From Desulfobacterales bacterium (GTDB lineage: Bacteria; Desulfobacterota; Desulfobacteria; Desulfobacterales; JARGFK01): a stretch of DNA of 62,516 nucleotides. Each line of letters starts with the position of its first letter. Position 1 is the stretch's first letter. Made by a program: the position numbers and the translations under genes. The notes beneath the pieces were generated by a model. The model had not been told where the DNA came from and searched no databases. It worked only from the letters and a program-made list of their open reading frames with translations. The stretch spans positions 14,623 to 77,138 of the forward strand of contig JARGFK010000005.1 in NCBI GenBank assembly GCA_029211065.1, given 5' to 3'. This document shows, piece by piece, positions 1 to 62,516 of the stretch.

Positions 1-91
<91 letters not shown>

Positions 92-138
92 TGCTCTTCA
101 TCCCCGACCCCTGAAACCCGATCCCTGACCCCCGGTCC

Positions 139-597
139 CTATTCGGGCTTTTCCGCCTCCCGGAGAATATCCCGGGGAGACTTCATGAACTTCCGCGTCT
201 GGGCCATCCGGATTTTTTCTTCCAGCCGTTGCCGTTTTTGAAATGCCTCCTCGGCCCGGCCGATGAGTTCATCAATGCCGGTGGGCTTCATCAGATAATC
301 CGTGGCCCCTGATTTTAGCCCTTCAATGGCGGATTCTACCGTGGCATGACCGGTCAGCATAATGACCTCAACCAATGGAAAACGGCTTTTAATTTCCTTT
401 AGCGTGGCAATGCCGTCCATGCCGGGCATTTTAACATCCAGGATAACCACATGAATATTTTTTTGCCGCAAAATTTCAAGCGCATCCTTGCCGCTTGTCG
501 CCGTAACGACCTCAATGTCTTTTTTTGTAAGTAACTTCCTGGTGGTGACGAGGAACCGTTCTTCGTCGTCCACCAGCATCATTTTCATTTTTTCCAT
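139..597 (-). CDS. Stand-alone response regulator receiver protein
   Basis: A 152-residue single-domain receiver (REC) protein. The acidic pair D10/D11, the phospho-acceptor D54 in a DVKMPGMDG motif and the conserved Lys in a MKP motif near residue 104 are all present, so it should be phosphorylatable. No DNA-binding or enzymatic domain follows; the last 35 residues form a basic, probably helical tail. The ATG at 597 has a GGGAG ribosome site eight bases upstream. It lies 79 bp downstream of the Cache kinase ending at 677, on the same strand, so that kinase is the likely partner. Its stop codon runs straight into a heptamer repeat block. The downstream target of the phosphorylated receiver is not visible. 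Confidence 0.93.
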
Positions 598-676
598 TTT
601 TTTACTCCCGGATAAGAATTATTTCCATTAAACAAAAACAGTCCCAGGCTTATGAAGCCTGATTTCTCCAAACCCG

Positions 677-2452
677 CTATGACTTGCCTGCGGGGAGGCT
701 TAACGTAAAGGTTGTTCCGCTCTCCAGATCGCTGCTGACTTGCATGGATCCGCCCAGGTTGTTGATGATGCCGAAACAAACCGAAAGCCCCAGGCCCGTT
801 CCTTTGCCCACCGGTTTGGTTGTAAAAAAAGGAGAGAATATTTTCTTTAAATTTTCAGGGCTGATCCCGCAGCCATTGTCATGGATCCGGATGCTGACAC
901 GGCTGTTATCCGTCGCAACCGTCTCTACCGATATTTCGCCGCCATTGCCTTTATGCCGCTCTATGACGGCATCGATGGCATTGTTGAAAAGATTCAGAAA
1001 GACCTGTTGCAGTTGGGTAGGGTCGGCATGAACACAGAGGGGGGCATCCGGAATGTGCTGCCTGATGGCAATGCCGTTGACGCTCGCTTTTTTGGCTACC
1101 ATGGCGGTAATTTCGGGTATGAAACTGTTCAGCTCGATATCCTGCCAAGCTGCTTCGGTTTTTCGGCCGAACTTGAGAATCGCCTGGGTAATTTCAGCAC
1201 AGCGCGATATCTGAAGATTAATCTGCTTAAAGGAATCTTCAATTTCAATCAGATTTTCGGATTCTTTCAGCTCGCCTTTTTGTTTTAATTCAGCCGTCAG
1301 CATTTCAATCAGGGTTTGCTCATTTTTGATGATCTGAAGCGGGTTATTGATTTCATGGGCAAAACCGGCCGCCATTTCACCCAGCTCGGCCAGGCGGCTG
1401 GCCCGAATGAGCTGTTCGCTTAACTGGTCCTTTTCAGCATCCAACTGCTGCATTCGTCTGACAATTCGATCCGTCAGAAAAAATGCCACCCCGATGATAA
1501 GGACACCCCCGACAACGGAAATAATAACAATCAGGTAGGTAGCAGTCCTGAGTGCTTTAAAGACGTCCGCCTTTTCCTGCCGGACCACGAGCTGCCATTG
1601 CCAGTTTTTCAGCCAGGTGGTGGCGTACAGGAAATTATGTTTCGCAGCGTCCTTATCGATGAAAATTCTGATATCTTCATGATAGACAAGGTGGGGCCGG
1701 TGCCCGCTGTCCTGCTCCATCAGATGCCCGCCGGAACGCCGGTCCGTCTGCAGGATACCGTCGACGTTCAATATGTAAGCTTCGCCGGTGGCGCCGATGC
1801 GTATTTTTTTTACCAGATCATTGAACATCAGGGTGTCGATGGTGGCCCGGATGACCCATTTGCGGTTGTTTTCCTTACGTACAACGGCAATAATAAAATG
1901 GGGAACCTGGCGGTATCCCAAAAAAATATCACTGATATAATAGTTGTGTCTGATGACGTTTTGGAACCACTCGGTGTGGCGATACATTTTTCCTTTTAAT
2001 TCATAAGGTCCATGATAGGCGACGTGAACACCGGATTCGTCAAAAATCCCCAGATCCTGAAACGCATTGGATTTGTTTTGGAGCAGTTGGAAAACCCTGG
2101 CCAGGGTTTGCGGCCGGCCTAATTCTTCAAACGGGTATGCGTTTTGCACAAATTCCAGATCGGCCCTGCGCTCATTCAGAAAGGACTCGATCATCTGGCG
2201 ATGATCGTTGACAATCCGCTTCATGCTGGCAATCTTGCTGGTTTCCAAAGCGGTTGCAAAATAATAATAACCGGTGATCAAAACTAAAATAAAGGGAATA
2301 AAGGGCACCAGGATCATACTAATGAGAATGATCTTTCGAATGGTGCTGTAGTGGTTAGGCTTCAAGTGGTTGCCTGTTGAGACCTTTGCAAAACACCCCC
2401 TTTCGCTCAATTTCTGCGTCAGACTCAAATTTTCATCCTCGAAATACTCCAT
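677..2452 (-). CDS. Membrane sensor histidine kinase, Cache sensor
   Basis: Sensor kinase of up to 591 residues. One transmembrane helix starts near residue 41 and is followed by an extracytoplasmic Cache-like domain with the FxDLGI, YxGPY and PHFIIAV signatures shared by four other kinases here. A second helix near residues 305-330 leads into a HisKA domain with phospho-acceptor H366 in an AHEINNPLQ box, then an HATPase domain with N, DNGCGIS, FFTTKP and GTGLGLS motifs. The ligand is unknown; Cache domains usually bind small organic molecules. The first 23 codons and the ATG lie inside a MITE-like repeat at 2379-2531. The native start may instead be a TTG at codon 30, just outside the repeat. 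Probable partner: the receiver at 139-597. Confidence 0.9.
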   Translation of the reverse strand: MEYFEDENLSLTQKLSERGCFAKVSTGNHLKPNHYSTIRKIILISMILVPFIPFILVLITGYYYFATALETSKIASMKRIVNDHRQMIESFLNERRADLEFVQNAYPFEELGRPQTLARVFQLLQNKSNAFQDLGIFDESGVHVAYHGPYELKGKMYRHTEWFQNVIRHNYYISDIFLGYRQVPHFIIAVVRKENNRKWVIRATIDTLMFNDLVKKIRIGATGEAYILNVDGILQTDRRSGGHLMEQDSGHRPHLVYHEDIRIFIDKDAAKHNFLYATTWLKNWQWQLVVRQEKADVFKALRTATYLIVIISVVGGVLIIGVAFFLTDRIVRRMQQLDAEKDQLSEQLIRASRLAELGEMAAGFAHEINNPLQIIKNEQTLIEMLTAELKQKGELKESENLIEIEDSFKQINLQISRCAEITQAILKFGRKTEAAWQDIELNSFIPEITAMVAKKASVNGIAIRQHIPDAPLCVHADPTQLQQVFLNLFNNAIDAVIERHKGNGGEISVETVATDNSRVSIRIHDNGCGISPENLKKIFSPFFTTKPVGKGTGLGLSVCFGIINNLGGSMQVSSDLESGTTFTLSLPAGKS

Positions 2453-2531
2453 GTATTCCTGTGGTTAATCCCGCCGAGGCGGGATCGCCTTCCTTGAACT
2501 TGAACGAAATTGTGCATTTTTCAATGGTCTC
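2379..2531. repeat. MITE-like element with GAGACC ends
   Basis: An element of about 153 bp with imperfect terminal inverted repeats: GAGACCTTTGCAAAA at the left, and GAGACCATTGAAAAA when the right end is read on the minus strand. It contains a small GC-rich palindrome (CCCGCCGAGGCGGG). No transposase is encoded. Its left part overlaps the beginning of the kinase reading frame ending at 677. A GCAAGGGTCTTGCG fragment resembling its end occurs near 20,380. Confidence 0.65.
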
Positions 2532-2765
2532 ATATGTTAAGTGTTTCGTGAAGGCTTTCAACGATCCCGTCCCCATAAAAAGCAATCTCTATGCCAAAAT
2601 GAAAAGACGGCATATTGCCAGATAACCATTTAAAATAATTATAGAAACATATAAAAACCAGGAAGCCCTGAATCGGATATCCCTTGCGGGTGTCGGTATT
2701 TTTTACAGCTTGTAAAGTCGTTTGCGGAAAAGAAAACAATTGGCCTTGCCAACATTGATGGTCTC

Positions 2766-2912
2766 GTAAAAAGTCGAAAATACGCTTTTATCGTCATTTC
2801 CGCCCCGCATTAAGTGCGGGATAAACTGCGGCGGGAATCCAGTGATTTCACCATGCTAAAGCGTGGCTGGATGCCTGCTTTCGCAGGCATGACGGGATTT
2901 AGGACTTTTTAC
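2766..2912. repeat. Intergenic repeat with GTAAAAAGTC ends (copy 1)
   Basis: Inverted-repeat element bounded by GTAAAAAGTC and GACTTTTTAC. It holds internal GC-rich hairpins, including a segment built on GCTAAAGCGTGGCTGG and a GCATGACGGG segment. Further copies lie at 5910-6033 and 16,078-16,192, and an interrupted copy ends at 23,615. No protein is encoded, which fits a MITE or REP-like palindromic unit. Confidence 0.8.
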
Positions 2913-2943
2913 GAATGTGTCAACATTCGCCGGAGCGAAACTT

Positions 2944-3411
2944 TTAGCGTTTCTTTTTGTTTTTGGGAAACAGGTCAAAAGCAGACGCAGGCGATTCCAC
3001 CAGTTTGTGGATTTTTTCTTCGATATCTTTTTTTTCCTGGTCGTCTTTCTTTTCCCAAGCCCCTTCGATTTTAGCCACCAACTCGTCAATTTCACACGGT
3101 TTGGTCAGGTAATCGTACGCCCCCAGCTTGATTGCTTCCAGGGCCGAATCAATCGACCCGTGGCCGGTCAGGATCAGGGTTTCGGTAAACAGGCCTATTT
3201 TTTTGATTTCCTTTAAAGTGGCGAGGCCGTCCATGCCCGGCATTTTCAGGTCCAGCACAATCACATCGAAGTTTTCTTTTTCAAGGAGACGAATGGCGCT
3301 GTCCCCGCTGTTGACGGCAGAGGCGCGGTATCCCCTGCTTGTCAGCAATTTTGTGACGTTATCCGTAAATACGACCTCATCATCTACCAGTAAAATTTTA
3401 GCTCCCTTCAT
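2944..3411 (-). CDS. Stand-alone response regulator receiver protein
   Basis: A 155-residue single REC domain with D10/D11, phospho-acceptor D54 in DLKMPGMDG, and Lys in a TKP motif. A Lys/Glu-rich helical tail of about 40 residues ends in KNKKKR; there is no output domain. The ATG follows a strong AGGAGGAGAT ribosome site. It stands 133 bp from the closely similar receiver at 3545-3964, and the two are probably duplicates. Likely substrate of the kinase at 3978-5780. A GTAAAAAGTC repeat lies downstream. Confidence 0.93.
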   Translation of the reverse strand: MKGAKILLVDDEVVFTDNVTKLLTSRGYRASAVNSGDSAIRLLEKENFDVIVLDLKMPGMDGLATLKEIKKIGLFTETLILTGHGSIDSALEAIKLGAYDYLTKPCEIDELVAKIEGAWEKKDDQEKKDIEEKIHKLVESPASAFDLFPKNKKKR

Positions 3412-3544
3412 AATATCTCCTCCTTAATGTAATGCAAACTGCATTCAAAAATTGTCTGCCGACAAATATCCTTGAGTCTCATCTCGGTATTATCTACTGT
3501 CCAGACGGGATAAATTAGTTTCCGGGTGAATTCCGACCAGTCTA

Positions 3545-3964
3545 TCACCCCTTGATTCGAATCATCCCGTCTAATAAATCTCTTTTCTCGGTCACATCCT
3601 TTTTTTTCCCGGCGCCTTCAATTTTATTGAGCAAATCATTCAGGGCGCAGGGTTTGGTCAGGAAGTCGTAAGCCCCCAGGTTAAAAGATTCCAGGGCCAA
3701 ATCAATGGATCCGTGGCCGGTCAGGATCAGGGTTTCGGTATGCAATTTCAGTTTTTTTATTTCTATAAGGGTCGCCATGCCGTCCATGCCCGGCATTTTT
3801 AAATCCAGCACGACCACGTCGAAATTTTCAGCTTCAAGAAAACCAATTGCCTCTTTGCCGGTGCCGGCCGTCGTCACCTGATAGCCCTTTGCCCGCAGCA
3901 GTTTCGCCATGGAGGTGGTAAAGGCGACTTCATCATCGACCAGTAAGATTTTTCCTTTTTGCAT
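3545..3964 (-). CDS. Stand-alone response regulator receiver protein
   Basis: A 139-residue REC protein with D10/D11, D54 in DLKMPGMDG and a TKP lysine. The open frame extends up to 4102, but that part overlaps the kinase gene. The start chosen is the ATG at 3964, which has an AGGAGGAAC ribosome site and follows the kinase stop by 13 bp. No output domain. It shares long stretches with the receiver at 2944-3411 (LILTGHGSID, LGAYD-LTKPC), so the pair looks like a tandem duplication fed by one kinase. Confidence 0.93.
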   Translation of the reverse strand: MQKGKILLVDDEVAFTTSMAKLLRAKGYQVTTAGTGKEAIGFLEAENFDVVVLDLKMPGMDGMATLIEIKKLKLHTETLILTGHGSIDLALESFNLGAYDFLTKPCALNDLLNKIEGAGKKKDVTEKRDLLDGMIRIKG

Positions 3965-3977
3965 ATACAGTTCCTCC

Positions 3978-5780
3978 TTAAGATGAAACAGTCGCAATAT
4001 CCATTTGATAGTCTTTCGGGTTGTCGGCCGTGCCCTCCAGTAAATGCGGCGGCGGACTGAAAGGCAGGAAAACTTTGAATTCAGAGCCTTTGCCGACTTC
4101 ACTCCAAACGGAAATATCCCCGCCTAAATTTTTAATCGTGCTGTAACAGATGGAAAGCCCCAGGCCGGTTCCTTTTCCCACCGGTTTGGTCGTAAAAAAC
4201 GGATCGAATATCTTATCCATGTTTTCAGGAGAAATCCCCATCCCGGTATCGGCTACAACTATTTCCACGCCCTGTTGATTATTCGAGCGGGTACGAACAT
4301 GAATGCTGCCGTAGGCCTTATCGTCATGGGCATCGATGGAGTTGGTTATCAGGTTTAACATCACCTGTTGAAGCTGGGAGGGGTCCGACAGAATGTTGGG
4401 AAGGTTTTCCTCAAAATCTGTAAAAAATTTGATGCCGCCGGACCCGGCTTCCCGCTCCAGCAGTTCAATCACTTCACTTATAAACTGATTGGTGTTGATG
4501 GTTTCAATGACCGACTGGGTGCGACGGGAAAACCGTAACAAACCATGGGTAATACGTTTGCAGCGCTTGATTTGAACATCGATCTGTTCCAGGGATTCCG
4601 ACAACTGCCCTTTGATCTCCGGCGTGGTGGCGGCGGTGTCGTTCGTCATGTCCAGCAGGATTTGTTTTTCCGTTAAAATAATGGCCAGGGGATTATTAAT
4701 TTCGTGAGCGACACCGGCTGAAAGCTCTCCAATGGATGCCAGCTTGCTGGTTTGCAGGAGCTGCCGGTTCAATTTGTCGGCTTCATCATCCCGGTTTTTG
4801 ATGACGCTTATCATGTGCCGGGTGATAAAAACCGCAACGATTAAAATGATGAGGGCGCTCAGGTGCAGTAATATCAAGGTGGCATAATTGGCATGGTTGA
4901 CTTCGCTGAAGGCCTCGTCATAATTTTGTTTCACCACCAGCAGCCAGGGCGGGTCCTTCAACCAGGTTTGACTGTATATCTGGCGCGGGTATTTTTTGCC
5001 GTGGTGGTCGGTATGTTTTTCAATGATGCGGACATTGATTCCTTCTCGAAAGCTTTCTATGGGCGTGGGGGCCTTGTCCATGATCTTTCCGCTGAATCGG
5101 GGGCTGGTCTGGAAAATACCCTTCGTGTTTAAGAGATAGACTTCACCGGTATTGCCGATCCGGACGTTTTCAACCAGGGAGCGGAATACTTCCGTTTCGA
5201 TGGTGGCCCTGAGAATCCACTTTTCCCCCTTTTCAAGCCGGGTAACGGCGATAATAAAATGCGGCACTTTTCTGAAACCCATAAACATATCGCTGATAAA
5301 AAGGTCTTTTTCCATCACTTCCTTGAACCAGAACGTATCGGCATAGTTGTTAGGCATGAGGTCGTAAGGACCGATATACTTCAAGTGGTAACCGTCGGCG
5401 CCGATAATGCCCAGGTCGGTAAAGGAGCGGTACTCCCGGTTTAATATTTCGAAAATATTATTGAGGTTGGACCCGCTGAGCAGATAGTCCTTTGGATGGG
5501 ACTGGGCGATCAGGTGAAGTTTGGAACTGTGCTTCTTTAAAAACAATTCGATGATTTTACGATGATATTCGACCTGGATTTGAAACGCATTGATCATGCG
5601 TTCATTGGAAAAGCGGGTATAATGGATGTTGATGCCCCAGCCCACCAGCAGCAGCGGAATCAGCGAACAGACGATGGTCAGTAAAATAAACCTTCGAAAC
5701 AGCCTGGAATAGTGTGTTTTCCTTTGCTTTTCGCTGCCGTTTGGCTGGCTGTTGTCCGTCGCTTGAAATCCGTTTCTCAT
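3978..5780 (-). CDS. Membrane sensor histidine kinase, Cache sensor
   Basis: A 600-residue sensor kinase. A transmembrane helix lies at about residues 30-50. The extracytoplasmic Cache-like domain carries [22 protein letters not shown] and PHFIIAV. A second helix near 305-325 is followed by HisKA with H359 in AHEINNPLA and a complete HATPase domain ([26 protein letters not shown]). It belongs to the paralogous kinase set of this window. Two receivers follow on the same strand and are its obvious partners. A near-consensus -24/-12 element lies about 55 bp upstream of the ATG. The signal sensed is unknown. Confidence 0.93.
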
Positions 5781-5835
5781 TCTGGTCCCTCATTGACCGG
5801 GTTGTAAATTTTCGGAACGATATACCCAAATAGTA

Positions 5836-5851
5836 TTCAAAAATTGTGCCA
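5836..5851 (-). promoter_or_regulatory. Possible sigma-54 promoter, -12 GC imperfect
   Basis: On the minus strand this reads TGGCAC-AATTT-TTGAA. The -24 element is perfect and the spacing correct, but the -12 GC dinucleotide is GA. It sits about 55 bp upstream of the kinase ATG at 5780. The same TTGAA variant occurs at 18,237-18,252. Treat as weak. Confidence 0.35.
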
Positions 5852-5909
5852 GAATCAGATTTGAAAAAGGACCTTAAAACACGGTGGAAAATTTATCTTT
5901 GATGGTCCC

Positions 5910-6033
5910 GTAAAAAGTCGATAATGCGCCTTTTTCGTCATTCCCGCGAAGGCGGGAATCAAGTGATTTCACCACGCTAAAGCGTGGCTGGATGCCTGCC
6001 TACACAGGCATGACGGGATTTGGGACTTTTTAC
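5910..6033. repeat. Intergenic repeat with GTAAAAAGTC ends (copy 2)
   Basis: Same element as 2766-2912 in the same orientation, with GTAAAAAGTC and GACTTTTTAC ends and the internal CGCTAAAGCGTGGCTGGATG core. The flanks (TGATGGTC before, GAATGTGTCA after) are also shared with copy 1, so the true element is slightly longer than the bounds given. Confidence 0.85.
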
Positions 6034-6185
6034 GAATGTGTCACCTTTGTTTGGCAGATAATCCCTAAAAAGGGCTGATAATCGTCAGATAAATCATTCG
6101 GTTAAAGTGGTTTGGATTTTGACAAGGGAAGGGGTGTTGAAAATGTAACCCGGAGGGTGACAGCGGCGAATGAAATACTTTCCAG

Positions 6186-7922
6186 TTATAAACTTTCTTC
6201 CGTATCACCGGTGGGGGTCTGATGTTCCAGCAGAAAAATGAATTTATGAATGTCGAAGGTGATTTCATCACCGCTTTTGATCTTCTGGGGAGAAAAAGGT
6301 TCGACGGCCGTGCCGTTCAGGCGGGTGGTGTTTTTGCTGCGCTGGTCTTCCAGGAAAAAGTTGCCGTTTTTGTATTCAATGGTCGCATGGGAACCGGAGA
6401 TGGATGTCTTGGGTATATCCACGTCATTGTGGACGCCCCGGCCGATGGAGGTGATTGTTTTATCCAGCATGATGGTTTTCCGGCCGGTAACATTTTTAAT
6501 GTCGATGAGCATGGCCTGGGGCAGGCCGGAATCTTTCCCGGGGGAAGCGGGGATTTTTTCAGTGAGGTCCCGGGTCCGGGTCAATTCGGATTCTCCGCCG
6601 AAGTCCATGACGGTTTTGCCGGCCGGAATCAGATCCGGCAGCAGGAATATGAATTTGAATATGTTGAAAGAAATGACGTCACCGCTTTTCAGCTTTAGGG
6701 GATTGTGGGGCGAAACTTCCTTGCCGTTTAAGAAGGTTTTATTCTTGCTGCGCTGATCTTCCAGGTAAAAAAAGCCGTCGCGGTATTCGATGGCGGCATG
6801 AAAGCTCGAAACCGTGTCTTTTGAAATGGTAACGGCATTTTTGGCATCCCGGCCGATGGTAAAAATCTTTTTGTCGATTTTAATTGTTTCCTGGGAAGTG
6901 ATGTTTTTGACGTCAATCAGTTCGGCCCGGGGCATGAATGCTTTCTTCTTCAGGGCGTGGCCGCTAAGGCCGCTTAACAGGTCAGCCGGCGAAGTTGTTT
7001 TTGATCTTCTGGCCAGGACGATCACAAAAATGACGGCGCCCAGGAATAAGGCCGCCCCTGCCAGGATATAAGCAAAAATCCGGTTTTCCGCCTTGGGGGG
7101 GACAGGGGCCGGTTCCGCTTTTGGGGAGAGCGCTTCAGCCGGCCTTGGTGATGTTCCCGCCGCCTCCGCAGCCACCGGCTCAGCCGTGGGAATTTCGGGC
7201 GGTGCGGCTACAGGCGCCGAAGCCGGTTGGGGCATCGGCTTGCTGATGGCGTCGTTGATTTTTGTAAAGACACCTTGAATTTCTGAAGCCTGAAAAGTCC
7301 GGTAATACTCGCCGCCGGTCTTAAACGCCAAGGTCTGAATCAGGCTGAAATCAGCTTTGTCGGTAAAGGCAATGCCGAAAATACGGATTTTTTCTTTTTT
7401 ACATTCAAGGGTCAGGTCTTCTTTGAGCCATCGTTCCTTTTCCAGGTCTTTGGCAGGGTCTCCGGTGTCCACAATGCCGTCCGTGAGCAGAATGATAATG
7501 CGGGCGGCATCCGGACGGCCATTGGTTTTCAATTCATACAGCGCCCGTTCAATGGCCGCCGGACTGTCGGAATAACGCCCTTTGTAGTTGACCCGTTCAA
7601 GGCTTTTCAGAAACTTGGCTTTTTCCACTGAATTTGTCAGCGCCTTGATGGGTTCCAGCAGGCGTGCCTCCTGGTCGAATATGATCATGCCAAGGGTGGC
7701 CCCTTCAGCAAGGCCGCCTAAAAAGTTCGTCACCACCTCCGGGGTCAGAAACTTAGGATCATTTTTCATCATACTGCCGGAATTGTCCAGTACCAGCATG
7801 ATGTCTAACCTGTTCGCGATTCCCGGTTTGGGGGCAGGGGTGGCTTGCGCACCTGCAGGGCCCGTAAAATAAAAGGGTGACAAACATAGCAACATCAATG
7901 AAAACCGGATCAAATATTTCAT
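6186..7922 (-). CDS. VWA-domain membrane protein with two FHA domains
   Basis: A 578-residue protein from the ATG at 7922, which has an AAGGAG site and opens with a hydrophobic signal sequence ending near GPAGA. A longer frame to 7973 exists but lacks a ribosome site. A von Willebrand factor A domain (about residues 35-215) has the metal-binding DNSGSM motif. A Pro/Ala-rich linker and a transmembrane helix near 275-300 follow, then two cytoplasmic FHA domains (about 350-435 and 480-565) with GR and SxxH motifs. FHA domains bind phosphothreonine peptides, so it could link a phosphorylation state inside to a VWA domain outside. No Ser/Thr kinase is in the window. AsmA lies upstream on the same strand, with a 125 bp gap. 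Confidence 0.88.
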   Translation of the reverse strand: MKYLIRFSLMLLCLSPFYFTGPAGAQATPAPKPGIANRLDIMLVLDNSGSMMKNDPKFLTPEVVTNFLGGLAEGATLGMIIFDQEARLLEPIKALTNSVEKAKFLKSLERVNYKGRYSDSPAAIERALYELKTNGRPDAARIIILLTDGIVDTGDPAKDLEKERWLKEDLTLECKKEKIRIFGIAFTDKADFSLIQTLAFKTGGEYYRTFQASEIQGVFTKINDAISKPMPQPASAPVAAPPEIPTAEPVAAEAAGTSPRPAEALSPKAEPAPVPPKAENRIFAYILAGAALFLGAVIFVIVLARRSKTTSPADLLSGLSGHALKKKAFMPRAELIDVKNITSQETIKIDKKIFTIGRDAKNAVTISKDTVSSFHAAIEYRDGFFYLEDQRSKNKTFLNGKEVSPHNPLKLKSGDVISFNIFKFIFLLPDLIPAGKTVMDFGGESELTRTRDLTEKIPASPGKDSGLPQAMLIDIKNVTGRKTIMLDKTITSIGRGVHNDVDIPKTSISGSHATIEYKNGNFFLEDQRSKNTTRLNGTAVEPFSPQKIKSGDEITFDIHKFIFLLEHQTPTGDTEESL

Positions 7923-8047
7923 GGTATCTGGCTCCTTCATCTCCATCATAAGGCAGATCGAGGTTTTGGTCAAACACTGGAAGGCCTTCGCCCGGAAATT
8001 ATTATGATCTTTTTAAAATAGTCTAAAAATTTTCATGAAATACCGAG

Positions 8048-10084
8048 TTAGCGGTCCGGGTGTGGAACCCTCCCGCTGTAAAACGGCTCACACCCGCCGC
8101 CGGCCAGCTTTCGGGTTTTCCGGTAGAGTGACTGGAACGGCCCGAAAATGTGTTTGGTTACAAAATCTGATTTCTCGATTTGGGGCTGATGAAACGGACC
8201 ATGGATGGTCTGGCTGAACTTCATGCAGCCGTCTGTATCTATCGATGCAAATGTTAAATTGTTAAATTTCTGGGCGGCAATGTTTATTTTACCGCTTACG
8301 GCAACTCTGTTTTGTGCGGTAGAAAAGGCAACATCCCGGGCAGATGCAATTCCGTTTTGAATCTGCCAGTCCGATATCAATGTCTTTATCAGACTTTCTC
8401 CCTCTCCGATGGTTCCAACGGCCAGGGCCGCGTCCACATTTTCATAGGCTGCGGCCAGCAAGGGCCCGAACGGGCCGATAATAAAAAAACTGCCGATGCC
8501 GATCAGCCCGAAATTCTGGGTTTCTTCATATTTTTTTAATATGGCATCGATATCGAGTCCGGAGAGGGACAACCGGTTGGCTTTAACTGCAACGGTTCCA
8601 TTCAGATTCCGAGACCACTCCGGCAACGTCATCCCGCTCGTTGTGATATCCGCCGATATGTCCATGGGCCCTTTGATGCGTTTTTGTTGTTGGAGTGATG
8701 TCGCCAGCAGGTCGGACTCAAAACCTTTCAAGAGACCCTTCAGCTTGAAGGCGGGCTTGGCCTTGTTTAAATTGAATCTGAATGTGCCGCTTCCTTTTCC
8801 TTTCATCAGGTCCATTTTAATAAACCGAAGTGTATAATTTCCCATGCTGCCGCCGGCGTTTAAATGGATATTGGCCAAACGGTTTTTGCCGATATTGACG
8901 GATTTTATCCGGAGTGTTCCTGCAATGGCGGGCTGTCGCAACAGGTCAGCGAAGATCCTGCCGCGATTGGCCGGATTTTTTTTGCGATCCGTAGAGGGTA
9001 GATAGCGGTTCAGATCAAAGGTGTCCATGTCGGCATCGAAGGATACCTGGAACCGGGGATGGCGGCGGAGGGACAATGAAAACTTCATTGCCGTGCCGTC
9101 CATTTGCAAGGCGCCGTTTTCAAGGGTGAGATTGCTCACCACTCCCCCAAGATCGGCCTTAAGGGCCAGTTGCCGGAAGGCGCCGGGGTCTTTGAAGTCA
9201 AAGGGAAAGTCCTGTTTGATGGCGGTCATGAAATGTCGCGGAGAAAAAGGTTGCACCTGAATCGCACAATTAAAAAAGGGGCCTGTCCAGATACGATCGA
9301 TACGACCGGTTAAATTCATATCCAGTTGATCAAGGAGGCGCAATGTCAAATCAAGGGGGAGCGAGTCGCCGGTGATCGCCCTGTCCAGGGGCCCGATGGC
9401 GCCTTGGCCCGTCAGCGGGTAGGAATCCAACCGGCATGCAAAACGAATGTCTATGGGACGTGTGAGCGAAGCATCCTTGATGTGAATGTCAATTTCTGAG
9501 ATTTGACGATCTTTTTTTTGAAGGTGGTCGATCCATAGAATCGATCCGTTCAGGACGGATAGGGTACCGGCGTGAAATGACCTTGGCCAGAATTTGCTGT
9601 TGAAAAGATTTTTGGGACTAAAGGCGGTCCTATGGGGAGCTGTCTGCTCTCCCTGGACAGATTGTACGGTATTCTCTTTGGATGGACGCCAGTCGCTCCA
9701 GTTGAACCGGCCGGTGGCATTTTTCACCAGTATGATCCGGGGGGAGGTTGCGATGAAATGCTTGATCTGGATTTCCCGTCTAAAAAGGGGGAGCAGCTTC
9801 ACCCGGACTTCAAGAGATTTCAGGATTAGAAAATCTTTTTCTTCAAAACCGGACGGATTGCCGATGCTCAAATCAGAAAGCGACAGACCCACCCAGGGAT
9901 AAATAGAGAGCTTCAGGTCACCCCTAAGGGTAACCGGGCGGCCGGTTGTTTCGAAAAGCTGCCGCTCAATATGAGGTTTGAGTCCCTGAATATCAAAAAA
10001 CAATGCGATGGCGATAACCGCCGCGAGGAAAAGGACGGTAAAAGCACCAAAGACCAGCAGGGCCCATTTAAAAGCTTTTTTCAT
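8048..10084 (-). CDS. AsmA family protein
   Basis: A 678-residue protein with an N-terminal transmembrane anchor (about residues 8-30) followed by FFDIQGLKPHIERQLFETTGRPVT-type sequence characteristic of the AsmA N-terminus. A long beta-rich periplasmic region follows. The C-terminal part contains an AsmA_2-like segment with a GSFFIIGPFGPLLAAAYEN stretch. AsmA-family proteins act in outer-membrane lipid or protein homeostasis as bridge-like proteins. It supports a diderm envelope. An AAAGG site precedes the ATG at 10,084. The link to the neighbouring VWA-FHA gene is unknown. Confidence 0.88.
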   Translation of the reverse strand: MKKAFKWALLVFGAFTVLFLAAVIAIALFFDIQGLKPHIERQLFETTGRPVTLRGDLKLSIYPWVGLSLSDLSIGNPSGFEEKDFLILKSLEVRVKLLPLFRREIQIKHFIATSPRIILVKNATGRFNWSDWRPSKENTVQSVQGEQTAPHRTAFSPKNLFNSKFWPRSFHAGTLSVLNGSILWIDHLQKKDRQISEIDIHIKDASLTRPIDIRFACRLDSYPLTGQGAIGPLDRAITGDSLPLDLTLRLLDQLDMNLTGRIDRIWTGPFFNCAIQVQPFSPRHFMTAIKQDFPFDFKDPGAFRQLALKADLGGVVSNLTLENGALQMDGTAMKFSLSLRRHPRFQVSFDADMDTFDLNRYLPSTDRKKNPANRGRIFADLLRQPAIAGTLRIKSVNIGKNRLANIHLNAGGSMGNYTLRFIKMDLMKGKGSGTFRFNLNKAKPAFKLKGLLKGFESDLLATSLQQQKRIKGPMDISADITTSGMTLPEWSRNLNGTVAVKANRLSLSGLDIDAILKKYEETQNFGLIGIGSFFIIGPFGPLLAAAYENVDAALAVGTIGEGESLIKTLISDWQIQNGIASARDVAFSTAQNRVAVSGKINIAAQKFNNLTFASIDTDGCMKFSQTIHGPFHQPQIEKSDFVTKHIFGPFQSLYRKTRKLAGGGCEPFYSGRVPHPDR

Positions 10085-10365
10085 CGGGCACCTTTAACGC
10101 AATCGGGCATTTTTAAAAGGTCTCTGTGCGCGGGACCTCTGTCCAAATGGCCATCAGTTTAGGGTGAAACCGGGTGTCCTCCCTTGCTTAGCGCAATTGC
10201 CTGCATATTGTCGGCCGGGATGAATTGGGGAGAAGCGGCAATGTTCGGGCAAATGATATAAAAAAAAAACAGATTTGTAAAGGAAGCGGTTGATTTGTCG
10301 GCCGGGGGAGATTTCCGCCGACCTGCAAAACAGGTCTTCAAAATTTTATTTGTGTATTGTTTATA

Positions 10366-11418
10366 TCAACCTAAATTACTCCAATATTTTTTCTGAATTT
10401 CAAAAACCTTTTTCAGATATGACAGCTTGGCGGGGTTGGCATCGGCCACTCTTTCGATGCTGTTGGGTGTCAAAGTGGGGATGTTGCACAGCTCCTGCAT
10501 GACCCGCAGGCCGCATTCCTTAATCCCTTGCATGCTGTAGCCGCCCTCCATCACAAAGAGGATGCGGCCGTTGCAGACGCTTTCGGCGATGTTCAGGAGG
10601 AAGAAGGTGATTAGGGCGTAGCCTTCGGGCGTGACCCGCATGCCGCCCAGCCGGTCCCGCAAATAAAGGTCAAAGCCGCAGGATACCAGGATGATCTCGG
10701 GTCCATACGCCAGCGCCAGGGGGTTGATCAGGTAATAGATAATGCGGGCAATATCACGGTCGCCGCCGCCCTTTCCCAGGGGAATGTTAACTGTAAAGCC
10801 TTCACCGGGGCCCCGGCCGACCTCGCCGAAATTGCCGCTGCCGGGAAAACCGGGAAACTGATGCAGGGAAACAAAGAGAACGTCGTCGCTGTCGTAGAAT
10901 ACCGCCTGGGTGCCGTTGCCGTGATGGGCGTCGATATCGACGATCATGACTTTTTTGATGCCGTGGTTTTCTTTCAGATAGCGGGCGCCCACGGCGATAT
11001 TGTTGAACAGGCAGAAACCCATGGCCTTTTCCGGTTCGGCATGGTGGCCGGGGGGGCGCACAAAGGCAAATCCGCGTTTGGCATTTCCGGCCAGAATTTC
11101 ATCCAGCAGACTGAAAACTGCGCCGACGCCCAGACAGGCGGTGTCGTATGATTTTTCGGTTGCCTGGGTGTCCAGATCAAAAGAGGTGAGCGTACGTCCG
11201 GCACTTCCGGCAATCCGCTGGATGTAATCGGAGGTGTGCACCAGGGCAATCTGGTCAGGGGTGGCCGGCCGGGGGGATACCTCCCTGCATTTTCCCACCA
11301 GGGATTCATCTTCCAGAAGAGAATAGGTCGCCTTGATCCGCCGACTGCTTTCCGGATGCGGCATTTTTTCCAGGTGCTCTACAAAGCGCCCGTCTTTAGT
11401 GATGAGAACCGGCTGCAC
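10366..11418 (-). CDS. Histone deacetylase / acetoin utilization family deacetylase
   Basis: A 350-residue zinc-dependent amidohydrolase of the class II HDAC/AcuC type. Visible motifs are HPESSRR, RPPGHHAEP (catalytic His pair), VDIDAHHGNGTQ (zinc ligands), CGFD (third zinc ligand) and GGY (transition-state Tyr). All catalytic elements are present, so it should be active on acetyl-lysine or a related amide. A longer frame reaches 11,553, but the GTG at 11,418 has a GGGAGG site and matches the family N-terminus. It overlaps the upstream GNAT-like gene by 23 bp, so the two are translationally coupled. Substrate unknown. Confidence 0.9.
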   Translation of the reverse strand: MQPVLITKDGRFVEHLEKMPHPESSRRIKATYSLLEDESLVGKCREVSPRPATPDQIALVHTSDYIQRIAGSAGRTLTSFDLDTQATEKSYDTACLGVGAVFSLLDEILAGNAKRGFAFVRPPGHHAEPEKAMGFCLFNNIAVGARYLKENHGIKKVMIVDIDAHHGNGTQAVFYDSDDVLFVSLHQFPGFPGSGNFGEVGRGPGEGFTVNIPLGKGGGDRDIARIIYYLINPLALAYGPEIILVSCGFDLYLRDRLGGMRVTPEGYALITFFLLNIAESVCNGRILFVMEGGYSMQGIKECGLRVMQELCNIPTLTPNSIERVADANPAKLSYLKKVFEIQKKYWSNLG

Positions 11419-12784
11419 GTTCCGTGTTTTCCTCCCTTTCCTGGGTTCGCTCGGCGGAATAGATCCGGAGAAATTCGTCGGATTCGGGTATTTTTTTGCG
11501 ATATTTGTGGAAGAGGCGCAGCAGTTCCTCACCCGATTCGGTCGCCGCTTCAACTTTCAGGAACTCGCCGGCAGCTTCAATGATAGCGCTTCTTTCGGAC
11601 GTGTCTTTTTCGGTTTTTGGGCGTCTGCGCAGAGACTTAACCTGTTTTTGCAGAATCTTTCCGATTTCGCGGTAAATTTGCGGGTCCATATTCGGGGAGC
11701 TGTTTGCCAGCATCACGATGGCGTTCAGCAGGTAGCCGCGCGGGGTTCCCAGTATGAATTCGGACATGCCCCGGGAAACAAACCCCATGGCGTCATAAAA
11801 GCGGCGGGCGCCGATTTCAGAGTCCAGTAATATCTCTCTGGCTTCGGCCAGTCGGGTCTTCCATTGAAGCCAAGCGCCGGCAACCAGAAACGTTCCGACC
11901 CCCCTGATGGAAGGAGTTGCTTTCGTTATCTCATCTACCGAAGTCGCTCTGGCCGTTGCAATAAACTTGATTTCAAGATTTTTGTGGAAAAATTGTTCTT
12001 TAAACGTAAGATAAAGCAACCCGACAATTTTGTTTTTCACCACGCAGGCATAAAGATGCCGCCATTGATTCTGGATCAGGCGGTTTAAAAAAAAGCGGAC
12101 ATGAAAAAATTCAATATTGATGTCGGCAATCTGTAAAAAACTTTCCGGACAGAAGGGAAACCGTACAAAAAAAGCCGGTATGTCCGCAGCGACGGTTCCA
12201 TGATATAAGACGGCAGGATCGGTTTCGTTTTTGGATATTTTTGGCAACTGCCGGTCCTGTTTCAGAGCGTTTAGAAAAAAAATCAGACGTCTTTTTTGTT
12301 CAGCTACAGTTTTACCTGAATAGATATATTCCAGGGGATTATTTGTGAAATCTTGCACTTCACCCGTTGTCTGAAAAGGTTCGCCCAGTCGGACCAGCTG
12401 TTTTTTTATTCGCTCAATGGCATAATCGATTTCGTGATTCAGCAATAACCTGAGACCGGCCAGGCGCATTTCCCCGGCAGCCTCCAGATAATTCATGGAC
12501 GTGCCTTTTTCAAGCAATTCCTGTGTCTTTAACAGTTCACCATATTTGATCAACAGGCGCTCTTCGATAGGCACGGAGCCCTTGTTGATGTAAAGAAAGC
12601 GGCTGACCCGGGCCTTTTCCCCATCAAAAAAAAAGTAGAAATCATCGCCAAGGGTTGACTCCTGGCCGGGAGCGGGAGCATCAATCATGCCCATGCCCAG
12701 CATTTCATCCAGGGCATAACCAATTTCCGGATCTCGGGCGGCGATTTCATCAATGGCCTGCTTTATCGTTTCTCTTTTGATCAT
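11396..12784 (-). CDS. GNAT-like acetyltransferase domain protein
   Basis: A 462-residue protein without a family I can name with certainty. Residues about 245-365 resemble a GNAT acetyltransferase: a core with LYACVVKNKIVGLLYL, an IRGVGTFLVAGAW stretch where the acetyl-CoA pyrophosphate loop should be, and an ARRFYDAMGF motif typical of the last GNAT helix. The N-terminal half is helical and unassigned; the C-terminus is highly charged. It overlaps the deacetylase gene by 23 bp, which suggests an acetylation/deacetylation pair. No strong ribosome site is seen at the ATG at 12,784. The GNAT call is moderate and the coupling firm. Confidence 0.72.
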   Translation of the reverse strand: MIKRETIKQAIDEIAARDPEIGYALDEMLGMGMIDAPAPGQESTLGDDFYFFFDGEKARVSRFLYINKGSVPIEERLLIKYGELLKTQELLEKGTSMNYLEAAGEMRLAGLRLLLNHEIDYAIERIKKQLVRLGEPFQTTGEVQDFTNNPLEYIYSGKTVAEQKRRLIFFLNALKQDRQLPKISKNETDPAVLYHGTVAADIPAFFVRFPFCPESFLQIADINIEFFHVRFFLNRLIQNQWRHLYACVVKNKIVGLLYLTFKEQFFHKNLEIKFIATARATSVDEITKATPSIRGVGTFLVAGAWLQWKTRLAEAREILLDSEIGARRFYDAMGFVSRGMSEFILGTPRGYLLNAIVMLANSSPNMDPQIYREIGKILQKQVKSLRRRPKTEKDTSERSAIIEAAGEFLKVEAATESGEELLRLFHKYRKKIPESDEFLRIYSAERTQEREENTERAAGSHH

Positions 12785-13195
12785 GATGTGGGTTTATTCC
12801 AGTATAGAAAACTGGGTCTTCCGGGTCAGGTCAGTGATAAGATGTCTCTGCCTTATAAAATTTAAATTCGAAACACGAATCTCGAAATCTTTACCCTGTT
12901 AAATGGCGCTTCATAAAAAGTTTTTAGTAAAACGCCTTCATGGATGAAAGCACCTATCAGATGCCAGACCGAAAATATTTAACAGGGCAGGCAATACCGA
13001 AGGACCAAAATCCAAATGATCCAAACAATTGGAGTGCCTGCCATCGCGAATATGATTTTGTTTTTGTCATTCGGGCATTTGATATTTGAATTTGTTTCGA
13101 ATTTCGATATTCGGATTTCGAAATTTGTCAAAGGCATTTGCGCAAATCATGTCCTCTGGGCTTAAATCAAAACCGGATCTTCTATGCCCGGATCC
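12785..13195. repeat. Gene-free repeat region, TTCGAA-rich
   Basis: Holds no convincing gene. Near 12,793 is a TTTATTCCAGTATAGAAAAC segment that recurs almost unchanged upstream of the kinase at 27,210. At 13,085-13,130 lies a TTCGAA-rich segment of a type also found at 20,940 and 46,120-46,270. A CCTCTGGGCTTAAATCAAAA segment at 13,149-13,170 recurs near 20,990, there directly after the stop of an NtrC remnant and here after the stop of a kinase homologue. Confidence 0.6.
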
Positions 13196-14875
13196 TTATT
13201 CCATAACGGATTTAAACAGTGCCGGCAATTCAACAATAAAAGATGCTCCTTTGCCGGGTTCATTCCTGACGGATATTCGGCCGCCCAGCTTTTCGATAAT
13301 GTTACGGCTGAGCGAGAGTCCCAAGCCCAAGCCCCCATGCTGGGTTGTAAAGAGCGGGTCGAAAATCTTATCGATATCATCGTCTGGAATTCCGGGCCCG
13401 TCATCTGTGACCGTAACCCGGATACGGTCTTTATCGATACGGGTTTTCAAGATAATTTCACCGTCTCGATGGATTGCGGCCAGCGCGTTAAAAATCAGGC
13501 TCTGAAATACCTGCCGGAGGCGGGACGGGTCACTCCGCATGAGTAAAGCGGTTTCCTGGTAGTCCCGGACCACCCGGATCTTGTTAAAATGAAATTCTCG
13601 GTCAAAGAGTTCAATGAGGCTGTTAAGTAGTTCGTTGATATCGATTTCCATGATCAACGGTCCCACCGGTCGGGTGGTGGCAAGAAACCTGTCTATAGAC
13701 TCGCGGCTCTCGGCGACCTGGGACTGTAATTCATCCAGGCTGTTTTTAATTTCTGCCTTGTTTTCCGGCCGAGTTAAATCCTGCTGCCTCAACTCTTCGA
13801 TCCAGCGCGCCACCATATCGATGTTTCCCAGCATATCTTTGATGTTGAGTAATAAACCTGAAGCCAGGCGCATGGAAGATGCCAGCATGCCGGCATGCTG
13901 GAGCCGTTGATCCAGCGCCCGGATGTTCTTTCGTTTGAATTCAAGGCGCGAGATCAGATTGCTGGTGGTGAGAAGCACCGTGAACACAATCAGGATACTT
14001 CCCAGAATAAACACGAATATCCCGATATTACGAATACGGTGAAGGTCTGCAAAAACTTTTTCCTTTTCAACCTGAACGACACACAGCCAGGGAACTTTTT
14101 CAAGCCACACCATGACCTTGATCAGACCGTTTTGTTCCCGCTGGCGGAGGCCCCGGTAGGGTTCTATTTTTGTAAAATCGGAAGGCCCCATCAGCCGGCC
14201 GGCCTGTTTGGGGACTGTTTGAAAAATGCCGTTTGTGTTTATCAGAAAAGCGTCTCCTTTTTGGGTTTGATTGATTTCGGCCACAACATCGTTGAAGAAA
14301 GCCGAATCAACGGTGGCGCGCAGAATCCAGAACCCGTCGCCCCGCTGCTGCTTTACCGCCATGACAAAATGAGGGATATTCCTGAACCCCAAAAACACAT
14401 CGCTGATGTATACGGGGTCACGCTCCAGCGCCTTGAACCAGAAGGTGTTCTTGTAGTTTTTGGACATGAGTTCATAAGGGCCCACATAGGCGAGATGCCG
14501 GCCCTGGTCGTCGATGACGCCCAGGTCCTGAAAGCAGGGGAGTTCTTTTTGCAGGGACTCAAAAACGGATTCAAGTGCGCCCGGCTGCACAAGATATTCC
14601 GGACTCAGATTTTTAGACAGCAGTTTCAGATCCATGATGCGTTCCGCCAGAAAGCGGTCAATCGTGTTTTTGTGATGGGTTACTTCCGTGCGCAGCGCTT
14701 CCAGGGTTTTCTCTCTCAAAACGGTTGAGGTGTAGTGGTACATCCCGCCGCCGATGACGATCAGGGGGATGAATGAGGTCGCCAGCAGGGCCGTCACCAC
14801 ATTTTTCCATATGCGACGAAAGTAGGGAAAATCCGATTGTTGAGAAGAAAATGTTTTGTCGGCGACTTGGGTCAT
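13196..14875 (-). CDS. Histidine kinase homologue lacking the phospho-acceptor histidine
   Basis: A 559-residue membrane protein of the paralogous Cache-kinase set: helix near residues 22-45, Cache-like domain with FQDLGV, YVGPYEL, ISDVFLGFR and PHFVMAV, second helix near 285-305. The dimerization helix aligns with its paralogues, but the AHEINNPL box reads LLNIKDML, so the phospho-acceptor His is Leu343 (codon 13,847-13,849). The ATPase domain keeps the N box, DDGPGIP, FDPLFTT and GLGLGLS, so ATP binding may persist. It cannot autophosphorylate in the usual way; it may be a pseudokinase that modulates another kinase by heterodimerization. The frame is intact, arguing against a decayed gene. 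ATG with an AGGAG site. Confidence 0.9.
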   Translation of the reverse strand: MTQVADKTFSSQQSDFPYFRRIWKNVVTALLATSFIPLIVIGGGMYHYTSTVLREKTLEALRTEVTHHKNTIDRFLAERIMDLKLLSKNLSPEYLVQPGALESVFESLQKELPCFQDLGVIDDQGRHLAYVGPYELMSKNYKNTFWFKALERDPVYISDVFLGFRNIPHFVMAVKQQRGDGFWILRATVDSAFFNDVVAEINQTQKGDAFLINTNGIFQTVPKQAGRLMGPSDFTKIEPYRGLRQREQNGLIKVMVWLEKVPWLCVVQVEKEKVFADLHRIRNIGIFVFILGSILIVFTVLLTTSNLISRLEFKRKNIRALDQRLQHAGMLASSMRLASGLLLNIKDMLGNIDMVARWIEELRQQDLTRPENKAEIKNSLDELQSQVAESRESIDRFLATTRPVGPLIMEIDINELLNSLIELFDREFHFNKIRVVRDYQETALLMRSDPSRLRQVFQSLIFNALAAIHRDGEIILKTRIDKDRIRVTVTDDGPGIPDDDIDKIFDPLFTTQHGGLGLGLSLSRNIIEKLGGRISVRNEPGKGASFIVELPALFKSVME

Positions 14876-15156
14876 AAGAATCTCCTGCGTGAATATCTTG
14901 TCTTTCCGGAAGGCGAGGATGCTGAAGAAAGGGGTCCAGGATTCGAGGGCTCAGGTGTCAGGGGTCGGGGTTCAGGGTAAAGTGGTTTGACCTTTTATGT
15001 GCCAATCCCCACGACTCCTGTTCGGCCTTATCACTCGTCACCTGTAACTTGTCACTAAAATCGCCCCATAGCATCTGCCTTCTGCCTACTGCTTACTGTC
15101 CATTGCCTACTTGTTCTTCATTTCCGACCCCCGACCCCTGACCCCCGGCTCCTGAT
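14876..15156. repeat. Composite heptamer repeat region
   Basis: Gene-free. Read on the minus strand after the stop of the receiver-CBS gene, it holds a GTCAGGG/GTCGGGG block, a short GAAGAACAAG spacer and a TAGGCAG/TAAGCAG block. A second GTCAGGG-type block lies at about 14,950-14,980. The order and orientation match the arrays at 1-138 and 53,081-53,160. Confidence 0.8.
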
Positions 15157-16002
15157 TTACTCTGTTTCATGGTCCACAAACCGGAAAATATCCTGCAGTC
15201 TGACGATACCGATGACCTTGCCCATTTCAATAACCGGCATACAGCGCACGTTATCCTGGAGCATGCGATGGGCCACATCGGTGAGGGGTTCGTCAGGGGT
15301 GGTGGTCAAGGGCGGAACCGTATGCATCACACTTTTGAGTGGTTTTTGAGGAAGCAGATCGGGATTGTTCATCAGGTCCGGCCAGGTAAATGAGCGACCC
15401 GGATGGGCCTCCTCAGTCGCGACAATCAGGTCGCGTTTGGTGACGGTTCCTCGAAATCGATTATCGCGATCCTGAATGTATACCTCTTCCACCACCATAT
15501 TTCTGGTTTCGCGGCTGAATATATCCAGGGCTTCTTTTAAGGGGTCATCCAGTTTCAGTTTTTTAAAAGAATACAGCGTAAGATCTTTGACCAGGTTGCG
15601 CTGCCAGAGGACCGGCCGGCGTTTGATACTTTCAACTTCGTAGGCCTCGTTGATTTTTTCGACCAGGTTTTCGATGTCGCAGGGCTTCATCAGGTAGTCA
15701 TAGGCGCCGCAGCGCATGGCCTGGGTGCCGGAATCAAGGGAGGCATGGCCGGTGAGCATAATGACTTCGGTCCCGGGCGCCAATTTTTTGATTTCCACGA
15801 GAGAGTCGATGCCGGTCATCCCCGGCATTTTGACATCCAGAACCACCACGTCAAACTCGTTGCCGGTTTTGATGGCTTCCAGGGCCTGCCGTCCGCTGAA
15901 CACGGCAAGGGCCTCTATTCCTCTTGAGTTCAAGAGTTTGGCGATGCCCTGGGCAAGGCGCTTTTCGTCATCAACGATCAGGACGTGAGGTCTTTTGTCC
16001 AC
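15157..16002 (-). CDS. Response regulator with C-terminal CBS-domain pair
   Basis: 281 residues: an N-terminal REC domain (1-120) with D11/D12, D56 in DVKMPGMTG and a MKP lysine, a linker, and two CBS motifs (about 150-281) with RGTVTKRDLI and MPVIEMGKVIGIVRLQDI. CBS pairs generally bind adenylates (AMP, ATP, S-adenosylmethionine) and regulate attached or partner proteins, often transporters. Here they replace a DNA-binding domain, so the protein may merge phosphorylation and energy state. The start is a GTG at 16,002 with an AAGGAG site. Possible partners are the His-less kinase homologue and the carriers at 17,070 and 18,601. Confidence 0.92.
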   Translation of the reverse strand: MDKRPHVLIVDDEKRLAQGIAKLLNSRGIEALAVFSGRQALEAIKTGNEFDVVVLDVKMPGMTGIDSLVEIKKLAPGTEVIMLTGHASLDSGTQAMRCGAYDYLMKPCDIENLVEKINEAYEVESIKRRPVLWQRNLVKDLTLYSFKKLKLDDPLKEALDIFSRETRNMVVEEVYIQDRDNRFRGTVTKRDLIVATEEAHPGRSFTWPDLMNNPDLLPQKPLKSVMHTVPPLTTTPDEPLTDVAHRMLQDNVRCMPVIEMGKVIGIVRLQDIFRFVDHETE

Positions 16003-16077
16003 GGCACGGCTCCTTTTTCGTATTGTTTAGCATGAAATTCCGGCGGTTTCAATGTGGTTATTAAGTTTGACACATTC

Positions 16078-16192
16078 GTAAAAGGTCCTAATTCCCGTCA
16101 TGCCTGCGAAGGCAGGCATCCAGAACCATTTTGAATCACTGGATTCCCGCCTTCGCGGGAATGACGCCAAAAGAGCATATACGACTTTTTAC
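16078..16192. repeat. Intergenic repeat with GTAAAARGTC ends (copy 3, inverted)
   Basis: Shorter, inverted relative of the elements at 2766 and 5910. It runs from GTAAAAGGTCC to GACTTTTTAC, with hairpins CATGCCTGCGAAGGCAGGCAT and TTCCCGCCTTCGCGGGAA inside. The CGCTAAAGCGTGGCTGG core is missing. Confidence 0.78.
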
Positions 16193-16359
16193 GAATTCAT
16201 CAAGTTTCTCATACTATTTTTCGAGACCCTGCTTTGCGGCAGCGTTGATGCATCAGAGGACAAAAAAACCGGCATTCACAGAGACGTATGAAAGAAGGGA
16301 GCGGCATGGAGGCCGACTGTGGCAGGCAGTCGCGTTTTGACTTGTTACTTCCGGTTTTT

Positions 16360-16908
16360 TCATGACATAAAAAATACAATGATGCAGAATGCCAGCGAAA
16401 TAACCCATATGCTATGACTGACGGTGCCCTTGCGCACCGGATGAAAGTGGGCATCGGGCCGTTTATGCCCTTTAGTGCAGATGTATTGCGGAACTTTCCG
16501 GCCGGTCTTTTTGTTGATGATTTTGCTGCGCTTGACCGGCGCGCCGCAAACGGCGTCGTCCGACAGCGAGCGCTTGCAGGTCAGGCGGGCGCCAATCAGC
16601 AAGCTGACCAGGTTGTAAATCCAGTTCCAGGATACGGCGATGATTAAAAGTGAGAGGAACAGCAGCATGGAATGGGTGCGGGTAACCCCCATGCCGGCCA
16701 GTTGTTCGCCGATGCGGGCCGGGTTCAACGGCCCTTCTACGCCTCCGAACAGCCCCAGATAATAAAGCGGAAAGCAGACGACCATGACCAGCATGGAAAA
16801 GCAGAACCGGATCAGACGCTGCTGGATAAAGCTGCGGCTGTTCCACCAGCGTTTGAAGGGGGATTCATGATTGTAAAATTGTGAACTTTTCATTACGCTA
16901 CTATACAT
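16360..16908 (-). CDS. Conserved small membrane protein of unknown function
   Basis: 182 residues and no family I recognise. About three hydrophobic helices are visible (near residues 33-55, 80-105 and 162-180). A basic loop between the second and third contains Cys in LTCKRS, DDAVCGAP and YICTKGHKRPDAHFH, a possible metal-binding or redox cluster. The ATG at 16,908 follows a GGAG site by six bases. It is on the same strand and downstream of the TauE/SafE gene, with a 161 bp gap, so a role with that carrier is possible but unproven. Confidence 0.7.
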   Translation of the reverse strand: MYSSVMKSSQFYNHESPFKRWWNSRSFIQQRLIRFCFSMLVMVVCFPLYYLGLFGGVEGPLNPARIGEQLAGMGVTRTHSMLLFLSLLIIAVSWNWIYNLVSLLIGARLTCKRSLSDDAVCGAPVKRSKIINKKTGRKVPQYICTKGHKRPDAHFHPVRKGTVSHSIWVISLAFCIIVFFMS

Positions 16909-17069
16909 CTTGACTCCATTTTGTCAATGAGATCTTTCCCCATACAGTACTAAAGGGTTGGGTAGGCCGGCCCCATATTTGCAGGCCGGCCCACCGGTTG
17001 TTTGTTGAAGTTAACCCGCCAACAAGTCCCTTTGCCGATGATCCGGCAGGACGCTCCCAAGATCTCCTG

Positions 17070-18116
17070 TCAGGAAAGGAGTCTTTTCTGAATATCAGGC
17101 CACAGCCTCCAGAAGCAGATCACAGCCAGGATACAGCAGTAAACCGGAACCACGGTCTTCCATAACTTTTCCGGCAGCACCCGGGTGGTGTAAGGAGCGC
17201 CTATAGCGGCCAGCACCGTTCCGATCACAAACGAGGGCAGCAGCATGTAGTCGACGATCACACCGGAGCTGAGCAACGCAAACCACACGATCACCGCAAA
17301 CAGGCAGGTGGCGCCCTCGGCAAGCGAGGTGACCGCCACCATGCTTTTGACCGGGACACCGGCCAGCAGGCCGCCCACCGTGACCACCGGCCCGTATCCG
17401 CCGCCGCCGATGCCCTTGTTGAATCCGGCCAGCGCCGCAAACATCCACATCCATTTGGGCCTGTAATTAACATAGGTTTTGGAGGTCAACAGTGAACAGA
17501 CCCCCATGACAATCAGCAGCATCGCCACGTAAAGCTTGATCCAGAACTTATGGACCTTGAAAACCTTATAAGCCGCCGTAATGGAAAAACCCACACATAT
17601 CATTCCGATTATGGCCACGATTATCACAAGCTTGGTGGTTTCGTTCATGGGGCTGAATTTCCATTCCACGTTTTCAAACTCGCCATGGATGACTCCGGCC
17701 ATCAGCCCGGTGAACATCTCGGTGATCATGACGCAAGGGACCACCTGTTTGGGATCAAACCCGGCCATGAGCATCAGCGGGGTCAGCGCCGTGCCGTAAC
17801 CCATGCCGCCGGCCGAATCCATGTATTCGAAAAAGGCGCAGATTAAAATGACCCACCAGATGATCATCCAGTTGTCGGTGCCCATCCATCCCTTGGCTTT
17901 CACAAAAGCCGAAGGGAGCCTTTGCGTAAACTCAAAGGGGTTCCCGGCCAGCCAGATTGCAATTAGAAAAAGGCCAATAAACGCGCAGGAGTACATCAAC
18001 AACATCCGGACCTGTTTGCCGCTCAGAAGGGCTCTTTGGCCTATGGTGGGCTTTTTTGCCTCAAGCTCGCGGGCGATTTCCCAGCCAGCTTTTTTTTCTG
18101 ATTTGACGTTTTCCAT
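17070..18116 (-). CDS. TauE/SafE family anion exporter/permease
   Basis: A 348-residue polytopic membrane protein of the TauE/SafE (DUF81) family, which contains putative sulfite, sulfoacetate and organosulfur permeases. Eight or nine hydrophobic segments are visible, with the duplicated family motifs GGMGYGTALTPLMLMAGFDP and GFNKGIGGGGYGPVVTVGGL. A 35-residue charged cytoplasmic N-terminus precedes the first helix. The ATG at 18,116 has an AGGAGG site. The long upstream region contains a near-consensus -24/-12 element at 18,237-18,252. Substrate is inferred from family only; in a sulfur-metabolising anaerobe a sulfur oxyanion is a reasonable guess. Confidence 0.9.
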   Translation of the reverse strand: MENVKSEKKAGWEIARELEAKKPTIGQRALLSGKQVRMLLMYSCAFIGLFLIAIWLAGNPFEFTQRLPSAFVKAKGWMGTDNWMIIWWVILICAFFEYMDSAGGMGYGTALTPLMLMAGFDPKQVVPCVMITEMFTGLMAGVIHGEFENVEWKFSPMNETTKLVIIVAIIGMICVGFSITAAYKVFKVHKFWIKLYVAMLLIVMGVCSLLTSKTYVNYRPKWMWMFAALAGFNKGIGGGGYGPVVTVGGLLAGVPVKSMVAVTSLAEGATCLFAVIVWFALLSSGVIVDYMLLPSFVIGTVLAAIGAPYTTRVLPEKLWKTVVPVYCCILAVICFWRLWPDIQKRLLS

Positions 18117-18236
18117 AGAAATACCTCCTTTGGTTTTGTTGTATGTTTCAAGTTGGTTAAACTTTTATTTTTTCTCCATTCGACTCTCTAAGTATTGACC
18201 ACTGCCTGTTCAAAGGATCGCTTCGTCCATAATCAA

Positions 18237-18252
18237 TTCAATTTGTGTGCCA
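18237..18252 (-). promoter_or_regulatory. Possible sigma-54 promoter, -12 GC imperfect
   Basis: On the minus strand: TGGCAC-ACAAA-TTGAA. Perfect -24 element and correct spacing, but GA instead of GC at -12. It lies about 120 bp upstream of the TauE/SafE ATG. The neighbouring ArsB/NhaD gene has a fully canonical site, which makes this weak one more plausible. Confidence 0.35.
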
Positions 18253-18427
18253 TGTTTTTTTAAACAATAAAAAAACAATTAGCGCTTGAATTTTATGTTT
18301 GAATTCAGATAGTTATATAAATCATTGGCGCGGATTTAAATTCGCTGAGATTTTGTCCGGAGTAAATTGTAAACTGCGGGGTTACAATGCCGACCGGCGG
18401 TCGTCATGCCGGAGGGGACAGGGGTGG

Positions 18428-18500
18428 GATTTATGATTGGTGATTGATGATTGGAAAACTCTTAATGTAAAAATCAACAATCATCAATCATCAATCCAGC
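18428..18500. repeat. TGATTGR-type heptamer inverted repeat
   Basis: A GATTGGTGATTGATGATTGG run with 7-bp periodicity faces its complement CAATCATCAATCATCAATCC about 20 bp further on. The pair could form a long hairpin between the convergent ends of the upstream region of TauE/SafE and the terminator of the ArsB/NhaD gene. Confidence 0.7.
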
Positions 18501-18527
18501 CACTTTTCCCCGGCCCCATATAAGAAA

Positions 18528-18572
18528 AGGCCTTCCCATTGTCTTTGGACGGTTATGACAACGGGAAGGCCT
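18528..18572 (-). terminator. Rho-independent terminator of the ArsB/NhaD-type gene
   Basis: Stem arms 18,528-18,543 and 18,557-18,572 (AGGCCTTCCCATTGTC against GACAACGGGAAGGCCT, one mismatch) with a 13-base loop. On the minus strand the stem is followed by TTTTCTTATA. It begins 28 bp past the stop codon at 18,601. Confidence 0.85.
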
Positions 18573-18600
18573 CTATGGTAAAGGCGTGTCGGCGGAGGCG

Positions 18601-19932
18601 CTATTTCATGAAGGGATATACCCACAGCGCCATGGTGATGGCATAGCAAACAACCAGTGAGACGAGGACATAGATAACGGTGTAACTTAAAAATTCCTTC
18701 AGGGGGACCTTGCGCCCGTCTTCTTTTTCTCCCAGGTTGACGGCCACAAACAGGGCCGGCGCGCCGGCGATGGTCAGGTTGCTCCCCAGGGTGCCGGCCC
18801 ACAAGAGCGCCCAGTAGAGCGGCCAGGGCTGGACGTCGGGAGATTGGGCCGATAGATCGCGGATGACATAGAGCAGTGTCAGGATATAGGCGTCATGCTC
18901 GACAATGCCGCAAATGGCCGCAGACACCCAGTACAAAACGGTGGTTCCCAACACCAGACTCGACTGGATAAAAGGAACAAGCCAGTGGGCGACCGCTTCG
19001 ATGACACCGCCTTTTTCAAGACCGCCCACCAGGGCGAACAGGCTTACATAAAACATGACCGCGCGCCAGTCCAGCTCAGCCAGGATTTCTTCAAATGTCG
19101 GAACCTTGCCGACTTTTTTCTTGAAGATTTCCAGTAGAAACACCAGGATGGCGGCGCCGCACAGGGTGATCCAACCCAGATGGACCCCGAACACCGGCCG
19201 GAATGCCATGGACAGGATGGTCCCGACAAAGCACAGGCAGACCAGCCAGGCAAAGAGATTGTTTTTGATGTATTTCGTTGGGTTCTGTTCGGCAGGGTCA
19301 AACTGCATCTTTTGGCCGCGCAGTTTTTTTGCGAAAATGAAATAGAAAACCAGAATTACGAAGGCATAGGTGGCGGTGAGCACAAAAAAGGAGGACGGTC
19401 GGCCGGAATGCCACAGGAACCCGTCAAATTCAATGCCGGTGACGGAATGCAGGAGCTGGGGCGGCAGGTCCCCCAAAAGCAGGCCGGTCCCCATGAAATT
19501 TGAACACAGACCCACAAACAGGATGGCGCCGTAAGCCGGGAATTTGTACTCCCGGCTGACGGCAAACAAGACCGGCGCCATCATCAGGACCACCACCACA
19601 TTGTCCACCAGCAGCGAGATAAAACCGGAGGCCGTACCGATCATCGTGATGAAAAGGGCCACATTCCCTTTTGAAAGAATCAGGAGTTTGGTTGCCATGT
19701 ATTCCGGCAGGCCGGTTTTGCCCAGATAGGTGGCGATGATCCAGATGCCGATGAGGATAAAAATGACGTTCCAGTCCACCACCTTGAAGGCATCAAGGTC
19801 GGTCATGACGCCGAAGACGATCATGGCGAATACACCCAGGAAAGCGGCGATGACCGTATCAATAAACCCGGTGATCACCAGAAAGATACTGATCAGAAAG
19901 ATAATGATCGCTACAAGCATTAACGGCTCCAT
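18601..19932 (-). CDS. ArsB/NhaD-type ion transporter (IT superfamily)
   Basis: A 443-residue carrier with about 11 hydrophobic segments. Motifs of the NhaD/ArsB branch are visible: ISLLVDNVVVVLMMAPV, NFMGTGLLLGDLPPQLL, and GTLGSNLTIAGAPALFVAV in the second half. The family includes Na+/H+ antiporters, arsenite efflux pumps and dicarboxylate/sulfate-like symporters, so the substrate cannot be named. The ATG has an AAGGAG site and a canonical sigma-54 promoter lies about 140 bp upstream; a clear terminator follows. It is a monocistronic unit between a TauE/SafE gene and a small CBS gene. Confidence 0.88.
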   Translation of the reverse strand: MEPLMLVAIIIFLISIFLVITGFIDTVIAAFLGVFAMIVFGVMTDLDAFKVVDWNVIFILIGIWIIATYLGKTGLPEYMATKLLILSKGNVALFITMIGTASGFISLLVDNVVVVLMMAPVLFAVSREYKFPAYGAILFVGLCSNFMGTGLLLGDLPPQLLHSVTGIEFDGFLWHSGRPSSFFVLTATYAFVILVFYFIFAKKLRGQKMQFDPAEQNPTKYIKNNLFAWLVCLCFVGTILSMAFRPVFGVHLGWITLCGAAILVFLLEIFKKKVGKVPTFEEILAELDWRAVMFYVSLFALVGGLEKGGVIEAVAHWLVPFIQSSLVLGTTVLYWVSAAICGIVEHDAYILTLLYVIRDLSAQSPDVQPWPLYWALLWAGTLGSNLTIAGAPALFVAVNLGEKEDGRKVPLKEFLSYTVIYVLVSLVVCYAITMALWVYPFMK

Positions 19933-20071
19933 GACAACTCCTTTCGCTATAAATCAACTCTGTATAGAACGTGGGCATCCATCACAAATCAGGGGTTATT
20001 TATTTTATAAGCACTTTCAATGCAAGAAAGTTTTCAGCATATCTCTAAAAAAGATCGGTATCATCAGAACA

Positions 20072-20087
20072 GCAAATTATGTGCCAA
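20072..20087 (-). promoter_or_regulatory. Canonical sigma-54 (-24/-12) promoter
   Basis: On the minus strand: TGGCAC-ATAAT-TTGCT. Both invariant dinucleotides (GG at -24, GC at -12) have correct spacing. The expected transcript start is near 20,060, giving a leader of about 128 nt before the ArsB/NhaD-type ATG at 19,932. Sigma-54 promoters need an AAA+ activator such as the NtrC-type protein at 23,669-25,075. Confidence 0.8.
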
Positions 20088-20114
20088 AAAAATCGTGTAA
20101 CCAAGCATTCTTGA

Positions 20115-20370
20115 AATCCCTCCCGAGAGGCTGTCCGATAACCTATAATTCCTCTCCCCCTTGTGGGGAGAGGTTAGGTGAGGGGGGGAAATAAATTCGG
20201 ATAGTTACACCCCTGGTCGCTTTTTCGGCGCCGCCGTAGGCGGGTAAACCTCACCCCGACCCTCTCCCAAGATGGGAGAGGGAGTTATCGGTCAGGCTCC
20301 CGACCTCCCTTTATAAAAGGGAGGAGGCGTATTCCCCCTTTATTAAAGGAGGCAAGGGGGATTTTCTATG
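20115..20370. repeat. Nested GC-rich inverted repeats
   Basis: An outer inverted pair, GGCTGTCCGATAAC near 20,120 and GTTATCGGTCAGGCTC near 20,285, encloses two CCTCTCCC...GGGAGAGG hairpins. CCTCCCTTTATAAAAGGGAGG and a CCCCCTTTATTAAAGGAGG-type palindrome follow. No gene is seen. Together with the flanks this explains most of the interval 19,933-20,558 apart from the promoters. Confidence 0.7.
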
Positions 20371-20448
20371 GGGCGTTTTGCAAGGGTCTTGCGTCAACCC
20401 GGGGGTTACACCGGTGTCACCCCGAAGAGACGGATGCATCATTAGCAC

Positions 20449-20462
20449 CGATTCCCGAATCG
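20449..20462. promoter_or_regulatory. Palindrome, possible activator site
   Basis: Perfect dyad CGATTC-CC-GAATCG about 100 bp upstream of the sigma-54 promoter at 20,559, a usual distance for an enhancer-binding activator. A second perfect palindrome, ACACCGGTGT, is at 20,408-20,417. Neither was found upstream of the other sigma-54 promoters, so the assignment is speculative. Confidence 0.25.
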
Positions 20463-20558
20463 CAACGTTTTTCAGGATTGTGGTGAAAAGACAGGGAAAT
20501 TAAGCCTGATAAAAGCAATTGGACGGATTTACCCTGGAGAAAATTAGCTTAAAATAAA

Positions 20559-20574
20559 TGGCACCTCTTTTGCA
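20559..20574 (+). promoter_or_regulatory. Canonical sigma-54 (-24/-12) promoter
   Basis: TGGCAC-CTCTT-TTGCA matches the sigma-54 consensus at every key position. The predicted transcript start is near 20,585, about 42 nt before the ATG of the one-CBS-domain gene at 20,627. Confidence 0.88.
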
Positions 20575-20626
20575 AAGATATAGAAACGACCGTTGTTTAT
20601 CCATTTGACATTAGCGGAAACCTGCC

Positions 20627-20884
20627 ATGCGCCAAAAAAAAGTAATCGAAATAGTAGTCCCCTATCAAGAAGGCACGCCGTATCCTCCCGCGGTAACGAT
20701 GAACGATAAGATTGTCCACGCCGTTGAGCTGATGGTGAATAACGGCATCCACCAGATCGCGGTGGTTCGCAACAATCGCCCGGTGGGAATGATTCGGCTG
20801 GAAGATGCTTTTCGCAAACTGGGTCTGCAAGGACCGCTCCCGAAAGATCGCGCTTATTTTTCAAGAGAAAGAAACAAATCATAA
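20627..20884 (+). CDS. Small single-CBS-domain protein
   Basis: 85 residues, essentially one CBS motif: a beta strand, the helix TMNDKIVHAVELMVNNGIHQ, then IAVVRNNRPVGMIRLEDAF. CBS motifs work in pairs, so it should form a homodimer or pair with another CBS protein such as the receiver-CBS product at 15,157-16,002. A canonical sigma-54 promoter precedes it, so the gene is probably controlled together with the divergent carrier at 18,601-19,932. No DNA-binding or catalytic part. The likely role is an adenylate-sensing regulatory subunit; the partner is unknown. Confidence 0.85.
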   Translation: MRQKKVIEIVVPYQEGTPYPPAVTMNDKIVHAVELMVNNGIHQIAVVRNNRPVGMIRLEDAFRKLGLQGPLPKDRAYFSRERNKS

Positions 20885-20934
20885 CATAGATCTTGTAAAA
20901 TCCAAGGTATAAAAAGACTCAACAGATAAAATCC

Positions 20935-21010
20935 GAAGCACAAATTCGGATTTCGAATTTTGCTAATGACTTATGCGTAAAACACGCCCTCTGGGCTTAG
21001 ACCAAAGCCG
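20935..21010. repeat. TTCGAA / CCTCTGGGCTTA repeat segment
   Basis: Contains CAAATTCGGATTTCGAATTT followed by GCGTAAAACACGCCCTCTGGGCTTA. The same order of segments occurs at 13,085-13,175, in both cases directly downstream (minus strand) of a signal-transduction gene or remnant. It looks like a common downstream unit carried along when the genes duplicated. Confidence 0.55.
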
Positions 21011-21030
21011 GCTCCTTTGGGGTCGGATAT

Positions 21031-21210
21031 TTACTCTTTAAACCCCTCTGTCTCAACTCCCGTTTCTTTGATCAGCCGGTGAAGATACTGTCGCTGGGTA
21101 CCGGCCAGTTCACCTGGATTGAGGTCTTCCGGAACCGTTATCCATAGATCACTCGCTTGTCTTTGGCACGCCTGCAACACTTGTTTTCTGATTTGTCTTG
21201 CCTTATTTCT
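21031..21210 (-). pseudogene. Remnant of an NtrC-family regulator C-terminus
   Basis: A 59-codon open stretch on the minus strand ending in TAA at 21,031-21,033, without a start codon in a sensible place. Its end reads AGTQRQYLHRLIKETGVE, against AGIQRQYLHRLMKEAGVD at the C-terminus of the intact NtrC protein ending at 23,669; 14 of the first 17 residues are identical. This is the DNA-recognition helix of a Fis-type HTH domain. The upstream part no longer matches in a single frame. It appears to be the tail of a lost or deleted second NtrC-type activator. Confidence 0.7.
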
Positions 21211-21340
21211 TCAGGCATGAACAATTTTGCTTGGAGTTTCGGAGACAGATTATAGAAAATGAAAAAATGCCAAAGATTTGATGATATCGATTTCGAAATA
21301 TGTTACTGTTAATTGATTTGTATTTCGATATATGTCAATA

Positions 21341-21515
21341 GACTGGATTCCCGCCTGCGCGGGAATGACTCGGTAGTCGTTCGTTATTAACCCGGCAATT
21401 AAATATGTCATTCCGGCCCCCTGTTTTAACCGGGGCAGGCTGCGCGTAGCGGAGAGCCGGAATCCAGAAAAGTTGTTGATAATACTGGATTCCCGCCTGC
21501 GCGGGAATGACAAAA
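21341..21515. repeat. Composite intergenic repeat
   Basis: Two hairpins of the type ATTCCCGCCTGCGCGGGAAT (near 21,346 and 21,488) flank an imperfect-palindrome segment beginning TTAACCCGGCAATTAAATAT near 21,387. That segment carries CCGGGGCAGG and GCGCGTAGCGGAGAGCCGGA and recurs at 23,297-23,375, at the stop codon of the PAS protein. The rest of 21,211-21,763 shows no gene. Confidence 0.75.
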
Positions 21516-21763
21516 TGTAATGAAGAATGGGTCTGTTTAATTGCCGATTTAATAGTAACAAATTGGTAATGCTCTCGGACGAAGGACGAAGCGTTGCCTG
21601 ATTTTGGCCGGTCAACCTTTCGAGATGGTCCCATCCTGATACTTGATTATAACAGCAACGCTAAAGGCTGCTTCAAGAAAAGCATCGTCCTGTCATGTGA
21701 ATTGAACAAACACGGATGAGTAATGCACCACGACATTCTATATAACAATGTTCGGAGGTAAAG

Positions 21764-23299
21764 ATGGCAAAATACGGAACGACCTCAGATGCGCAAGAAA
21801 TTGCTTTTTGTAATGGGGACATCGGCTACCGCGGAATTGTAGATCATATCAATGATGGTGTTGTCATTATCAGAGACGGGAAAATCGTGTTTGCAAACAG
21901 GGCCTTTTATGAAATCTGCCGGAAAAGCCCCAAAGATGTTTTGGAAACGGAATTTGCGGAACTGATCGTTCCTTCGGACAGGAAAGCAGTAACGACGTTT
22001 TTTGCAGAAAGAATAACAACCGGCGGTTTTCCCGACAGGATCGACTTTACCATGATGCGGCCTAAAGAAGACGGCATTCTGGAGATGAAGGTGAACGTCA
22101 TCAAATGCGCCGGAAGTCCGGCGATACTGGGAGCTCTCACGGATGTCACCGAAAGGAGAAAGACCCGGATCGAGCTCCAGAAGATGAAGGACAGGTTTGA
22201 AAGCATCCTGCATTCCATGAATGATGTCGTCGTTTCAGTTTCACCCCATGATCTTTCAATCCTTGCCATCAACCCTTCGGCCGAAGTCCTCTATGAAATA
22301 CCACTCAGGGACTTTCGCTCCGGAAATAGACATATCATGGAATTTGTTCATCCCGAAGATTCGGAGAAGGTCAGACAGTTCTACAAATCGCTTTCCGAGC
22401 TTGAGTTTGCAGATCTTTCCTACAGGATTGTCAGTAACAATAAGGGGGTCAAATGGGTTTTGGATGAAGGCCGGATCGTGTATGCCGAAGGGGGCGGGGG
22501 CCGGGTCCGTAGAATCGATCACGTAATCCGGGATATTACCGAAGAGAAGAAGGCTCTGGACGCCTTGAAGCAGAGTGAAGAAAAATACCGCAGCTTTTTT
22601 CAATCCACAAACGACATGGCCTACGCCGTCACGCCGGAGGGAATCTTCATGGATATCAACGACGCCGGTCTCAAACTTCTCGGTTTCAAAACCAGAGAAG
22701 AGGCCCTTGGTTTCAATATCATGCAAACCTATGTCGACCCTTCCGAAAGAAAAGAGCTTGTTGCCGAGCTCAGGGAGAAGGGTTATGTTGCGGGCAAGCG
22801 TGTCAGGTTAAAAAACAGGGCGGGAGAGGTTGTCGAAGTGGCGATCACTGCCCGGGCAAAAATAAATGATGCCGGAGATCTTGTTCATTATGAAGGCCTC
22901 GCCCACAACATCACCAAAGCCATGGAGGATCAGAGAAACAGGGTCCTGCGCAATGCGGCCGGAAGCATGTGTCACTACCTGAATACCCATCTGGCGTCTT
23001 TGCTCTTCTCAAGGGAGTGTATGGCGGAAGATTTGAAGTCTCTCGATGGTCTTGTTCGGACCCATGCCGACGGAAGACCTCCCGGCGACATCTTGAAACA
23101 AATGAAGGAAACGCTGGCTTCTTTGAAGGAATCCTCTGGCGAAGTGGGCAATGCCTATGAAAAGATAGCCCAGGTGACAGCGGCTTTTAATTCGGCATTC
23201 CTCACGTACAGGGAAGAAGCATACCTTAATAGAACGATTCTCGATATATTCCACTCCACCGGAGGAAAAGAGAATCCGGATGATGGCAAAGCACATTAA
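21764..23299 (+). CDS. Triple-PAS signalling protein without a catalytic domain
   Basis: A 511-residue cytoplasmic protein with three PAS domains (about residues 20-135, 140-265 and 275-385), each with S-box sequence and PAC-type ends such as LTDVTERRKT, IRDITEEKK and LAHNITKAM. Residues 395-480 resemble the dimerization/phospho-acceptor helices of a kinase: AAGSMCHYLNTHLASLL with H404 where the H box should be. No ATPase domain follows, so it cannot autophosphorylate alone. Its stop codon coincides with the first bases of a repeat at 23,297, so the 3' end may have been truncated. The ATG has a CGGAGG site. It is alone on the plus strand in this region. Confidence 0.85.
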   Translation: MAKYGTTSDAQEIAFCNGDIGYRGIVDHINDGVVIIRDGKIVFANRAFYEICRKSPKDVLETEFAELIVPSDRKAVTTFFAERITTGGFPDRIDFTMMRPKEDGILEMKVNVIKCAGSPAILGALTDVTERRKTRIELQKMKDRFESILHSMNDVVVSVSPHDLSILAINPSAEVLYEIPLRDFRSGNRHIMEFVHPEDSEKVRQFYKSLSELEFADLSYRIVSNNKGVKWVLDEGRIVYAEGGGGRVRRIDHVIRDITEEKKALDALKQSEEKYRSFFQSTNDMAYAVTPEGIFMDINDAGLKLLGFKTREEALGFNIMQTYVDPSERKELVAELREKGYVAGKRVRLKNRAGEVVEVAITARAKINDAGDLVHYEGLAHNITKAMEDQRNRVLRNAAGSMCHYLNTHLASLLFSRECMAEDLKSLDGLVRTHADGRPPGDILKQMKETLASLKESSGEVGNAYEKIAQVTAAFNSAFLTYREEAYLNRTILDIFHSTGGKENPDDGKAH

Positions 23300-23615
23300 C
23301 CCGGCAATTAAATATGTCATTCCGGCCCCCTGTTTTCACCGGGGCAGGTTGCGCGTAGCGGAGAGCCGGAATCCAGTGATTTCACCACGCTAAAGCGTGG
23401 CTGGATACCTGCCTACGAGGTTGTGTCATAATTGTTAAAATGGATTCTTTTTCTCCACGTCATGCCGGACCTGGTCCGGCATCCAGATGAACACCCACTT
23501 GAAAACATTCTGGATTCCGGGTCAAGCCCGGAATGACGAAAAATCTTGGATCTCTGGCTTTTATAATTACGACACAGTCTCCTACGCAGGCATGACGGGA
23601 TTTGGGACTTTTTAC
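23297..23615. repeat. Intergenic repeat (copy 4), interrupted by another element
   Basis: Starts with the TTAACCCGGCAATT segment also seen near 21,387, continues with the CGCTAAAGCGTGGCTGGAT core of the elements at 2766 and 5910, and ends with GACTTTTTAC at 23,615. It is split after CCTACG at 23,417 by a 163 bp insertion and resumes with the same CCTACG at 23,581. Confidence 0.85.
23418..23580. mobile_element. MITE-like insertion with 6 bp target duplication
   Basis: 163 bp with imperfect terminal inverted repeats: AGGTTGTGTCATAATT at the left, AGACTGTGTCGTAATT at the right on the minus strand. It is flanked on both sides by CCTACG (23,412-23,417 and 23,581-23,586). Removing it and one CCTACG restores the uninterrupted host repeat seen at 5910-6033. 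It encodes no protein and has two internal hairpins (CCGGACCTGGTCCGG and ATTCCGGGTCAAGCCCGGAAT). It must have been moved by a transposase encoded elsewhere. Confidence 0.85.
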
Positions 23616-23668
23616 GAATGTGTCAATACTCTTTCGAGACGATTAATTAAGATACTAAGTGCTTCCGA

Positions 23669-25075
23669 TCATATGTCCTTTCCACCTTTGAACATATCGG
23701 CATCCACCCCTGCTTCCTTCATCAGCCGATGAAGGTATTGCCTTTGAATCCCGGCCATCTCAGACGCCCGGCTGATGTTGCCGCCGCTTTTGCGAAGCAG
23801 CGCTTCGATATAGTACTTATGAAACAGTTGGATCATGTTGTCTTTGGCCTCTTTAAAGGAGATGTCCGCCATTTTCGGGGCCATTATCGGCGCCAGGTGA
23901 TCTTGGGCGCTTTCAATTGAGAGATCGTCCGGTTCCAACGAGTCGCCCCGGCAGAAAATGACGCCGCGTTCAATGATATTCTCCAGCTCGCGCACGTTTC
24001 CTTTGTAGTCGTGCGCCATCAGCGCCTGCATGGCGGCAGTGGAGATGTCGCCAATATCCTTCTGATTGATGCGGGTGTATTTTTTCAGAAAATGAAAACA
24101 GAGCAGGGGGATGTCCTGCTTTCGATCCTTAAGAGGCGGCAGATCAAAACGGATGACGTTCAGGCGGTAGTATAGGTCCTCGCGAAAACGTTTTTCCTGG
24201 ATGTCGGCGGCCAGATCATGGTTGGTGGCGGCAATAAAGCGCAAATCCGCCTTGAACGTTTTGACATTGCCCACCGGCTTATATTCGCCTTCCTGCAGGA
24301 GCCGCAGCAGTTTGGTTTGCAAACGCGTTGAAAGGTCGCCGATTTCGTCCAGAAACAGCGTGCCTTCATGGGCTTCTTCCACCAGTCCCTTCTTGTCCTT
24401 CCAGGCGCCGGTAAAGGCGCCTTTCACATGTCCGAAAAGCTCGCTTTCGATCACTTCTTCCGGAAGGGCGGTGCAGTTGATGGTAATAAAATTTTTGGCT
24501 CGGCGTAAGCTGTGCTGATGGATGGCCCGGGCCACCAGCTCCTTGCCGGTCCCGCTGGGTCCTGTTATCAGGACGGTTCCCATGGTGGGTGCGACCTGTC
24601 GGATGCGTTCGAATATACTGCCCATCACACGGGTCGAACCGATCAAAGAAGAGAACTGGCCGCTTTCCGCCAGGGCCTGGTGCAGTTCCAGGTTTTCTCT
24701 GACCATCTGCTGCCATTTCATGACCTTGTCGATGGTCAGGAGGATGCGTTCACGCCGGAACGGCTTGGTGATGTAGTCATAAGCGCCTTTTCGGATCGCT
24801 TCCACCGCAGTATCGATGGTGGCAAACGCCGTCAGGATGACCACCGAGGTCTTGGGCCGGATCTTTTTAGCCTCTTCCAGCAGCTTGATGCCGTCCATTT
24901 TGGGCATTTTTAAATCGGTTATCACCAGATCAAAATGATTATTTTTAAACAAATCAAGGGCGCGGAATGGATTGGTTTCGGTGTGCAATTCATGGTCGGT
25001 TTCTTCGGAAATAATCCGCTGCAGCAGCAGCAGCATGTCTTTTTCATCGTCGACAACTAAAATTTTACCGACCAT
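23669..25075 (-). CDS. Sigma-54-dependent NtrC-family response regulator
   Basis: 468 residues: REC domain (1-120; D9/D10, D54 in DLKMPKMDG, TKP lysine), AAA+ sigma-54 interaction domain (about 145-380), and a C-terminal Fis-type HTH (about 425-460, ISRASEMAGIQRQYLHRLMKE). The AAA+ part has Walker A GPSGTGKE, the GAFTGA loop that contacts sigma-54, Walker B GTLFLDEIGD and an arginine-containing sensor region. It should activate -24/-12 promoters by ATP hydrolysis when phosphorylated. Its ATG overlaps the stop of the Cache-PAS kinase by one base, so they form a pair. It is the last gene of the array behind the sigma-54 promoter at 34,167, which suggests autoregulation. Confidence 0.95.
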   Translation of the reverse strand: MVGKILVVDDEKDMLLLLQRIISEETDHELHTETNPFRALDLFKNNHFDLVITDLKMPKMDGIKLLEEAKKIRPKTSVVILTAFATIDTAVEAIRKGAYDYITKPFRRERILLTIDKVMKWQQMVRENLELHQALAESGQFSSLIGSTRVMGSIFERIRQVAPTMGTVLITGPSGTGKELVARAIHQHSLRRAKNFITINCTALPEEVIESELFGHVKGAFTGAWKDKKGLVEEAHEGTLFLDEIGDLSTRLQTKLLRLLQEGEYKPVGNVKTFKADLRFIAATNHDLAADIQEKRFREDLYYRLNVIRFDLPPLKDRKQDIPLLCFHFLKKYTRINQKDIGDISTAAMQALMAHDYKGNVRELENIIERGVIFCRGDSLEPDDLSIESAQDHLAPIMAPKMADISFKEAKDNMIQLFHKYYIEALLRKSGGNISRASEMAGIQRQYLHRLMKEAGVDADMFKGGKDI

Positions 25076-27210
25076 TATTCCTCCCGCGGTTTCGTGAGCA
25101 ATTTAATGGTAAAAAGCGTCCCCTTTTTTTTGCCGAGGTTGGTTTCGGTGGCGCTGACACAATCAATGGAGCCGCCGTACTTTGAAATAATGCCGTAGCT
25201 GACAAACAGGCCCAGTCCGGTTCCGGCCCCTTCCGGCTTGGTTGTAAAAAAGGGTTCGAAAATATGATCCATATCTTCGGGACGAATACCGATGCCGTCG
25301 TCCTGAAATTGAACAACGGCTTTGCGGCTGCCTTTTTCAAAATCTGTTTTAATCTGCAGGACGCCGCCGTTCTCTATGGCCGCAACGGCATTGTTGATCA
25401 GATTTAAAAAGACCTGCTGCAGTTGTCGAAATTCTCCTTTCACCAGCGGGATATTGTCTGCAAACCGGGTGATCAGCTCGATATTATTCATCTCCAGGTT
25501 ATGCCGCACGACTTTGATGATCTCCGTCAGACAATGATTGAGATCCGAATACTCATAGTCGCCTTCCCCAAAACGGGCGAAACTCAGCAGGTTTTCAACA
25601 ACCTCCTTGCAATGAAACCCCTGCCGTTCAATGGTCTTCAGATCTTCGTAATTCTGCGAGTTTTTTTCCGTTTTGCGCAGCAGGATGTCACAGAAACCTA
25701 AAATAACGCCTAAAGGATTATTGACTTCATGGGCGACTCCGGCCGCCAGGGTCCCCAGTGATGCCAGTTTTTCGGCATTGATCAACTGGTTCTCCAGATT
25801 TTTGCTTTCGGTGATGTCACGGGCGATACATAAGACCGATCCGGTTTCGCCGGCTTCATTTTTGATGGGCATGAAATTGGCGCTAAGCCAAATTTCAGTC
25901 TCGCCCAAGTTTATTTTAAATTCATCCCGGGCGCTTTTTCCCAGCGTAAAGACCTGGCGTACCAGTTTAACCTGCTTTTCGGTGATTTCATCGGGAAATA
26001 AACTGTTGAGGGGTTTGCCCAAAAACTTTTCAGGCCAGCCGCCGAAGAAATTGGCCGTAAAACTGTTCATGGATTGAAACCGGCCGTCAGCATCCACCGT
26101 AAAGATAAAGTCCTCGGCGCTTTCCACCAGGGAACGGTATTTTTCTTCTGATTTTTTCAGCTCTGCGGTTCGTTGTGCAACCGTCTTTTCAAGGGTTCGC
26201 GACCACCGCAAGACAACAAACAGAACTGTGCCGGCGCCCAGCAGAATGACGGACAGAACGAACCCCTGCAGCAGCAATTGCCATAAAGCTCCTTTTTTCA
26301 GGGCGCCTTCAACCTCTGCAACGGGGGCGACCACCGCCACCGACCACTGCTGGGGCGGATTAGCGGATACGGCAATGGGGGTATAGGCGATCAACTTTTT
26401 GACTTTTCCGATAATGCCGCGGTGCCAGCCGGAAATATACCAGTCAACACCCTCCAAGCCTTTGAGCATTTTCTCTTGCTGAATAAAATTGATAACATTA
26501 TAGGATAAACTGGGGTCTTTTTCTTTTCTAACTTCGGAGGCGTTTTTCCCTACAAAATCGGAAACAGGATGGAAAAGGAAGATTCCGTTTTGATCGATTA
26601 CCCAGGCATAGCCGGTTTTACCGGAACGGATGCTGCTGAGAAAGGGAGTCAGCAACCATGAAACGTTAACGTTGAATATTAACAGTTTTGATGCATCGCC
26701 GGCAAGCGGCAAAGCGAGGGTGAGGATGATGCCGTGCGGCTTAATTTGCGGTTGCGATATGACAGCATCGCTGCCGGCCGGTTGATCCGATGTCGGCAGT
26801 TTGATTTGAATGTCATCGGCATCTTCGGTAACAGACCAACGACTGTACGGCAAGTAGCGATAGCTGTTGCGGCTGTGAAGATCGGCGACTTCTATGCGCC
26901 AAACACCGCTTTCAATGACGCGATGGAAGCTTTTCTGGATTATTTCCAGATTGGCCGTCGGTTCAAATGGTTCAGCGGAAATATCTTTACTTAAGAGTTT
27001 AATTTCCTTTTTTAAAAAGTCCAGTTCTCTTTCAATTAAAAGACTTACATTGCGGGCAATAATCAGTTGTTGCTGGTTGAACTGTTCGGTAACCAGGTCA
27101 CGCGTCTGACGGGTTGACTTTAAGCCCATCACCAGGGCGAACGCCAAAAGGACAAGCGTCGCAATGGTCACTGTGATGAAAATTCTTTTATGGATTCCCG
27201 GTGGTTGCAT
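25075..27210 (-). CDS. Cache-PAS membrane sensor histidine kinase
   Basis: 711 residues: transmembrane helix (about 12-32), large extracytoplasmic double-Cache domain (about 40-305) with a GKTGYAWVIDQNGIFLFHP element, second helix near 320-345, PAS domain (about 370-485) ending in LCIARDITESK, HisKA with H494 in AHEVNNPLG, and a full HATPase domain (DDGIGIRPED, FEPFFTTKPEGAGTGLGL). Its sensor differs from the PHFxxAV kinases of this window. It is translationally coupled to the NtrC regulator, its obvious partner. Upstream bases carry a GTTTTCTATGCTGGAATAAA segment also found before the GNAT-like gene at 12,784. Confidence 0.94.
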   Translation of the reverse strand: MQPPGIHKRIFITVTIATLVLLAFALVMGLKSTRQTRDLVTEQFNQQQLIIARNVSLLIERELDFLKKEIKLLSKDISAEPFEPTANLEIIQKSFHRVIESGVWRIEVADLHSRNSYRYLPYSRWSVTEDADDIQIKLPTSDQPAGSDAVISQPQIKPHGIILTLALPLAGDASKLLIFNVNVSWLLTPFLSSIRSGKTGYAWVIDQNGIFLFHPVSDFVGKNASEVRKEKDPSLSYNVINFIQQEKMLKGLEGVDWYISGWHRGIIGKVKKLIAYTPIAVSANPPQQWSVAVVAPVAEVEGALKKGALWQLLLQGFVLSVILLGAGTVLFVVLRWSRTLEKTVAQRTAELKKSEEKYRSLVESAEDFIFTVDADGRFQSMNSFTANFFGGWPEKFLGKPLNSLFPDEITEKQVKLVRQVFTLGKSARDEFKINLGETEIWLSANFMPIKNEAGETGSVLCIARDITESKNLENQLINAEKLASLGTLAAGVAHEVNNPLGVILGFCDILLRKTEKNSQNYEDLKTIERQGFHCKEVVENLLSFARFGEGDYEYSDLNHCLTEIIKVVRHNLEMNNIELITRFADNIPLVKGEFRQLQQVFLNLINNAVAAIENGGVLQIKTDFEKGSRKAVVQFQDDGIGIRPEDMDHIFEPFFTTKPEGAGTGLGLFVSYGIISKYGGSIDCVSATETNLGKKKGTLFTIKLLTKPREE

Positions 27211-27374
27211 TAATTTTATTCCAGCATAGAAAACCGAGCCGTCAGGGTCAGTTCAAAGTTAACCGGATTTGCCTTGGATTATTGTGTTTAAAAATACAAA
27301 TTCCAAAGACCAAATTACAAACAAATTCCCTCCGGGGGTAGCCAAAACTTGACACCCTGGGCCAGGATTCTTTA

Positions 27375-27815
27375 CTAAATATCCCCGCTTTTTCTCAGCA
27401 GCAGTCTGGCTTCCGCTTTTCTGATGCGCTCTTCCTGTTCATCTTTTCGTTTGCGGGCGATTTCCAGTTTCAGCAGCAATTCATCAAAGTCGGCCGGTTT
27501 CATCAGGTAGTCGAATGCCCCGAGTTTCATCCCTTCCACCGCCGTTTCAGTGGTTCCGTGACCCGTCAGCATCATCACTTCCACCAGCGGAAATCTTTTT
27601 TTGATCTCCCGCAGCGTTTCAATCCCATCCATCCCCGGCATGCGGATATCCAGAATGACGACATCGATGACCTTTTGTCCCAGAATATCCAGGCATTCCC
27701 TCCCGCTGTGGGCCGGTGTTACCTTTTCACCGACCTCATTCAACCGGAGGCTGAGCATTTCCACAAAGTCAACTTCGTCATCCACAAGCAATACCCTGGT
27801 CGGTATTTTGATCAT
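27375..27815 (-). CDS. Stand-alone response regulator receiver protein
   Basis: A 146-residue single REC domain: D12/D13, D56 in DIRMPGMDG, MKP lysine, and a basic helical tail of about 30 residues. ATG with an AAGGAG site ten bases upstream. It lies five bases after the stop of the receiver-kinase gene at 27,821, hence co-transcribed, and 164 bp before the Cache-PAS kinase. No output domain, so it probably works as a phosphorelay intermediate or by protein-protein contact. Confidence 0.93.
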   Translation of the reverse strand: MIKIPTRVLLVDDEVDFVEMLSLRLNEVGEKVTPAHSGRECLDILGQKVIDVVILDIRMPGMDGIETLREIKKRFPLVEVMMLTGHGTTETAVEGMKLGAFDYLMKPADFDELLLKLEIARKRKDEQEERIRKAEARLLLRKSGDI

Positions 27816-27820
27816 GTCAG

Positions 27821-29047
27821 TTATTCTCCTTTTATTTGTTGTAGTATATCGGCATACGTATCTTCCGGCAATTCCATCCGGGGTTCATGCCGCTGCGGCA
27901 GCCACACACGAAAGGTCGCTCCCTGACCGAGGCTGCTTTCAACTTCGATATAGCCGCCCAGGCGGCCCAAAATTCCGCGGGTGACAAACAGGCCGAGACC
28001 GGTGCCTTCCCCCGGATTTTTGGTGCTGAAAAACGGCTCAAAAATATGTTTCAGGTTTTCCCTGGGAATCCCTGTGCCGGTATCTCGCACCGTCAGTTGA
28101 AGGCCGCCCTTGAGGGATTCAATCGTCACCGTGATGCTGCCGCCCTTTCCGGTGGCATGAACGGCGTTGGACAGTAGATTGAGCAGCACCTGGCGCAGTT
28201 GGTAAGGATCGCTCCAGATACTGTCGACAGAAGATTCGGCTTTTACTTCCACGGCGATCCCTTTGTCCAGGGCTTCCTTCCTAACCAGTCCGATGGTTTC
28301 ATCCGCCAGCTCCGGCAGGTTTATGTGCGAAAAAGACGAATCCTGTTTGCGGACAAAACTCAGCAGTTGGTGGGTAATGCGTTTGGCGCGCTCGACTCCC
28401 TTCTCGATCTTCTGGAGCGCCAGTTCAAAGTCTTTTTTAAAGGGTGATTCCGCCAGCTCTTTTCTTTTGAGGAGCAGCGTCAGCCATCCGGCCGATTCCC
28501 GGATAATGGCCAGCGGGTTGTTGATTTCATGGGCGACACCAACAGCCAGTGTGCCCAGCGACGCCAGGCGTTCGGCTGCGGCCATCTGTTGCTCCATTTT
28601 TGCTCTGAACTCGGCCTCTTTGCGCTTTTCCTCCTCACGCAGTATTTTTTCATAAGCCTGCTGAATTTTGCTCAGGAGATGTTCGAATTCAATGGGTTTG
28701 GTCAGGTAATCAAAAGCGCCGGATTTGATTCCGTCGACACCGTCCTGGGTGGAGGCATGGCCGGTCAGCAGGATGACTTCGGTTTGGAGGTGCTTCTCCT
28801 TAATTTGGGCCAGCACCTCAATCCCTGTCATCCCGGGCATTTTTATGTCCATGACGACCACATCAACCGGATGGTCGGCCAGAACGGCCAGGCACTCCTG
28901 TCCGTTTCCGGCCTGTTCGGGATTCAGCCCTCTTCGCCCGAACCGCCGGACCAGCGCCCGGCGAAAGTCGGCTTCGTCGTCAACCAGCAATAGTCGGATG
29001 TCGGTGTCCATATGATGGTTATTATCTAACAGTTCGTTGTGTTTCAA
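27821..29047 (-). CDS. Hybrid receiver-histidine kinase (REC-HisKA-HATPase)
   Basis: A 408-residue soluble protein with an N-terminal REC domain (D67 in DIKMPGMTG), a helical linker, HisKA with H173 in AHEINNPLA, and HATPase with [27 protein letters not shown]. It has no membrane or sensory domain, so its input is probably phosphorylation of its own receiver by another kinase. The TTG at 29,047 has a GGGAGA site nine bases upstream; an ATG at 29,011 would fit the usual receiver N-terminus but lacks a ribosome site. The next gene (receiver, 27,815) follows by five bases. Confidence 0.9.
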
Positions 29048-29055
29048 GTTTTGAT

Positions 29056-29209
29056 TTCTCCCGCAGAGACGCAGAGACGCTGAGGATATTTTTCTTCAAA
29101 GACAGTAAAACACCCGGGCCGGGTGCGCGATGTTCGGCAAAAGCAAATCAGCTGCAATTGTCGCTTTGACATGTTGGGCCATTCTCTGCGTCTCTGCGTC
29201 TCCGCGCGA
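29056..29209. repeat. Inverted repeat of CGCAGAGA octamers
   Basis: CGCAGAGACGCAGAGACGC at about 29,062-29,080 faces TCTCTGCGTCTCTGCGTCTC at about 29,183-29,202, separated by roughly 100 bp without a gene. The arms have 8-bp periodicity. It sits between the DASS carrier stop and the receiver-kinase start inside the minus-strand array. Confidence 0.8.
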
Positions 29210-29270
29210 TACCATTAACCATTGCAATAAGCTTTCACTTGAGTCCTGTAACTCGCAACTCGCAAACCGT

Positions 29271-30851
29271 TCACACCAATCCCAGTATTTTCCACCAGAC
29301 GCCGGCCACCAGAATCAGTATTCCCAGCAGGAGCGGTGTGGCGACCAACCCGGCCTTGGTCAAATCGGACGATTTAAAGTAACGGTAGCTGTAAGCGATG
29401 GCATTGGGCGGACATCCGATCACCAGGAGCATGGCAAAAGAGGTCGCCATTCCCAGACAAAGCGCCAGAATGGTGGGATTGACCCCTTCTAGCTGCGCCA
29501 TGGGGATGACGATGGGAAGAATCAGGGCGGCCGCCGCCACATTTGCCATGGCGTTGGTCACCAGGGCGCCGAAGACACCGACGCCGATGAACAGAAGGAG
29601 CCAGCCGCCTCCCTGGACATAAGGAAAAAAGAGGTAGGCGAAATAAGCGGCCGCTCCCGAGGAATCCATGGCAAGCCCCAGGGAAATGCCGCCGCCGAAA
29701 ATAAACAGGGCGGTTCCCCACTCCAGGTTGGTGTGAATATCCTCCCATTTTAAGATGTTGAAAAGGACCAGGGCCGTAAGGCCCAGCATGCCGGTGATGG
29801 AATAATCGATGCCGTGATACCCTTTGGTCAGCCACAGCAGGAAGGTCATTCCAATAATACTCACCGTTTTTATCTCCATAGGCGTCCAGGGGCCAAGTTC
29901 TTCGTCGAATTTGGGAAGTTTGTACTTGGGATCGGGTCGGAAGACAAAATAAACGATTGCCACGGCCGCGGGTACGGTCAACAGGGCTGCCGGCATGGCA
30001 TACTTCATCCAGTCAAAAAATGTGATCTCTATTCCTGTGAATTCCTTGAGAAACGCTGCCGACACCATACAGCGGCCGCCTCCCACCAGGCTTCCCATGC
30101 CGCCGCTGGAGCATGCAAAGGGGAGGGAGAGCATCATAAACTTTGCCGTGTTGGTATGGGGCTCGATCCCGGCGGCTCGCATGAGGGGCAGCATGGTCAC
30201 GATGCCGATGGCAGCGGCGGCGGCATCGTGCATAAAAGCCGATGCATAACCCAAACCGATGGAGAGAATAAATGTAAAGCGCACGACGCTGGTTCCGGCT
30301 TTCTTGATGATAAAATATCCAAATCTTTTGGTGAGATCGACCTTGTCCAGCGCGATGGCGAAGATCAAACAGCTCATGATAAAGACAACCACCGGGTGCA
30401 TATACGGCGCCCAGGCGTCCTTGACATTGCTGATTTGCATGACGACCAAAAAGACGCCGATACAGATGGCGGTGATTTCAAGGGGGATCGGTTCGGAAAT
30501 AAAAAGAAAGATCAGTACGGCCAGAACGGCCAGGAACCGCTTGGCCTTGGGAGAAAGCCCGTTGATGTAATCATATGCAAGGCCTTTTATTTTAAGCTCG
30601 GCGGTCTTTGAGCGCAGCAGTTCTTCGTTTGATCCGGATGAATCCGGATTTAAAGCTTCGACGATATACCCCTTGGCCGGATCTTTTTCAACGGTCAAAA
30701 GGCTGAAATGCTGACGGATGTTTTCAAATAGTACCTGGCCCGGATCTCCGGTGATCCTGAATTTTGTACCCACCGGACGGGGCAGCAGCAGCACGATGAT
30801 ACCGAGTGAAAGCGCGATAAAGAGTTGGAATCCTTTTGACTTTAAAAACAT
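29271..30851 (-). CDS. DASS/SLC13-family anion symporter
   Basis: A 526-residue carrier of the divalent anion/Na+ symporter family (sulfate or dicarboxylates). One N-terminal helix (about residues 8-25), a soluble segment to about 95, then roughly 11 membrane segments. The duplicated family re-entrant motifs are recognisable: FACSSGGMGSLVGGGRC in the first half and VTNAMANVAAAALILPIVIP plus VIGCPPNAIAYSY in the second. In the first half the usual GTPPN is replaced by GGGRC, as in the receiver-fused carrier at 58,726. ATG with a strong AAAGGAGA site. Its place among four receivers and three kinases suggests phosphorylation-dependent control. Confidence 0.92.
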   Translation of the reverse strand: MFLKSKGFQLFIALSLGIIVLLLPRPVGTKFRITGDPGQVLFENIRQHFSLLTVEKDPAKGYIVEALNPDSSGSNEELLRSKTAELKIKGLAYDYINGLSPKAKRFLAVLAVLIFLFISEPIPLEITAICIGVFLVVMQISNVKDAWAPYMHPVVVFIMSCLIFAIALDKVDLTKRFGYFIIKKAGTSVVRFTFILSIGLGYASAFMHDAAAAAIGIVTMLPLMRAAGIEPHTNTAKFMMLSLPFACSSGGMGSLVGGGRCMVSAAFLKEFTGIEITFFDWMKYAMPAALLTVPAAVAIVYFVFRPDPKYKLPKFDEELGPWTPMEIKTVSIIGMTFLLWLTKGYHGIDYSITGMLGLTALVLFNILKWEDIHTNLEWGTALFIFGGGISLGLAMDSSGAAAYFAYLFFPYVQGGGWLLLFIGVGVFGALVTNAMANVAAAALILPIVIPMAQLEGVNPTILALCLGMATSFAMLLVIGCPPNAIAYSYRYFKSSDLTKAGLVATPLLLGILILVAGVWWKILGLV

Positions 30852-30883
30852 ATATTCTCCTTTGTATATTAAACAATTCAGGT

Positions 30884-30962
30884 GTCAGGCGATGGTCGAT
30901 TGATGATTCAGGATTGGCGATTGTAAAAACCTATCAATCAAAAATCAACAATCAACAATTAA
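30884..30962. repeat. GATTGRY-type heptamer inverted repeat
   Basis: GATTGATGATTCAGGATTGGCGATTG faces CAATCAAAAATCAACAATCAACAATT, a relative of the repeat at 18,428-18,500. It lies between the receiver stop at 30,965 and the DASS start, and may form an mRNA hairpin between the two genes. Confidence 0.65.
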
Positions 30963-30964
30963 GA

Positions 30965-31420
30965 TCAAACCCCCGATCCCTTGTCCCCGGCCACTGGTCC
31001 CTTATTCCCGCCTTCCTCCGATTTCCGGCTCCTGTAAGCTGCCTGGATCTTGGCCAGCAGGTCATCCAGTTCGCAGGGTTTGGTCAGATAGTCAAAGGCG
31101 CCGGCGGCAACTCCTTCCCGGGCGGCTTCTTCGGAGCCATGTCCGGTCAGCATGATCACCACCAGATTCGGATCCATTTTTTTCAAAATCTTCAAAACTT
31201 CAATACCGTCCATGCCCTCCATTTTCAGGTCCAGAACAGCAACGTCAAAGTCACTGCTGCGAACAACCTGAATGGCTTCCTCGCCGCTATAGGTTTTGGT
31301 GACAAGCATATTGCGACGTGACAGGCGGTTGCTGAGCACGTTGACATAGCCCTTTTCATCGTCCACCAGCAGCAGTCTGATCGGTTCTGTTGAGATAAGA
31401 TGCGGTTTATCTGGGGACAT
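30965..31420 (-). CDS. Stand-alone response regulator receiver protein, MEG variant
   Basis: A 151-residue receiver from the ATG at 31,420 (GGGAG site seven bases upstream; an in-frame TTG at 31,426 is too close to it). D20/D21, D64 and a TKP lysine are present. The phosphorylation loop reads DLKMEGMDG, so the nearly invariant proline after Met is Glu. A short basic tail contains residues derived from a GTCAGGG-type repeat (GNKGPVAGDKGSG). No output domain. Directly upstream of the DASS carrier on the same strand, so it may be dedicated to it. Confidence 0.9.
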   Translation of the reverse strand: MSPDKPHLISTEPIRLLLVDDEKGYVNVLSNRLSRRNMLVTKTYSGEEAIQVVRSSDFDVAVLDLKMEGMDGIEVLKILKKMDPNLVVIMLTGHGSEEAAREGVAAGAFDYLTKPCELDDLLAKIQAAYRSRKSEEGGNKGPVAGDKGSGV

Positions 31421-31439
31421 TATCAAACTCCCGCTTTAA

Positions 31440-31520
31440 GAAATCCCCCCGACCCCCTTTAAAAAGGGGGAAATTATGCTCCTCCCTTTGGCAAAGGGAG
31501 GCCGGGAGGGATTTTAAAAC
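31440..31520. repeat. Nested GC-rich inverted repeat
   Basis: AATCCCCCCGACCCCC...AAAAAGGGGG and CTCCCTTTGGCAAAGGGAG hairpins within an outer AAATCCC/GGGATTT pair. It is of the same class as the elements at 20,290-20,370. It fills the gap between two receiver genes. Confidence 0.75.
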
Positions 31521-31543
31521 ATCAGCGCATTTTTTCTTATGTC

Positions 31544-31975
31544 TTAGGGACGCCGTGACGTAATTTCCTTCAGCCGCGCTTCGATGATCTTGTTTTCATG
31601 GCTTCTTTTTTTGGCGGCGGATTCTTTTACCTTGGTGAGAAGGTTTTCAATGTCACAGGGTTTCATCAGGTAGTCGAATGCGCCCAGCTTCATACCTTCG
31701 ATACCTGTTTCAACAGTGGCATGACCGGTGAGCATGATGACTTCCGTTAAAGGAAAATTTCTTTTGATTTCCCTTAATGTTTCAATACCGTCCATCCCCG
31801 GCATTTTGACATCCAGAATGACCACTTCAATCCCGGAGATTTCCTTGAGTTTTTCCAAAGCCTCTTTTCCGCTAAAGGCCGAAATGACCTGAAGATCTCT
31901 TTTGGCGAGACGTTTGGTCATGGTCTCTACAAAGGGGACTTCATCATCCACCAGAAGTACATGGGCTATCGGCAT
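31544..31975 (-). CDS. Stand-alone response regulator receiver protein
   Basis: A 143-residue REC protein: D10/D11, D55 in [12 protein letters not shown] lysine and a basic helical tail ending KEITSRRP. The ATG follows AAGGAG by six bases and lies 12 bp after the kinase stop at 31,988, so it is the natural partner of that kinase. It is close in sequence to the receivers at 139 and 27,375 (IETLREIKxxFPLxEVMLTGH type), consistent with duplication of kinase-receiver pairs. Confidence 0.94.
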   Translation of the reverse strand: MPIAHVLLVDDEVPFVETMTKRLAKRDLQVISAFSGKEALEKLKEISGIEVVILDVKMPGMDGIETLREIKRNFPLTEVIMLTGHATVETGIEGMKLGAFDYLMKPCDIENLLTKVKESAAKKRSHENKIIEARLKEITSRRP

Positions 31976-31987
31976 AAGATACTCCTT

Positions 31988-33700
31988 TCATTTTGCATCG
32001 CTTATTATTTCCGTTTTTTTAGAAATCGGAAGCTTGACGTCAAAGGTCGTGCCCTCCTCCAGAACGCTGCGGACGTCGATTTCACCCCCGATTTTTTTAA
32101 CAATTCCGTAGCAGATGGACAGGCCTAAACCGGTCCCCTTGCCCACCGCTTTGGTGGTAAAGAAGGGGTCGAATATCCTGGCAAGATACTCTCGGGGGAT
32201 TCCCGGCCCATTGTCGGATACAGTGACCACCACGCGATCTTCCTCCAGCCGGCTGCTGATATTGAGCGTACCCCCCTTTTTTTCCATGGCGTCCAAAGCA
32301 TTATTGATCAGGTTCAGAAAAACCTGCTGGAATTCAGTTGGCGAGACTTCGGTGAGCGGCAGATCCGGGGTAAGATCGGTATGAATGGTTACATTGCTGT
32401 ATTTCGCGCGCTGATCGGAAATGCCCACCACCTCTTGGATCAAGGTGTTGATCTGGACTTCGTGCACCCGCGGATCGGTTTTGCGGGCAAAACTCAGCAG
32501 CTTATGGGTAATTTCCTTACAGCGTTTGCCCTGGGTGTTGATCTGCTTGAGGGCCCGGTTGAATTCCTCCAGGTTTTGACTTTGCCCGAATTCTTCTTCC
32601 GACAGCAGGTCCTGGATCCAGCCGGCTTCCTCCACCATGATGGCGACCGGATTATTGATTTCATGGGCGATGCCGGCGGCCAGCTCGCCGATGGAAGCCA
32701 GCTTGCCGGTTTCGATGACCTGCTGGTTCATCATCTCCTTTTCGCGGTCTGCCTTGGCAATCCGGCTGACCATGCGTTTCGATACCAGGAATGCCATGGT
32801 GATGATGGCCAGCGCGCCCAGCAGAAAAATAGCCAAGGCGATTTTTTGGGTCCGGTTGAAATCGGCGTAGGCGTCGGCAGCGTCCTGCCGGTATATCAGC
32901 AGCCAGTCCCCGTGCTTGAGGGATGCCGCTACAAAAATTCTTTTCCGGCCGGCCTCGTCTTTTTTTTCAATTATATCAATGCCGTCTTTGCTTTTGGCAA
33001 CGCTATCGATAAAGTGCAGGTACGTTTCTTTATCAGCGACGGCATCGGCTTGAGACGTTGTCTGGAATTCGCCGGCTTTATTTAAAATAAAAGCCGAGCC
33101 GGTTTTGCCGATACGGATGCTTTCCACCAGAGAGTTAAAGGACTTAAAATCGATGGTGGTCCTCAAAATCCAATCATCCCCCTGCCGGTTCTGTTTGACT
33201 GCGATAATAAAGTGGGGGATTCCCCGCAATCCCAGGAAGACATCGCTGATATAGAAATCGCTTTTGATGGCTTTTTTAAACCAGTCGGATTGAGAATAAA
33301 GAGCGTTTGCCAATCCAAACGGTCCGGCATAAGCGACCTGAAAACCGTCCGCGTTGATCAGGCCGAGATCTTCAAAAACAGCGTTGTATTCTCTTTTCAG
33401 CTCGGTCAATTTCCCCCGCAAAAAGTTTTCATTGCGCAGTTCATCAAGGCTGAAGGATTTTGAAGTAAAACGCAGGTCGCTCAGCTTTTCATTTAAAAAT
33501 CCGTCAATATGCTGCTTATGCTTCAGGACCAGTTCTTTGAGATGGGCACGGACTTTTTCATGGTGAGAGGACCGGAACTGTTCCAGAATAATACCGATGA
33601 CCAGAATCATGGGGGTAAGGGAAACAATGATGACGATGAGGATCAGCTTACGTGTCAATGAGTGGTAATAAAGATTATTGGGGGTGTCTTTTCGGTTCAT
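31988..33700 (-). CDS. Membrane sensor histidine kinase, Cache sensor
   Basis: 570 residues from the ATG at 33,700, five bases after the stop of the preceding receiver; the open frame extends further upstream but overlaps that gene. Helix at about 17-37, Cache-like sensor with [22 protein letters not shown] and PHFIIAV, second helix near 285-305, HisKA with H346 in AHEINNPVA, and HATPase with DNGPGIPRE and [20 protein letters not shown] member of the paralogous set. Partners: receivers at 31,544 and 33,705 on either side. Confidence 0.94.
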
Positions 33701-33704
33701 TTTA

Positions 33705-34130
33705 TTAGGATCCGCCGGTGTCTGTATTTTTATGGGGTGATGCTGCTGCCGTCCTAACGCTCGACTGCTGCAGGATATCTGAAACGACCTCTCTGAGTTT
33801 TTCGATGCTGCTTCCCCTTTTTTCGACAAACGCGGCTGCGTTTGCAAGGTCTTTGTGGGTTTCATAATCGGATATCAATGTATGCACGACTACCGGAAGC
33901 GTCGGGATACGGTTGCGAACTTTTTTGAGCACGGCGGACTCCTCCACATCCGGCAAATCAGGATCCAGTATCAGCAGATCGACGGGCGCGTTCTGATATA
34001 CCTGTTTGACAACGTCTCGGCCCTTATCCGCCAATATAATCCGATATCCCGCTGCCGTCATTTCACGCCTTAAAAATTCACGCACATGCGGATTCCGATC
34101 CGCAATTAAGATGGTGTATTTTCTTTCCAC
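33705..34130 (-). CDS. Divergent stand-alone receiver protein
   Basis: 141 residues from a GTG at 34,130 with an AAGGA site six bases away; the longer TTG start at 34,145 has none. REC fold with phospho-acceptor D56 in LILDPDLPD and Lys in VEKRG. The usual N-terminal Asp pair reads ADRN (only one acidic residue), which may weaken Mg2+ binding and phosphorylation. No output domain. It is the first gene behind the canonical sigma-54 promoter at 34,167-34,182 and abuts the Cache kinase, so it leads the nine-gene array. Confidence 0.88.
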   Translation of the reverse strand: MERKYTILIADRNPHVREFLRREMTAAGYRIILADKGRDVVKQVYQNAPVDLLILDPDLPDVEESAVLKKVRNRIPTLPVVVHTLISDYETHKDLANAAAFVEKRGSSIEKLREVVSDILQQSSVRTAAASPHKNTDTGGS

Positions 34131-34166
34131 AGGCAGTCCTTGCAAGAGTGTTTGTAAATGCTGTCA

Positions 34167-34182
34167 GCAAGGTTTGTGCCAG
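34167..34182 (-). promoter_or_regulatory. Canonical sigma-54 (-24/-12) promoter of the signalling/carrier array
   Basis: On the minus strand: TGGCAC-AAACC-TTGCT. Perfect GG/GC spacing. Predicted transcript start near 34,156, about 26 nt before the GTG of the first receiver. It would drive genes from 34,130 down to the NtrC regulator at 23,669, unless internal promoters exist. Confidence 0.85.
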
Positions 34183-34217
34183 CCTGTTTCAAGAATGAAT
34201 TCGATTGTAACCGTTTG

Positions 34218-34280
34218 TAAATAAATAATAAATATTTATTTAAAAATTTTTTTGAGTATGGATGACGACAGGTTGTGTCG
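34218..34280. promoter_or_regulatory. AT-rich tract and dyad upstream of the sigma-54 promoter
   Basis: An almost pure A/T stretch at about 34,219-34,254 (AAATAAATAATAAATATTTA and following) lies 40-75 bp upstream of the sigma-54 promoter, a usual place for DNA bending. Beyond it is the dyad CGACA-GGTTG-TGTCG at 34,266-34,280, a candidate enhancer site for an NtrC-type activator. Position supports the idea; no motif comparison was possible. Confidence 0.35.
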
Positions 34281-34388
34281 GGTTTCTTTACAGAATGTAA
34301 AACAGGGACCGGTCTGAAAAAAAGGATGTCCGGTAAGACGGCAAGGCCCCGTTCATTTTTCCGGGTCCATAATTTCGGGCAAGGGGAA

Positions 34389-34498
34389 GTTGCCGGGGAG
34401 TGGTTCAGGTCTGCCGGCGACGCAAAAGCCGCCGGGTCTTATTTTCATGTCAGGCTGTCTCCCAGGAATAGACACTTCCCGGCCGGCGACCGAGCCGG
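34389..34498 (+). ncRNA. Possible structured RNA segment, upstream part
   Basis: GTTGCCGG (34,389-34,396) pairs with CCGGCGAC (34,414-34,421). A GACGCAAAAGCC segment follows, faintly like the 3' half of the GEMM-I class of cyclic dinucleotide riboswitches, and a CCGGC/GCCGG hairpin is at 34,483-34,498. The conserved 5' half of GEMM-I is not convincingly present, so no class is assigned. This segment explains part of the 34,183-34,826 interval, where no gene is seen. Confidence 0.25.
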
Positions 34499-34667
34499 TA
34501 TCGGGTCAAGGACACCGGCGTTAAAAATTTAATGTATGATATCAAAAAGTTATAATAATAATAAAACGAAGTCGCAAAGGCATCCGGATCGGCATGGTTT
34601 TTGAATGGTATTTCGATGAAAGGGAAAAGGCAATTTCCATCTTAGGAATTATCATCACCACGGTTGG

Positions 34668-34765
34668 GTCGGCCGGCAGGAGCCAGACGCCGTAGGCGAA
34701 AGGCTCGGGATGGGGTGACGGCGGCAGCCGGGAGAGGATAGCGGTAAACCGGCCTGCCGGTCGAC
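34668..34765 (+). ncRNA. Candidate structured leader RNA of the hydrogenase operon
   Basis: Arms 34,668-34,680 and 34,753-34,765 form a 13-bp stem with a single G-U pair. They enclose three further hairpins: AGCC-AGA-CGCC/GGCG-AAA-GGCT (34,681-34,705), CGGC/GCCG (34,119+600 to 34,730, arms 34,719-34,722 and 34,727-34,730) and CGG/CCG (34,742-34,751). The result is a multibranched fold of about 98 nt ending 61 nt before the ATG of the first hydrogenase gene. The segment is non-coding on the plus strand. It resembles a riboswitch or protein-binding leader in size and position, but I could not match a known class. Confidence 0.5.
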
Positions 34766-34826
34766 AAACCGGAACCTTTTGAAAATAATTATTTTTTTAA
34801 ATCTGAACAACCAAGAGGAGAAACCC

Positions 34827-35336
34827 ATGTCAGCGAATACCTCAGTCGCACAAGAGCGAGATGAATTGCAGGAATTCAGCCCGGAACAATTGGCGGCCGT
34901 AGATGCCATTATTGAACATCATCAGTTGAAGCCGGGCGCCCTCATCCCTGTTCTGGAGGAGATTCAGGAAGCGATCGGGTATCTACCCAAGGCCATCCAG
35001 CGCAAAGTCGCCTTCGGTCTCAAGATTCCTTTCAGCGAGATCTATGGGGTCGTTACCTTCTATTCATTTTTTACCATAAAACCCCGGGGCCGTCATACCA
35101 TCCGGACCTGCCTGGGAACGGCTTGTTACGTCCGCGGCGGCAAGCGCATTGCGGAAAGCTTGGCACAGGCTTTCGGCATCAAGGATGGCGAAACCACACC
35201 GGACCGACGGTTCACTTTCGAGACGGTGCGCTGTCTGGGCGCCTGCGGATTGGGTCCGGCGATGGTTGTGGACAACGACGTCCACGGGCGGGTCAAACCG
35301 GCCAAGGTCAAGGACATCCTGGAGCCTTACATTTAA
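34827..35336 (+). CDS. NuoE/HndA-like [2Fe-2S] hydrogenase diaphorase subunit
   Basis: 169 residues from the ATG at 34,827 (AGAGGAG site); an in-frame ATG at 34,779 lacks a site. It is the 24 kDa NuoE type: an N-terminal helical region with IGYLPKAIQRKVAFGL, then a thioredoxin-like fold with four [2Fe-2S] cysteines in CLGTACYVRGG and VRCLGACGLGPA. It passes electrons between the NuoF-like flavin subunit and the other clusters of an NAD(P)-linked hydrogenase. First gene of the operon 34,827-43,446, below a structured leader. Confidence 0.93.
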   Translation: MSANTSVAQERDELQEFSPEQLAAVDAIIEHHQLKPGALIPVLEEIQEAIGYLPKAIQRKVAFGLKIPFSEIYGVVTFYSFFTIKPRGRHTIRTCLGTACYVRGGKRIAESLAQAFGIKDGETTPDRRFTFETVRCLGACGLGPAMVVDNDVHGRVKPAKVKDILEPYI

Positions 35337-35357
35337 TCCATTTAAGGAGTGGGAGCG

Positions 35358-35741
35358 ATGGCAAAACTGACAATTGCGGACTTGAAAAAGATCAAGGACA
35401 GGGTGCATGCGGAAACGGCCCTGCGTCAAGGGGATCGCCGCGCACGGGTGACCGTCCACATGGGAACATGCGGAATCGCCTCGGGGGCGCGCGAGGTGAT
35501 GGACGCGCTGATGCGCGCGATCGAAGAAACCGGCGTATCCGATGTGGCCGTTACCACATCGGGTTGCATGGGGTTGTGCAGCCGGGAACCCCTCGTAACC
35601 GTTGAAATCACCGGGCAGGAGCCCATCAAATACGAATATGTGAACCCCAACAAGATGCGGCAGATCTTCAAGCGCCACGTTCTGGAAGGCGAGATCCAGA
35701 CCCCGTTCGTGCTGGCCCGGGGAGCCGAGATCGTAAAATAG
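35358..35741 (+). CDS. HndB-like thioredoxin-fold [2Fe-2S] protein
   Basis: 127 residues from the ATG at 35,358 (AAGGAG site eight bases upstream). A thioredoxin-like ferredoxin with Cys in HMGTCGIASGA and TSGCMGLCSREP, the pattern of HndB, the small subunit of NADP-reducing hydrogenases. It lies 21 bp after the NuoE-like gene and 78 bp before the NuoF fusion. Presumed role: extra electron-transfer site in the diaphorase part. Confidence 0.9.
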   Translation: MAKLTIADLKKIKDRVHAETALRQGDRRARVTVHMGTCGIASGAREVMDALMRAIEETGVSDVAVTTSGCMGLCSREPLVTVEITGQEPIKYEYVNPNKMRQIFKRHVLEGEIQTPFVLARGAEIVK

Positions 35742-35819
35742 GTATAATAGCCCGGGGGCGGTTGGCGCCGCACCGGCATCGATACGCCATATTCTCGAAG
35801 ATACAGGAGGAAATCCATC

Positions 35820-38800
35820 ATGAAGGTGTTTCGCGCACATTTGCTGCTTTGCGGAGGAACGGGCTGCCATGCGTCGGGCAGTCTCGAAGTCAAGAAGGCC
35901 CTCCTCGCAGAACTGGATAAGAGAGGGTTGGCCGGTGAGATCAAGGTCGTCGAGACCGGTTGCAACGGCTTCTGCGCCATGGGACCGGTCATGGTCGTTT
36001 ATCCCGAGGGCGTCATGTATATGATGGTCCAGGTAGGGGATATTCCGGAGCTGGTCGAGGAACATTTACTCAAGGGCCGGGTGCTGGAGCGTCTCCTTTA
36101 CAAGGAGCCCGTAACCGGCGAGGTCATTCCCACGATGCAGGAGATTCCGTTTTTCGCCCTGCAGGATCTCCGCGTTCTCCGCAATCGGGGCATCATCGAT
36201 CCGGAAATCATCGAGGAATACATCGCCTGCGACGGTTACGCCGGAATGGCCAAGGCCCTGACCGAAATGACGCCCGAAGAGATCGTTAAGGAGGTCCTGG
36301 ACTCCGGTCTGCGCGGGCGCGGCGGCGCCGGGTTTCCCACGGGACTTAAATGGAGATTTGCCTCGCAGTCGCCCGGAGACATCAAGTATGTCCTGTGCAA
36401 CGCCGACGAGGGGGATCCCGGCGCCTTCATGGACCGGAGCGTACTGGAGGCCGACCCTCACGCTGTGCTGGAAGGGATGGTCATCGCCGCCAAGGCCATC
36501 GGCGCCCATCAAGGCTACATCTACTGCCGCGCCGAATACCCGCTTGCCATCCACCGTCTCAATATCGCCATCGACCAGGCCAGGGAAGCGGGTCTGCTGG
36601 GCAGGGACATCCTGGGTACAGGCTTTGATTTCGAGCTGGAGATTTACAAGGGCGCCGGGGCATTTGTCTGCGGCGAAGAAACGGCCCTCATGACTTCCAT
36701 CGAGGGAAAACGAGGCATGCCGAGACCGCGCCCCCCCTTCCCCGCTATCTCGGGTCTGTGGCAGCGTCCGTCCATCCTGAACAATGTCGAGACCCTTGCC
36801 AACATCGGCCAGATTATCCTTCGCGGCGCCGCCTGGTATGCCGGCGCGGGTACGACGAGGAGCAAAGGGACGAAGGTTTTCGCCCTTACCGGCGATGTGA
36901 ATAACATCGGCCTTGTGGAAGTGCCCATGGGCACCCCCCTGGGCACGATCGTTTATGACATCGGCGGCGGGATCGCCAAGGGCAAGAAATTCAAGGCCGC
37001 CCAGTTGGGCGGACCCTCCGGCGGGATGATTCCGATACAGCACCTGAATGCGCCCGTGGATTACGAAAAGGTCGCCGAACTCGGGGCCATCATGGGTTCC
37101 GGCGGGCTCATCGTCATGAACGAAGACTCCTGCGCCGTCGATATGGCCCGGTTCTTCATGGATTTCTGCAAGGACGAGTCCTGCGGGAAATGCACCCCCT
37201 GCCGTGCGGGTACACAGAAGATGCTGGAGATCCTGACCAATATCTGCAACGGCAAGGGGAAGGAAGGGGACATCGAAAAACTTGAAAAATGGGCCAATGT
37301 CATTAAAAACACGGCGCTTTGCGGGCTGGGGCAAACGGCGCCGAACCCGGTGCTCTCCACCCTGCGCTACTTCCGTGAGGAGTATGAGGCCCACATTCGG
37401 GAAAATCGCTGCCCGGCGGTGGTCTGTCAGGCCTTTTTCAAGACCCCGTGCATGCATGCCTGCCCGATCAACATGGACATCCCCAGCTACCTGGCTTTAA
37501 TCAAGGCCGATCGCCTGGAAGATGCCTATAAGGTCCTTTTAAAAACCAATCCGTTTCCATCAATTTGCGGCAGGGTGTGCGACCATAAGTGTGAAACCAA
37601 GTGCCGCCGGTCCACAGTGGATGAAGCCGTCGGCATCAAGTATCTGAAGCGCTATATTACCGATAATGCCGCCCGGCCGCGCCAGGAAAAAGCGCCGTTA
37701 ACCCGCAAAGAAAAGATCGCGGTCATCGGCGCCGGTCCTTCGGGTTTGACGGCGGCAAGAGATCTGGCTTTGCGGGGCTATGCAGTCACCCTTTTCGATG
37801 AATATGCGCAGGCCGGCGGCATGCTGCGCTGGGGCATCCCCGCCTACCGGTTGCCGCGGGAGATTCTCGATCAAGAAATCGCCGACATCCTGGCCCTCGG
37901 CATTGAGTTTCGCAACAATACCAAGGTGGGCTTGGACGTCTCCTGGGATGAGATACGGGTAGCCTACAATGCGGTTTATCTTGCTATCGGCGCCCAGCGC
38001 AGCGCACGTTCCGGCGTAGAGGGGGATGGACTGAAAGGCGTCGAAGGGGCGATCGAGTTCCTGCGGGAAGTGAATCTGGGAAGAAATCCCAAGGTGGGAA
38101 AACACGTTGCCGTCGTCGGGGGCGGAAATTCCGCTGTCGATGCCGCCCGGTCGGCCCTGAGGCTCGGCGCCGAAACGGTGACTATTCTGTATCGGCGCCT
38201 GCGCGAAGACATGCCGGCCCAGGAAGTTGAGATTCATGCGGCTGAAGCCGAAGGAATCAAGATTGAATATCTGGCAGCCCCCGTTCGATTCCAGGGGGCG
38301 GACGGCCGGCTGCAAAGCGTTATCTGCCAGCGGATGACCTTGGGTGAATTTGATGCAAGCGGTCGCAGAAAACCCGTGCCCTTCACCGGCAGCGAGTTCA
38401 GTCTGGAGGCGGACCAGGTGATTCTGGCCATCGGTCAGGAAGCAATCTTCCCGTTTGATGCCGGGCAGGCGGGGATCGGCGTGACCAAACGAAAGCTCAT
38501 TGAAGTCGTAAAGGGTTCAAAGACTGCAACCGCCGCTGCGATGGTCTTTGCAGGCGGCGATGCGGTCACCGGTCCCGATACGGTGGTCGGCGCTGTGGCA
38601 GCCGGGCATCATGCCGCCGCCGAGATCGATGCGGCCGTTCGCCTGCAAAATGGAGAAGCGCTCTACGTTCCCGTGGAAGAGGAAATCCCAATTCCCATGG
38701 TCTTGGAGGAAGAAACCGAGGAGATTCCGCGTGTCTGCATTCCCGAAGTGGCTTGTCTGGAAAGAATTAAGGATTTCAGGGAAGTGGAACTGGGGTTGTC

Positions 38801-38861
38801 GAAGGAAGCGGCGCTGACGGAAGCGAGCCGCTGCCTGCGTTGCGATATCCAGATTGAATAA
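35820..38861 (+). CDS. NuoF/HndC-like diaphorase fused to GltD/NfnB-like flavoprotein
   Basis: 1013 residues. N-terminal thioredoxin-like [2Fe-2S] domain (C11, C16, C48, C52); NuoF core (about 120-440) with GRGGAGFPTG for FMN/NADH and GEETAL; 4Fe-4S site SCGKCTPC near 454-461 plus C501. From about residue 535 a second protein begins: two clusters in CMHACPIN and CGRVCDHKCETKC, FAD motif VIGAGPSG near 634, and NAD(P) motif VVGGGNSA near 765, as in GltD or NfnB. The C-terminus ends in a CLRC pair. One frame runs throughout, so the fusion is real. Two flavins with two pyridine nucleotide sites suggest flavin-based electron bifurcation or NAD/NADP coupling with H2. ATG with AGGAGG. Confidence 0.93.
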   Translation: MKVFRAHLLLCGGTGCHASGSLEVKKALLAELDKRGLAGEIKVVETGCNGFCAMGPVMVVYPEGVMYMMVQVGDIPELVEEHLLKGRVLERLLYKEPVTGEVIPTMQEIPFFALQDLRVLRNRGIIDPEIIEEYIACDGYAGMAKALTEMTPEEIVKEVLDSGLRGRGGAGFPTGLKWRFASQSPGDIKYVLCNADEGDPGAFMDRSVLEADPHAVLEGMVIAAKAIGAHQGYIYCRAEYPLAIHRLNIAIDQAREAGLLGRDILGTGFDFELEIYKGAGAFVCGEETALMTSIEGKRGMPRPRPPFPAISGLWQRPSILNNVETLANIGQIILRGAAWYAGAGTTRSKGTKVFALTGDVNNIGLVEVPMGTPLGTIVYDIGGGIAKGKKFKAAQLGGPSGGMIPIQHLNAPVDYEKVAELGAIMGSGGLIVMNEDSCAVDMARFFMDFCKDESCGKCTPCRAGTQKMLEILTNICNGKGKEGDIEKLEKWANVIKNTALCGLGQTAPNPVLSTLRYFREEYEAHIRENRCPAVVCQAFFKTPCMHACPINMDIPSYLALIKADRLEDAYKVLLKTNPFPSICGRVCDHKCETKCRRSTVDEAVGIKYLKRYITDNAARPRQEKAPLTRKEKIAVIGAGPSGLTAARDLALRGYAVTLFDEYAQAGGMLRWGIPAYRLPREILDQEIADILALGIEFRNNTKVGLDVSWDEIRVAYNAVYLAIGAQRSARSGVEGDGLKGVEGAIEFLREVNLGRNPKVGKHVAVVGGGNSAVDAARSALRLGAETVTILYRRLREDMPAQEVEIHAAEAEGIKIEYLAAPVRFQGADGRLQSVICQRMTLGEFDASGRRKPVPFTGSEFSLEADQVILAIGQEAIFPFDAGQAGIGVTKRKLIEVVKGSKTATAAAMVFAGGDAVTGPDTVVGAVAAGHHAAAEIDAAVRLQNGEALYVPVEEEIPIPMVLEEETEEIPRVCIPEVACLERIKDFREVELGLSKEAALTEASRCLRCDIQIE

Positions 38862-38919
38862 GCGTGCCAGGCAGATATTCTTGACGACTATATGATATTT
38901 TAAATGGAGAGAACATACC

Positions 38920-40941
38920 ATGGAAACAAAGGTCAATAAGGTAAAGCTTTCGATAGACGGCAAAGAGGTCTTGGTTGATGACGGCTTGACCATCCTTGAA
39001 GCGGCCCGGCAAAACGGAATTGACATTCCGACCCTTTGCCAGCATGAGGCGCTTTCAAACTGGGGCGGATGCCGGATGTGCGTGGTTGAAGTCGACGGCT
39101 CTCCCAAGCTGATCGCCAGCTGCGTGATGCCGGTGCGAAGCGGCATGGCGGTGGTGACCACGAATGATTATATCCTTGAATGCCGCCGAACCATGATGGA
39201 GTTTATCTTTGCCGAAAGGAACCATAACTGCATGTTCTGTCCCCAGAGCGGGGATTGTGAACTTCAGAAACTTGCCTATGAATTGCAGATGGATCATCTG
39301 ACGGTTGCATTTTCCTTTAATAAGTTTCCCACGGATGTTACCAGTGAATATATGGCCATCGACCATAATCGCTGCATCCTGTGCGGACGGTGTGTGCGCG
39401 CCTGCAAGGAGATTGTCGGCGCGTCGGTGCTGAATTTCCAGAACCGCGGACCGAAAAACCTCATCGGTATGGATTTAGACGAAACCCGTGAACAATCCAG
39501 CTGCTACGGCTGCGGCATCTGCATGCAGGTGTGTCCCACCGGTGCGATGGTCAACCGCTACCGCAGCCACTATGCGGTCAAGGGGCATTCAAAGGACTGG
39601 CAGCCGCTCGATACCGTTTGCTCCCAGTGCGGGCTGCTGTGTCCGACCGTTAACTTTGTCAAGGACAATAACCTGCTCAACATTGAAGGCAAGCTCACGG
39701 GGGATAACGGCCGTCCGGATCGGGGCCAGCTCTGCTACAAAGGCCGGTTTGAAGCATTGAAAAATACGGGAAAACGCCTGGACAGTCCCATGGTGCGTTC
39801 CGGCAATGGCACCTGGGAAAAGTCGACCTGGGATGAAATTCTTAAACTGGTTTCCGGAAAGCTGAATGACGTTAAAAAGAAAGAGGGGGGCGAAGCCATA
39901 TTCGGGCTGGCTTCCAGTGCGGCATCCAATGAAGAACTGGTATTGTTCAGAGATTTCATGACGCAGGGATGCTCGGCTGTCTATGTGGACACTTTTGACG
40001 GGGCCCATTTCAGGACCGTTGCCGGAGTCTATAAGGAAGGGAAGGAAGCTTTCAGGGAAGCCTCATGGAAAATGATCCCGCAAGCCGATATGGTCATGCT
40101 GCTGGGCGCAGCCCCCTCCCAAAGCCAGCCGATGATTTCAACCCTCCTGGGCAAGGGGATCTTGCAACGCAGTCAAAAAGTGGCTGTTCTGGGGGAGACG
40201 GATCCGATTCAACCCTATGCTACGTATTATATTCCCGTGGCGGATGGGGCGCTGCCCCTGCTGATAGGAGCTCTGAAGGCCGGCATAAAGGGGTCGGGCG
40301 ATGGGGGTAAACTCCTGGAGAAGGCGGGTCTTGATGCAGATGCCGTCAAGGCTTTTCATGAAGTGGTTAAAGCCTTTTCCGATTCGGTAAACCCCTTATT
40401 TGTCGTGGGCGAAAAACTTACCGGTCTTGAGGATCCCGCCGTCTTGGCTGATATCGCGAGTCTGGCAAAGCAGAAGGGGCTTTATCCGGACAACACCCTG
40501 CGGCTGATCATCCTAAAACCCCGCGGCAACAGCGCCGGCGCCTGGAAGATGGGAATTTCATCTTCGAACAAAGTACCCGGCAAAAGCAAATGGAAAGCGG
40601 GCCTGGTCCTTCTCGGCGAACCGGACGATTCGTATCTTGCGGCTTTGGAAGGACTCAAAAGCGCAGGCTTTGTTGCGGCGATCAGCCCCTACTTTCCTGA
40701 ATCCCTGGCCGACCAGGTCGATGCACTGATCCCCAAACCCGCATGGCTGGAGGAGGAAGGAACCTTTACTTCCGTGGAGGGCCATGAAACCGCCTATAAG
40801 CAAAAAACGCTGCAGGCGCCGGCGGGGGTAATGGATTCATGGGAGATATTCAAAAATCTGGCTGAACGCGTCGGCTTTAAACCGGAGTATCAATCCTGGA
40901 AAAACCTTTCCAAAAAGGCCGAACACGAAATCAAAAAATAG
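38920..40941 (+). CDS. NuoG-like iron-sulfur subunit of the hydrogenase
   Basis: 673 residues. N-terminal [2Fe-2S] ferredoxin domain (C40, C51, C54, C68), a Cys-rich HNCMFCPQSGDC region, two [4Fe-4S] motifs CILCGRCVRAC and CYGCGICMQVCP, then a molybdopterin-oxidoreductase-like domain with its own CSQCGLLCP...C cluster at about 230-275. As in complex I NuoG the last domain probably carries no molybdenum. It is longer than HoxU (about 240 residues). It carries electrons between the flavin subunits and the HoxY-like small subunit. ATG with a GGAGAG site. Confidence 0.92.
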   Translation: METKVNKVKLSIDGKEVLVDDGLTILEAARQNGIDIPTLCQHEALSNWGGCRMCVVEVDGSPKLIASCVMPVRSGMAVVTTNDYILECRRTMMEFIFAERNHNCMFCPQSGDCELQKLAYELQMDHLTVAFSFNKFPTDVTSEYMAIDHNRCILCGRCVRACKEIVGASVLNFQNRGPKNLIGMDLDETREQSSCYGCGICMQVCPTGAMVNRYRSHYAVKGHSKDWQPLDTVCSQCGLLCPTVNFVKDNNLLNIEGKLTGDNGRPDRGQLCYKGRFEALKNTGKRLDSPMVRSGNGTWEKSTWDEILKLVSGKLNDVKKKEGGEAIFGLASSAASNEELVLFRDFMTQGCSAVYVDTFDGAHFRTVAGVYKEGKEAFREASWKMIPQADMVMLLGAAPSQSQPMISTLLGKGILQRSQKVAVLGETDPIQPYATYYIPVADGALPLLIGALKAGIKGSGDGGKLLEKAGLDADAVKAFHEVVKAFSDSVNPLFVVGEKLTGLEDPAVLADIASLAKQKGLYPDNTLRLIILKPRGNSAGAWKMGISSSNKVPGKSKWKAGLVLLGEPDDSYLAALEGLKSAGFVAAISPYFPESLADQVDALIPKPAWLEEEGTFTSVEGHETAYKQKTLQAPAGVMDSWEIFKNLAERVGFKPEYQSWKNLSKKAEHEIKK

Positions 40942-40989
40942 GAATTGCTTAACCAAACAGTTTTTAGCTGTTAACAATGGAGGTCGTTC

Positions 40990-41532
40990 ATGGCAAAACC
41001 GAAGGTAGCAACCGTGTGGCTGGAGGGATGCGCCGGCTGTCATATGTCCTTTCTGGATCTGGACGAAAGCCTGGTGGATATCCTGGGTAAAATCGAATTA
41101 ACGGTGACACCCATTACCGATTTTAAAGATTTTGATTTTCCGGAAGTAACGGTCGGAATTATCGAAGGCGGCGTCGGGAATCAGGAACAATTGGAAATTA
41201 CCCATCACCTCAGAAAGAAGTGCAAGATTCTTGTGGCCTGGGGAGATTGCGCGGTATTCGGAGGGGTCAACACGATGCGGAACTGGATTCCCACGGAAGA
41301 AATTCTCAGGCGGGGTTATATTGAGACCGAAAGCACGGTGAACGGCGTGTTGCCCATTCATGCAGAACTTCCTGTTCTGCTGGACAAGGTTCTCCCGGTA
41401 AATGAGGTGGTCCCCGTGGATGTATATGTACCGGGGTGCCCGCCCTCGCCGGAAGCCATTGCACATAGTTTAACTGAAATCTTACAGGGACGGCTGCCGG
41501 TTCTTCCAATAGAGCTGATCCATTTTGATTGA
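40990..41532 (+). CDS. hoxY: [NiFe] hydrogenase small subunit, HoxY type
   Basis: 180 residues, the short cytoplasmic type without Tat signal. The proximal [4Fe-4S] cluster ligands are seen in EGCAGCHMS (C14, C17), WGDCAVFGG and VPGCPPSPE. It connects the NiFe site of the large subunit to the diaphorase clusters. ATG with TGGAGG; the reading frame ends eight bases before the large-subunit ribosome site region. Group 3 assignment follows from its size and the neighbouring diaphorase genes. Confidence 0.94.
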   Translation: MAKPKVATVWLEGCAGCHMSFLDLDESLVDILGKIELTVTPITDFKDFDFPEVTVGIIEGGVGNQEQLEITHHLRKKCKILVAWGDCAVFGGVNTMRNWIPTEEILRRGYIETESTVNGVLPIHAELPVLLDKVLPVNEVVPVDVYVPGCPPSPEAIAHSLTEILQGRLPVLPIELIHFD

Positions 41533-41545
41533 GGAGACGACCGAT

Positions 41546-42976
41546 ATGAAGACTCTAAGAAAGATAACCATCAATCCCATCAGCCGGCTGGAGGGGCATG
41601 GGAAAGTGACCATCAACCTCGATGCAGCCGGCGAGGTGCAGGATGCCTATTTTCATGTAACCCAGTTCAGAGGATACGAAAAGTTCTGCGAGGGGCGGCC
41701 TTTTGAAGAGATGCCCATCATCACCCAGCGGATCTGCGGCATCTGTCCGGTCAGCCATCAGCTGGCATCGGCCAAGGCCTGCGACGCCGTCCTGGGGATC
41801 GAAATTCCCGCAACCGGCAAACTCCTCAGAGAATTAATGCACATGGGACAATTCATTCAGTCCCATGCCCTGCATTTCTTTCACCTGGCAAGTCCTGATC
41901 TCCTTTTGGGATGGGATTCGGATCCGGCCCAGCGCAATGTGGTGGGAGTGGTGGCGAAATTTCCGGAAATCGCCGTAAAGGGCATCCAATTGAGAAAGTT
42001 CGGCCAGGAGATCATCAAGGCCCTGGGCGGCAAAAAAGTCCATCCCGCATTCGCCATTCCGGGAGGGGTCACCAATACCCTGCACCGTGAAGACCGCGAC
42101 CGGCTGCTGGCTGGTTTTGCCGAAGCTTACAGCACCTGTGAAACGGCTCTGGACATTGTTAAAGGCTGGGGAGAGAAAAATCTGGCGGAAGTCAAACGGT
42201 TTGCCAATTTTAGATCCAATTATGTGGGACTCATGGATGAAAACGGATGCCCCAACATGTACGAAGGCAGAATTCGGATCGCAGACCCCGACAGGAAGGT
42301 GCTGGCTGAATTCGAACCCAAGGACTATCTGACATTTATCGGGGAGCATGTGGAACCCTGGTCTTATATGAAGTTTCCATTTTACAAAAGCCAAGGGTAT
42401 CCCCAGGGCGCTTACCGGGTGGGACCCCTGGCAAGGCTGAATGCCGCTGACGGCATGAGCACCCCTCGGGCGGACAAAGAGTTCAGGAACTACCTGGCCC
42501 TGACCCGGGACGGACTCTGGGGCTGCACCCTGCTGTATCATTACACCCGCCAGATCGAACTCCTGAATTGCCTGGAAAGAGCCGAGGAAATCCTGAAAGA
42601 TGAACGCGTTTGTGGGACTGAGATCCGAATTACGACGAACCCGTCCAATGCCGAGGGCGTCGGTGTCATCGAGGCGCCCAGGGGAATCTTGATCCATCAC
42701 TACTGGGTCAACAAGTACGGGGCTATTGAGAAGGCCAACCTGATTGTGGCCACCGGCCACAACAATATCGCCATAAATCGATCGGTTGAGCTGGTGGCCA
42801 AGGAATATATCCACAAGGGCGATGTTCGGGAAGGGCTGCTAAACCGTGTGGAAGGCGCGATCCGCTGCTATGACCCCTGCCTGTCATGTGCTACCCATGC
42901 CCTTGGCCAGATGGCGTTGAAAATCCAGATTTTCGGCCATAGCGGCGAGATTCTGCATGAATTGCGGAGGGATTAG
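41546..42976 (+). CDS. hoxH: [NiFe] hydrogenase large subunit, HoxH type
   Basis: 476 residues from the ATG at 41,546 (GAGGAG site nine bases upstream; a TTG at 41,525 overlapping hoxY is less likely). NiFe(CN)2CO ligands: [10 protein letters not shown] (C64, C67) and DPCLSCATH (C445, C448). A 25-residue C-terminal tail follows H451 and should be removed by the protease encoded next. The motifs resemble group 3d (bidirectional NAD-linked) enzymes. It catalyses reversible H2 oxidation in the cytoplasm and is complete, so the enzyme should be functional if the hyp genes are supplied. Confidence 0.95.
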
Positions 42977-42978
42977 CC

Positions 42979-43446
42979 GTGTCGACCCTTGAAGCACAGG
43001 CGTGTTGGATTGTCGGATACGGGAACCGGCAGCGCCGGGATGACGGCATTGGTCCCTATGTCGTGGAGAAACTGAAAGGGGCTTTAGAACAGAAAAAAGG
43101 GGTGCGCCTTCTGGCAGTGCCCCAGCTCGGGGCCGATCTGGTTGAAGATTTGCGGGAGGCCGATCAGATCCTGTTTGTTGACGCGACCATCGACAACCCG
43201 GAGGGCGGACGGAAATGGCGCCGGCTCTACCCTGAAATGCAGGTGCTTCCCTATCTGACCCATCATGTCGATCCGGCCTTCCTCCTGGGCCTTATGCAGG
43301 CGCTTTACAGTCGTGCTGCTTCCGCCTGGCTGGTTTCGATACACGGGAGTGATTTTGGATTCGGCGAGGGGCTCAGCCCGGAGTCTGCCAGGACAGCCGA
43401 TCGGGTAAGTCTTGAAATTTTAGAGTTTATCTGCCAGAAGAATTAA
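42979..43446 (+). CDS. [NiFe] hydrogenase maturation protease
   Basis: 155 residues of the HycI/HoxW/HyaD type. It has the GYGNRQRRDDGIGPYV nickel-sensing motif, DATID and the conserved HHVDP segment. It removes the C-terminal tail of the HoxH-like subunit after nickel insertion. It starts with a GTG two bases after the hoxH stop codon, so the two are translationally coupled. Confidence 0.92.
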   Translation: MSTLEAQACWIVGYGNRQRRDDGIGPYVVEKLKGALEQKKGVRLLAVPQLGADLVEDLREADQILFVDATIDNPEGGRKWRRLYPEMQVLPYLTHHVDPAFLLGLMQALYSRAASAWLVSIHGSDFGFGEGLSPESARTADRVSLEILEFICQKN

Positions 43447-43456
43447 AAATTAGGGT

Positions 43457-43632
43457 TAAAGGGTTCACAGTTCACGGTTCACAGCTGAAGAAACTAACCG
43501 AAGTTAAAGGAGCTATTACCCTTTAACCCGGAAACCCAAACAGGGTTGAGGGATCATCGTTAAAGATACACGTTGACAAACTTTCCTGAAGAACGTTGCA
43601 ACTGTGAACCGTGAACCCTGAACCTTGAACCG
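43457..43632. repeat. GTTCACR heptamer inverted repeat
   Basis: GTTCACAGTTCACGGTTCAC at about 43,464-43,483 (7-bp period) faces ACTGTGAACCGTGAACCCTG near 43,604-43,623. In between is a GTTAAAGG...CCCTTTAAC hairpin. It ends the hydrogenase structural operon and could terminate or process its mRNA; no gene is seen here. Confidence 0.75.
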
Positions 43633-43651
43633 ATTACACTAGGAGTAACCC

Positions 43652-44062
43652 ATGGAAAACACAGCAGACATCCTTATTATCGACGATGACAGGGATTTGG
43701 TTGATTCGATGCGCATTGTCCTTGAAAGTAAAGCGTACGAGGTTCGGGCTGCTTATAACGGTAAGGAAGGGTATGCGGAAATGGAGCGGAAAATCCCGGA
43801 CCTTATTATTCTGGATGTCATGATGTCCACCGACACAGAAGGTTTCGATCTTGCCTATAAGCTCCAACGCAGCCCGCAATATAAAAAAATTCCCATACTC
43901 ATGCTGACCTCATTCCCGCAGAAAATGGTGGAACAGGGGCCGGAGAATTTTCAGCACATTATGGGCGAGGACTGGCCGGTCACGATGTTCTTCGAAAAGC
44001 CGATCCAGCCGGAAAAACTTTTCTCTGCGATTGAGCGGCTGCTCAAAGAGAAAAGCGAGTAG
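43652..44062 (+). CDS. Stand-alone response regulator receiver protein
   Basis: A 136-residue REC protein with acidic triad D11-D13, D55 in LDVMMSTDTEG and a Lys in FEKPIQP. The loop after D55 lacks the usual MPxxxG and reads MMSTDTEG, a divergent type found with some hydrogenase-linked regulators. No output domain. ATG with AGGAG. The kinase at 44,097 follows by 34 bp and is the likely partner. Confidence 0.92.
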   Translation: MENTADILIIDDDRDLVDSMRIVLESKAYEVRAAYNGKEGYAEMERKIPDLIILDVMMSTDTEGFDLAYKLQRSPQYKKIPILMLTSFPQKMVEQGPENFQHIMGEDWPVTMFFEKPIQPEKLFSAIERLLKEKSE

Positions 44063-44096
44063 TGCGCAACAATCCGGGGCGAATGAAGGAATTATA

Positions 44097-46112
44097 ATGG
44101 ACTTGCCGTTGAGGGTGAGGCTGCTGGGCGCCTTTGTCGGGGTCGTCGTGCTTTCAGGCGCCCTCACCATTCTGGCCGGCAGTTTTCTGATCAAGCGGAT
44201 GGTCATATCAGAGGCCGAGCGCCGGGTGGTTTTAGGGTTAAAGACAGCCCGGGCCATGTGGGAGCGACGGCTCGATGAAGCCCTCAAAGCCTGCCTAGTT
44301 ATCTCCGAAGGCGACATTTCCGAGAAATTGTCTTCCCATCAGGCGGTTGATACGCACACTCTGGATGGACTGCGCATCAAGCTGGAATATGATTTCCTGC
44401 ATATTTTAGACAGCCGCGGAACGATCCTGACCACTGCTTCCGGCGATAACCTGGGCGCCCAGGCTTCCATCAGCCCCGTCATTTCCTGCGTTCTTCAAAC
44501 TAGAAAATCGGCTGCCGGTATTTCGATTCTCCCCTTAGAAACCTTAACCATCAAGAACGACGCGCTGGCCGCGCGTACCAAAATTCCCGTCCTGTCGACT
44601 CCGCATGCAAAACCCGGGGGACCCCGGGAAATCACTTCGGCCATGGTGCTTGAAGCCGCCGCCCCTATTCTGGACGATCATCAGGAATTGACCGGCATTG
44701 TCCGGGTGGGAACCGTCATCAACCAGAACTTCGACTTCGTTGACTTTGTACGTGAAAACGTCTTTACGGCCGCCACTTACGGCGGAAAGAACATGGGAAC
44801 GGTGACGATATTTCAGGGCGATGTCCGGATCACGACGAATGTCGTCGGCCCGGACGGAAAGCGCGCGATCGGCACCCGCGTCTCCGCTGAGGTCTATGAT
44901 AAGGTTCTGAATGAAGGCCACATGTGGACCGGTCCGGCCTTTGTGGTGGACAGCTGGTACATTTCCGCTTACGAACCCCTGCGGAACCTGAACGAAGAAA
45001 TCGTCGGCATGCTGTACGTCGGGGTCTTGAAAAAACGTTATGACGATATGCGTCGGCAGGCGATGACCCTGTTCAGCGTTGTGGCCGTGCTGGTGTTTTT
45101 ATGCGCCGTTTCCCTTTCGCTCTGGCTGAGCGCCCGGCAGGCCCGCCCCATTACCCAGTTGACCGTCGGGGCGGACGAGGTTGCGCGCGGCAATCTCAAT
45201 TACCAGTTATCTTATTCGACGGAAGCAAAAAGAGACGAGATCTACCGTCTGACCAGCGCATTCAATCAGATGGTCAGCTCTCTGAAGGAACGCGACCGGC
45301 AACTGCAGCACAGCCGCGATGATCTGCAGCAAACGGCAACGGAACTCAAAGAGTGGGTTCAGAATTATCTGGACGCCCTGGAATTTATCACCCATGAACT
45401 CAAGAACCAGATCGCGGCAATGAAAATCAACCTGCTGGCCGTGCATGACGGCTACATCGGAAACGTCAGCGCAGAACAGAAAGAGGCCCTCAACGATGTC
45501 GTCACGGCCATCAACCGGGCCGAAGAGATGACTCTCAATTATCTCAATCTTTCGCGAATAGAAAAAGGCGAATTACAGGTGCGGGCGAGACCCGTGCATC
45601 TGGAATCGGACGTGATTCGTCCGGTCTTGAGTAATTTCCGGGGCCGGCTGGAGGCCACAGGGATGCGGGTAGAGGTGGATTTTCCGGAGGACCTGTTCGT
45701 CCAGGCCGATCCGGCGCTTCTGGAAATTGTTTACGAGAACCTGCTCGGCAACGCCACCCGCTATGGCCGTGACGGCGGGGTCATAAAACTGTGGGGAAAA
45801 CGCCTGGGCGATAAAGCTGAGTTGCATGTATGGAATGACGGTCCGGGGGTGCCGGCTGATCAAATCGATCGGTTGTTCAGAAAATTTTCACGCCTGCAAA
45901 CCGCTGCAAAAGTTCAGCCGGGCCGAGGGACCGGTCTGGGGCTGTTTATCACCCGTGAAATCATTCGACGCCACGGGGGCGCTATCCATGCGCAGAGCAG
46001 GTATCATGAATGGCTGGACATCATTTTTGAATTGCCGTTGCCGGACGTCCTGATAGAAGAGCCGGCGGATAATATCGAAGTTCAACCCAATATGCCAACA
46101 AGAGTTGTTTAG
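44097..46112 (+). CDS. Membrane sensor histidine kinase with Cache and HAMP
   Basis: 671 residues from the ATG at 44,097 (AAGGA site six bases upstream). Helix at about 8-30, large extracytoplasmic Cache region (about 40-320) with an ITTNVVGPDGKRAIGTRVS segment typical of single Cache domains, second helix near 322-345, HAMP, coiled coil, HisKA-like helix with H433 in THELKNQIA, and HATPase with NDGPGVP and GRGTGLGLFI. The sensor is unlike the PHFxxAV set. It lies between the hydrogenase and hyp genes, with a receiver in front; a role in H2 or redox signalling is an inference from position only. Confidence 0.92.
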   Translation: MDLPLRVRLLGAFVGVVVLSGALTILAGSFLIKRMVISEAERRVVLGLKTARAMWERRLDEALKACLVISEGDISEKLSSHQAVDTHTLDGLRIKLEYDFLHILDSRGTILTTASGDNLGAQASISPVISCVLQTRKSAAGISILPLETLTIKNDALAARTKIPVLSTPHAKPGGPREITSAMVLEAAAPILDDHQELTGIVRVGTVINQNFDFVDFVRENVFTAATYGGKNMGTVTIFQGDVRITTNVVGPDGKRAIGTRVSAEVYDKVLNEGHMWTGPAFVVDSWYISAYEPLRNLNEEIVGMLYVGVLKKRYDDMRRQAMTLFSVVAVLVFLCAVSLSLWLSARQARPITQLTVGADEVARGNLNYQLSYSTEAKRDEIYRLTSAFNQMVSSLKERDRQLQHSRDDLQQTATELKEWVQNYLDALEFITHELKNQIAAMKINLLAVHDGYIGNVSAEQKEALNDVVTAINRAEEMTLNYLNLSRIEKGELQVRARPVHLESDVIRPVLSNFRGRLEATGMRVEVDFPEDLFVQADPALLEIVYENLLGNATRYGRDGGVIKLWGKRLGDKAELHVWNDGPGVPADQIDRLFRKFSRLQTAAKVQPGRGTGLGLFITREIIRRHGGAIHAQSRYHEWLDIIFELPLPDVLIEEPADNIEVQPNMPTRVV

Positions 46113-46344
46113 AGGTCCTAAATTCGAAATCCGAATATCGAAGCTCGAAACAAATTCGAAATTCGAATGACCGCATGTTTAAAACGCAAGGCCCAAACGT
46201 ATTAGATGCGATCGATAGCAGGTTTGGAACCTTGGAATTTTGGTCATTTGGATTTGTTTCGTATTTCTAATTTGGTGCTTCGGATTCCAATGTGGGTAGA
46301 CTCTGGGTGCAACGCTATAAAGGGGATGTGAATGATTTTAATCC
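46113..46344. repeat. TTCGAA-rich intergenic repeat
   Basis: CGAAATCCGAATATCGAAGC and CAAATTCGAAATTCGAATGA near 46,125-46,170, with related AT-rich GGATTTGTTTCGTATTTC near 46,250. The same style of sequence is found at 12,860-13,130 and 20,940. No gene. A GGGGATG sequence at 46,322 is rather far upstream of the next ATG. Confidence 0.6.
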
Positions 46345-47832
46345 ATGCAAGCTGAAGCCCACAAAATTTTGGTGGTGGATGATGAACCCGGCATCCGACG
46401 CGGGTGTGAACGGGTGCTGCGTTCCCAGGGCCACATCGTCCTGATGGCCGAGAACGGTGAAAAAGGACTGGAACTTCTGCAGCAGCAGCCGAACATCGAC
46501 CTGGTCCTGGTTGACTTGCGCATGCCGGGCATCAGCGGTTTTGAGTTCCTGCTCCAGGGCCAGGCGCTGGTCCCTGAAACCGTCTTTGTCATGATAACGG
46601 CTTATGCCACCATTGAATCTGCGGTGGAAGCCACCAAGCGCGGAGCGTACGACTTTATCGCCAAACCTTTTGCTCCGGACGACCTGCTGCGTTTGACGGA
46701 TCGGGCTTTGGAACGGGTGCGTCTTATTCGCGAGCGCAATCGGCTGGAAGCCGAACGGCGCCGGCGGATGCTTGAACTCGTAACGGAAAAGAGTCAGTTT
46801 CGCACCGTCATTGACTGCATGACCGACGGAGTGATAGTATGCAACGCTGAACAGGCACTGGTGCTTTACAATCCGGCAGCGCGTAAGATGTTTTCCAGCC
46901 TTCAATCCATCCGGGCGCCGTTAAAAACGGAAGAGGTGTTGGAATGTAAGGATTTGATCGAGATGATTACCGCTGCATCAGCCCGGAAAAAACGTCTGTC
47001 AAATGAGATCCGGCTCAGTCTTGAATCAAAAGAAAGCTGGGTTCTGGCAAATGTGGCTCCGGTGATTGATCTCACTTCCAGTCGGTTCCTGGGCACCGTT
47101 ACGGTCCTCAGGGATATTTCCGACATGAAACGCGTGGAACAGGTCAAGGCCCAGTTCATGAATATGGTGGCCCATGAACTGCGGGCCCCTCTGGCGGCCG
47201 TGGACGGTTACCTGGCGGCAATCGACGGCGGGTTTGTCCAGGACAGTCAAAAGCAGCACGAAATCATCCAGCGCTCAAAGCAGCGTATTCATGCCTTGAT
47301 GGATCTGGTCGGTGATTTGCTTGACATGGCACGGATGGAGGGGGGGACCGTCCGCCGTGAAATCACCCCGCAACATATGGGGGGGGTATTAAAAGAAATC
47401 AAGGAACTCATAGAGCCCCTTGCCGACCGGAACGAGATCCGCCTTGAAGTTCAGGTTCCTGACGGTCTGCCCGCTGTTCCGGCGGACCGGGAAGAACTCA
47501 TACGGATGCTGAACAACCTGGTGGGCAATGCCGTCAAATATAACCGACATGGCGGCCAGGTGAGAATTTGGGCTGAGCCGGACGGTCCCTATGTGAGGAT
47601 CTCCGTCGCGGACACCGGCATCGGTATCAGCAAGGATGGCGTAAGCCGTCTGTTCTCGGAATTTTTTCGCGAAAAAAGAGAGGCGACCAGTCTCATTACC
47701 GGCACCGGGCTCGGGTTAAGCATCGTCAAACGCATCGTGGATTTTTATCATGGACGCATCGCAGTTGAAAGTGAACTTGATAAAGGCACCACCTTCACGG
47801 TCTGGCTTCCGGGGCAGGGGAAGGACAAGTAG
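46345..47832 (+). CDS. Receiver-PAS-histidine kinase
   Basis: 495 residues: REC (1-120; D57 in [12 protein letters not shown] lysine), coiled linker, PAS (about 150-265) ending in [12 protein letters not shown], HisKA with H277 in AHELRAPLA, and HATPase with N box, [10 protein letters not shown] and GTGLGLSIV. Soluble; the receiver probably takes the phosphate or signal of another kinase, and the PAS domain may bind a cofactor. Its stop codon TAG is the first triplet of a heptamer array. It stands directly before hypC. Confidence 0.92.
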
Positions 47833-47899
47833 GCAATAGGCAGTAAGTAGTAGGCAGTAGGCAGTAAGCAGTAAGCAGTAAGCAGTAAGCAGTAAGCAA
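47830..47899. repeat. Heptamer tandem array (TAGGCAG/TAAGCAG)
   Basis: Ten consecutive heptamers of the form TARGYAR, starting exactly with the TAG stop codon of the preceding kinase gene. The kinase's last codons read through GGAAGGACAAG, the spacer that stands between the two block types in the other composite arrays. Confidence 0.92.
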
Positions 47900-47987
47900 T
47901 GCATTGCGGTGACAACTGATTAAGGATCAGGGGTCGGGGGAAAGAGAAAATGTTGAGGTTGAGGCTGAGAAGGAATAACAATAACGA

Positions 47988-48044
47988 GTAACAAGTGACG
48001 AGTGACAAGTGACGAGTGACAAGTGACGAGTGACAAGTGAACAG
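47988..48044. repeat. Heptamer tandem array (GTGACRA)
   Basis: Alternating GTGACGA and GTGACAA units in a row, i.e. a 14-bp double unit with 7-bp period. It lies in the 355 bp gene-free stretch before hypC; the remainder (48,045-48,187) has degenerate CTGACACC-type units. Confidence 0.9.
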
Positions 48045-48187
48045 TCAGACCAGGAAAATCGGGGGATGGAAAAATAAATGGCCAAATTCCTTTGCCCTGA
48101 ACCCTGACACCTGACACCCGAACCCTTGAACCGGCTATATCAAAAACTAACTGGCCGATCGAGGTTTGTCTCAAGGAATAAATAAAT

Positions 48188-48415
48188 ATGTGTCTGGCAA
48201 TACCGTCAAAAATCGTGAAGATTGAAAACAATATGGGGATCATCGACGTTGAAGGCGTTACCAGAGAGACGAATCTGATCCTCATTGAAGATGCCAGGGT
48301 CGGCGATTATGTGATCGTTCATGCCGGTTTTGCCATCCGAAAAATTGACGAATCAGAAGCACTGGAATCGTTGAAAATATTACGGAAAGTCGCTGCGATG
48401 GAGTTTGATGGGTGA
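48188..48415 (+). CDS. hypC: Hydrogenase maturation chaperone HypC
   Basis: 75 residues beginning MCLAIP, with the N-terminal Cys2 that binds the Fe(CN)2CO precursor and HypD. Length and VEGVTRETNLILIEDARVGDYVIVHAG are typical of HypC/HupF. It carries the iron complex from HypD to the HoxH-type subunit. AAGGAA site before the ATG; hypF follows by three bases. Confidence 0.95.
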   Translation: MCLAIPSKIVKIENNMGIIDVEGVTRETNLILIEDARVGDYVIVHAGFAIRKIDESEALESLKILRKVAAMEFDG

Positions 48416-48418
48416 TTT

Positions 48419-50713
48419 ATGGCCGTCAAAAGCATGGTGCCGGAATGCATTGCAAGAAAGTTCAGGGTAAACGGCATCGTCCAGGGGGTCGGCTTTCGTC
48501 CTTTTGTTTATGGGTTGGCAAACCGGTACCGGCTGAAAGGCGAGATTGCCAACACCTCATCCGGGGTTTCCCTGCATGTTGAGGGTTTCCGTGAGGACAT
48601 CGAGTCCTTTGGCAGGGATCTTATCCAAAGCTGCCCGCCGCTGGCCCGCATAACCGATCTGGTGACAAGCGATGAACCCTTGAAGAATTTTCGCAAATTT
48701 ACCATCGCAAAAAGCCAACACCAAAAAACCGTTTCGACTCTGATTTCCCCGGATGTTTCCATCTGTGCCGATTGTTTTAAGGAGCTGTTCGATCCCACGG
48801 ATCGGCGGTATCGATACCCCTTCATTAACTGCACCAATTGCGGGCCGCGCTATACGATTATTGATCATATCCCCTATGACCGTCCCAACACCTCCATGCG
48901 GAAATTCAAAATGTGCCGCAGCTGTCAGTCCGAGTACGACGATCCCGGCAACCGGCGATTCCATGCGCAACCGAATGCCTGCGCCGTGTGCGGTCCCCAG
49001 GTCACCCTTTATGATCGTGCCGGAAAAAAGATGGATGCGCCCAATCCCGTCGAACATGCCGCGGCGCTGATAAAAGAAGGATATCTTCTGGCCGTCAAGG
49101 GTTTGGGTGGGTTTCATATAGCGGCCGATGCTGAAAACGATGAGGCCGTAACCCGCCTGCGGCAAAGAAAGCTTCGTGAAGAGAAACCGCTGGCGCTGAT
49201 GTCAACCGATCTGTCGGATATCGCTGTTTACGCCCATGTCGATGCCGAGGAAGAAAACCTGCTGACATCGCCGCAGCGCCCGATCGTTCTGCTGCGCAAG
49301 CGGATTCCCAATCCCCTTTCGCAACAGGTTTCTCCGCGCAACACGTATTTCGGTGTCATGCTTCCCTATACCCCCCTCCATTATCAGATTTTAAACTGCG
49401 GCTTTACGGCCCTGGTGATGACCAGTGGAAACCGCAGCGAGGAACCCATCGCCATCGATAATGACGACGCCTTTGCGCGCCTGGCGGATATTGCCGATTA
49501 TTTTTTAACCCATGACAGAGAAATCTATTTGCGCAGTGATGACTCCATCGTCAAACGAACAGCGGGCGACACCCGCTTTATGCGGCGCTCAAGAGGTTTT
49601 GTGCCGGCGCCTGTTTTTTTAAAATGCCGGGTCCCGCCTGTGCTTGCCTGCGGCGCCGAACAAAAAAATACGGTCTGTCTCACCAAAGGAAATCAGGCTT
49701 TTCTGAGCCAGCATATCGGAGATCTGGAGAATCTGGCAGCATATGATTTTTTTAAATTGACCATTGTGCATATGCAGCGGATACTGGATATCCATCCCGA
49801 AATCCTGGTCTGCGACCTCCATCCGGATTATCTGAGCACCCGCTATGTGCAGGAACAGGAAAAGGGCCAAAAGCTTCAGGTTCAGCATCACCATGCCCAT
49901 GTTGTGAGCTGTATGTCCGAAAACGGGCTGGAGGGAGAGGTGATCGGTCTTGCATTTGACGGAACCGGTTATGGAACGGACGGCAGCATCTGGGGCGGTG
50001 AAATCCTGATCGCGGGTCCGGCAGGTTTCAAACGGGCTGCGTCCCTATCGACCGTTTCCCTGCCGGCCGGTGCTTCCGCCATTAAAGAACCCTGGAAAAT
50101 GGCGGTCAGTTATCTCCATGCCGCTTTCGGCGAGGCTTTATGGAACCTGGACCTTCCGCTGTTTAAAGCGATCGATGAGAACCGGATCGTGCGAATCATT
50201 GAGATGATCACTAAGAAAATCAACTCGCCCGCCACCTCCAGCCTGGGTCGTCTCTTTGACGGCGTTGCCGCCATCGCGGGGATCCGAACGCATGTGTTTT
50301 TTGAAGGCCAGGCGGCTATGGAACTGGAGATGGCGGCATCAGAAAAGACGCCCGTATTTTATGACTATGAATGGAAATCGGAAGAAATCTATCAGGTGAT
50401 GGTGCAACCCATCATTCGGGCCGTTGTGCGGGATGTCCAGGAAGGTTTGCCGCTAGCGGAAATCAGCGCCAGGTTCCATTTGACCCTGATCCGGATGTTT
50501 ACCGACCTGTGCGGGGCGATCAGAGCCGACAGCGGCCTGAACCGGGTTGCGCTGAGCGGAGGGGTTTTTCAGAACGCGATACTTTTAAGTGGATTAGAAC
50601 AGGCCCTGAGCCATAAAGGGTTTGACGTTTACAGCCATCGCCAGGTACCGGCCAATGACGGGGGCATATCCCTGGGGCAGGCCGTGATCGCCGCTGCAGT
50701 GCTCGGAGGGTGA
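48419..50713 (+). CDS. hypF: Carbamoyltransferase HypF
   Basis: 764 residues, full length. Acylphosphatase domain (about 12-100, VQGVGFRPFVY), two zinc-finger pairs CADC/CTNC and CRSC/CAVC (about 118-200), YrdC-like domain (about 205-390), and Kae1-like carbamoyltransferase part with HHAHVVS and FDGTGYGTDGSIWGGE (about 480-764). It makes the cyanide ligands of the NiFe site from carbamoyl phosphate together with HypE. Starts three bases after hypC. Confidence 0.96.
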   Translation: MAVKSMVPECIARKFRVNGIVQGVGFRPFVYGLANRYRLKGEIANTSSGVSLHVEGFREDIESFGRDLIQSCPPLARITDLVTSDEPLKNFRKFTIAKSQHQKTVSTLISPDVSICADCFKELFDPTDRRYRYPFINCTNCGPRYTIIDHIPYDRPNTSMRKFKMCRSCQSEYDDPGNRRFHAQPNACAVCGPQVTLYDRAGKKMDAPNPVEHAAALIKEGYLLAVKGLGGFHIAADAENDEAVTRLRQRKLREEKPLALMSTDLSDIAVYAHVDAEEENLLTSPQRPIVLLRKRIPNPLSQQVSPRNTYFGVMLPYTPLHYQILNCGFTALVMTSGNRSEEPIAIDNDDAFARLADIADYFLTHDREIYLRSDDSIVKRTAGDTRFMRRSRGFVPAPVFLKCRVPPVLACGAEQKNTVCLTKGNQAFLSQHIGDLENLAAYDFFKLTIVHMQRILDIHPEILVCDLHPDYLSTRYVQEQEKGQKLQVQHHHAHVVSCMSENGLEGEVIGLAFDGTGYGTDGSIWGGEILIAGPAGFKRAASLSTVSLPAGASAIKEPWKMAVSYLHAAFGEALWNLDLPLFKAIDENRIVRIIEMITKKINSPATSSLGRLFDGVAAIAGIRTHVFFEGQAAMELEMAASEKTPVFYDYEWKSEEIYQVMVQPIIRAVVRDVQEGLPLAEISARFHLTLIRMFTDLCGAIRADSGLNRVALSGGVFQNAILLSGLEQALSHKGFDVYSHRQVPANDGGISLGQAVIAAAVLGG

Positions 50714-50784
50714 GGGGGACTTTTACTGAATGGACGCCGAACATTGAACGTCCACCATCGAATGTTGAATTGGAAAGGGAGCCG

Positions 50785-51975
50785 ATGGGCATTAAATACA
50801 TGGAGGAATACCGGGATCCGGAAATTGCCGGGCGTATTGCCGACAACATCAGGCGTGCGAGCAAACGGCCGATTCGCCTGATGGAGGTGTGCGGCACCCA
50901 CACCGTCTCTATTTTCAGGAACGGAATTCGCGGCATGCTCCCGAAAACCATCGCATTGCTGTCGGGCCCGGGATGCCCGGTATGTGTCACGACTCAAAAA
51001 GAGATCGACACGTTTATCCGGATGGCCGGGCTGGATGAAGTAATCATCGCAACCTTCGGCGACCTGATGCGGGTTCCGGGGACATCGTCATCCCTGCAGA
51101 AGCAACGCGCCGAGGGTCGGGACATCCGGATGGTTTATGCCGCGGATGACGCACTCAAGATTGCCAGACAGCATCCGGATAAAAAAGTGGTTTTTCCGGG
51201 GGTGGGTTTTGAAACAACCGCACCCACCATAGCTGCAACCCTGCTTGCGGCACGGGAAATGCGACTGGACAATTTTTTTGTTTTTTCGGCGCACAAATGC
51301 GTTCCGCCGGCGCTTTTTGCACTGATGGGAAACCAGGATGTACGCATTGACGGATTTATCTTGCCGGGCCATGTTTCCGTCATCATCGGTACCCGGGGGT
51401 ATGTTCCCTTTTTTCAGAAATATCGGGTCCCCTGCGTGGTTGCCGGATTTGAACCGGTCGATATCCTGCAGGCCATCTACACGCTAATCCGGCAGATCGA
51501 AAGCGGCAAGGCTGAGCTTTCCAATGATTATCGCCGGGTTGTTACGGTTGACGGAAACACAAAGGCCCAGCAGATCATGAAGGACGTTTTTGAGGTGCGG
51601 GATGCCGCCTGGCGTGGAATCGGCACCATCCCGGAAAGCGGGCTCAAGATCAGGGCGACATTCTCCGATCTGGACGCGGAAAAGATGCTTGATTTTAGAG
51701 TGCCGGAATCGGTGGAACCCAAGGGCTGCTGCTGCGGAGAGATCCTTACCGGCCGGAAGATTCCGCCGGAGTGTCCGCTGTATCAAAAAGTCTGCACGCC
51801 CGAAGATCCGGTGGGTGCGTGCATGGTTTCCAGTGAGGGGACCTGTGCGGCATATTATAGGTACCAGGGGTCAGGGATCGGGGGTCAGGGATCAGGGGCC
51901 AGAAGCCGGGGCCCAGGTGTCAGGGATCAGGTGTCAGGAAGAGAAAGGGACAAATCGCCTTGCACCGACAGCTGA
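50785..51975 (+). CDS. hypD: Hydrogenase maturation factor HypD, with repeat-derived tail
   Basis: 396 residues from the ATG at 50,785 (AAGGGAG site); the frame opens further upstream without a site. Family motifs MEVCGTHT, GPGCPVCVT, GFETTAPT, and the C-terminal [4Fe-4S] region CCCGEIL...CPLYQKVC...GACMVSSEGTCAAYY are intact. HypD assembles Fe(CN)2CO with HypC. The canonical protein should end near residue 363; the last 33 or so residues (SGIGGQGSGARSRGPG and onward) are translated from a GTCAGGG-type heptamer repeat, so the original stop codon has been lost or overwritten. Confidence 0.93.
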   Translation: MGIKYMEEYRDPEIAGRIADNIRRASKRPIRLMEVCGTHTVSIFRNGIRGMLPKTIALLSGPGCPVCVTTQKEIDTFIRMAGLDEVIIATFGDLMRVPGTSSSLQKQRAEGRDIRMVYAADDALKIARQHPDKKVVFPGVGFETTAPTIAATLLAAREMRLDNFFVFSAHKCVPPALFALMGNQDVRIDGFILPGHVSVIIGTRGYVPFFQKYRVPCVVAGFEPVDILQAIYTLIRQIESGKAELSNDYRRVVTVDGNTKAQQIMKDVFEVRDAAWRGIGTIPESGLKIRATFSDLDAEKMLDFRVPESVEPKGCCCGEILTGRKIPPECPLYQKVCTPEDPVGACMVSSEGTCAAYYRYQGSGIGGQGSGARSRGPGVRDQVSGRERDKSPCTDS

Positions 51976-52008
51976 AACCTGACCCCCGGCCCCTGAACCC
52001 TATTCAAC
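51868..52008. repeat. GTCAGGGATCG-type heptamer repeat region
   Basis: Runs of GGGTCAGGGATC units with 7- and 14-bp spacing start within the hypD frame and continue to a CTGAAACCTGACCCCCGGCC complement. The second part (about 51,921-52,000) is a degenerate copy of the hairpin region at 53,228-53,297. Confidence 0.85.
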
Positions 52009-52066
52009 AGATTGGGATAAGAATTAAAAAGAATGCTCGCTAAAACCTTGAGCTGAACCGGAGTTT

Positions 52067-53080
52067 ATGATGGCCAACGCTAAAATTCTTTTAGACCACG
52101 GGAGCGGCGGGAAAATGTCACACCGCCTGATTTCCGACATGATGCTGCCCCTTTTTGACAATCCCGTTCTCTCGCAAATGGATGACGGCGCCAAATTGGA
52201 GCTGGGGGGTAAACGGCTTGCCTTTTCAACCGACACGTTTACGGTGGATCCTATTTTTTTCCCCGGCGGCAGCATCGGTGATCTGGCGATCAACGGGACC
52301 GTCAACGATGTCGCCATGTGCGGCGCCACCCCGCAATATCTCAGCGTGGGATTGCTGATCGAAGAGGGTTTCGCCGTTGCGGATCTTGAAAAAATTCTCG
52401 TGGGGATGAGTCAGGCGGCGGCGGCGGCCGGAGTAACCGTTGTGACCGGGGATACCAAGGTGGTCCCCAAAGGGGCTGCCGACAGGATTTTCATTAATAC
52501 ATCCGGCATCGGCGTTATTCCTGAAGATGTGGTCGTCGGCAGCCGGCATGCCCGCGTTGGGGATGTGATTATCCTGAGCGGAAGCATTGCGGAGCATGGT
52601 GTCGTTATTATGACCCAGCGAGAAGGGATGACCTTTGCGTCTGACCTTAAAAGCGATACAGCGCCGCTGCACCTTCTGGTAAAAAGGATGCTTGGCGTCA
52701 GCCGGGATATCCATGTGCTGCGGGACCCCACCCGTGGCGGCGTCGGGACCGCCTTAAATGAGATCGCTGATCGCTCACATGTGGGGGTTGTCATCCATGA
52801 GGACAAAATTCCGGTTAAGAATGAAGTCCTGGGGATATGCGAACTGATGGGATTCGATCCGCTCTATATCGCCAATGAAGGCAAGCTGCTTGCGTTTGTC
52901 GGTCCGGCGCATGCCGAAAAAATTCTTGGGGCGATGCAGGCGGACCCAAACGGCTTGGATGCGCGTATCATTGGAGAGGTGGTTTCAGACAATCCCGGAA
53001 TGGTTTGTTTAAAGACCCGCATCGGTGGTATTCGAATCGTGGACATGCTGACCGGAGAGCAGCTTCCGAGAATATGCTAG
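52067..53080 (+). CDS. hypE: Carbamoyl dehydratase HypE
   Basis: 337 residues of the AIR-synthase-like fold. ATP-binding N-terminal half with DHGSGGKMS and FSTDTFTVDPIFFPGG, GDTKVV, and DPTRGGVGTALNEIA; ends in the conserved PRIC, whose terminal Cys becomes the thiocyanate carrier. It dehydrates the S-carboxamide from HypF. The ATG at 52,067 has GGAG three bases before; an ATG one codon later has better spacing. The stop codon enters a heptamer array. No hypA or hypB is in the window. Confidence 0.96.
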   Translation: MMANAKILLDHGSGGKMSHRLISDMMLPLFDNPVLSQMDDGAKLELGGKRLAFSTDTFTVDPIFFPGGSIGDLAINGTVNDVAMCGATPQYLSVGLLIEEGFAVADLEKILVGMSQAAAAAGVTVVTGDTKVVPKGAADRIFINTSGIGVIPEDVVVGSRHARVGDVIILSGSIAEHGVVIMTQREGMTFASDLKSDTAPLHLLVKRMLGVSRDIHVLRDPTRGGVGTALNEIADRSHVGVVIHEDKIPVKNEVLGICELMGFDPLYIANEGKLLAFVGPAHAEKILGAMQADPNGLDARIIGEVVSDNPGMVCLKTRIGGIRIVDMLTGEQLPRIC

Positions 53081-53300
53081 TCAGGCGTCAGGGATCGGGG
53101 ACCAGGGAGCAGGGAAGGACACGTAGGCAATAAGCAGTAAGTAGTAGGCAGTCGGCAATGGACTGTAGTTACAGGGATCGGGGACCGGGCGTCGGGGATC
53201 GGTTATCTGGAGTCAGGAGTCAGGAAACAGGTGTCAGGAAGAGAAAGGGGCAAACTGCTTTGCCCCGACACCTGAAAGCTGAAACCTGACCCCTGAAAAG
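53081..53300. repeat. Composite heptamer array and long hairpin
   Basis: Directly at the hypE stop: TCAGGCG/TCAGGGA units, spacer GGAAGGACACG, then TAGGCAA/TAAGCAG units, a further GTCGGGGATCGG block, and a strong hairpin at 53,228-53,274: CAGGTGTC/GACACCTG outside and GGGGCAAA-CTGC-TTTGCCCC inside. It contains no gene and separates hypE from the next kinase. Confidence 0.88.
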
Positions 53301-53310
53301 GAGTTGCCAT

Positions 53311-55209
53311 ATGTCTCAAGACAATATGAATCAGGAAAAATGGGATTTGCCTGAGGAGATAGATGAACAGAAACGCGTTGTCTTCAAGGAATTAAAAGAG
53401 CGGACGCGCTGGTTCATCAAGCTTCGCTGGTTTGTGCCGCCCAGTATTGCGATAGGGGCCGTGGTTGCCGAGCGAATCGGCTTCGGTCTTTCACTGGGGA
53501 CCTTCTTTATCGTCGCAACGTTTATATTTATCTATAATACGGTATTTCATTTCAAGAGTCGCACCCAGGTAGAGAACATTGTCAAGCAGCGGGAGTACAT
53601 TCGGAACCTGACCCGCTGGCAGTTCGGGCTGGATTTCGGTGCGATGTTTGTGCTGATTCACGTTACCGGCGGCATTGCCAGCCCGCTGATTTTCTTTTTT
53701 ATCTTCCATGTCATTTTTGCCTCGATCCTGTTGCCGCCGCGGGCGAGCTACGGTTTTGCAACCATGGTTGTGGCCGGCATGATCGCTATTACTACGGCCG
53801 AGCATACCGGACTGCTGGCGCACCACCCCCTGGCCCTTTCCGGCAAGTCGTTCAATCTGATCGATCTGCCTGCGCACGTGATGATCATTTTGGGATTTTT
53901 CAGCGCGTCGGTTTACATTACGGCCTTTTTCACTTCCTCCATCATGACCATGCTCCGAAAGCGGATATCCAACCTGGTGGATCTGTCCGAAGCGTTTAAA
54001 CGCCTGAACCGGAAACTGAACGCCCTGTATGCCATGACCCAGGCCATCGGTTCGATTCGCAAGTTTGATCAAGTGCTGAAAATCGTCACGGCGGAGCTGG
54101 GCCAGGTGATGGGCGTGGTGGGCATTTCCATAAAGCTCCTCAGCGAAGACGGTAAAGAACTCCGCTTTGTGGCGGCCGACGGACTGGTGGCCGATGTATT
54201 TAAAAGTAAAGTCGTGGCGGTGGACAAAAGTCCGCTGAACCGAGAGATCATTGAGGGCAAGCCCTTTGTAACCGGACACCTGACCCGGCGGGAAATGTTC
54301 CAGTTCGGGGAAGATCTTGCCGCCGCCCGGATTCAGTCGGTCCTGTTCGTCCCCCTTATCGTTGAAGAGAAAGTAATCGGCATTTTGGGGGCCTATTGTA
54401 AATCACCCGAACGGTTTACGCCCGAAGAAGTCGACTTTTTCAGACAGGCGGCCGGCCTGGTGGCGGTGGCCATTGAAAATGCGCAAGCCTACGAGTCCAT
54501 CGAAAAACTGATCCAGGAACGCACGAAATTCATGATGCGGGTGGCGCACAATCTGCGGTCGCCGCTGGCGGCGGTCATAAGCATCCTTAACGTGGTCCGG
54601 GGCGGGTATCAGGGCGAGCTGAACGCGGACCAAAGTGAATACCTGCGGCGGGTCGATCGGCGGGTTCGTACGATGCTGGCGATGATCAATGAGCTTCTAG
54701 TGCTGGCAAGAAGCCGGGAACAGCGGCGCAAGGCGGAATACAAACCGGTGGATATGAACCTTCTGGCCGGGAGGATGGAACGGACGTTTCAGGAGGAGGC
54801 CAGGCAGAAGGGGCTTGTTTTTGAGATGCAGGTCCCGGAAGCCCTACCCATCATTCAGGGCGATGGCGATATGGTTGAACAGGTGCTGGAAAATCTGGTT
54901 TCAAACGCCGTCAAGTACACGCCGTCCGGGGGGAAGGTACGGGTGGAATTTTCGGCCGCGGCCGAGGGATCGGTAAAAATCCAAATCAGCGACACCGGCA
55001 TCGGGATTCCGGCGGCGGCCAGGGTGCAGCTCTTTTCTGAATTTTTCCGGGCCGAGAACGCCCGTGCAATAGATGAACACGGAACCGGCCTGGGTCTGGC
55101 CCTTGTCAAGGAAGTCGTCGATCAGCACGGCGGACGGATCATTGTTGAAAGCGAAGAAGGGCTGGGTTCGCTGTTTGTGGTGAATTTTCCCGGCAAGAAT
55201 AAGGGTTGA
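53311..55209 (+). CDS. Membrane GAF sensor histidine kinase
   Basis: 632 residues. N-terminal membrane domain of about five or six helices (about 40-230), coiled coil, GAF domain (about 245-395), HisKA with H413, HATPase with N box, DTGIGIPA and GTGLGLALV. The phospho-acceptor box reads VAHNLRSPL: the acidic residue normally after His is Asn414. This type may still be active but could be altered in phosphatase or kinase balance. Strong AAAAGGAG site. Position downstream of hypE suggests redox or H2-linked control, without proof. Confidence 0.92.
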   Translation: MSQDNMNQEKWDLPEEIDEQKRVVFKELKERTRWFIKLRWFVPPSIAIGAVVAERIGFGLSLGTFFIVATFIFIYNTVFHFKSRTQVENIVKQREYIRNLTRWQFGLDFGAMFVLIHVTGGIASPLIFFFIFHVIFASILLPPRASYGFATMVVAGMIAITTAEHTGLLAHHPLALSGKSFNLIDLPAHVMIILGFFSASVYITAFFTSSIMTMLRKRISNLVDLSEAFKRLNRKLNALYAMTQAIGSIRKFDQVLKIVTAELGQVMGVVGISIKLLSEDGKELRFVAADGLVADVFKSKVVAVDKSPLNREIIEGKPFVTGHLTRREMFQFGEDLAAARIQSVLFVPLIVEEKVIGILGAYCKSPERFTPEEVDFFRQAAGLVAVAIENAQAYESIEKLIQERTKFMMRVAHNLRSPLAAVISILNVVRGGYQGELNADQSEYLRRVDRRVRTMLAMINELLVLARSREQRRKAEYKPVDMNLLAGRMERTFQEEARQKGLVFEMQVPEALPIIQGDGDMVEQVLENLVSNAVKYTPSGGKVRVEFSAAAEGSVKIQISDTGIGIPAAARVQLFSEFFRAENARAIDEHGTGLGLALVKEVVDQHGGRIIVESEEGLGSLFVVNFPGKNKG

Positions 55210-55367
55210 ACCGTGAAGACGCGAAGGGCGCAAAGTTGTTGAGTAAGAGCAAAGCATGTATAGCGCAGCTATCCGCCCCGCAGGACGGTAGCCTTTTTGC
55301 TGATCGTTTCACCCGATCAGTAAAAAACTGAAATAACCTTTGCGTGCTTGGCGTCTTGGCGGTTCAT
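55207..55367. repeat. Inverted repeat of AAGACGC-type octamers
   Basis: AACCGTGAAGACGCGAAGGG near 55,207 pairs imperfectly with the complement of TTGGCGTCTTGGCGGTT near 55,350. The arms are of a widespread bacterial intergenic type. Between them is a GATCGTTTCACCCGATC hairpin followed by AGTAAAAAACTG. No gene is seen. Confidence 0.7.
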
Positions 55368-55435
55368 TTTTGTAGGCAGGGCGGATCTGCGGGCGACGGG
55401 CGCCGCGAGGGGATAGCCATGGAGAGCATAAGCTG

Positions 55436-56716
55436 ATGAAAGTCTTGCTGATTTCCGCGAATACCGAATTGATGAACATGCCGGTTCTGCCGCTGGGGCT
55501 GGGGTGTATCGCTAGCGCGACGCAGATGGCCGGACATGATATTGCCCTGCTGAATTTAATGGCGCGTGAAGATGTCAGGGAAGTCCTTGCAGCATCCATA
55601 AAAGAGTTTAGGCCGAACGCCATCGGGATTTCCGTTCGGAATATCGACGATCAGAACATAGCGGAGCCCAAGTTCCTGCTGGAACCCGTTAGATCGATCG
55701 TTTCCTTTTGCCGCGAGCAGACCGACTGCCCCTTTATCATCGGGGGGGCGGGGTACAGCATTTTCCCTCAAAGCGCCCTTGAATATCTCGGGGCCGACAT
55801 GGGAATCCAGGGGCAAGGGGAACATGCTTTTGTTCAACTGCTGGAAAGACTTGAAAGGGGAGAGGACTTTGCTGGAATACCGGGTTTATACCTGCCGGAA
55901 AAGGGCCTTCAGGGCAAAATAAACTTTAAATTCAATCTGGACGATTTTCCACTGCCGCTTCCCGGCGCGCATTTAAGCGCCCCGGCCAACCTCCAAGGCC
56001 AGCAGATATGGCTGCCGTTTCAATCCCGCCGGGGGTGCCCGATGAAATGTTCCTATTGCTCGACGCCAATGATTGAAGGGCCGGTTTTGCACAAGCGAAA
56101 TTTGGAACAGGTGGTTGATTCATTGTCACAATATGTTGCGGCCGGGTTTGACCGATTTTTCTTTGTCGACAATGTGTTCAACTTTCCCAAATCCTACGCC
56201 AGGGAGCTTTGTGAGCGGATGATCGCGAAAAAAATCAATGTGAAATGGCGCTGCATCCTCTACCCCTGGAAAGTGGACGAGGATCTGGTCAAAAAGATGG
56301 CGCTGGCCGGATGCGAGGAGGTCAGCCTGGGGTTTGAGAGCGGTTCGGCCCGGATAATTAAAAACATGAATAAGTGCTACAGCCCGGATGAGGTTCGATA
56401 TATTTGCGATCTCTTAAAAAAATATCATATCCATATAATGGGGTTTCTACTGCTGGGGAGTCCCGGGGAAGATAAGGATACGATAACAGAAAGCCTTGCA
56501 TTTGCCGATTCGCTCCATACCGACTCCATAAGGATAACCGTCGGTATCCGCATTTATCCCTACACCCCGCTTGTACGGCAGGCAGTTAAAGACGGCATGA
56601 TAACGGCAGATGAAGATCTCCTTTTCCCTAAATTTTATATGGCCGACGATTTGAAAATGTGGACTATAGAAACCGTTAAAGGCTGGATAAAGGGACGTCA
56701 AAACTGGTTCATGTAG
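55436..56716 (+). CDS. B12-binding radical SAM protein
   Basis: 426 residues. N-terminal cobalamin-binding-like Rossmann domain (about 1-140) with GLGCIASATQMAGH and GGAGYSIFP, then a radical SAM barrel with the cluster motif CPMKCSYC near residue 200, SLGFESGS and a GFLLLGSPGED segment. Such proteins carry out methylations or other radical reactions on lipids, tetrapyrroles or natural products; the substrate cannot be read from the sequence. ATG with GGAGAG. It stands alone between two kinases on the same strand. Known cobalamin-binding histidine (DxHxxG) is not evident, so B12 binding is uncertain. Confidence 0.88.
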   Translation: MKVLLISANTELMNMPVLPLGLGCIASATQMAGHDIALLNLMAREDVREVLAASIKEFRPNAIGISVRNIDDQNIAEPKFLLEPVRSIVSFCREQTDCPFIIGGAGYSIFPQSALEYLGADMGIQGQGEHAFVQLLERLERGEDFAGIPGLYLPEKGLQGKINFKFNLDDFPLPLPGAHLSAPANLQGQQIWLPFQSRRGCPMKCSYCSTPMIEGPVLHKRNLEQVVDSLSQYVAAGFDRFFFVDNVFNFPKSYARELCERMIAKKINVKWRCILYPWKVDEDLVKKMALAGCEEVSLGFESGSARIIKNMNKCYSPDEVRYICDLLKKYHIHIMGFLLLGSPGEDKDTITESLAFADSLHTDSIRITVGIRIYPYTPLVRQAVKDGMITADEDLLFPKFYMADDLKMWTIETVKGWIKGRQNWFM

Positions 56717-56890
56717 CAGCGGGGAAAAAGCCTGAGAACAAACGATCGGGGGCAGGTTTGTTTTGCTGCGAATTTTTGGACGGGTCCGGAATCTCCTTGA
56801 TATTTTCCGGAGTTTCGTTATAAAAAGCACCTCTTGGTATTATCGTGCCATTTTATGTAACGACACCCTGCAACCGTTTTGAGATATCGC

Positions 56891-58660
<1,770 letters not shown>

Positions 58661-58725
58661 TCGACTTTGTCTCGGATTTTTATGATTAAAAATACAAATT
58701 CCAATTGTGGAAAAGGAGGAGGCCC

Positions 58726-60798
58726 GTGGGTGAAAATGAAAAACAGGCCGAGGAGAAAAAACCGGTCATCCTGCTCGTAGATGATGAGGACCAGTTCAGG
58801 ACCGCATTGGCCAAGCGGCTTTCCGTTCGCGGTTACGAGGTTCTGGACGTCGACAACGGTGAGGATGCCATCAAGATCGCCCGGCACAAAGACCCCGAAG
58901 TGGTGGTTCTGGATCAGAAAATGCCGGATATGGACGGCATTCAAACCCTGAAGGAACTCAAAAAAATCCGGCCGGAAGTCCAGATCATCATGCTGACCGG
59001 CCACGGTTCCATTGAATCGGCCCGGATGACCGGCAAACACGATGTGTTCGCCTATCTGCAAAAGCCGGCCCCATTGGATGAGGTCATCGAAAAGATCGAG
59101 GGGGCCCGCAACGAATTTCGGTATTCCAAAGCCCGCCATGAAATTCCCCATATCGAAGAAAAAAGCCTGAAAAGCTGGTTCATGGGGGTCCAGGGTGCGC
59201 GGCCGGGTTTCATCATTCTGGGCGCGCTGATTTTTGCCCTGATTTATTTCATGCCTCCGAGCGATCGTTTGAAGGCTCTGATAACAACGGAAAAGGGGAG
59301 TGCCGCGGAAGAAAAAATCTTGGGGTATTCGGATTTCCGGAGAATGAAGCCGGGCCAGACCGTCGCCCAGTATTACGCCGACCGGGCCGGTCTGTATGAA
59401 ACCGTGAAAAAACCGGACGGCACCAAAACAAAGGTGCTTCTGGGCGCCGGGGCGGTCATGAAGCGGGCCCATGTCATGATGGGCGTGCTGGTGGTGGCGG
59501 CCCTGTTTTGGGCCACGGGCGCCATGCCCGTGGGGGTCACCGCTTTGCTGGTGGGCGTGTTGATGTATTTCTTCGGCGTGCTCCCGCCCGATGGAGTGGC
59601 CCGCGCCTATGCCAAGGACGCCGTCATCTTTATCTTCGGGGTCCTTGCCATGGCAACGGCCATATCCAAAACCGGGCTCGACCGGCGCATCGGAATTCTG
59701 CTGCTGACCCCCAGCACGTCGATTATCCGCATGTGCCTGATATTCGCGCCCATGGTGGCCGTTACGGCAGCCTTCCTGTCCGAGCACGCCCTGATCGCCT
59801 TTATCGCCCCCATTTTCATGATGGTTTACATGGGGGCCGTGCGGGTAGGCGGGATTGCCAAGGACAAGGCCCTGGTGGTCATGATGCTCTTGACCCTCAA
59901 TTACGCCTGCAATCTCGGCGGACCCGGATCACCGGCGGCCGGCGGCCGCAATGCCATCATGATCGGCATCCTGGCCGACTACGGGATCAACGTGAGCTTC
60001 GGTCAATGGGTCCAGTACGGCCTCCCTTTCGTGCCGGTGGCGGCGATTATCATCGGCCTGTATTTCTATTTATGGGGCCGCAACAAACTTACGATCAAAA
60101 CGCTCAATGTGGCTGCGGCCGTCAGGCGTGAGTCGGAAAAAATCGGCAAAATGACCGCGGATGAATACAAGACCGCCGTGGTCCTGGTGGTCCTGATCTT
60201 CATGTGGTCCGCTTTTTCAGACCGGTACGGAATGGGCGGCCCGGTGATCCTGGCCTTAGTGGCATTGAATATCCTGGGGATACTGCGATGGAAGGAAGTC
60301 CAATCCATCCATTGGGACGTGGTTTTTCTCTACGCGGCGGCAAGCGCCATGGGAACCGGACTGGCCATGACCGGCGGGGCCCTGCTGATGGCCGATGCCT
60401 TTGTGAGCTTCCTGCCGGAAGTCATGAGCAAATCAGCCGCCGGGCTGAGTATCGCGACCTCCCTGTTTACCGGTGTGTTGACCAATTTCATGAGCGACGG
60501 CGCCACTGTGGCGACCATCGGTCCCATTGCCGTGCCCATGGCCACCATTGCCGGGGCATCGCCCGTCATGGTCGGTCTGGCAACGGCCTTTGCCTCTTCC
60601 TTCGCGCACATGCTGGTCATCGGGACCCCCAACAACGCCATCATCTTCGCCCTTGCCAAAGATTATGAAACCGGCGAGCAGCTGATCACCACTAAGGATT
60701 TCTTCGTGCACGGTTTTGTGGCATTGCTCCTGTCGTTTGCCGTGTTGTGGGGCTGGGTGATTTTGGGGTATTGGCAGTGGTTGAAATTTCCCGTATAG
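58726..60798 (+). CDS. Receiver domain fused to a DASS/SLC13-type carrier
   Basis: 690 residues from a GTG at 58,726 with GGAGG seven bases upstream. Residues 1-125 are a complete REC domain: D19-D20 region VDDED, phospho-acceptor D63 in VVLDQKMPDMDG, Thr in MLTGHG and Lys in QKP. A basic linker leads to a first membrane helix near 155-170, a soluble segment, and then about 11 membrane segments of a DASS/SLC13-like carrier with NLGGPGSPAAGGRNA, LTNFMSDGATVA and VIGTPNNAIIFA motifs. One uninterrupted frame. Phosphorylation of the cytoplasmic receiver should act on anion or carboxylate transport. The substrate is unknown; sulfate or dicarboxylates are typical of the family. Confidence 0.93.
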   Translation: MGENEKQAEEKKPVILLVDDEDQFRTALAKRLSVRGYEVLDVDNGEDAIKIARHKDPEVVVLDQKMPDMDGIQTLKELKKIRPEVQIIMLTGHGSIESARMTGKHDVFAYLQKPAPLDEVIEKIEGARNEFRYSKARHEIPHIEEKSLKSWFMGVQGARPGFIILGALIFALIYFMPPSDRLKALITTEKGSAAEEKILGYSDFRRMKPGQTVAQYYADRAGLYETVKKPDGTKTKVLLGAGAVMKRAHVMMGVLVVAALFWATGAMPVGVTALLVGVLMYFFGVLPPDGVARAYAKDAVIFIFGVLAMATAISKTGLDRRIGILLLTPSTSIIRMCLIFAPMVAVTAAFLSEHALIAFIAPIFMMVYMGAVRVGGIAKDKALVVMMLLTLNYACNLGGPGSPAAGGRNAIMIGILADYGINVSFGQWVQYGLPFVPVAAIIIGLYFYLWGRNKLTIKTLNVAAAVRRESEKIGKMTADEYKTAVVLVVLIFMWSAFSDRYGMGGPVILALVALNILGILRWKEVQSIHWDVVFLYAAASAMGTGLAMTGGALLMADAFVSFLPEVMSKSAAGLSIATSLFTGVLTNFMSDGATVATIGPIAVPMATIAGASPVMVGLATAFASSFAHMLVIGTPNNAIIFALAKDYETGEQLITTKDFFVHGFVALLLSFAVLWGWVILGYWQWLKFPV

Positions 60799-60873
60799 TT
60801 CGCATCACAGCTTTAAGGGGGCCGGTCTCAAATCCGTCCCCCAAAATGCAAACAGCCGAAGGAAATATCGATT

Positions 60874-61365
60874 TTGAAAAAGGAACAGATCAATTTGCTG
60901 CTGGTGGATGATGAGGACGCCCTGTTGGAATCCATCCGGCGGCGTCTTCAGGTCCGGGATTTCAACGTGATCGCCGTAAACCGGGGGGAAAAGGCCCTCG
61001 ATGTCGCCCGCACCCATCTCCTGGATGTCGCCATTCTTGATTTGAAAATGCCCGGCATGAGCGGAAAGGACGTGTTGATCGCACTGAAAAGGGATTATCC
61101 CTGGCTGGAAGTGATCATACTCACCGGGCACGGATCCTTTGATCCTGAAAATGAAAAAGAATTCGGAAAGGCTTACACCTATCTTTCCAAGCCGTGCGGT
61201 CTGGACACCCTGCTTAGGACCCTTGTGGAAGCGTACAAAAAAACGGTGATGAACCGGCAGGGGATCTCCCCTGAGGAAATGGCATCCCATTTAAGCCAGG
61301 TTGATGCCGCTTCTCCCCGGGATTTATTGAAAAAGCTGAAAGAACTGGACGGCAACAGACAATAG
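60874..61365 (+). CDS. Stand-alone response regulator receiver protein
   Basis: 163 residues from a TTG at 60,874 (AAGGAA site about ten bases upstream). REC with D12/D13, D56 in DLKMPGMSG and Lys in SKP; the segment after GHGSF is irregular (DPENEKEFGKAY), as in the neighbouring fused receiver, where the matching part is SIESARMTGKHDVFAY. No output domain. It lies 75 bp after the receiver-carrier gene and 28 bp before the CBS gene, so the three are probably one operon. Confidence 0.9.
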   Translation: MKKEQINLLLVDDEDALLESIRRRLQVRDFNVIAVNRGEKALDVARTHLLDVAILDLKMPGMSGKDVLIALKRDYPWLEVIILTGHGSFDPENEKEFGKAYTYLSKPCGLDTLLRTLVEAYKKTVMNRQGISPEEMASHLSQVDAASPRDLLKKLKELDGNRQ

Positions 61366-61393
61366 ACAAGAAACACAACCAATGGAGGGTTAA

Positions 61394-61948
61394 ATGGAGT
61401 CGATAATAGTAAAAGAGATGATGGTCCTGCTGGCGGATTATGCCACCGTGTCGGAGGAGGCAACTTTATACGAAGCCGTCCGCGCTCTGGAAGATGCCCA
61501 GGATAAATTCAACCAGGACCACTACCGGCACCGGGCGGTGCTGGTCTACGACGCCCGGGGAAAGATCGTGGGCAAACTGAGCCAGCTCGATGTGATCAGA
61601 GCCCTTGAGCCCAAGTATCAGGACGTGGGGGATTTCAAGGAGCTGGACGGGTATGGCATCAATGCGGATTATATCCGAAGCCTGATCAAGGAGCTCGGAC
61701 TGTTGAAGAGGCCCCTGGGCGAGATCTGCCGGAAAGCCGCGGCAGTCAAAGTCAAAAACATCATGTACACCCCCGCGGAGGGCGAATTTGTGGATGAGGG
61801 GGCGACCCTCAACGAGGCGGTGGTCCAGTTTCTGGTCGGAAAACACCAGTCCCTGCTGGTGACCCGGGGCAAGGAGATCGTGGGCATCCTGCGGCTGACG
61901 GATGTGTTTAAGAAAGTCTGCGATATGATCAGCTCCTGCAAGATATAA
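61394..61948 (+). CDS. Two-CBS-domain protein
   Basis: 184 residues with two CBS motifs: about 1-75 (HRAVLVYDARGKIVGKLSQLDVI) and about 118-184 (HQSLLVTRGKEIVGILRLTDVF), joined by a helical insert. No other domain. Probably a free-standing adenylate-binding regulatory protein for the preceding carrier or receiver. ATG with TGGAGG. Together with the CBS proteins at 15,157 and 20,627 it makes three CBS products, each next to carrier genes. Confidence 0.92.
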   Translation: MESIIVKEMMVLLADYATVSEEATLYEAVRALEDAQDKFNQDHYRHRAVLVYDARGKIVGKLSQLDVIRALEPKYQDVGDFKELDGYGINADYIRSLIKELGLLKRPLGEICRKAAAVKVKNIMYTPAEGEFVDEGATLNEAVVQFLVGKHQSLLVTRGKEIVGILRLTDVFKKVCDMISSCKI

Positions 61949-62516
61949 GACCCCCGGACCTGTTCATAATTTTGGAATAAAAAAGGAGTTTCTGCCGCGC
62001 CAGGAGGTTCGCCAGCCGGCATGGTCCCACGAGATCATGCGACAGTACTGGCTTCCCCGGCCGTAACTTGAGGGGTCAGGAGGCAGAAGTCAGGAGCCAG
62101 AAGTCGGTGCTTGGGGGAAGGACAAGTATGCAGTAGGCAATGGATTGCAGCAACGATTGTCAAATGGCCGGTCGTACAAACCCTTTAGCACGGGGAAAAG
62201 GAGGTAAAATAAAACATCTCACTCTGAATATCTGAAAAATGCAATCGCCTTGAATGCGATCTGACTTCAGAACCCCATGATGCACATTTTTCTGTGCACA
62301 ACCTGTCGCTCAGCCGCCTATCTTTTCCTGTCCGGTTATCGCTGATGCTCGATTTTATATAATGATATAAGGTTGTTAAAAAATATTTCCGGATTTTACA
62401 TTTAACAAATCATTATGGCATAAATTTTGTATTAAATATTTAATTTCCCTTAGGTAAACCTCCGGCTATGCCGGAGGACTCCCAGAGTTTGACAATTCCG
62501 GGAATATAAGAAAGCC
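61949..62516. other. Gene-free end region with repeats
   Basis: No gene is seen. A composite heptamer block lies at about 62,070-62,150: GTCAGGA/GCCAGAA units, the spacer GGGGAAGGACAAG, then TATGCAG/TAGGCAA units, in the same order and orientation as elsewhere. A GTGCA-type small hairpin is near 62,283, and 62,340-62,450 is very AT-rich. A TGGCAT-AAATT-TTGTA sequence near 62,417 resembles a -24/-12 element but lacks the -12 GC. Confidence 0.6.
62459..62477. repeat. CCTCCGGC stem-loop
   Basis: Perfect eight-base stem CCTCCGGC-TAT-GCCGGAGG with a three-base loop. No T-run follows on either side, so it is not an obvious intrinsic terminator. It may be part of a leader for a gene beyond the right edge. 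Confidence 0.6.

Follow-up and report, generated by a model that had tools for sequence, protein, structure and literature searches.

The window, by which we mean the whole stretch of 62,516 nucleotides analysed here, carries on its forward strand, at 58726–60798, the gene of a receiver–DASS fusion protein of 690 amino acid residues. The frame of 690 codons is single and open, with no internal stop, and its GTG start at 58726 lies 6 bases downstream of a Shine–Dalgarno-like AGGAGG (58714–58719). Residues 12–128 (58759–59109) form a receiver domain, matched by the Pfam family Response_reg over residues 15–124 with 89.4 bits (cut-off 30.2; E 2.3e-25). The predicted phospho-acceptor, Asp63, is encoded at 58912–58914; the acidic pair D19/D20, T91, and K113 are also present, and Y110 occupies the aromatic switch position. 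A linker, residues 129–160 (59110–59205), leads to a complete DASS-like carrier, residues 161–690 (59206–60795), in which a first hydrophobic run is followed by a loop of about 60 residues and then by the canonical core. Two Pfam families cover this part, Na_sulph_symp at residues 245–686 (103.6 bits, cut-off 27; E 1.7e-29) and CitMHS at residues 260–620 (91.8 bits, cut-off 31.9). Together with Response_reg these are the only Pfam matches of the protein at E ≤ 0.001; an SPX domain, HisKA, and HATPase_c are all absent from the scan. The initial annotation had described one frame composed of a receiver and a carrier, the receiver being complete with D63 and its acidic pair; the first claim is borne out by the ORF reading and Pfam, and the second by the presence of all five residues. 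A hydropathy scan of the fusion gave no reliable count of membrane segments, topology, or charge rule. Promoter and terminator scans came out near chance (7 found against 4.7 expected; 4 against 7.2), and an Rfam scan of 50000–62516 returned no match.

The carrier part is DASS-like, that is, related to the family by profile and by predicted fold, with an altered binding motif. The AlphaFold2 model, made from 15 sequences, has a mean pLDDT of 67 and a pTM of 0.55; its receiver is poor, so the model is used in support of the carrier fold only, and we claim neither a contact between receiver and carrier nor a placement of the receiver. When residues 145–690 of the predicted model are compared with solved DASS structures, the top match is Pho90 (Z 35.0), followed by the best chains of NaDC3 (34.7), NaCT (34.5), NaS1 (33.7), and VcINDY (33.1); other states and relatives of these structures score down to about 19. 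In VcINDY, two SNT motifs hold substrate and Na+ (PMC7553777, PMC9098524). Both motifs were looked for in the fused carrier and neither is present: the first is replaced by SEH (residues 352–354; 59779–59787) and the second by SDG (residues 590–592; 60493–60501). SEH and SDG are kept in 21 of 21 aligned rows of the fused clade and in 17 of 17 rows of its unfused sisters, and the deepest fused member, L091, reads by eye PEY instead of SEH. The NCBIfam dass model (TIGR00785) matches with 148.5 bits, below its cut-off of 198.6 (E 2.3e-43). The SLC13-like carrier of the initial annotation therefore stands by profile and predicted fold, but the SNT re-entrant motifs do not. Since these motifs are replaced and the NCBIfam DASS model stays below its cut-off, the substrate and the coupling ion are uncertain, and the replacement of both motifs weakens the earlier designation of an anion or carboxylate. 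An acidic residue where asparagine is expected may point to a change of coupling ion or of substrate. The published context of the clusters described below suggests, as a best guess, sulfate or a related anion.

Directly upstream of the fusion, on the same strand, lies a Cache-type sensor histidine kinase of 593 residues when read from a TTG at 56879 (56879–58660), with an ATG at 56891. Its HATPase_c (83.1 bits) and HisKA (27.5 bits) matches are above the Pfam cut-offs, and its dCache_1 match (39.9 bits, E 4.4e-10) is below the cut-off of 45. A HEINNP box is present in 13 of the 13 cognate kinases listed. Downstream, 60874–61365 encodes a single-domain receiver of 163 residues, here called RR2, which matches Response_reg only and no DNA-binding family in the Pfam scan. 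It is followed at 61394–61948 by a CBS-pair protein of 184 residues, with Pfam CBS matches in two stretches. The gaps between kinase, fusion, RR2, and CBS genes measure 65, 75, and 28 bases; such short gaps on one strand make it likely that the four genes form an operon. The kinase is presumed to be the one that serves the fused receiver.

This layout recurs. A cognate Cache-kinase is found directly upstream and on the same strand in 25 of the 28 distinct fused loci that have at least 900 bases of upstream sequence, including L046, whose kinase is cut by the contig start; identical loci (L048/L102, L049/L103, and L055/L093) were counted once each. As for the others, the kinase gene of L095 has the opposite orientation and is separated from the fusion by a small receiver gene, and L045 and L050 are without the usual upstream kinase, L045 having another one. 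The kinase just upstream of the fusion, pointed out in the initial annotation, is thus a conserved feature of fused loci. In 27 of 33 fused loci, the first gene of these kinds to follow the fusion is RR2, which in L057 lies inside a longer frame that overlaps the end of the carrier; RR2 is missing at that place in L045, L049, L051, L083, L091, and L105. The residues D, D, D, T, and K of RR2 are unchanged in all 22 rows, two of which are the window's sequence. Each of the 11 loci in the window's subclade also has the CBS protein, in one case encoded on the opposite strand. Among unfused sisters, a Cache-kinase or a receiver lies within 3.5 kb of the carrier in 17 of 17, and a receiver protein of at most 240 residues in 15 of 17, the sources of the other two being short. 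An unusual order of domains was seen in five loci, where the kinase upstream of the fusion has an N-terminal receiver before its Cache domain (L074 2792–4870, L075 11316–13367, L082 9454–11499, L096 5898–7943, and L098 5553–7598).

The main survey covered 389 genomes of the same order, Desulfobacterales, with three candidates scored per genome and a match threshold of E ≤ 1e-110. The fusion protein was matched in 80 of these genomes. Thirty-two of the 389, the window's own included, have a full-length open fusion, with identities of 48–100%. The unfused carrier alone is found in 42 of the 80, among them G665, counted as unfused, in which a receiver gene lies in frame just upstream of the carrier. 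Rows are partial in a further 6 of the 80 (G464, G663, G698, G710, G743, and G760), those of G698 and G743 consisting of carrier residues only. A differently drawn sample has the full fusion in 6 of 58 nearer relatives and a phylum-wide sample in 3 of 395 genomes, both counts including the window's own genome. A collection of named genomes, some of which are also among the 389, adds 13 loci (L045–L057) that fall within the fused clade. In two of these, L051 and L056, the contig ends inside the gene; in L056 this is at the contig start, where a receiver would lie. L057 bears a Poribacteria label, and we claim no spread beyond the phylum. At E ≤ 1e-110, with three candidates scored per genome, none of the 80 genomes shows the full fusion together with the unfused form, as expected of interchangeable forms. 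The window's own genome has a more distant unfused relative (E 8e-104), so the two forms are not strictly exclusive.

An assembly or sequencing artefact that joined two neighbouring genes is refuted by these counts, and we give it practically no probability. Arrangements that look like a split version do exist in two unfused relatives, L084 and L092, in which a receiver gene lies 18 bases upstream of the carrier. The open fusion, however, occurs in 32 of 389 genomes, including two genomes that are each a single contig (G453 and G622), and also in an isolate, Desulfatitalea alkaliphila (Desulfobacterales, Desulfosarcinaceae). The frameshift that the initial annotation named as a possible refutation is excluded, since 31 more of the 389 genomes carry this fusion as an open frame.

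The receiver is about as well preserved as the carrier to which it is joined. None of the 31 aligned fusions departs from D19, D20, D63, T91, and K113, and 30 of them have Y or F at the aromatic switch position. The identity of 18 other fusions to that of the window is 65–93% in the receiver and 64–90% in the carrier core, against 34–72% in the linker. In the seven pairs tested, the carrier dN/dS is 0.04–0.10; in the five of these pairs for which a receiver dS could be computed (the other two gave none), the receiver dN/dS is 0.02–0.09. With low dN/dS and invariant catalytic residues, the receiver shows an intactness that is not expected of a domain without a job. The Response_reg profile matches 12 of the 15 members of set A1, which is made up of 12 fusions and 3 unfused carriers.

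A phylogeny of 59 carriers unites the fused ones in a single clade (33 rows, support 95), with a clade of unfused carriers (18 rows, support 98) as its sister. The receiver is seen directly in 32 of the 33 fused-clade rows, L056 being the one cut by its contig end, and L053 is fused with a receiver that starts at residue 45. An earlier tree of 68 carriers agrees, with L053 and L056 counted among its fused rows. That tree left out 26 short loci, 25 of them represented by the window or by a longer piece of their contig, as well as one identical row and carrier matches of at most 300 residues, such as the fragment L019; the receiver-only locus L006 and carriers of the window's own genome that lack a fetched locus, such as C31, are also absent from it. 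The deepest fused member is L091, with 48% identity and a kinase already directly upstream; its branch is long, which makes its place less sure. Fifteen of 17 aligned unfused sisters begin inside the linker region; of the remaining two, one extends further at its start and the other is incomplete. Since the sisters start at the linker and the carrier fold extends over residues 145–690, we conclude that the receiver was added to a whole carrier, and, by the tree, once.

As to the source of the receiver, a receiver tree puts the fused receivers in one clade (support 100), nested in a group (support 99) with stand-alone receivers and receiver–CBS proteins of the same islands; the NtrC-like receivers are outside this group. 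The tree has few columns, covers receivers of the fetched loci only, with L058–L070 left out, and gives no settled nearest sister. The stand-alone receivers that adjoin unfused carriers in L084, L092, and L078 were considered as direct ancestors of the fused receiver and rejected, as they look NtrC-like: those of L084 and L078 fall among the NtrC-like receivers with support 90, and that of L092, which is outside the tree, reads much like L078. The NtrC-like receivers of L084 (4533–4901) and L092 (6795–7220) stand before their unfused carriers in a fusion-like order, and they appear to be an independent second case of a receiver paired with this carrier and not the source of the fusion.

The islands that carry the fusion hold further DASS types, beside receiver–CBS proteins and receiver–kinase hybrids, and some also hold NtrC-like regulators. 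A second module of the window, on the reverse strand at 13196–19932, includes a Cache-kinase, a receiver–CBS fusion (15157–16002), a TauE/SafE protein (17070–18116), and a CitMHS permease (18601–19932), which hints that receiver–CBS proteins also partner carriers of other families. On the same strand, the segment 27375–33865 contains a DASS paralogue (29271–30851) with the motifs HDA and ANV, adjoining a receiver–kinase hybrid, stand-alone receivers, and a Cache-kinase. Just before the window, L071 (10795–14376) encodes a Yip1-domain protein, a DASS protein of 627 residues, and a receiver–CBS protein of 300 residues. The pair of a DASS protein of about 615 residues and a receiver–CBS protein recurs in many fetched loci; the Yip1-type third protein was scanned in L071 only. 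Judged by their translations, the genes at 34779–43446 and 48419–53080 of the window look like an NAD-linked hydrogenase operon and hypF/hypD/hypE.

Response regulators normally have DNA-binding, enzymatic, or protein-binding domains as their outputs. The fused gene encodes a real response regulator with a transporter as its output domain, combining two known kinds of protein. We propose, and on the sequence evidence hold to be rather probable, that phosphorylation of Asp63 by the upstream kinase tunes transport by the fused carrier. A cue read by the Cache domain would set the level of Asp63 phosphorylation by this kinase. The receiver, which we would place on the cytoplasmic N-terminus of the carrier, would then change its contacts or its dimer state and so ease or restrain the elevator cycle, and transport would shift quickly, with no need of transcription. 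RR2 probably draws phosphoryl groups from the same kinase, either as a sink or as a competing or second output, and the CBS protein probably reports the internal nucleotide state. The variable linker would fit a tether as well as a lever.

The nearest functional precedent for a receiver-tuned carrier is found in yeast, in proteins that share the carrier fold: Pho87 and Pho90 are held back by an SPX domain at their N-terminus, and uptake rises by as much as eightfold once that domain is removed (PMC7381174). The likeness to the SPX–DASS phosphate transporters Pho87, Pho90, and Pho91 is one of architecture, an N-terminal domain before a complete DASS carrier, and regulation by the receiver is suggested by analogy. 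The yeast proteins, in contrast, are eukaryotic, transport phosphate, and carry SPX where the fusion carries a receiver, and SPX proteins answer to inositol pyrophosphates and not to a histidine kinase. The fusion may thus work like Pho90, yet it is no member of the SPX–DASS group.

The main rival to phosphorylation-tuned transport has information flow from carrier to kinase, as has been proposed for transceptors of the CbrA type. The receiver would serve to hold the kinase at the carrier, whose transport or occupancy state would control the kinase, and the real output would be RR2, together with the CBS protein. Joins of transporters and kinases are known, and CbrA has been called a transceptor (PMC13022988; also PMC7096432); the variability of the linker and the co-inheritance of RR2 in 27 of 33 loci, with its catalytic residues kept, also agree with such an arrangement. 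Mere docking, however, would not need the phospho-acceptor chemistry that is kept in 31 of 31 fusions. Moreover, RR2 has no DNA-binding family, which leaves the path to an output unexplained, and it is missing in 6 of the 33 loci. We regard this reading as unlikely. A comparison of the divergence of kinase, receiver, carrier, and RR2 in 12 loci, in which the Cache part is the least conserved and receiver and carrier the most, does not decide between the readings.

It is also conceivable, if improbable in our judgment, that control is by transcription only, the kinases acting via promoter-bound response regulators and the fused receiver being a phosphate sink or a leftover. Control of this kind has been proposed for DASS/two-component/CBS clusters, with regulators called WalR type (PMC11887813), and the NtrC-like regulators of some islands would suit it. 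It accords poorly with RR2, which matches Response_reg only, and with the size of the receiver proteins in the compared loci: 95 of 152 receivers are in proteins of at most 230 residues, many of them too short for an added DNA-binding domain, RR2 alone having been scanned with Pfam. The fused receiver itself has no DNA-binding part and is conserved about as much as the carrier, which also counts against this reading.

The genes of this locus have published relatives. A 2025 study described a DASS/two-component/CBS cluster of 30.5 kb from Desulfosarcina variabilis, as well as related ones from other sulfate reducers, with a model in which external sulfate is sensed, transporters are formed via WalR-type regulators, and internal control is CBS-based (PMC11887813). 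A 2018 study sorted the DASS proteins of sulfate reducers into groups, of which group Cii spans 474 to 691 residues (PMC5840216). The window's locus resembles these Desulfobacteraceae clusters and group Cii in gene types, in kindred bacteria, and in protein length, and a member of group Cii with 691 residues may represent a fusion of this kind. The excerpts of the two papers mention no carrier-fused receiver, and the 2025 model is transcriptional, unlike what we propose for the fused carrier. The SLC5–STAC histidine kinases CbrA, CrbS, and RpuS likewise link a secondary transporter covalently to two-component parts; theirs, however, is joined to the kinase, on the input side, whereas the fusion's is of another transporter family and is joined to the receiver, on the output side. 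A further likeness is to LacS, also a bacterial carrier with its own soluble phosphorylatable domain, the control of the fusion by phosphorylation being proposed here. LacS differs in that its EIIA-like domain is phosphorylated by HPr of the PTS and its carrier belongs to the GPH family. According to the excerpts of a 2023 review, no bacterial transporter other than LacS is controlled through direct phosphorylation of the transporter itself; the text of the review does not contain the words response regulator, two-component, or histidine kinase (PMC10710835). That LacS alone is named supports the initial view of the receiver–carrier design as rare. Among the literature matches listed, no title or abstract opening concerns a receiver–DASS fusion; surveys of response regulators may mention one.

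A receiver built into a carrier would make the transporter a direct output of a two-component system. Should it carry sulfate or a related anion, the fusion would allow rapid control of the step with which sulfate reduction begins, for which the published model is transcriptional (PMC11887813). It is tempting to take a wider view, which we offer tentatively and rate at somewhat less than an even chance: many sulfate reducers may regulate anion uptake by direct phosphorylation of the carrier machinery. In the usual version, stand-alone receivers and receiver–CBS proteins would act on DASS-like carriers, and perhaps on CitMHS and TauE carriers, without transcription, and one old lineage would have built the receiver into its carrier. 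The fusion turns the role of the clusters' many stand-alone receivers into an experiment on a single protein and, should the wider view be true, would be a Rosetta stone that reveals the target of these receivers.
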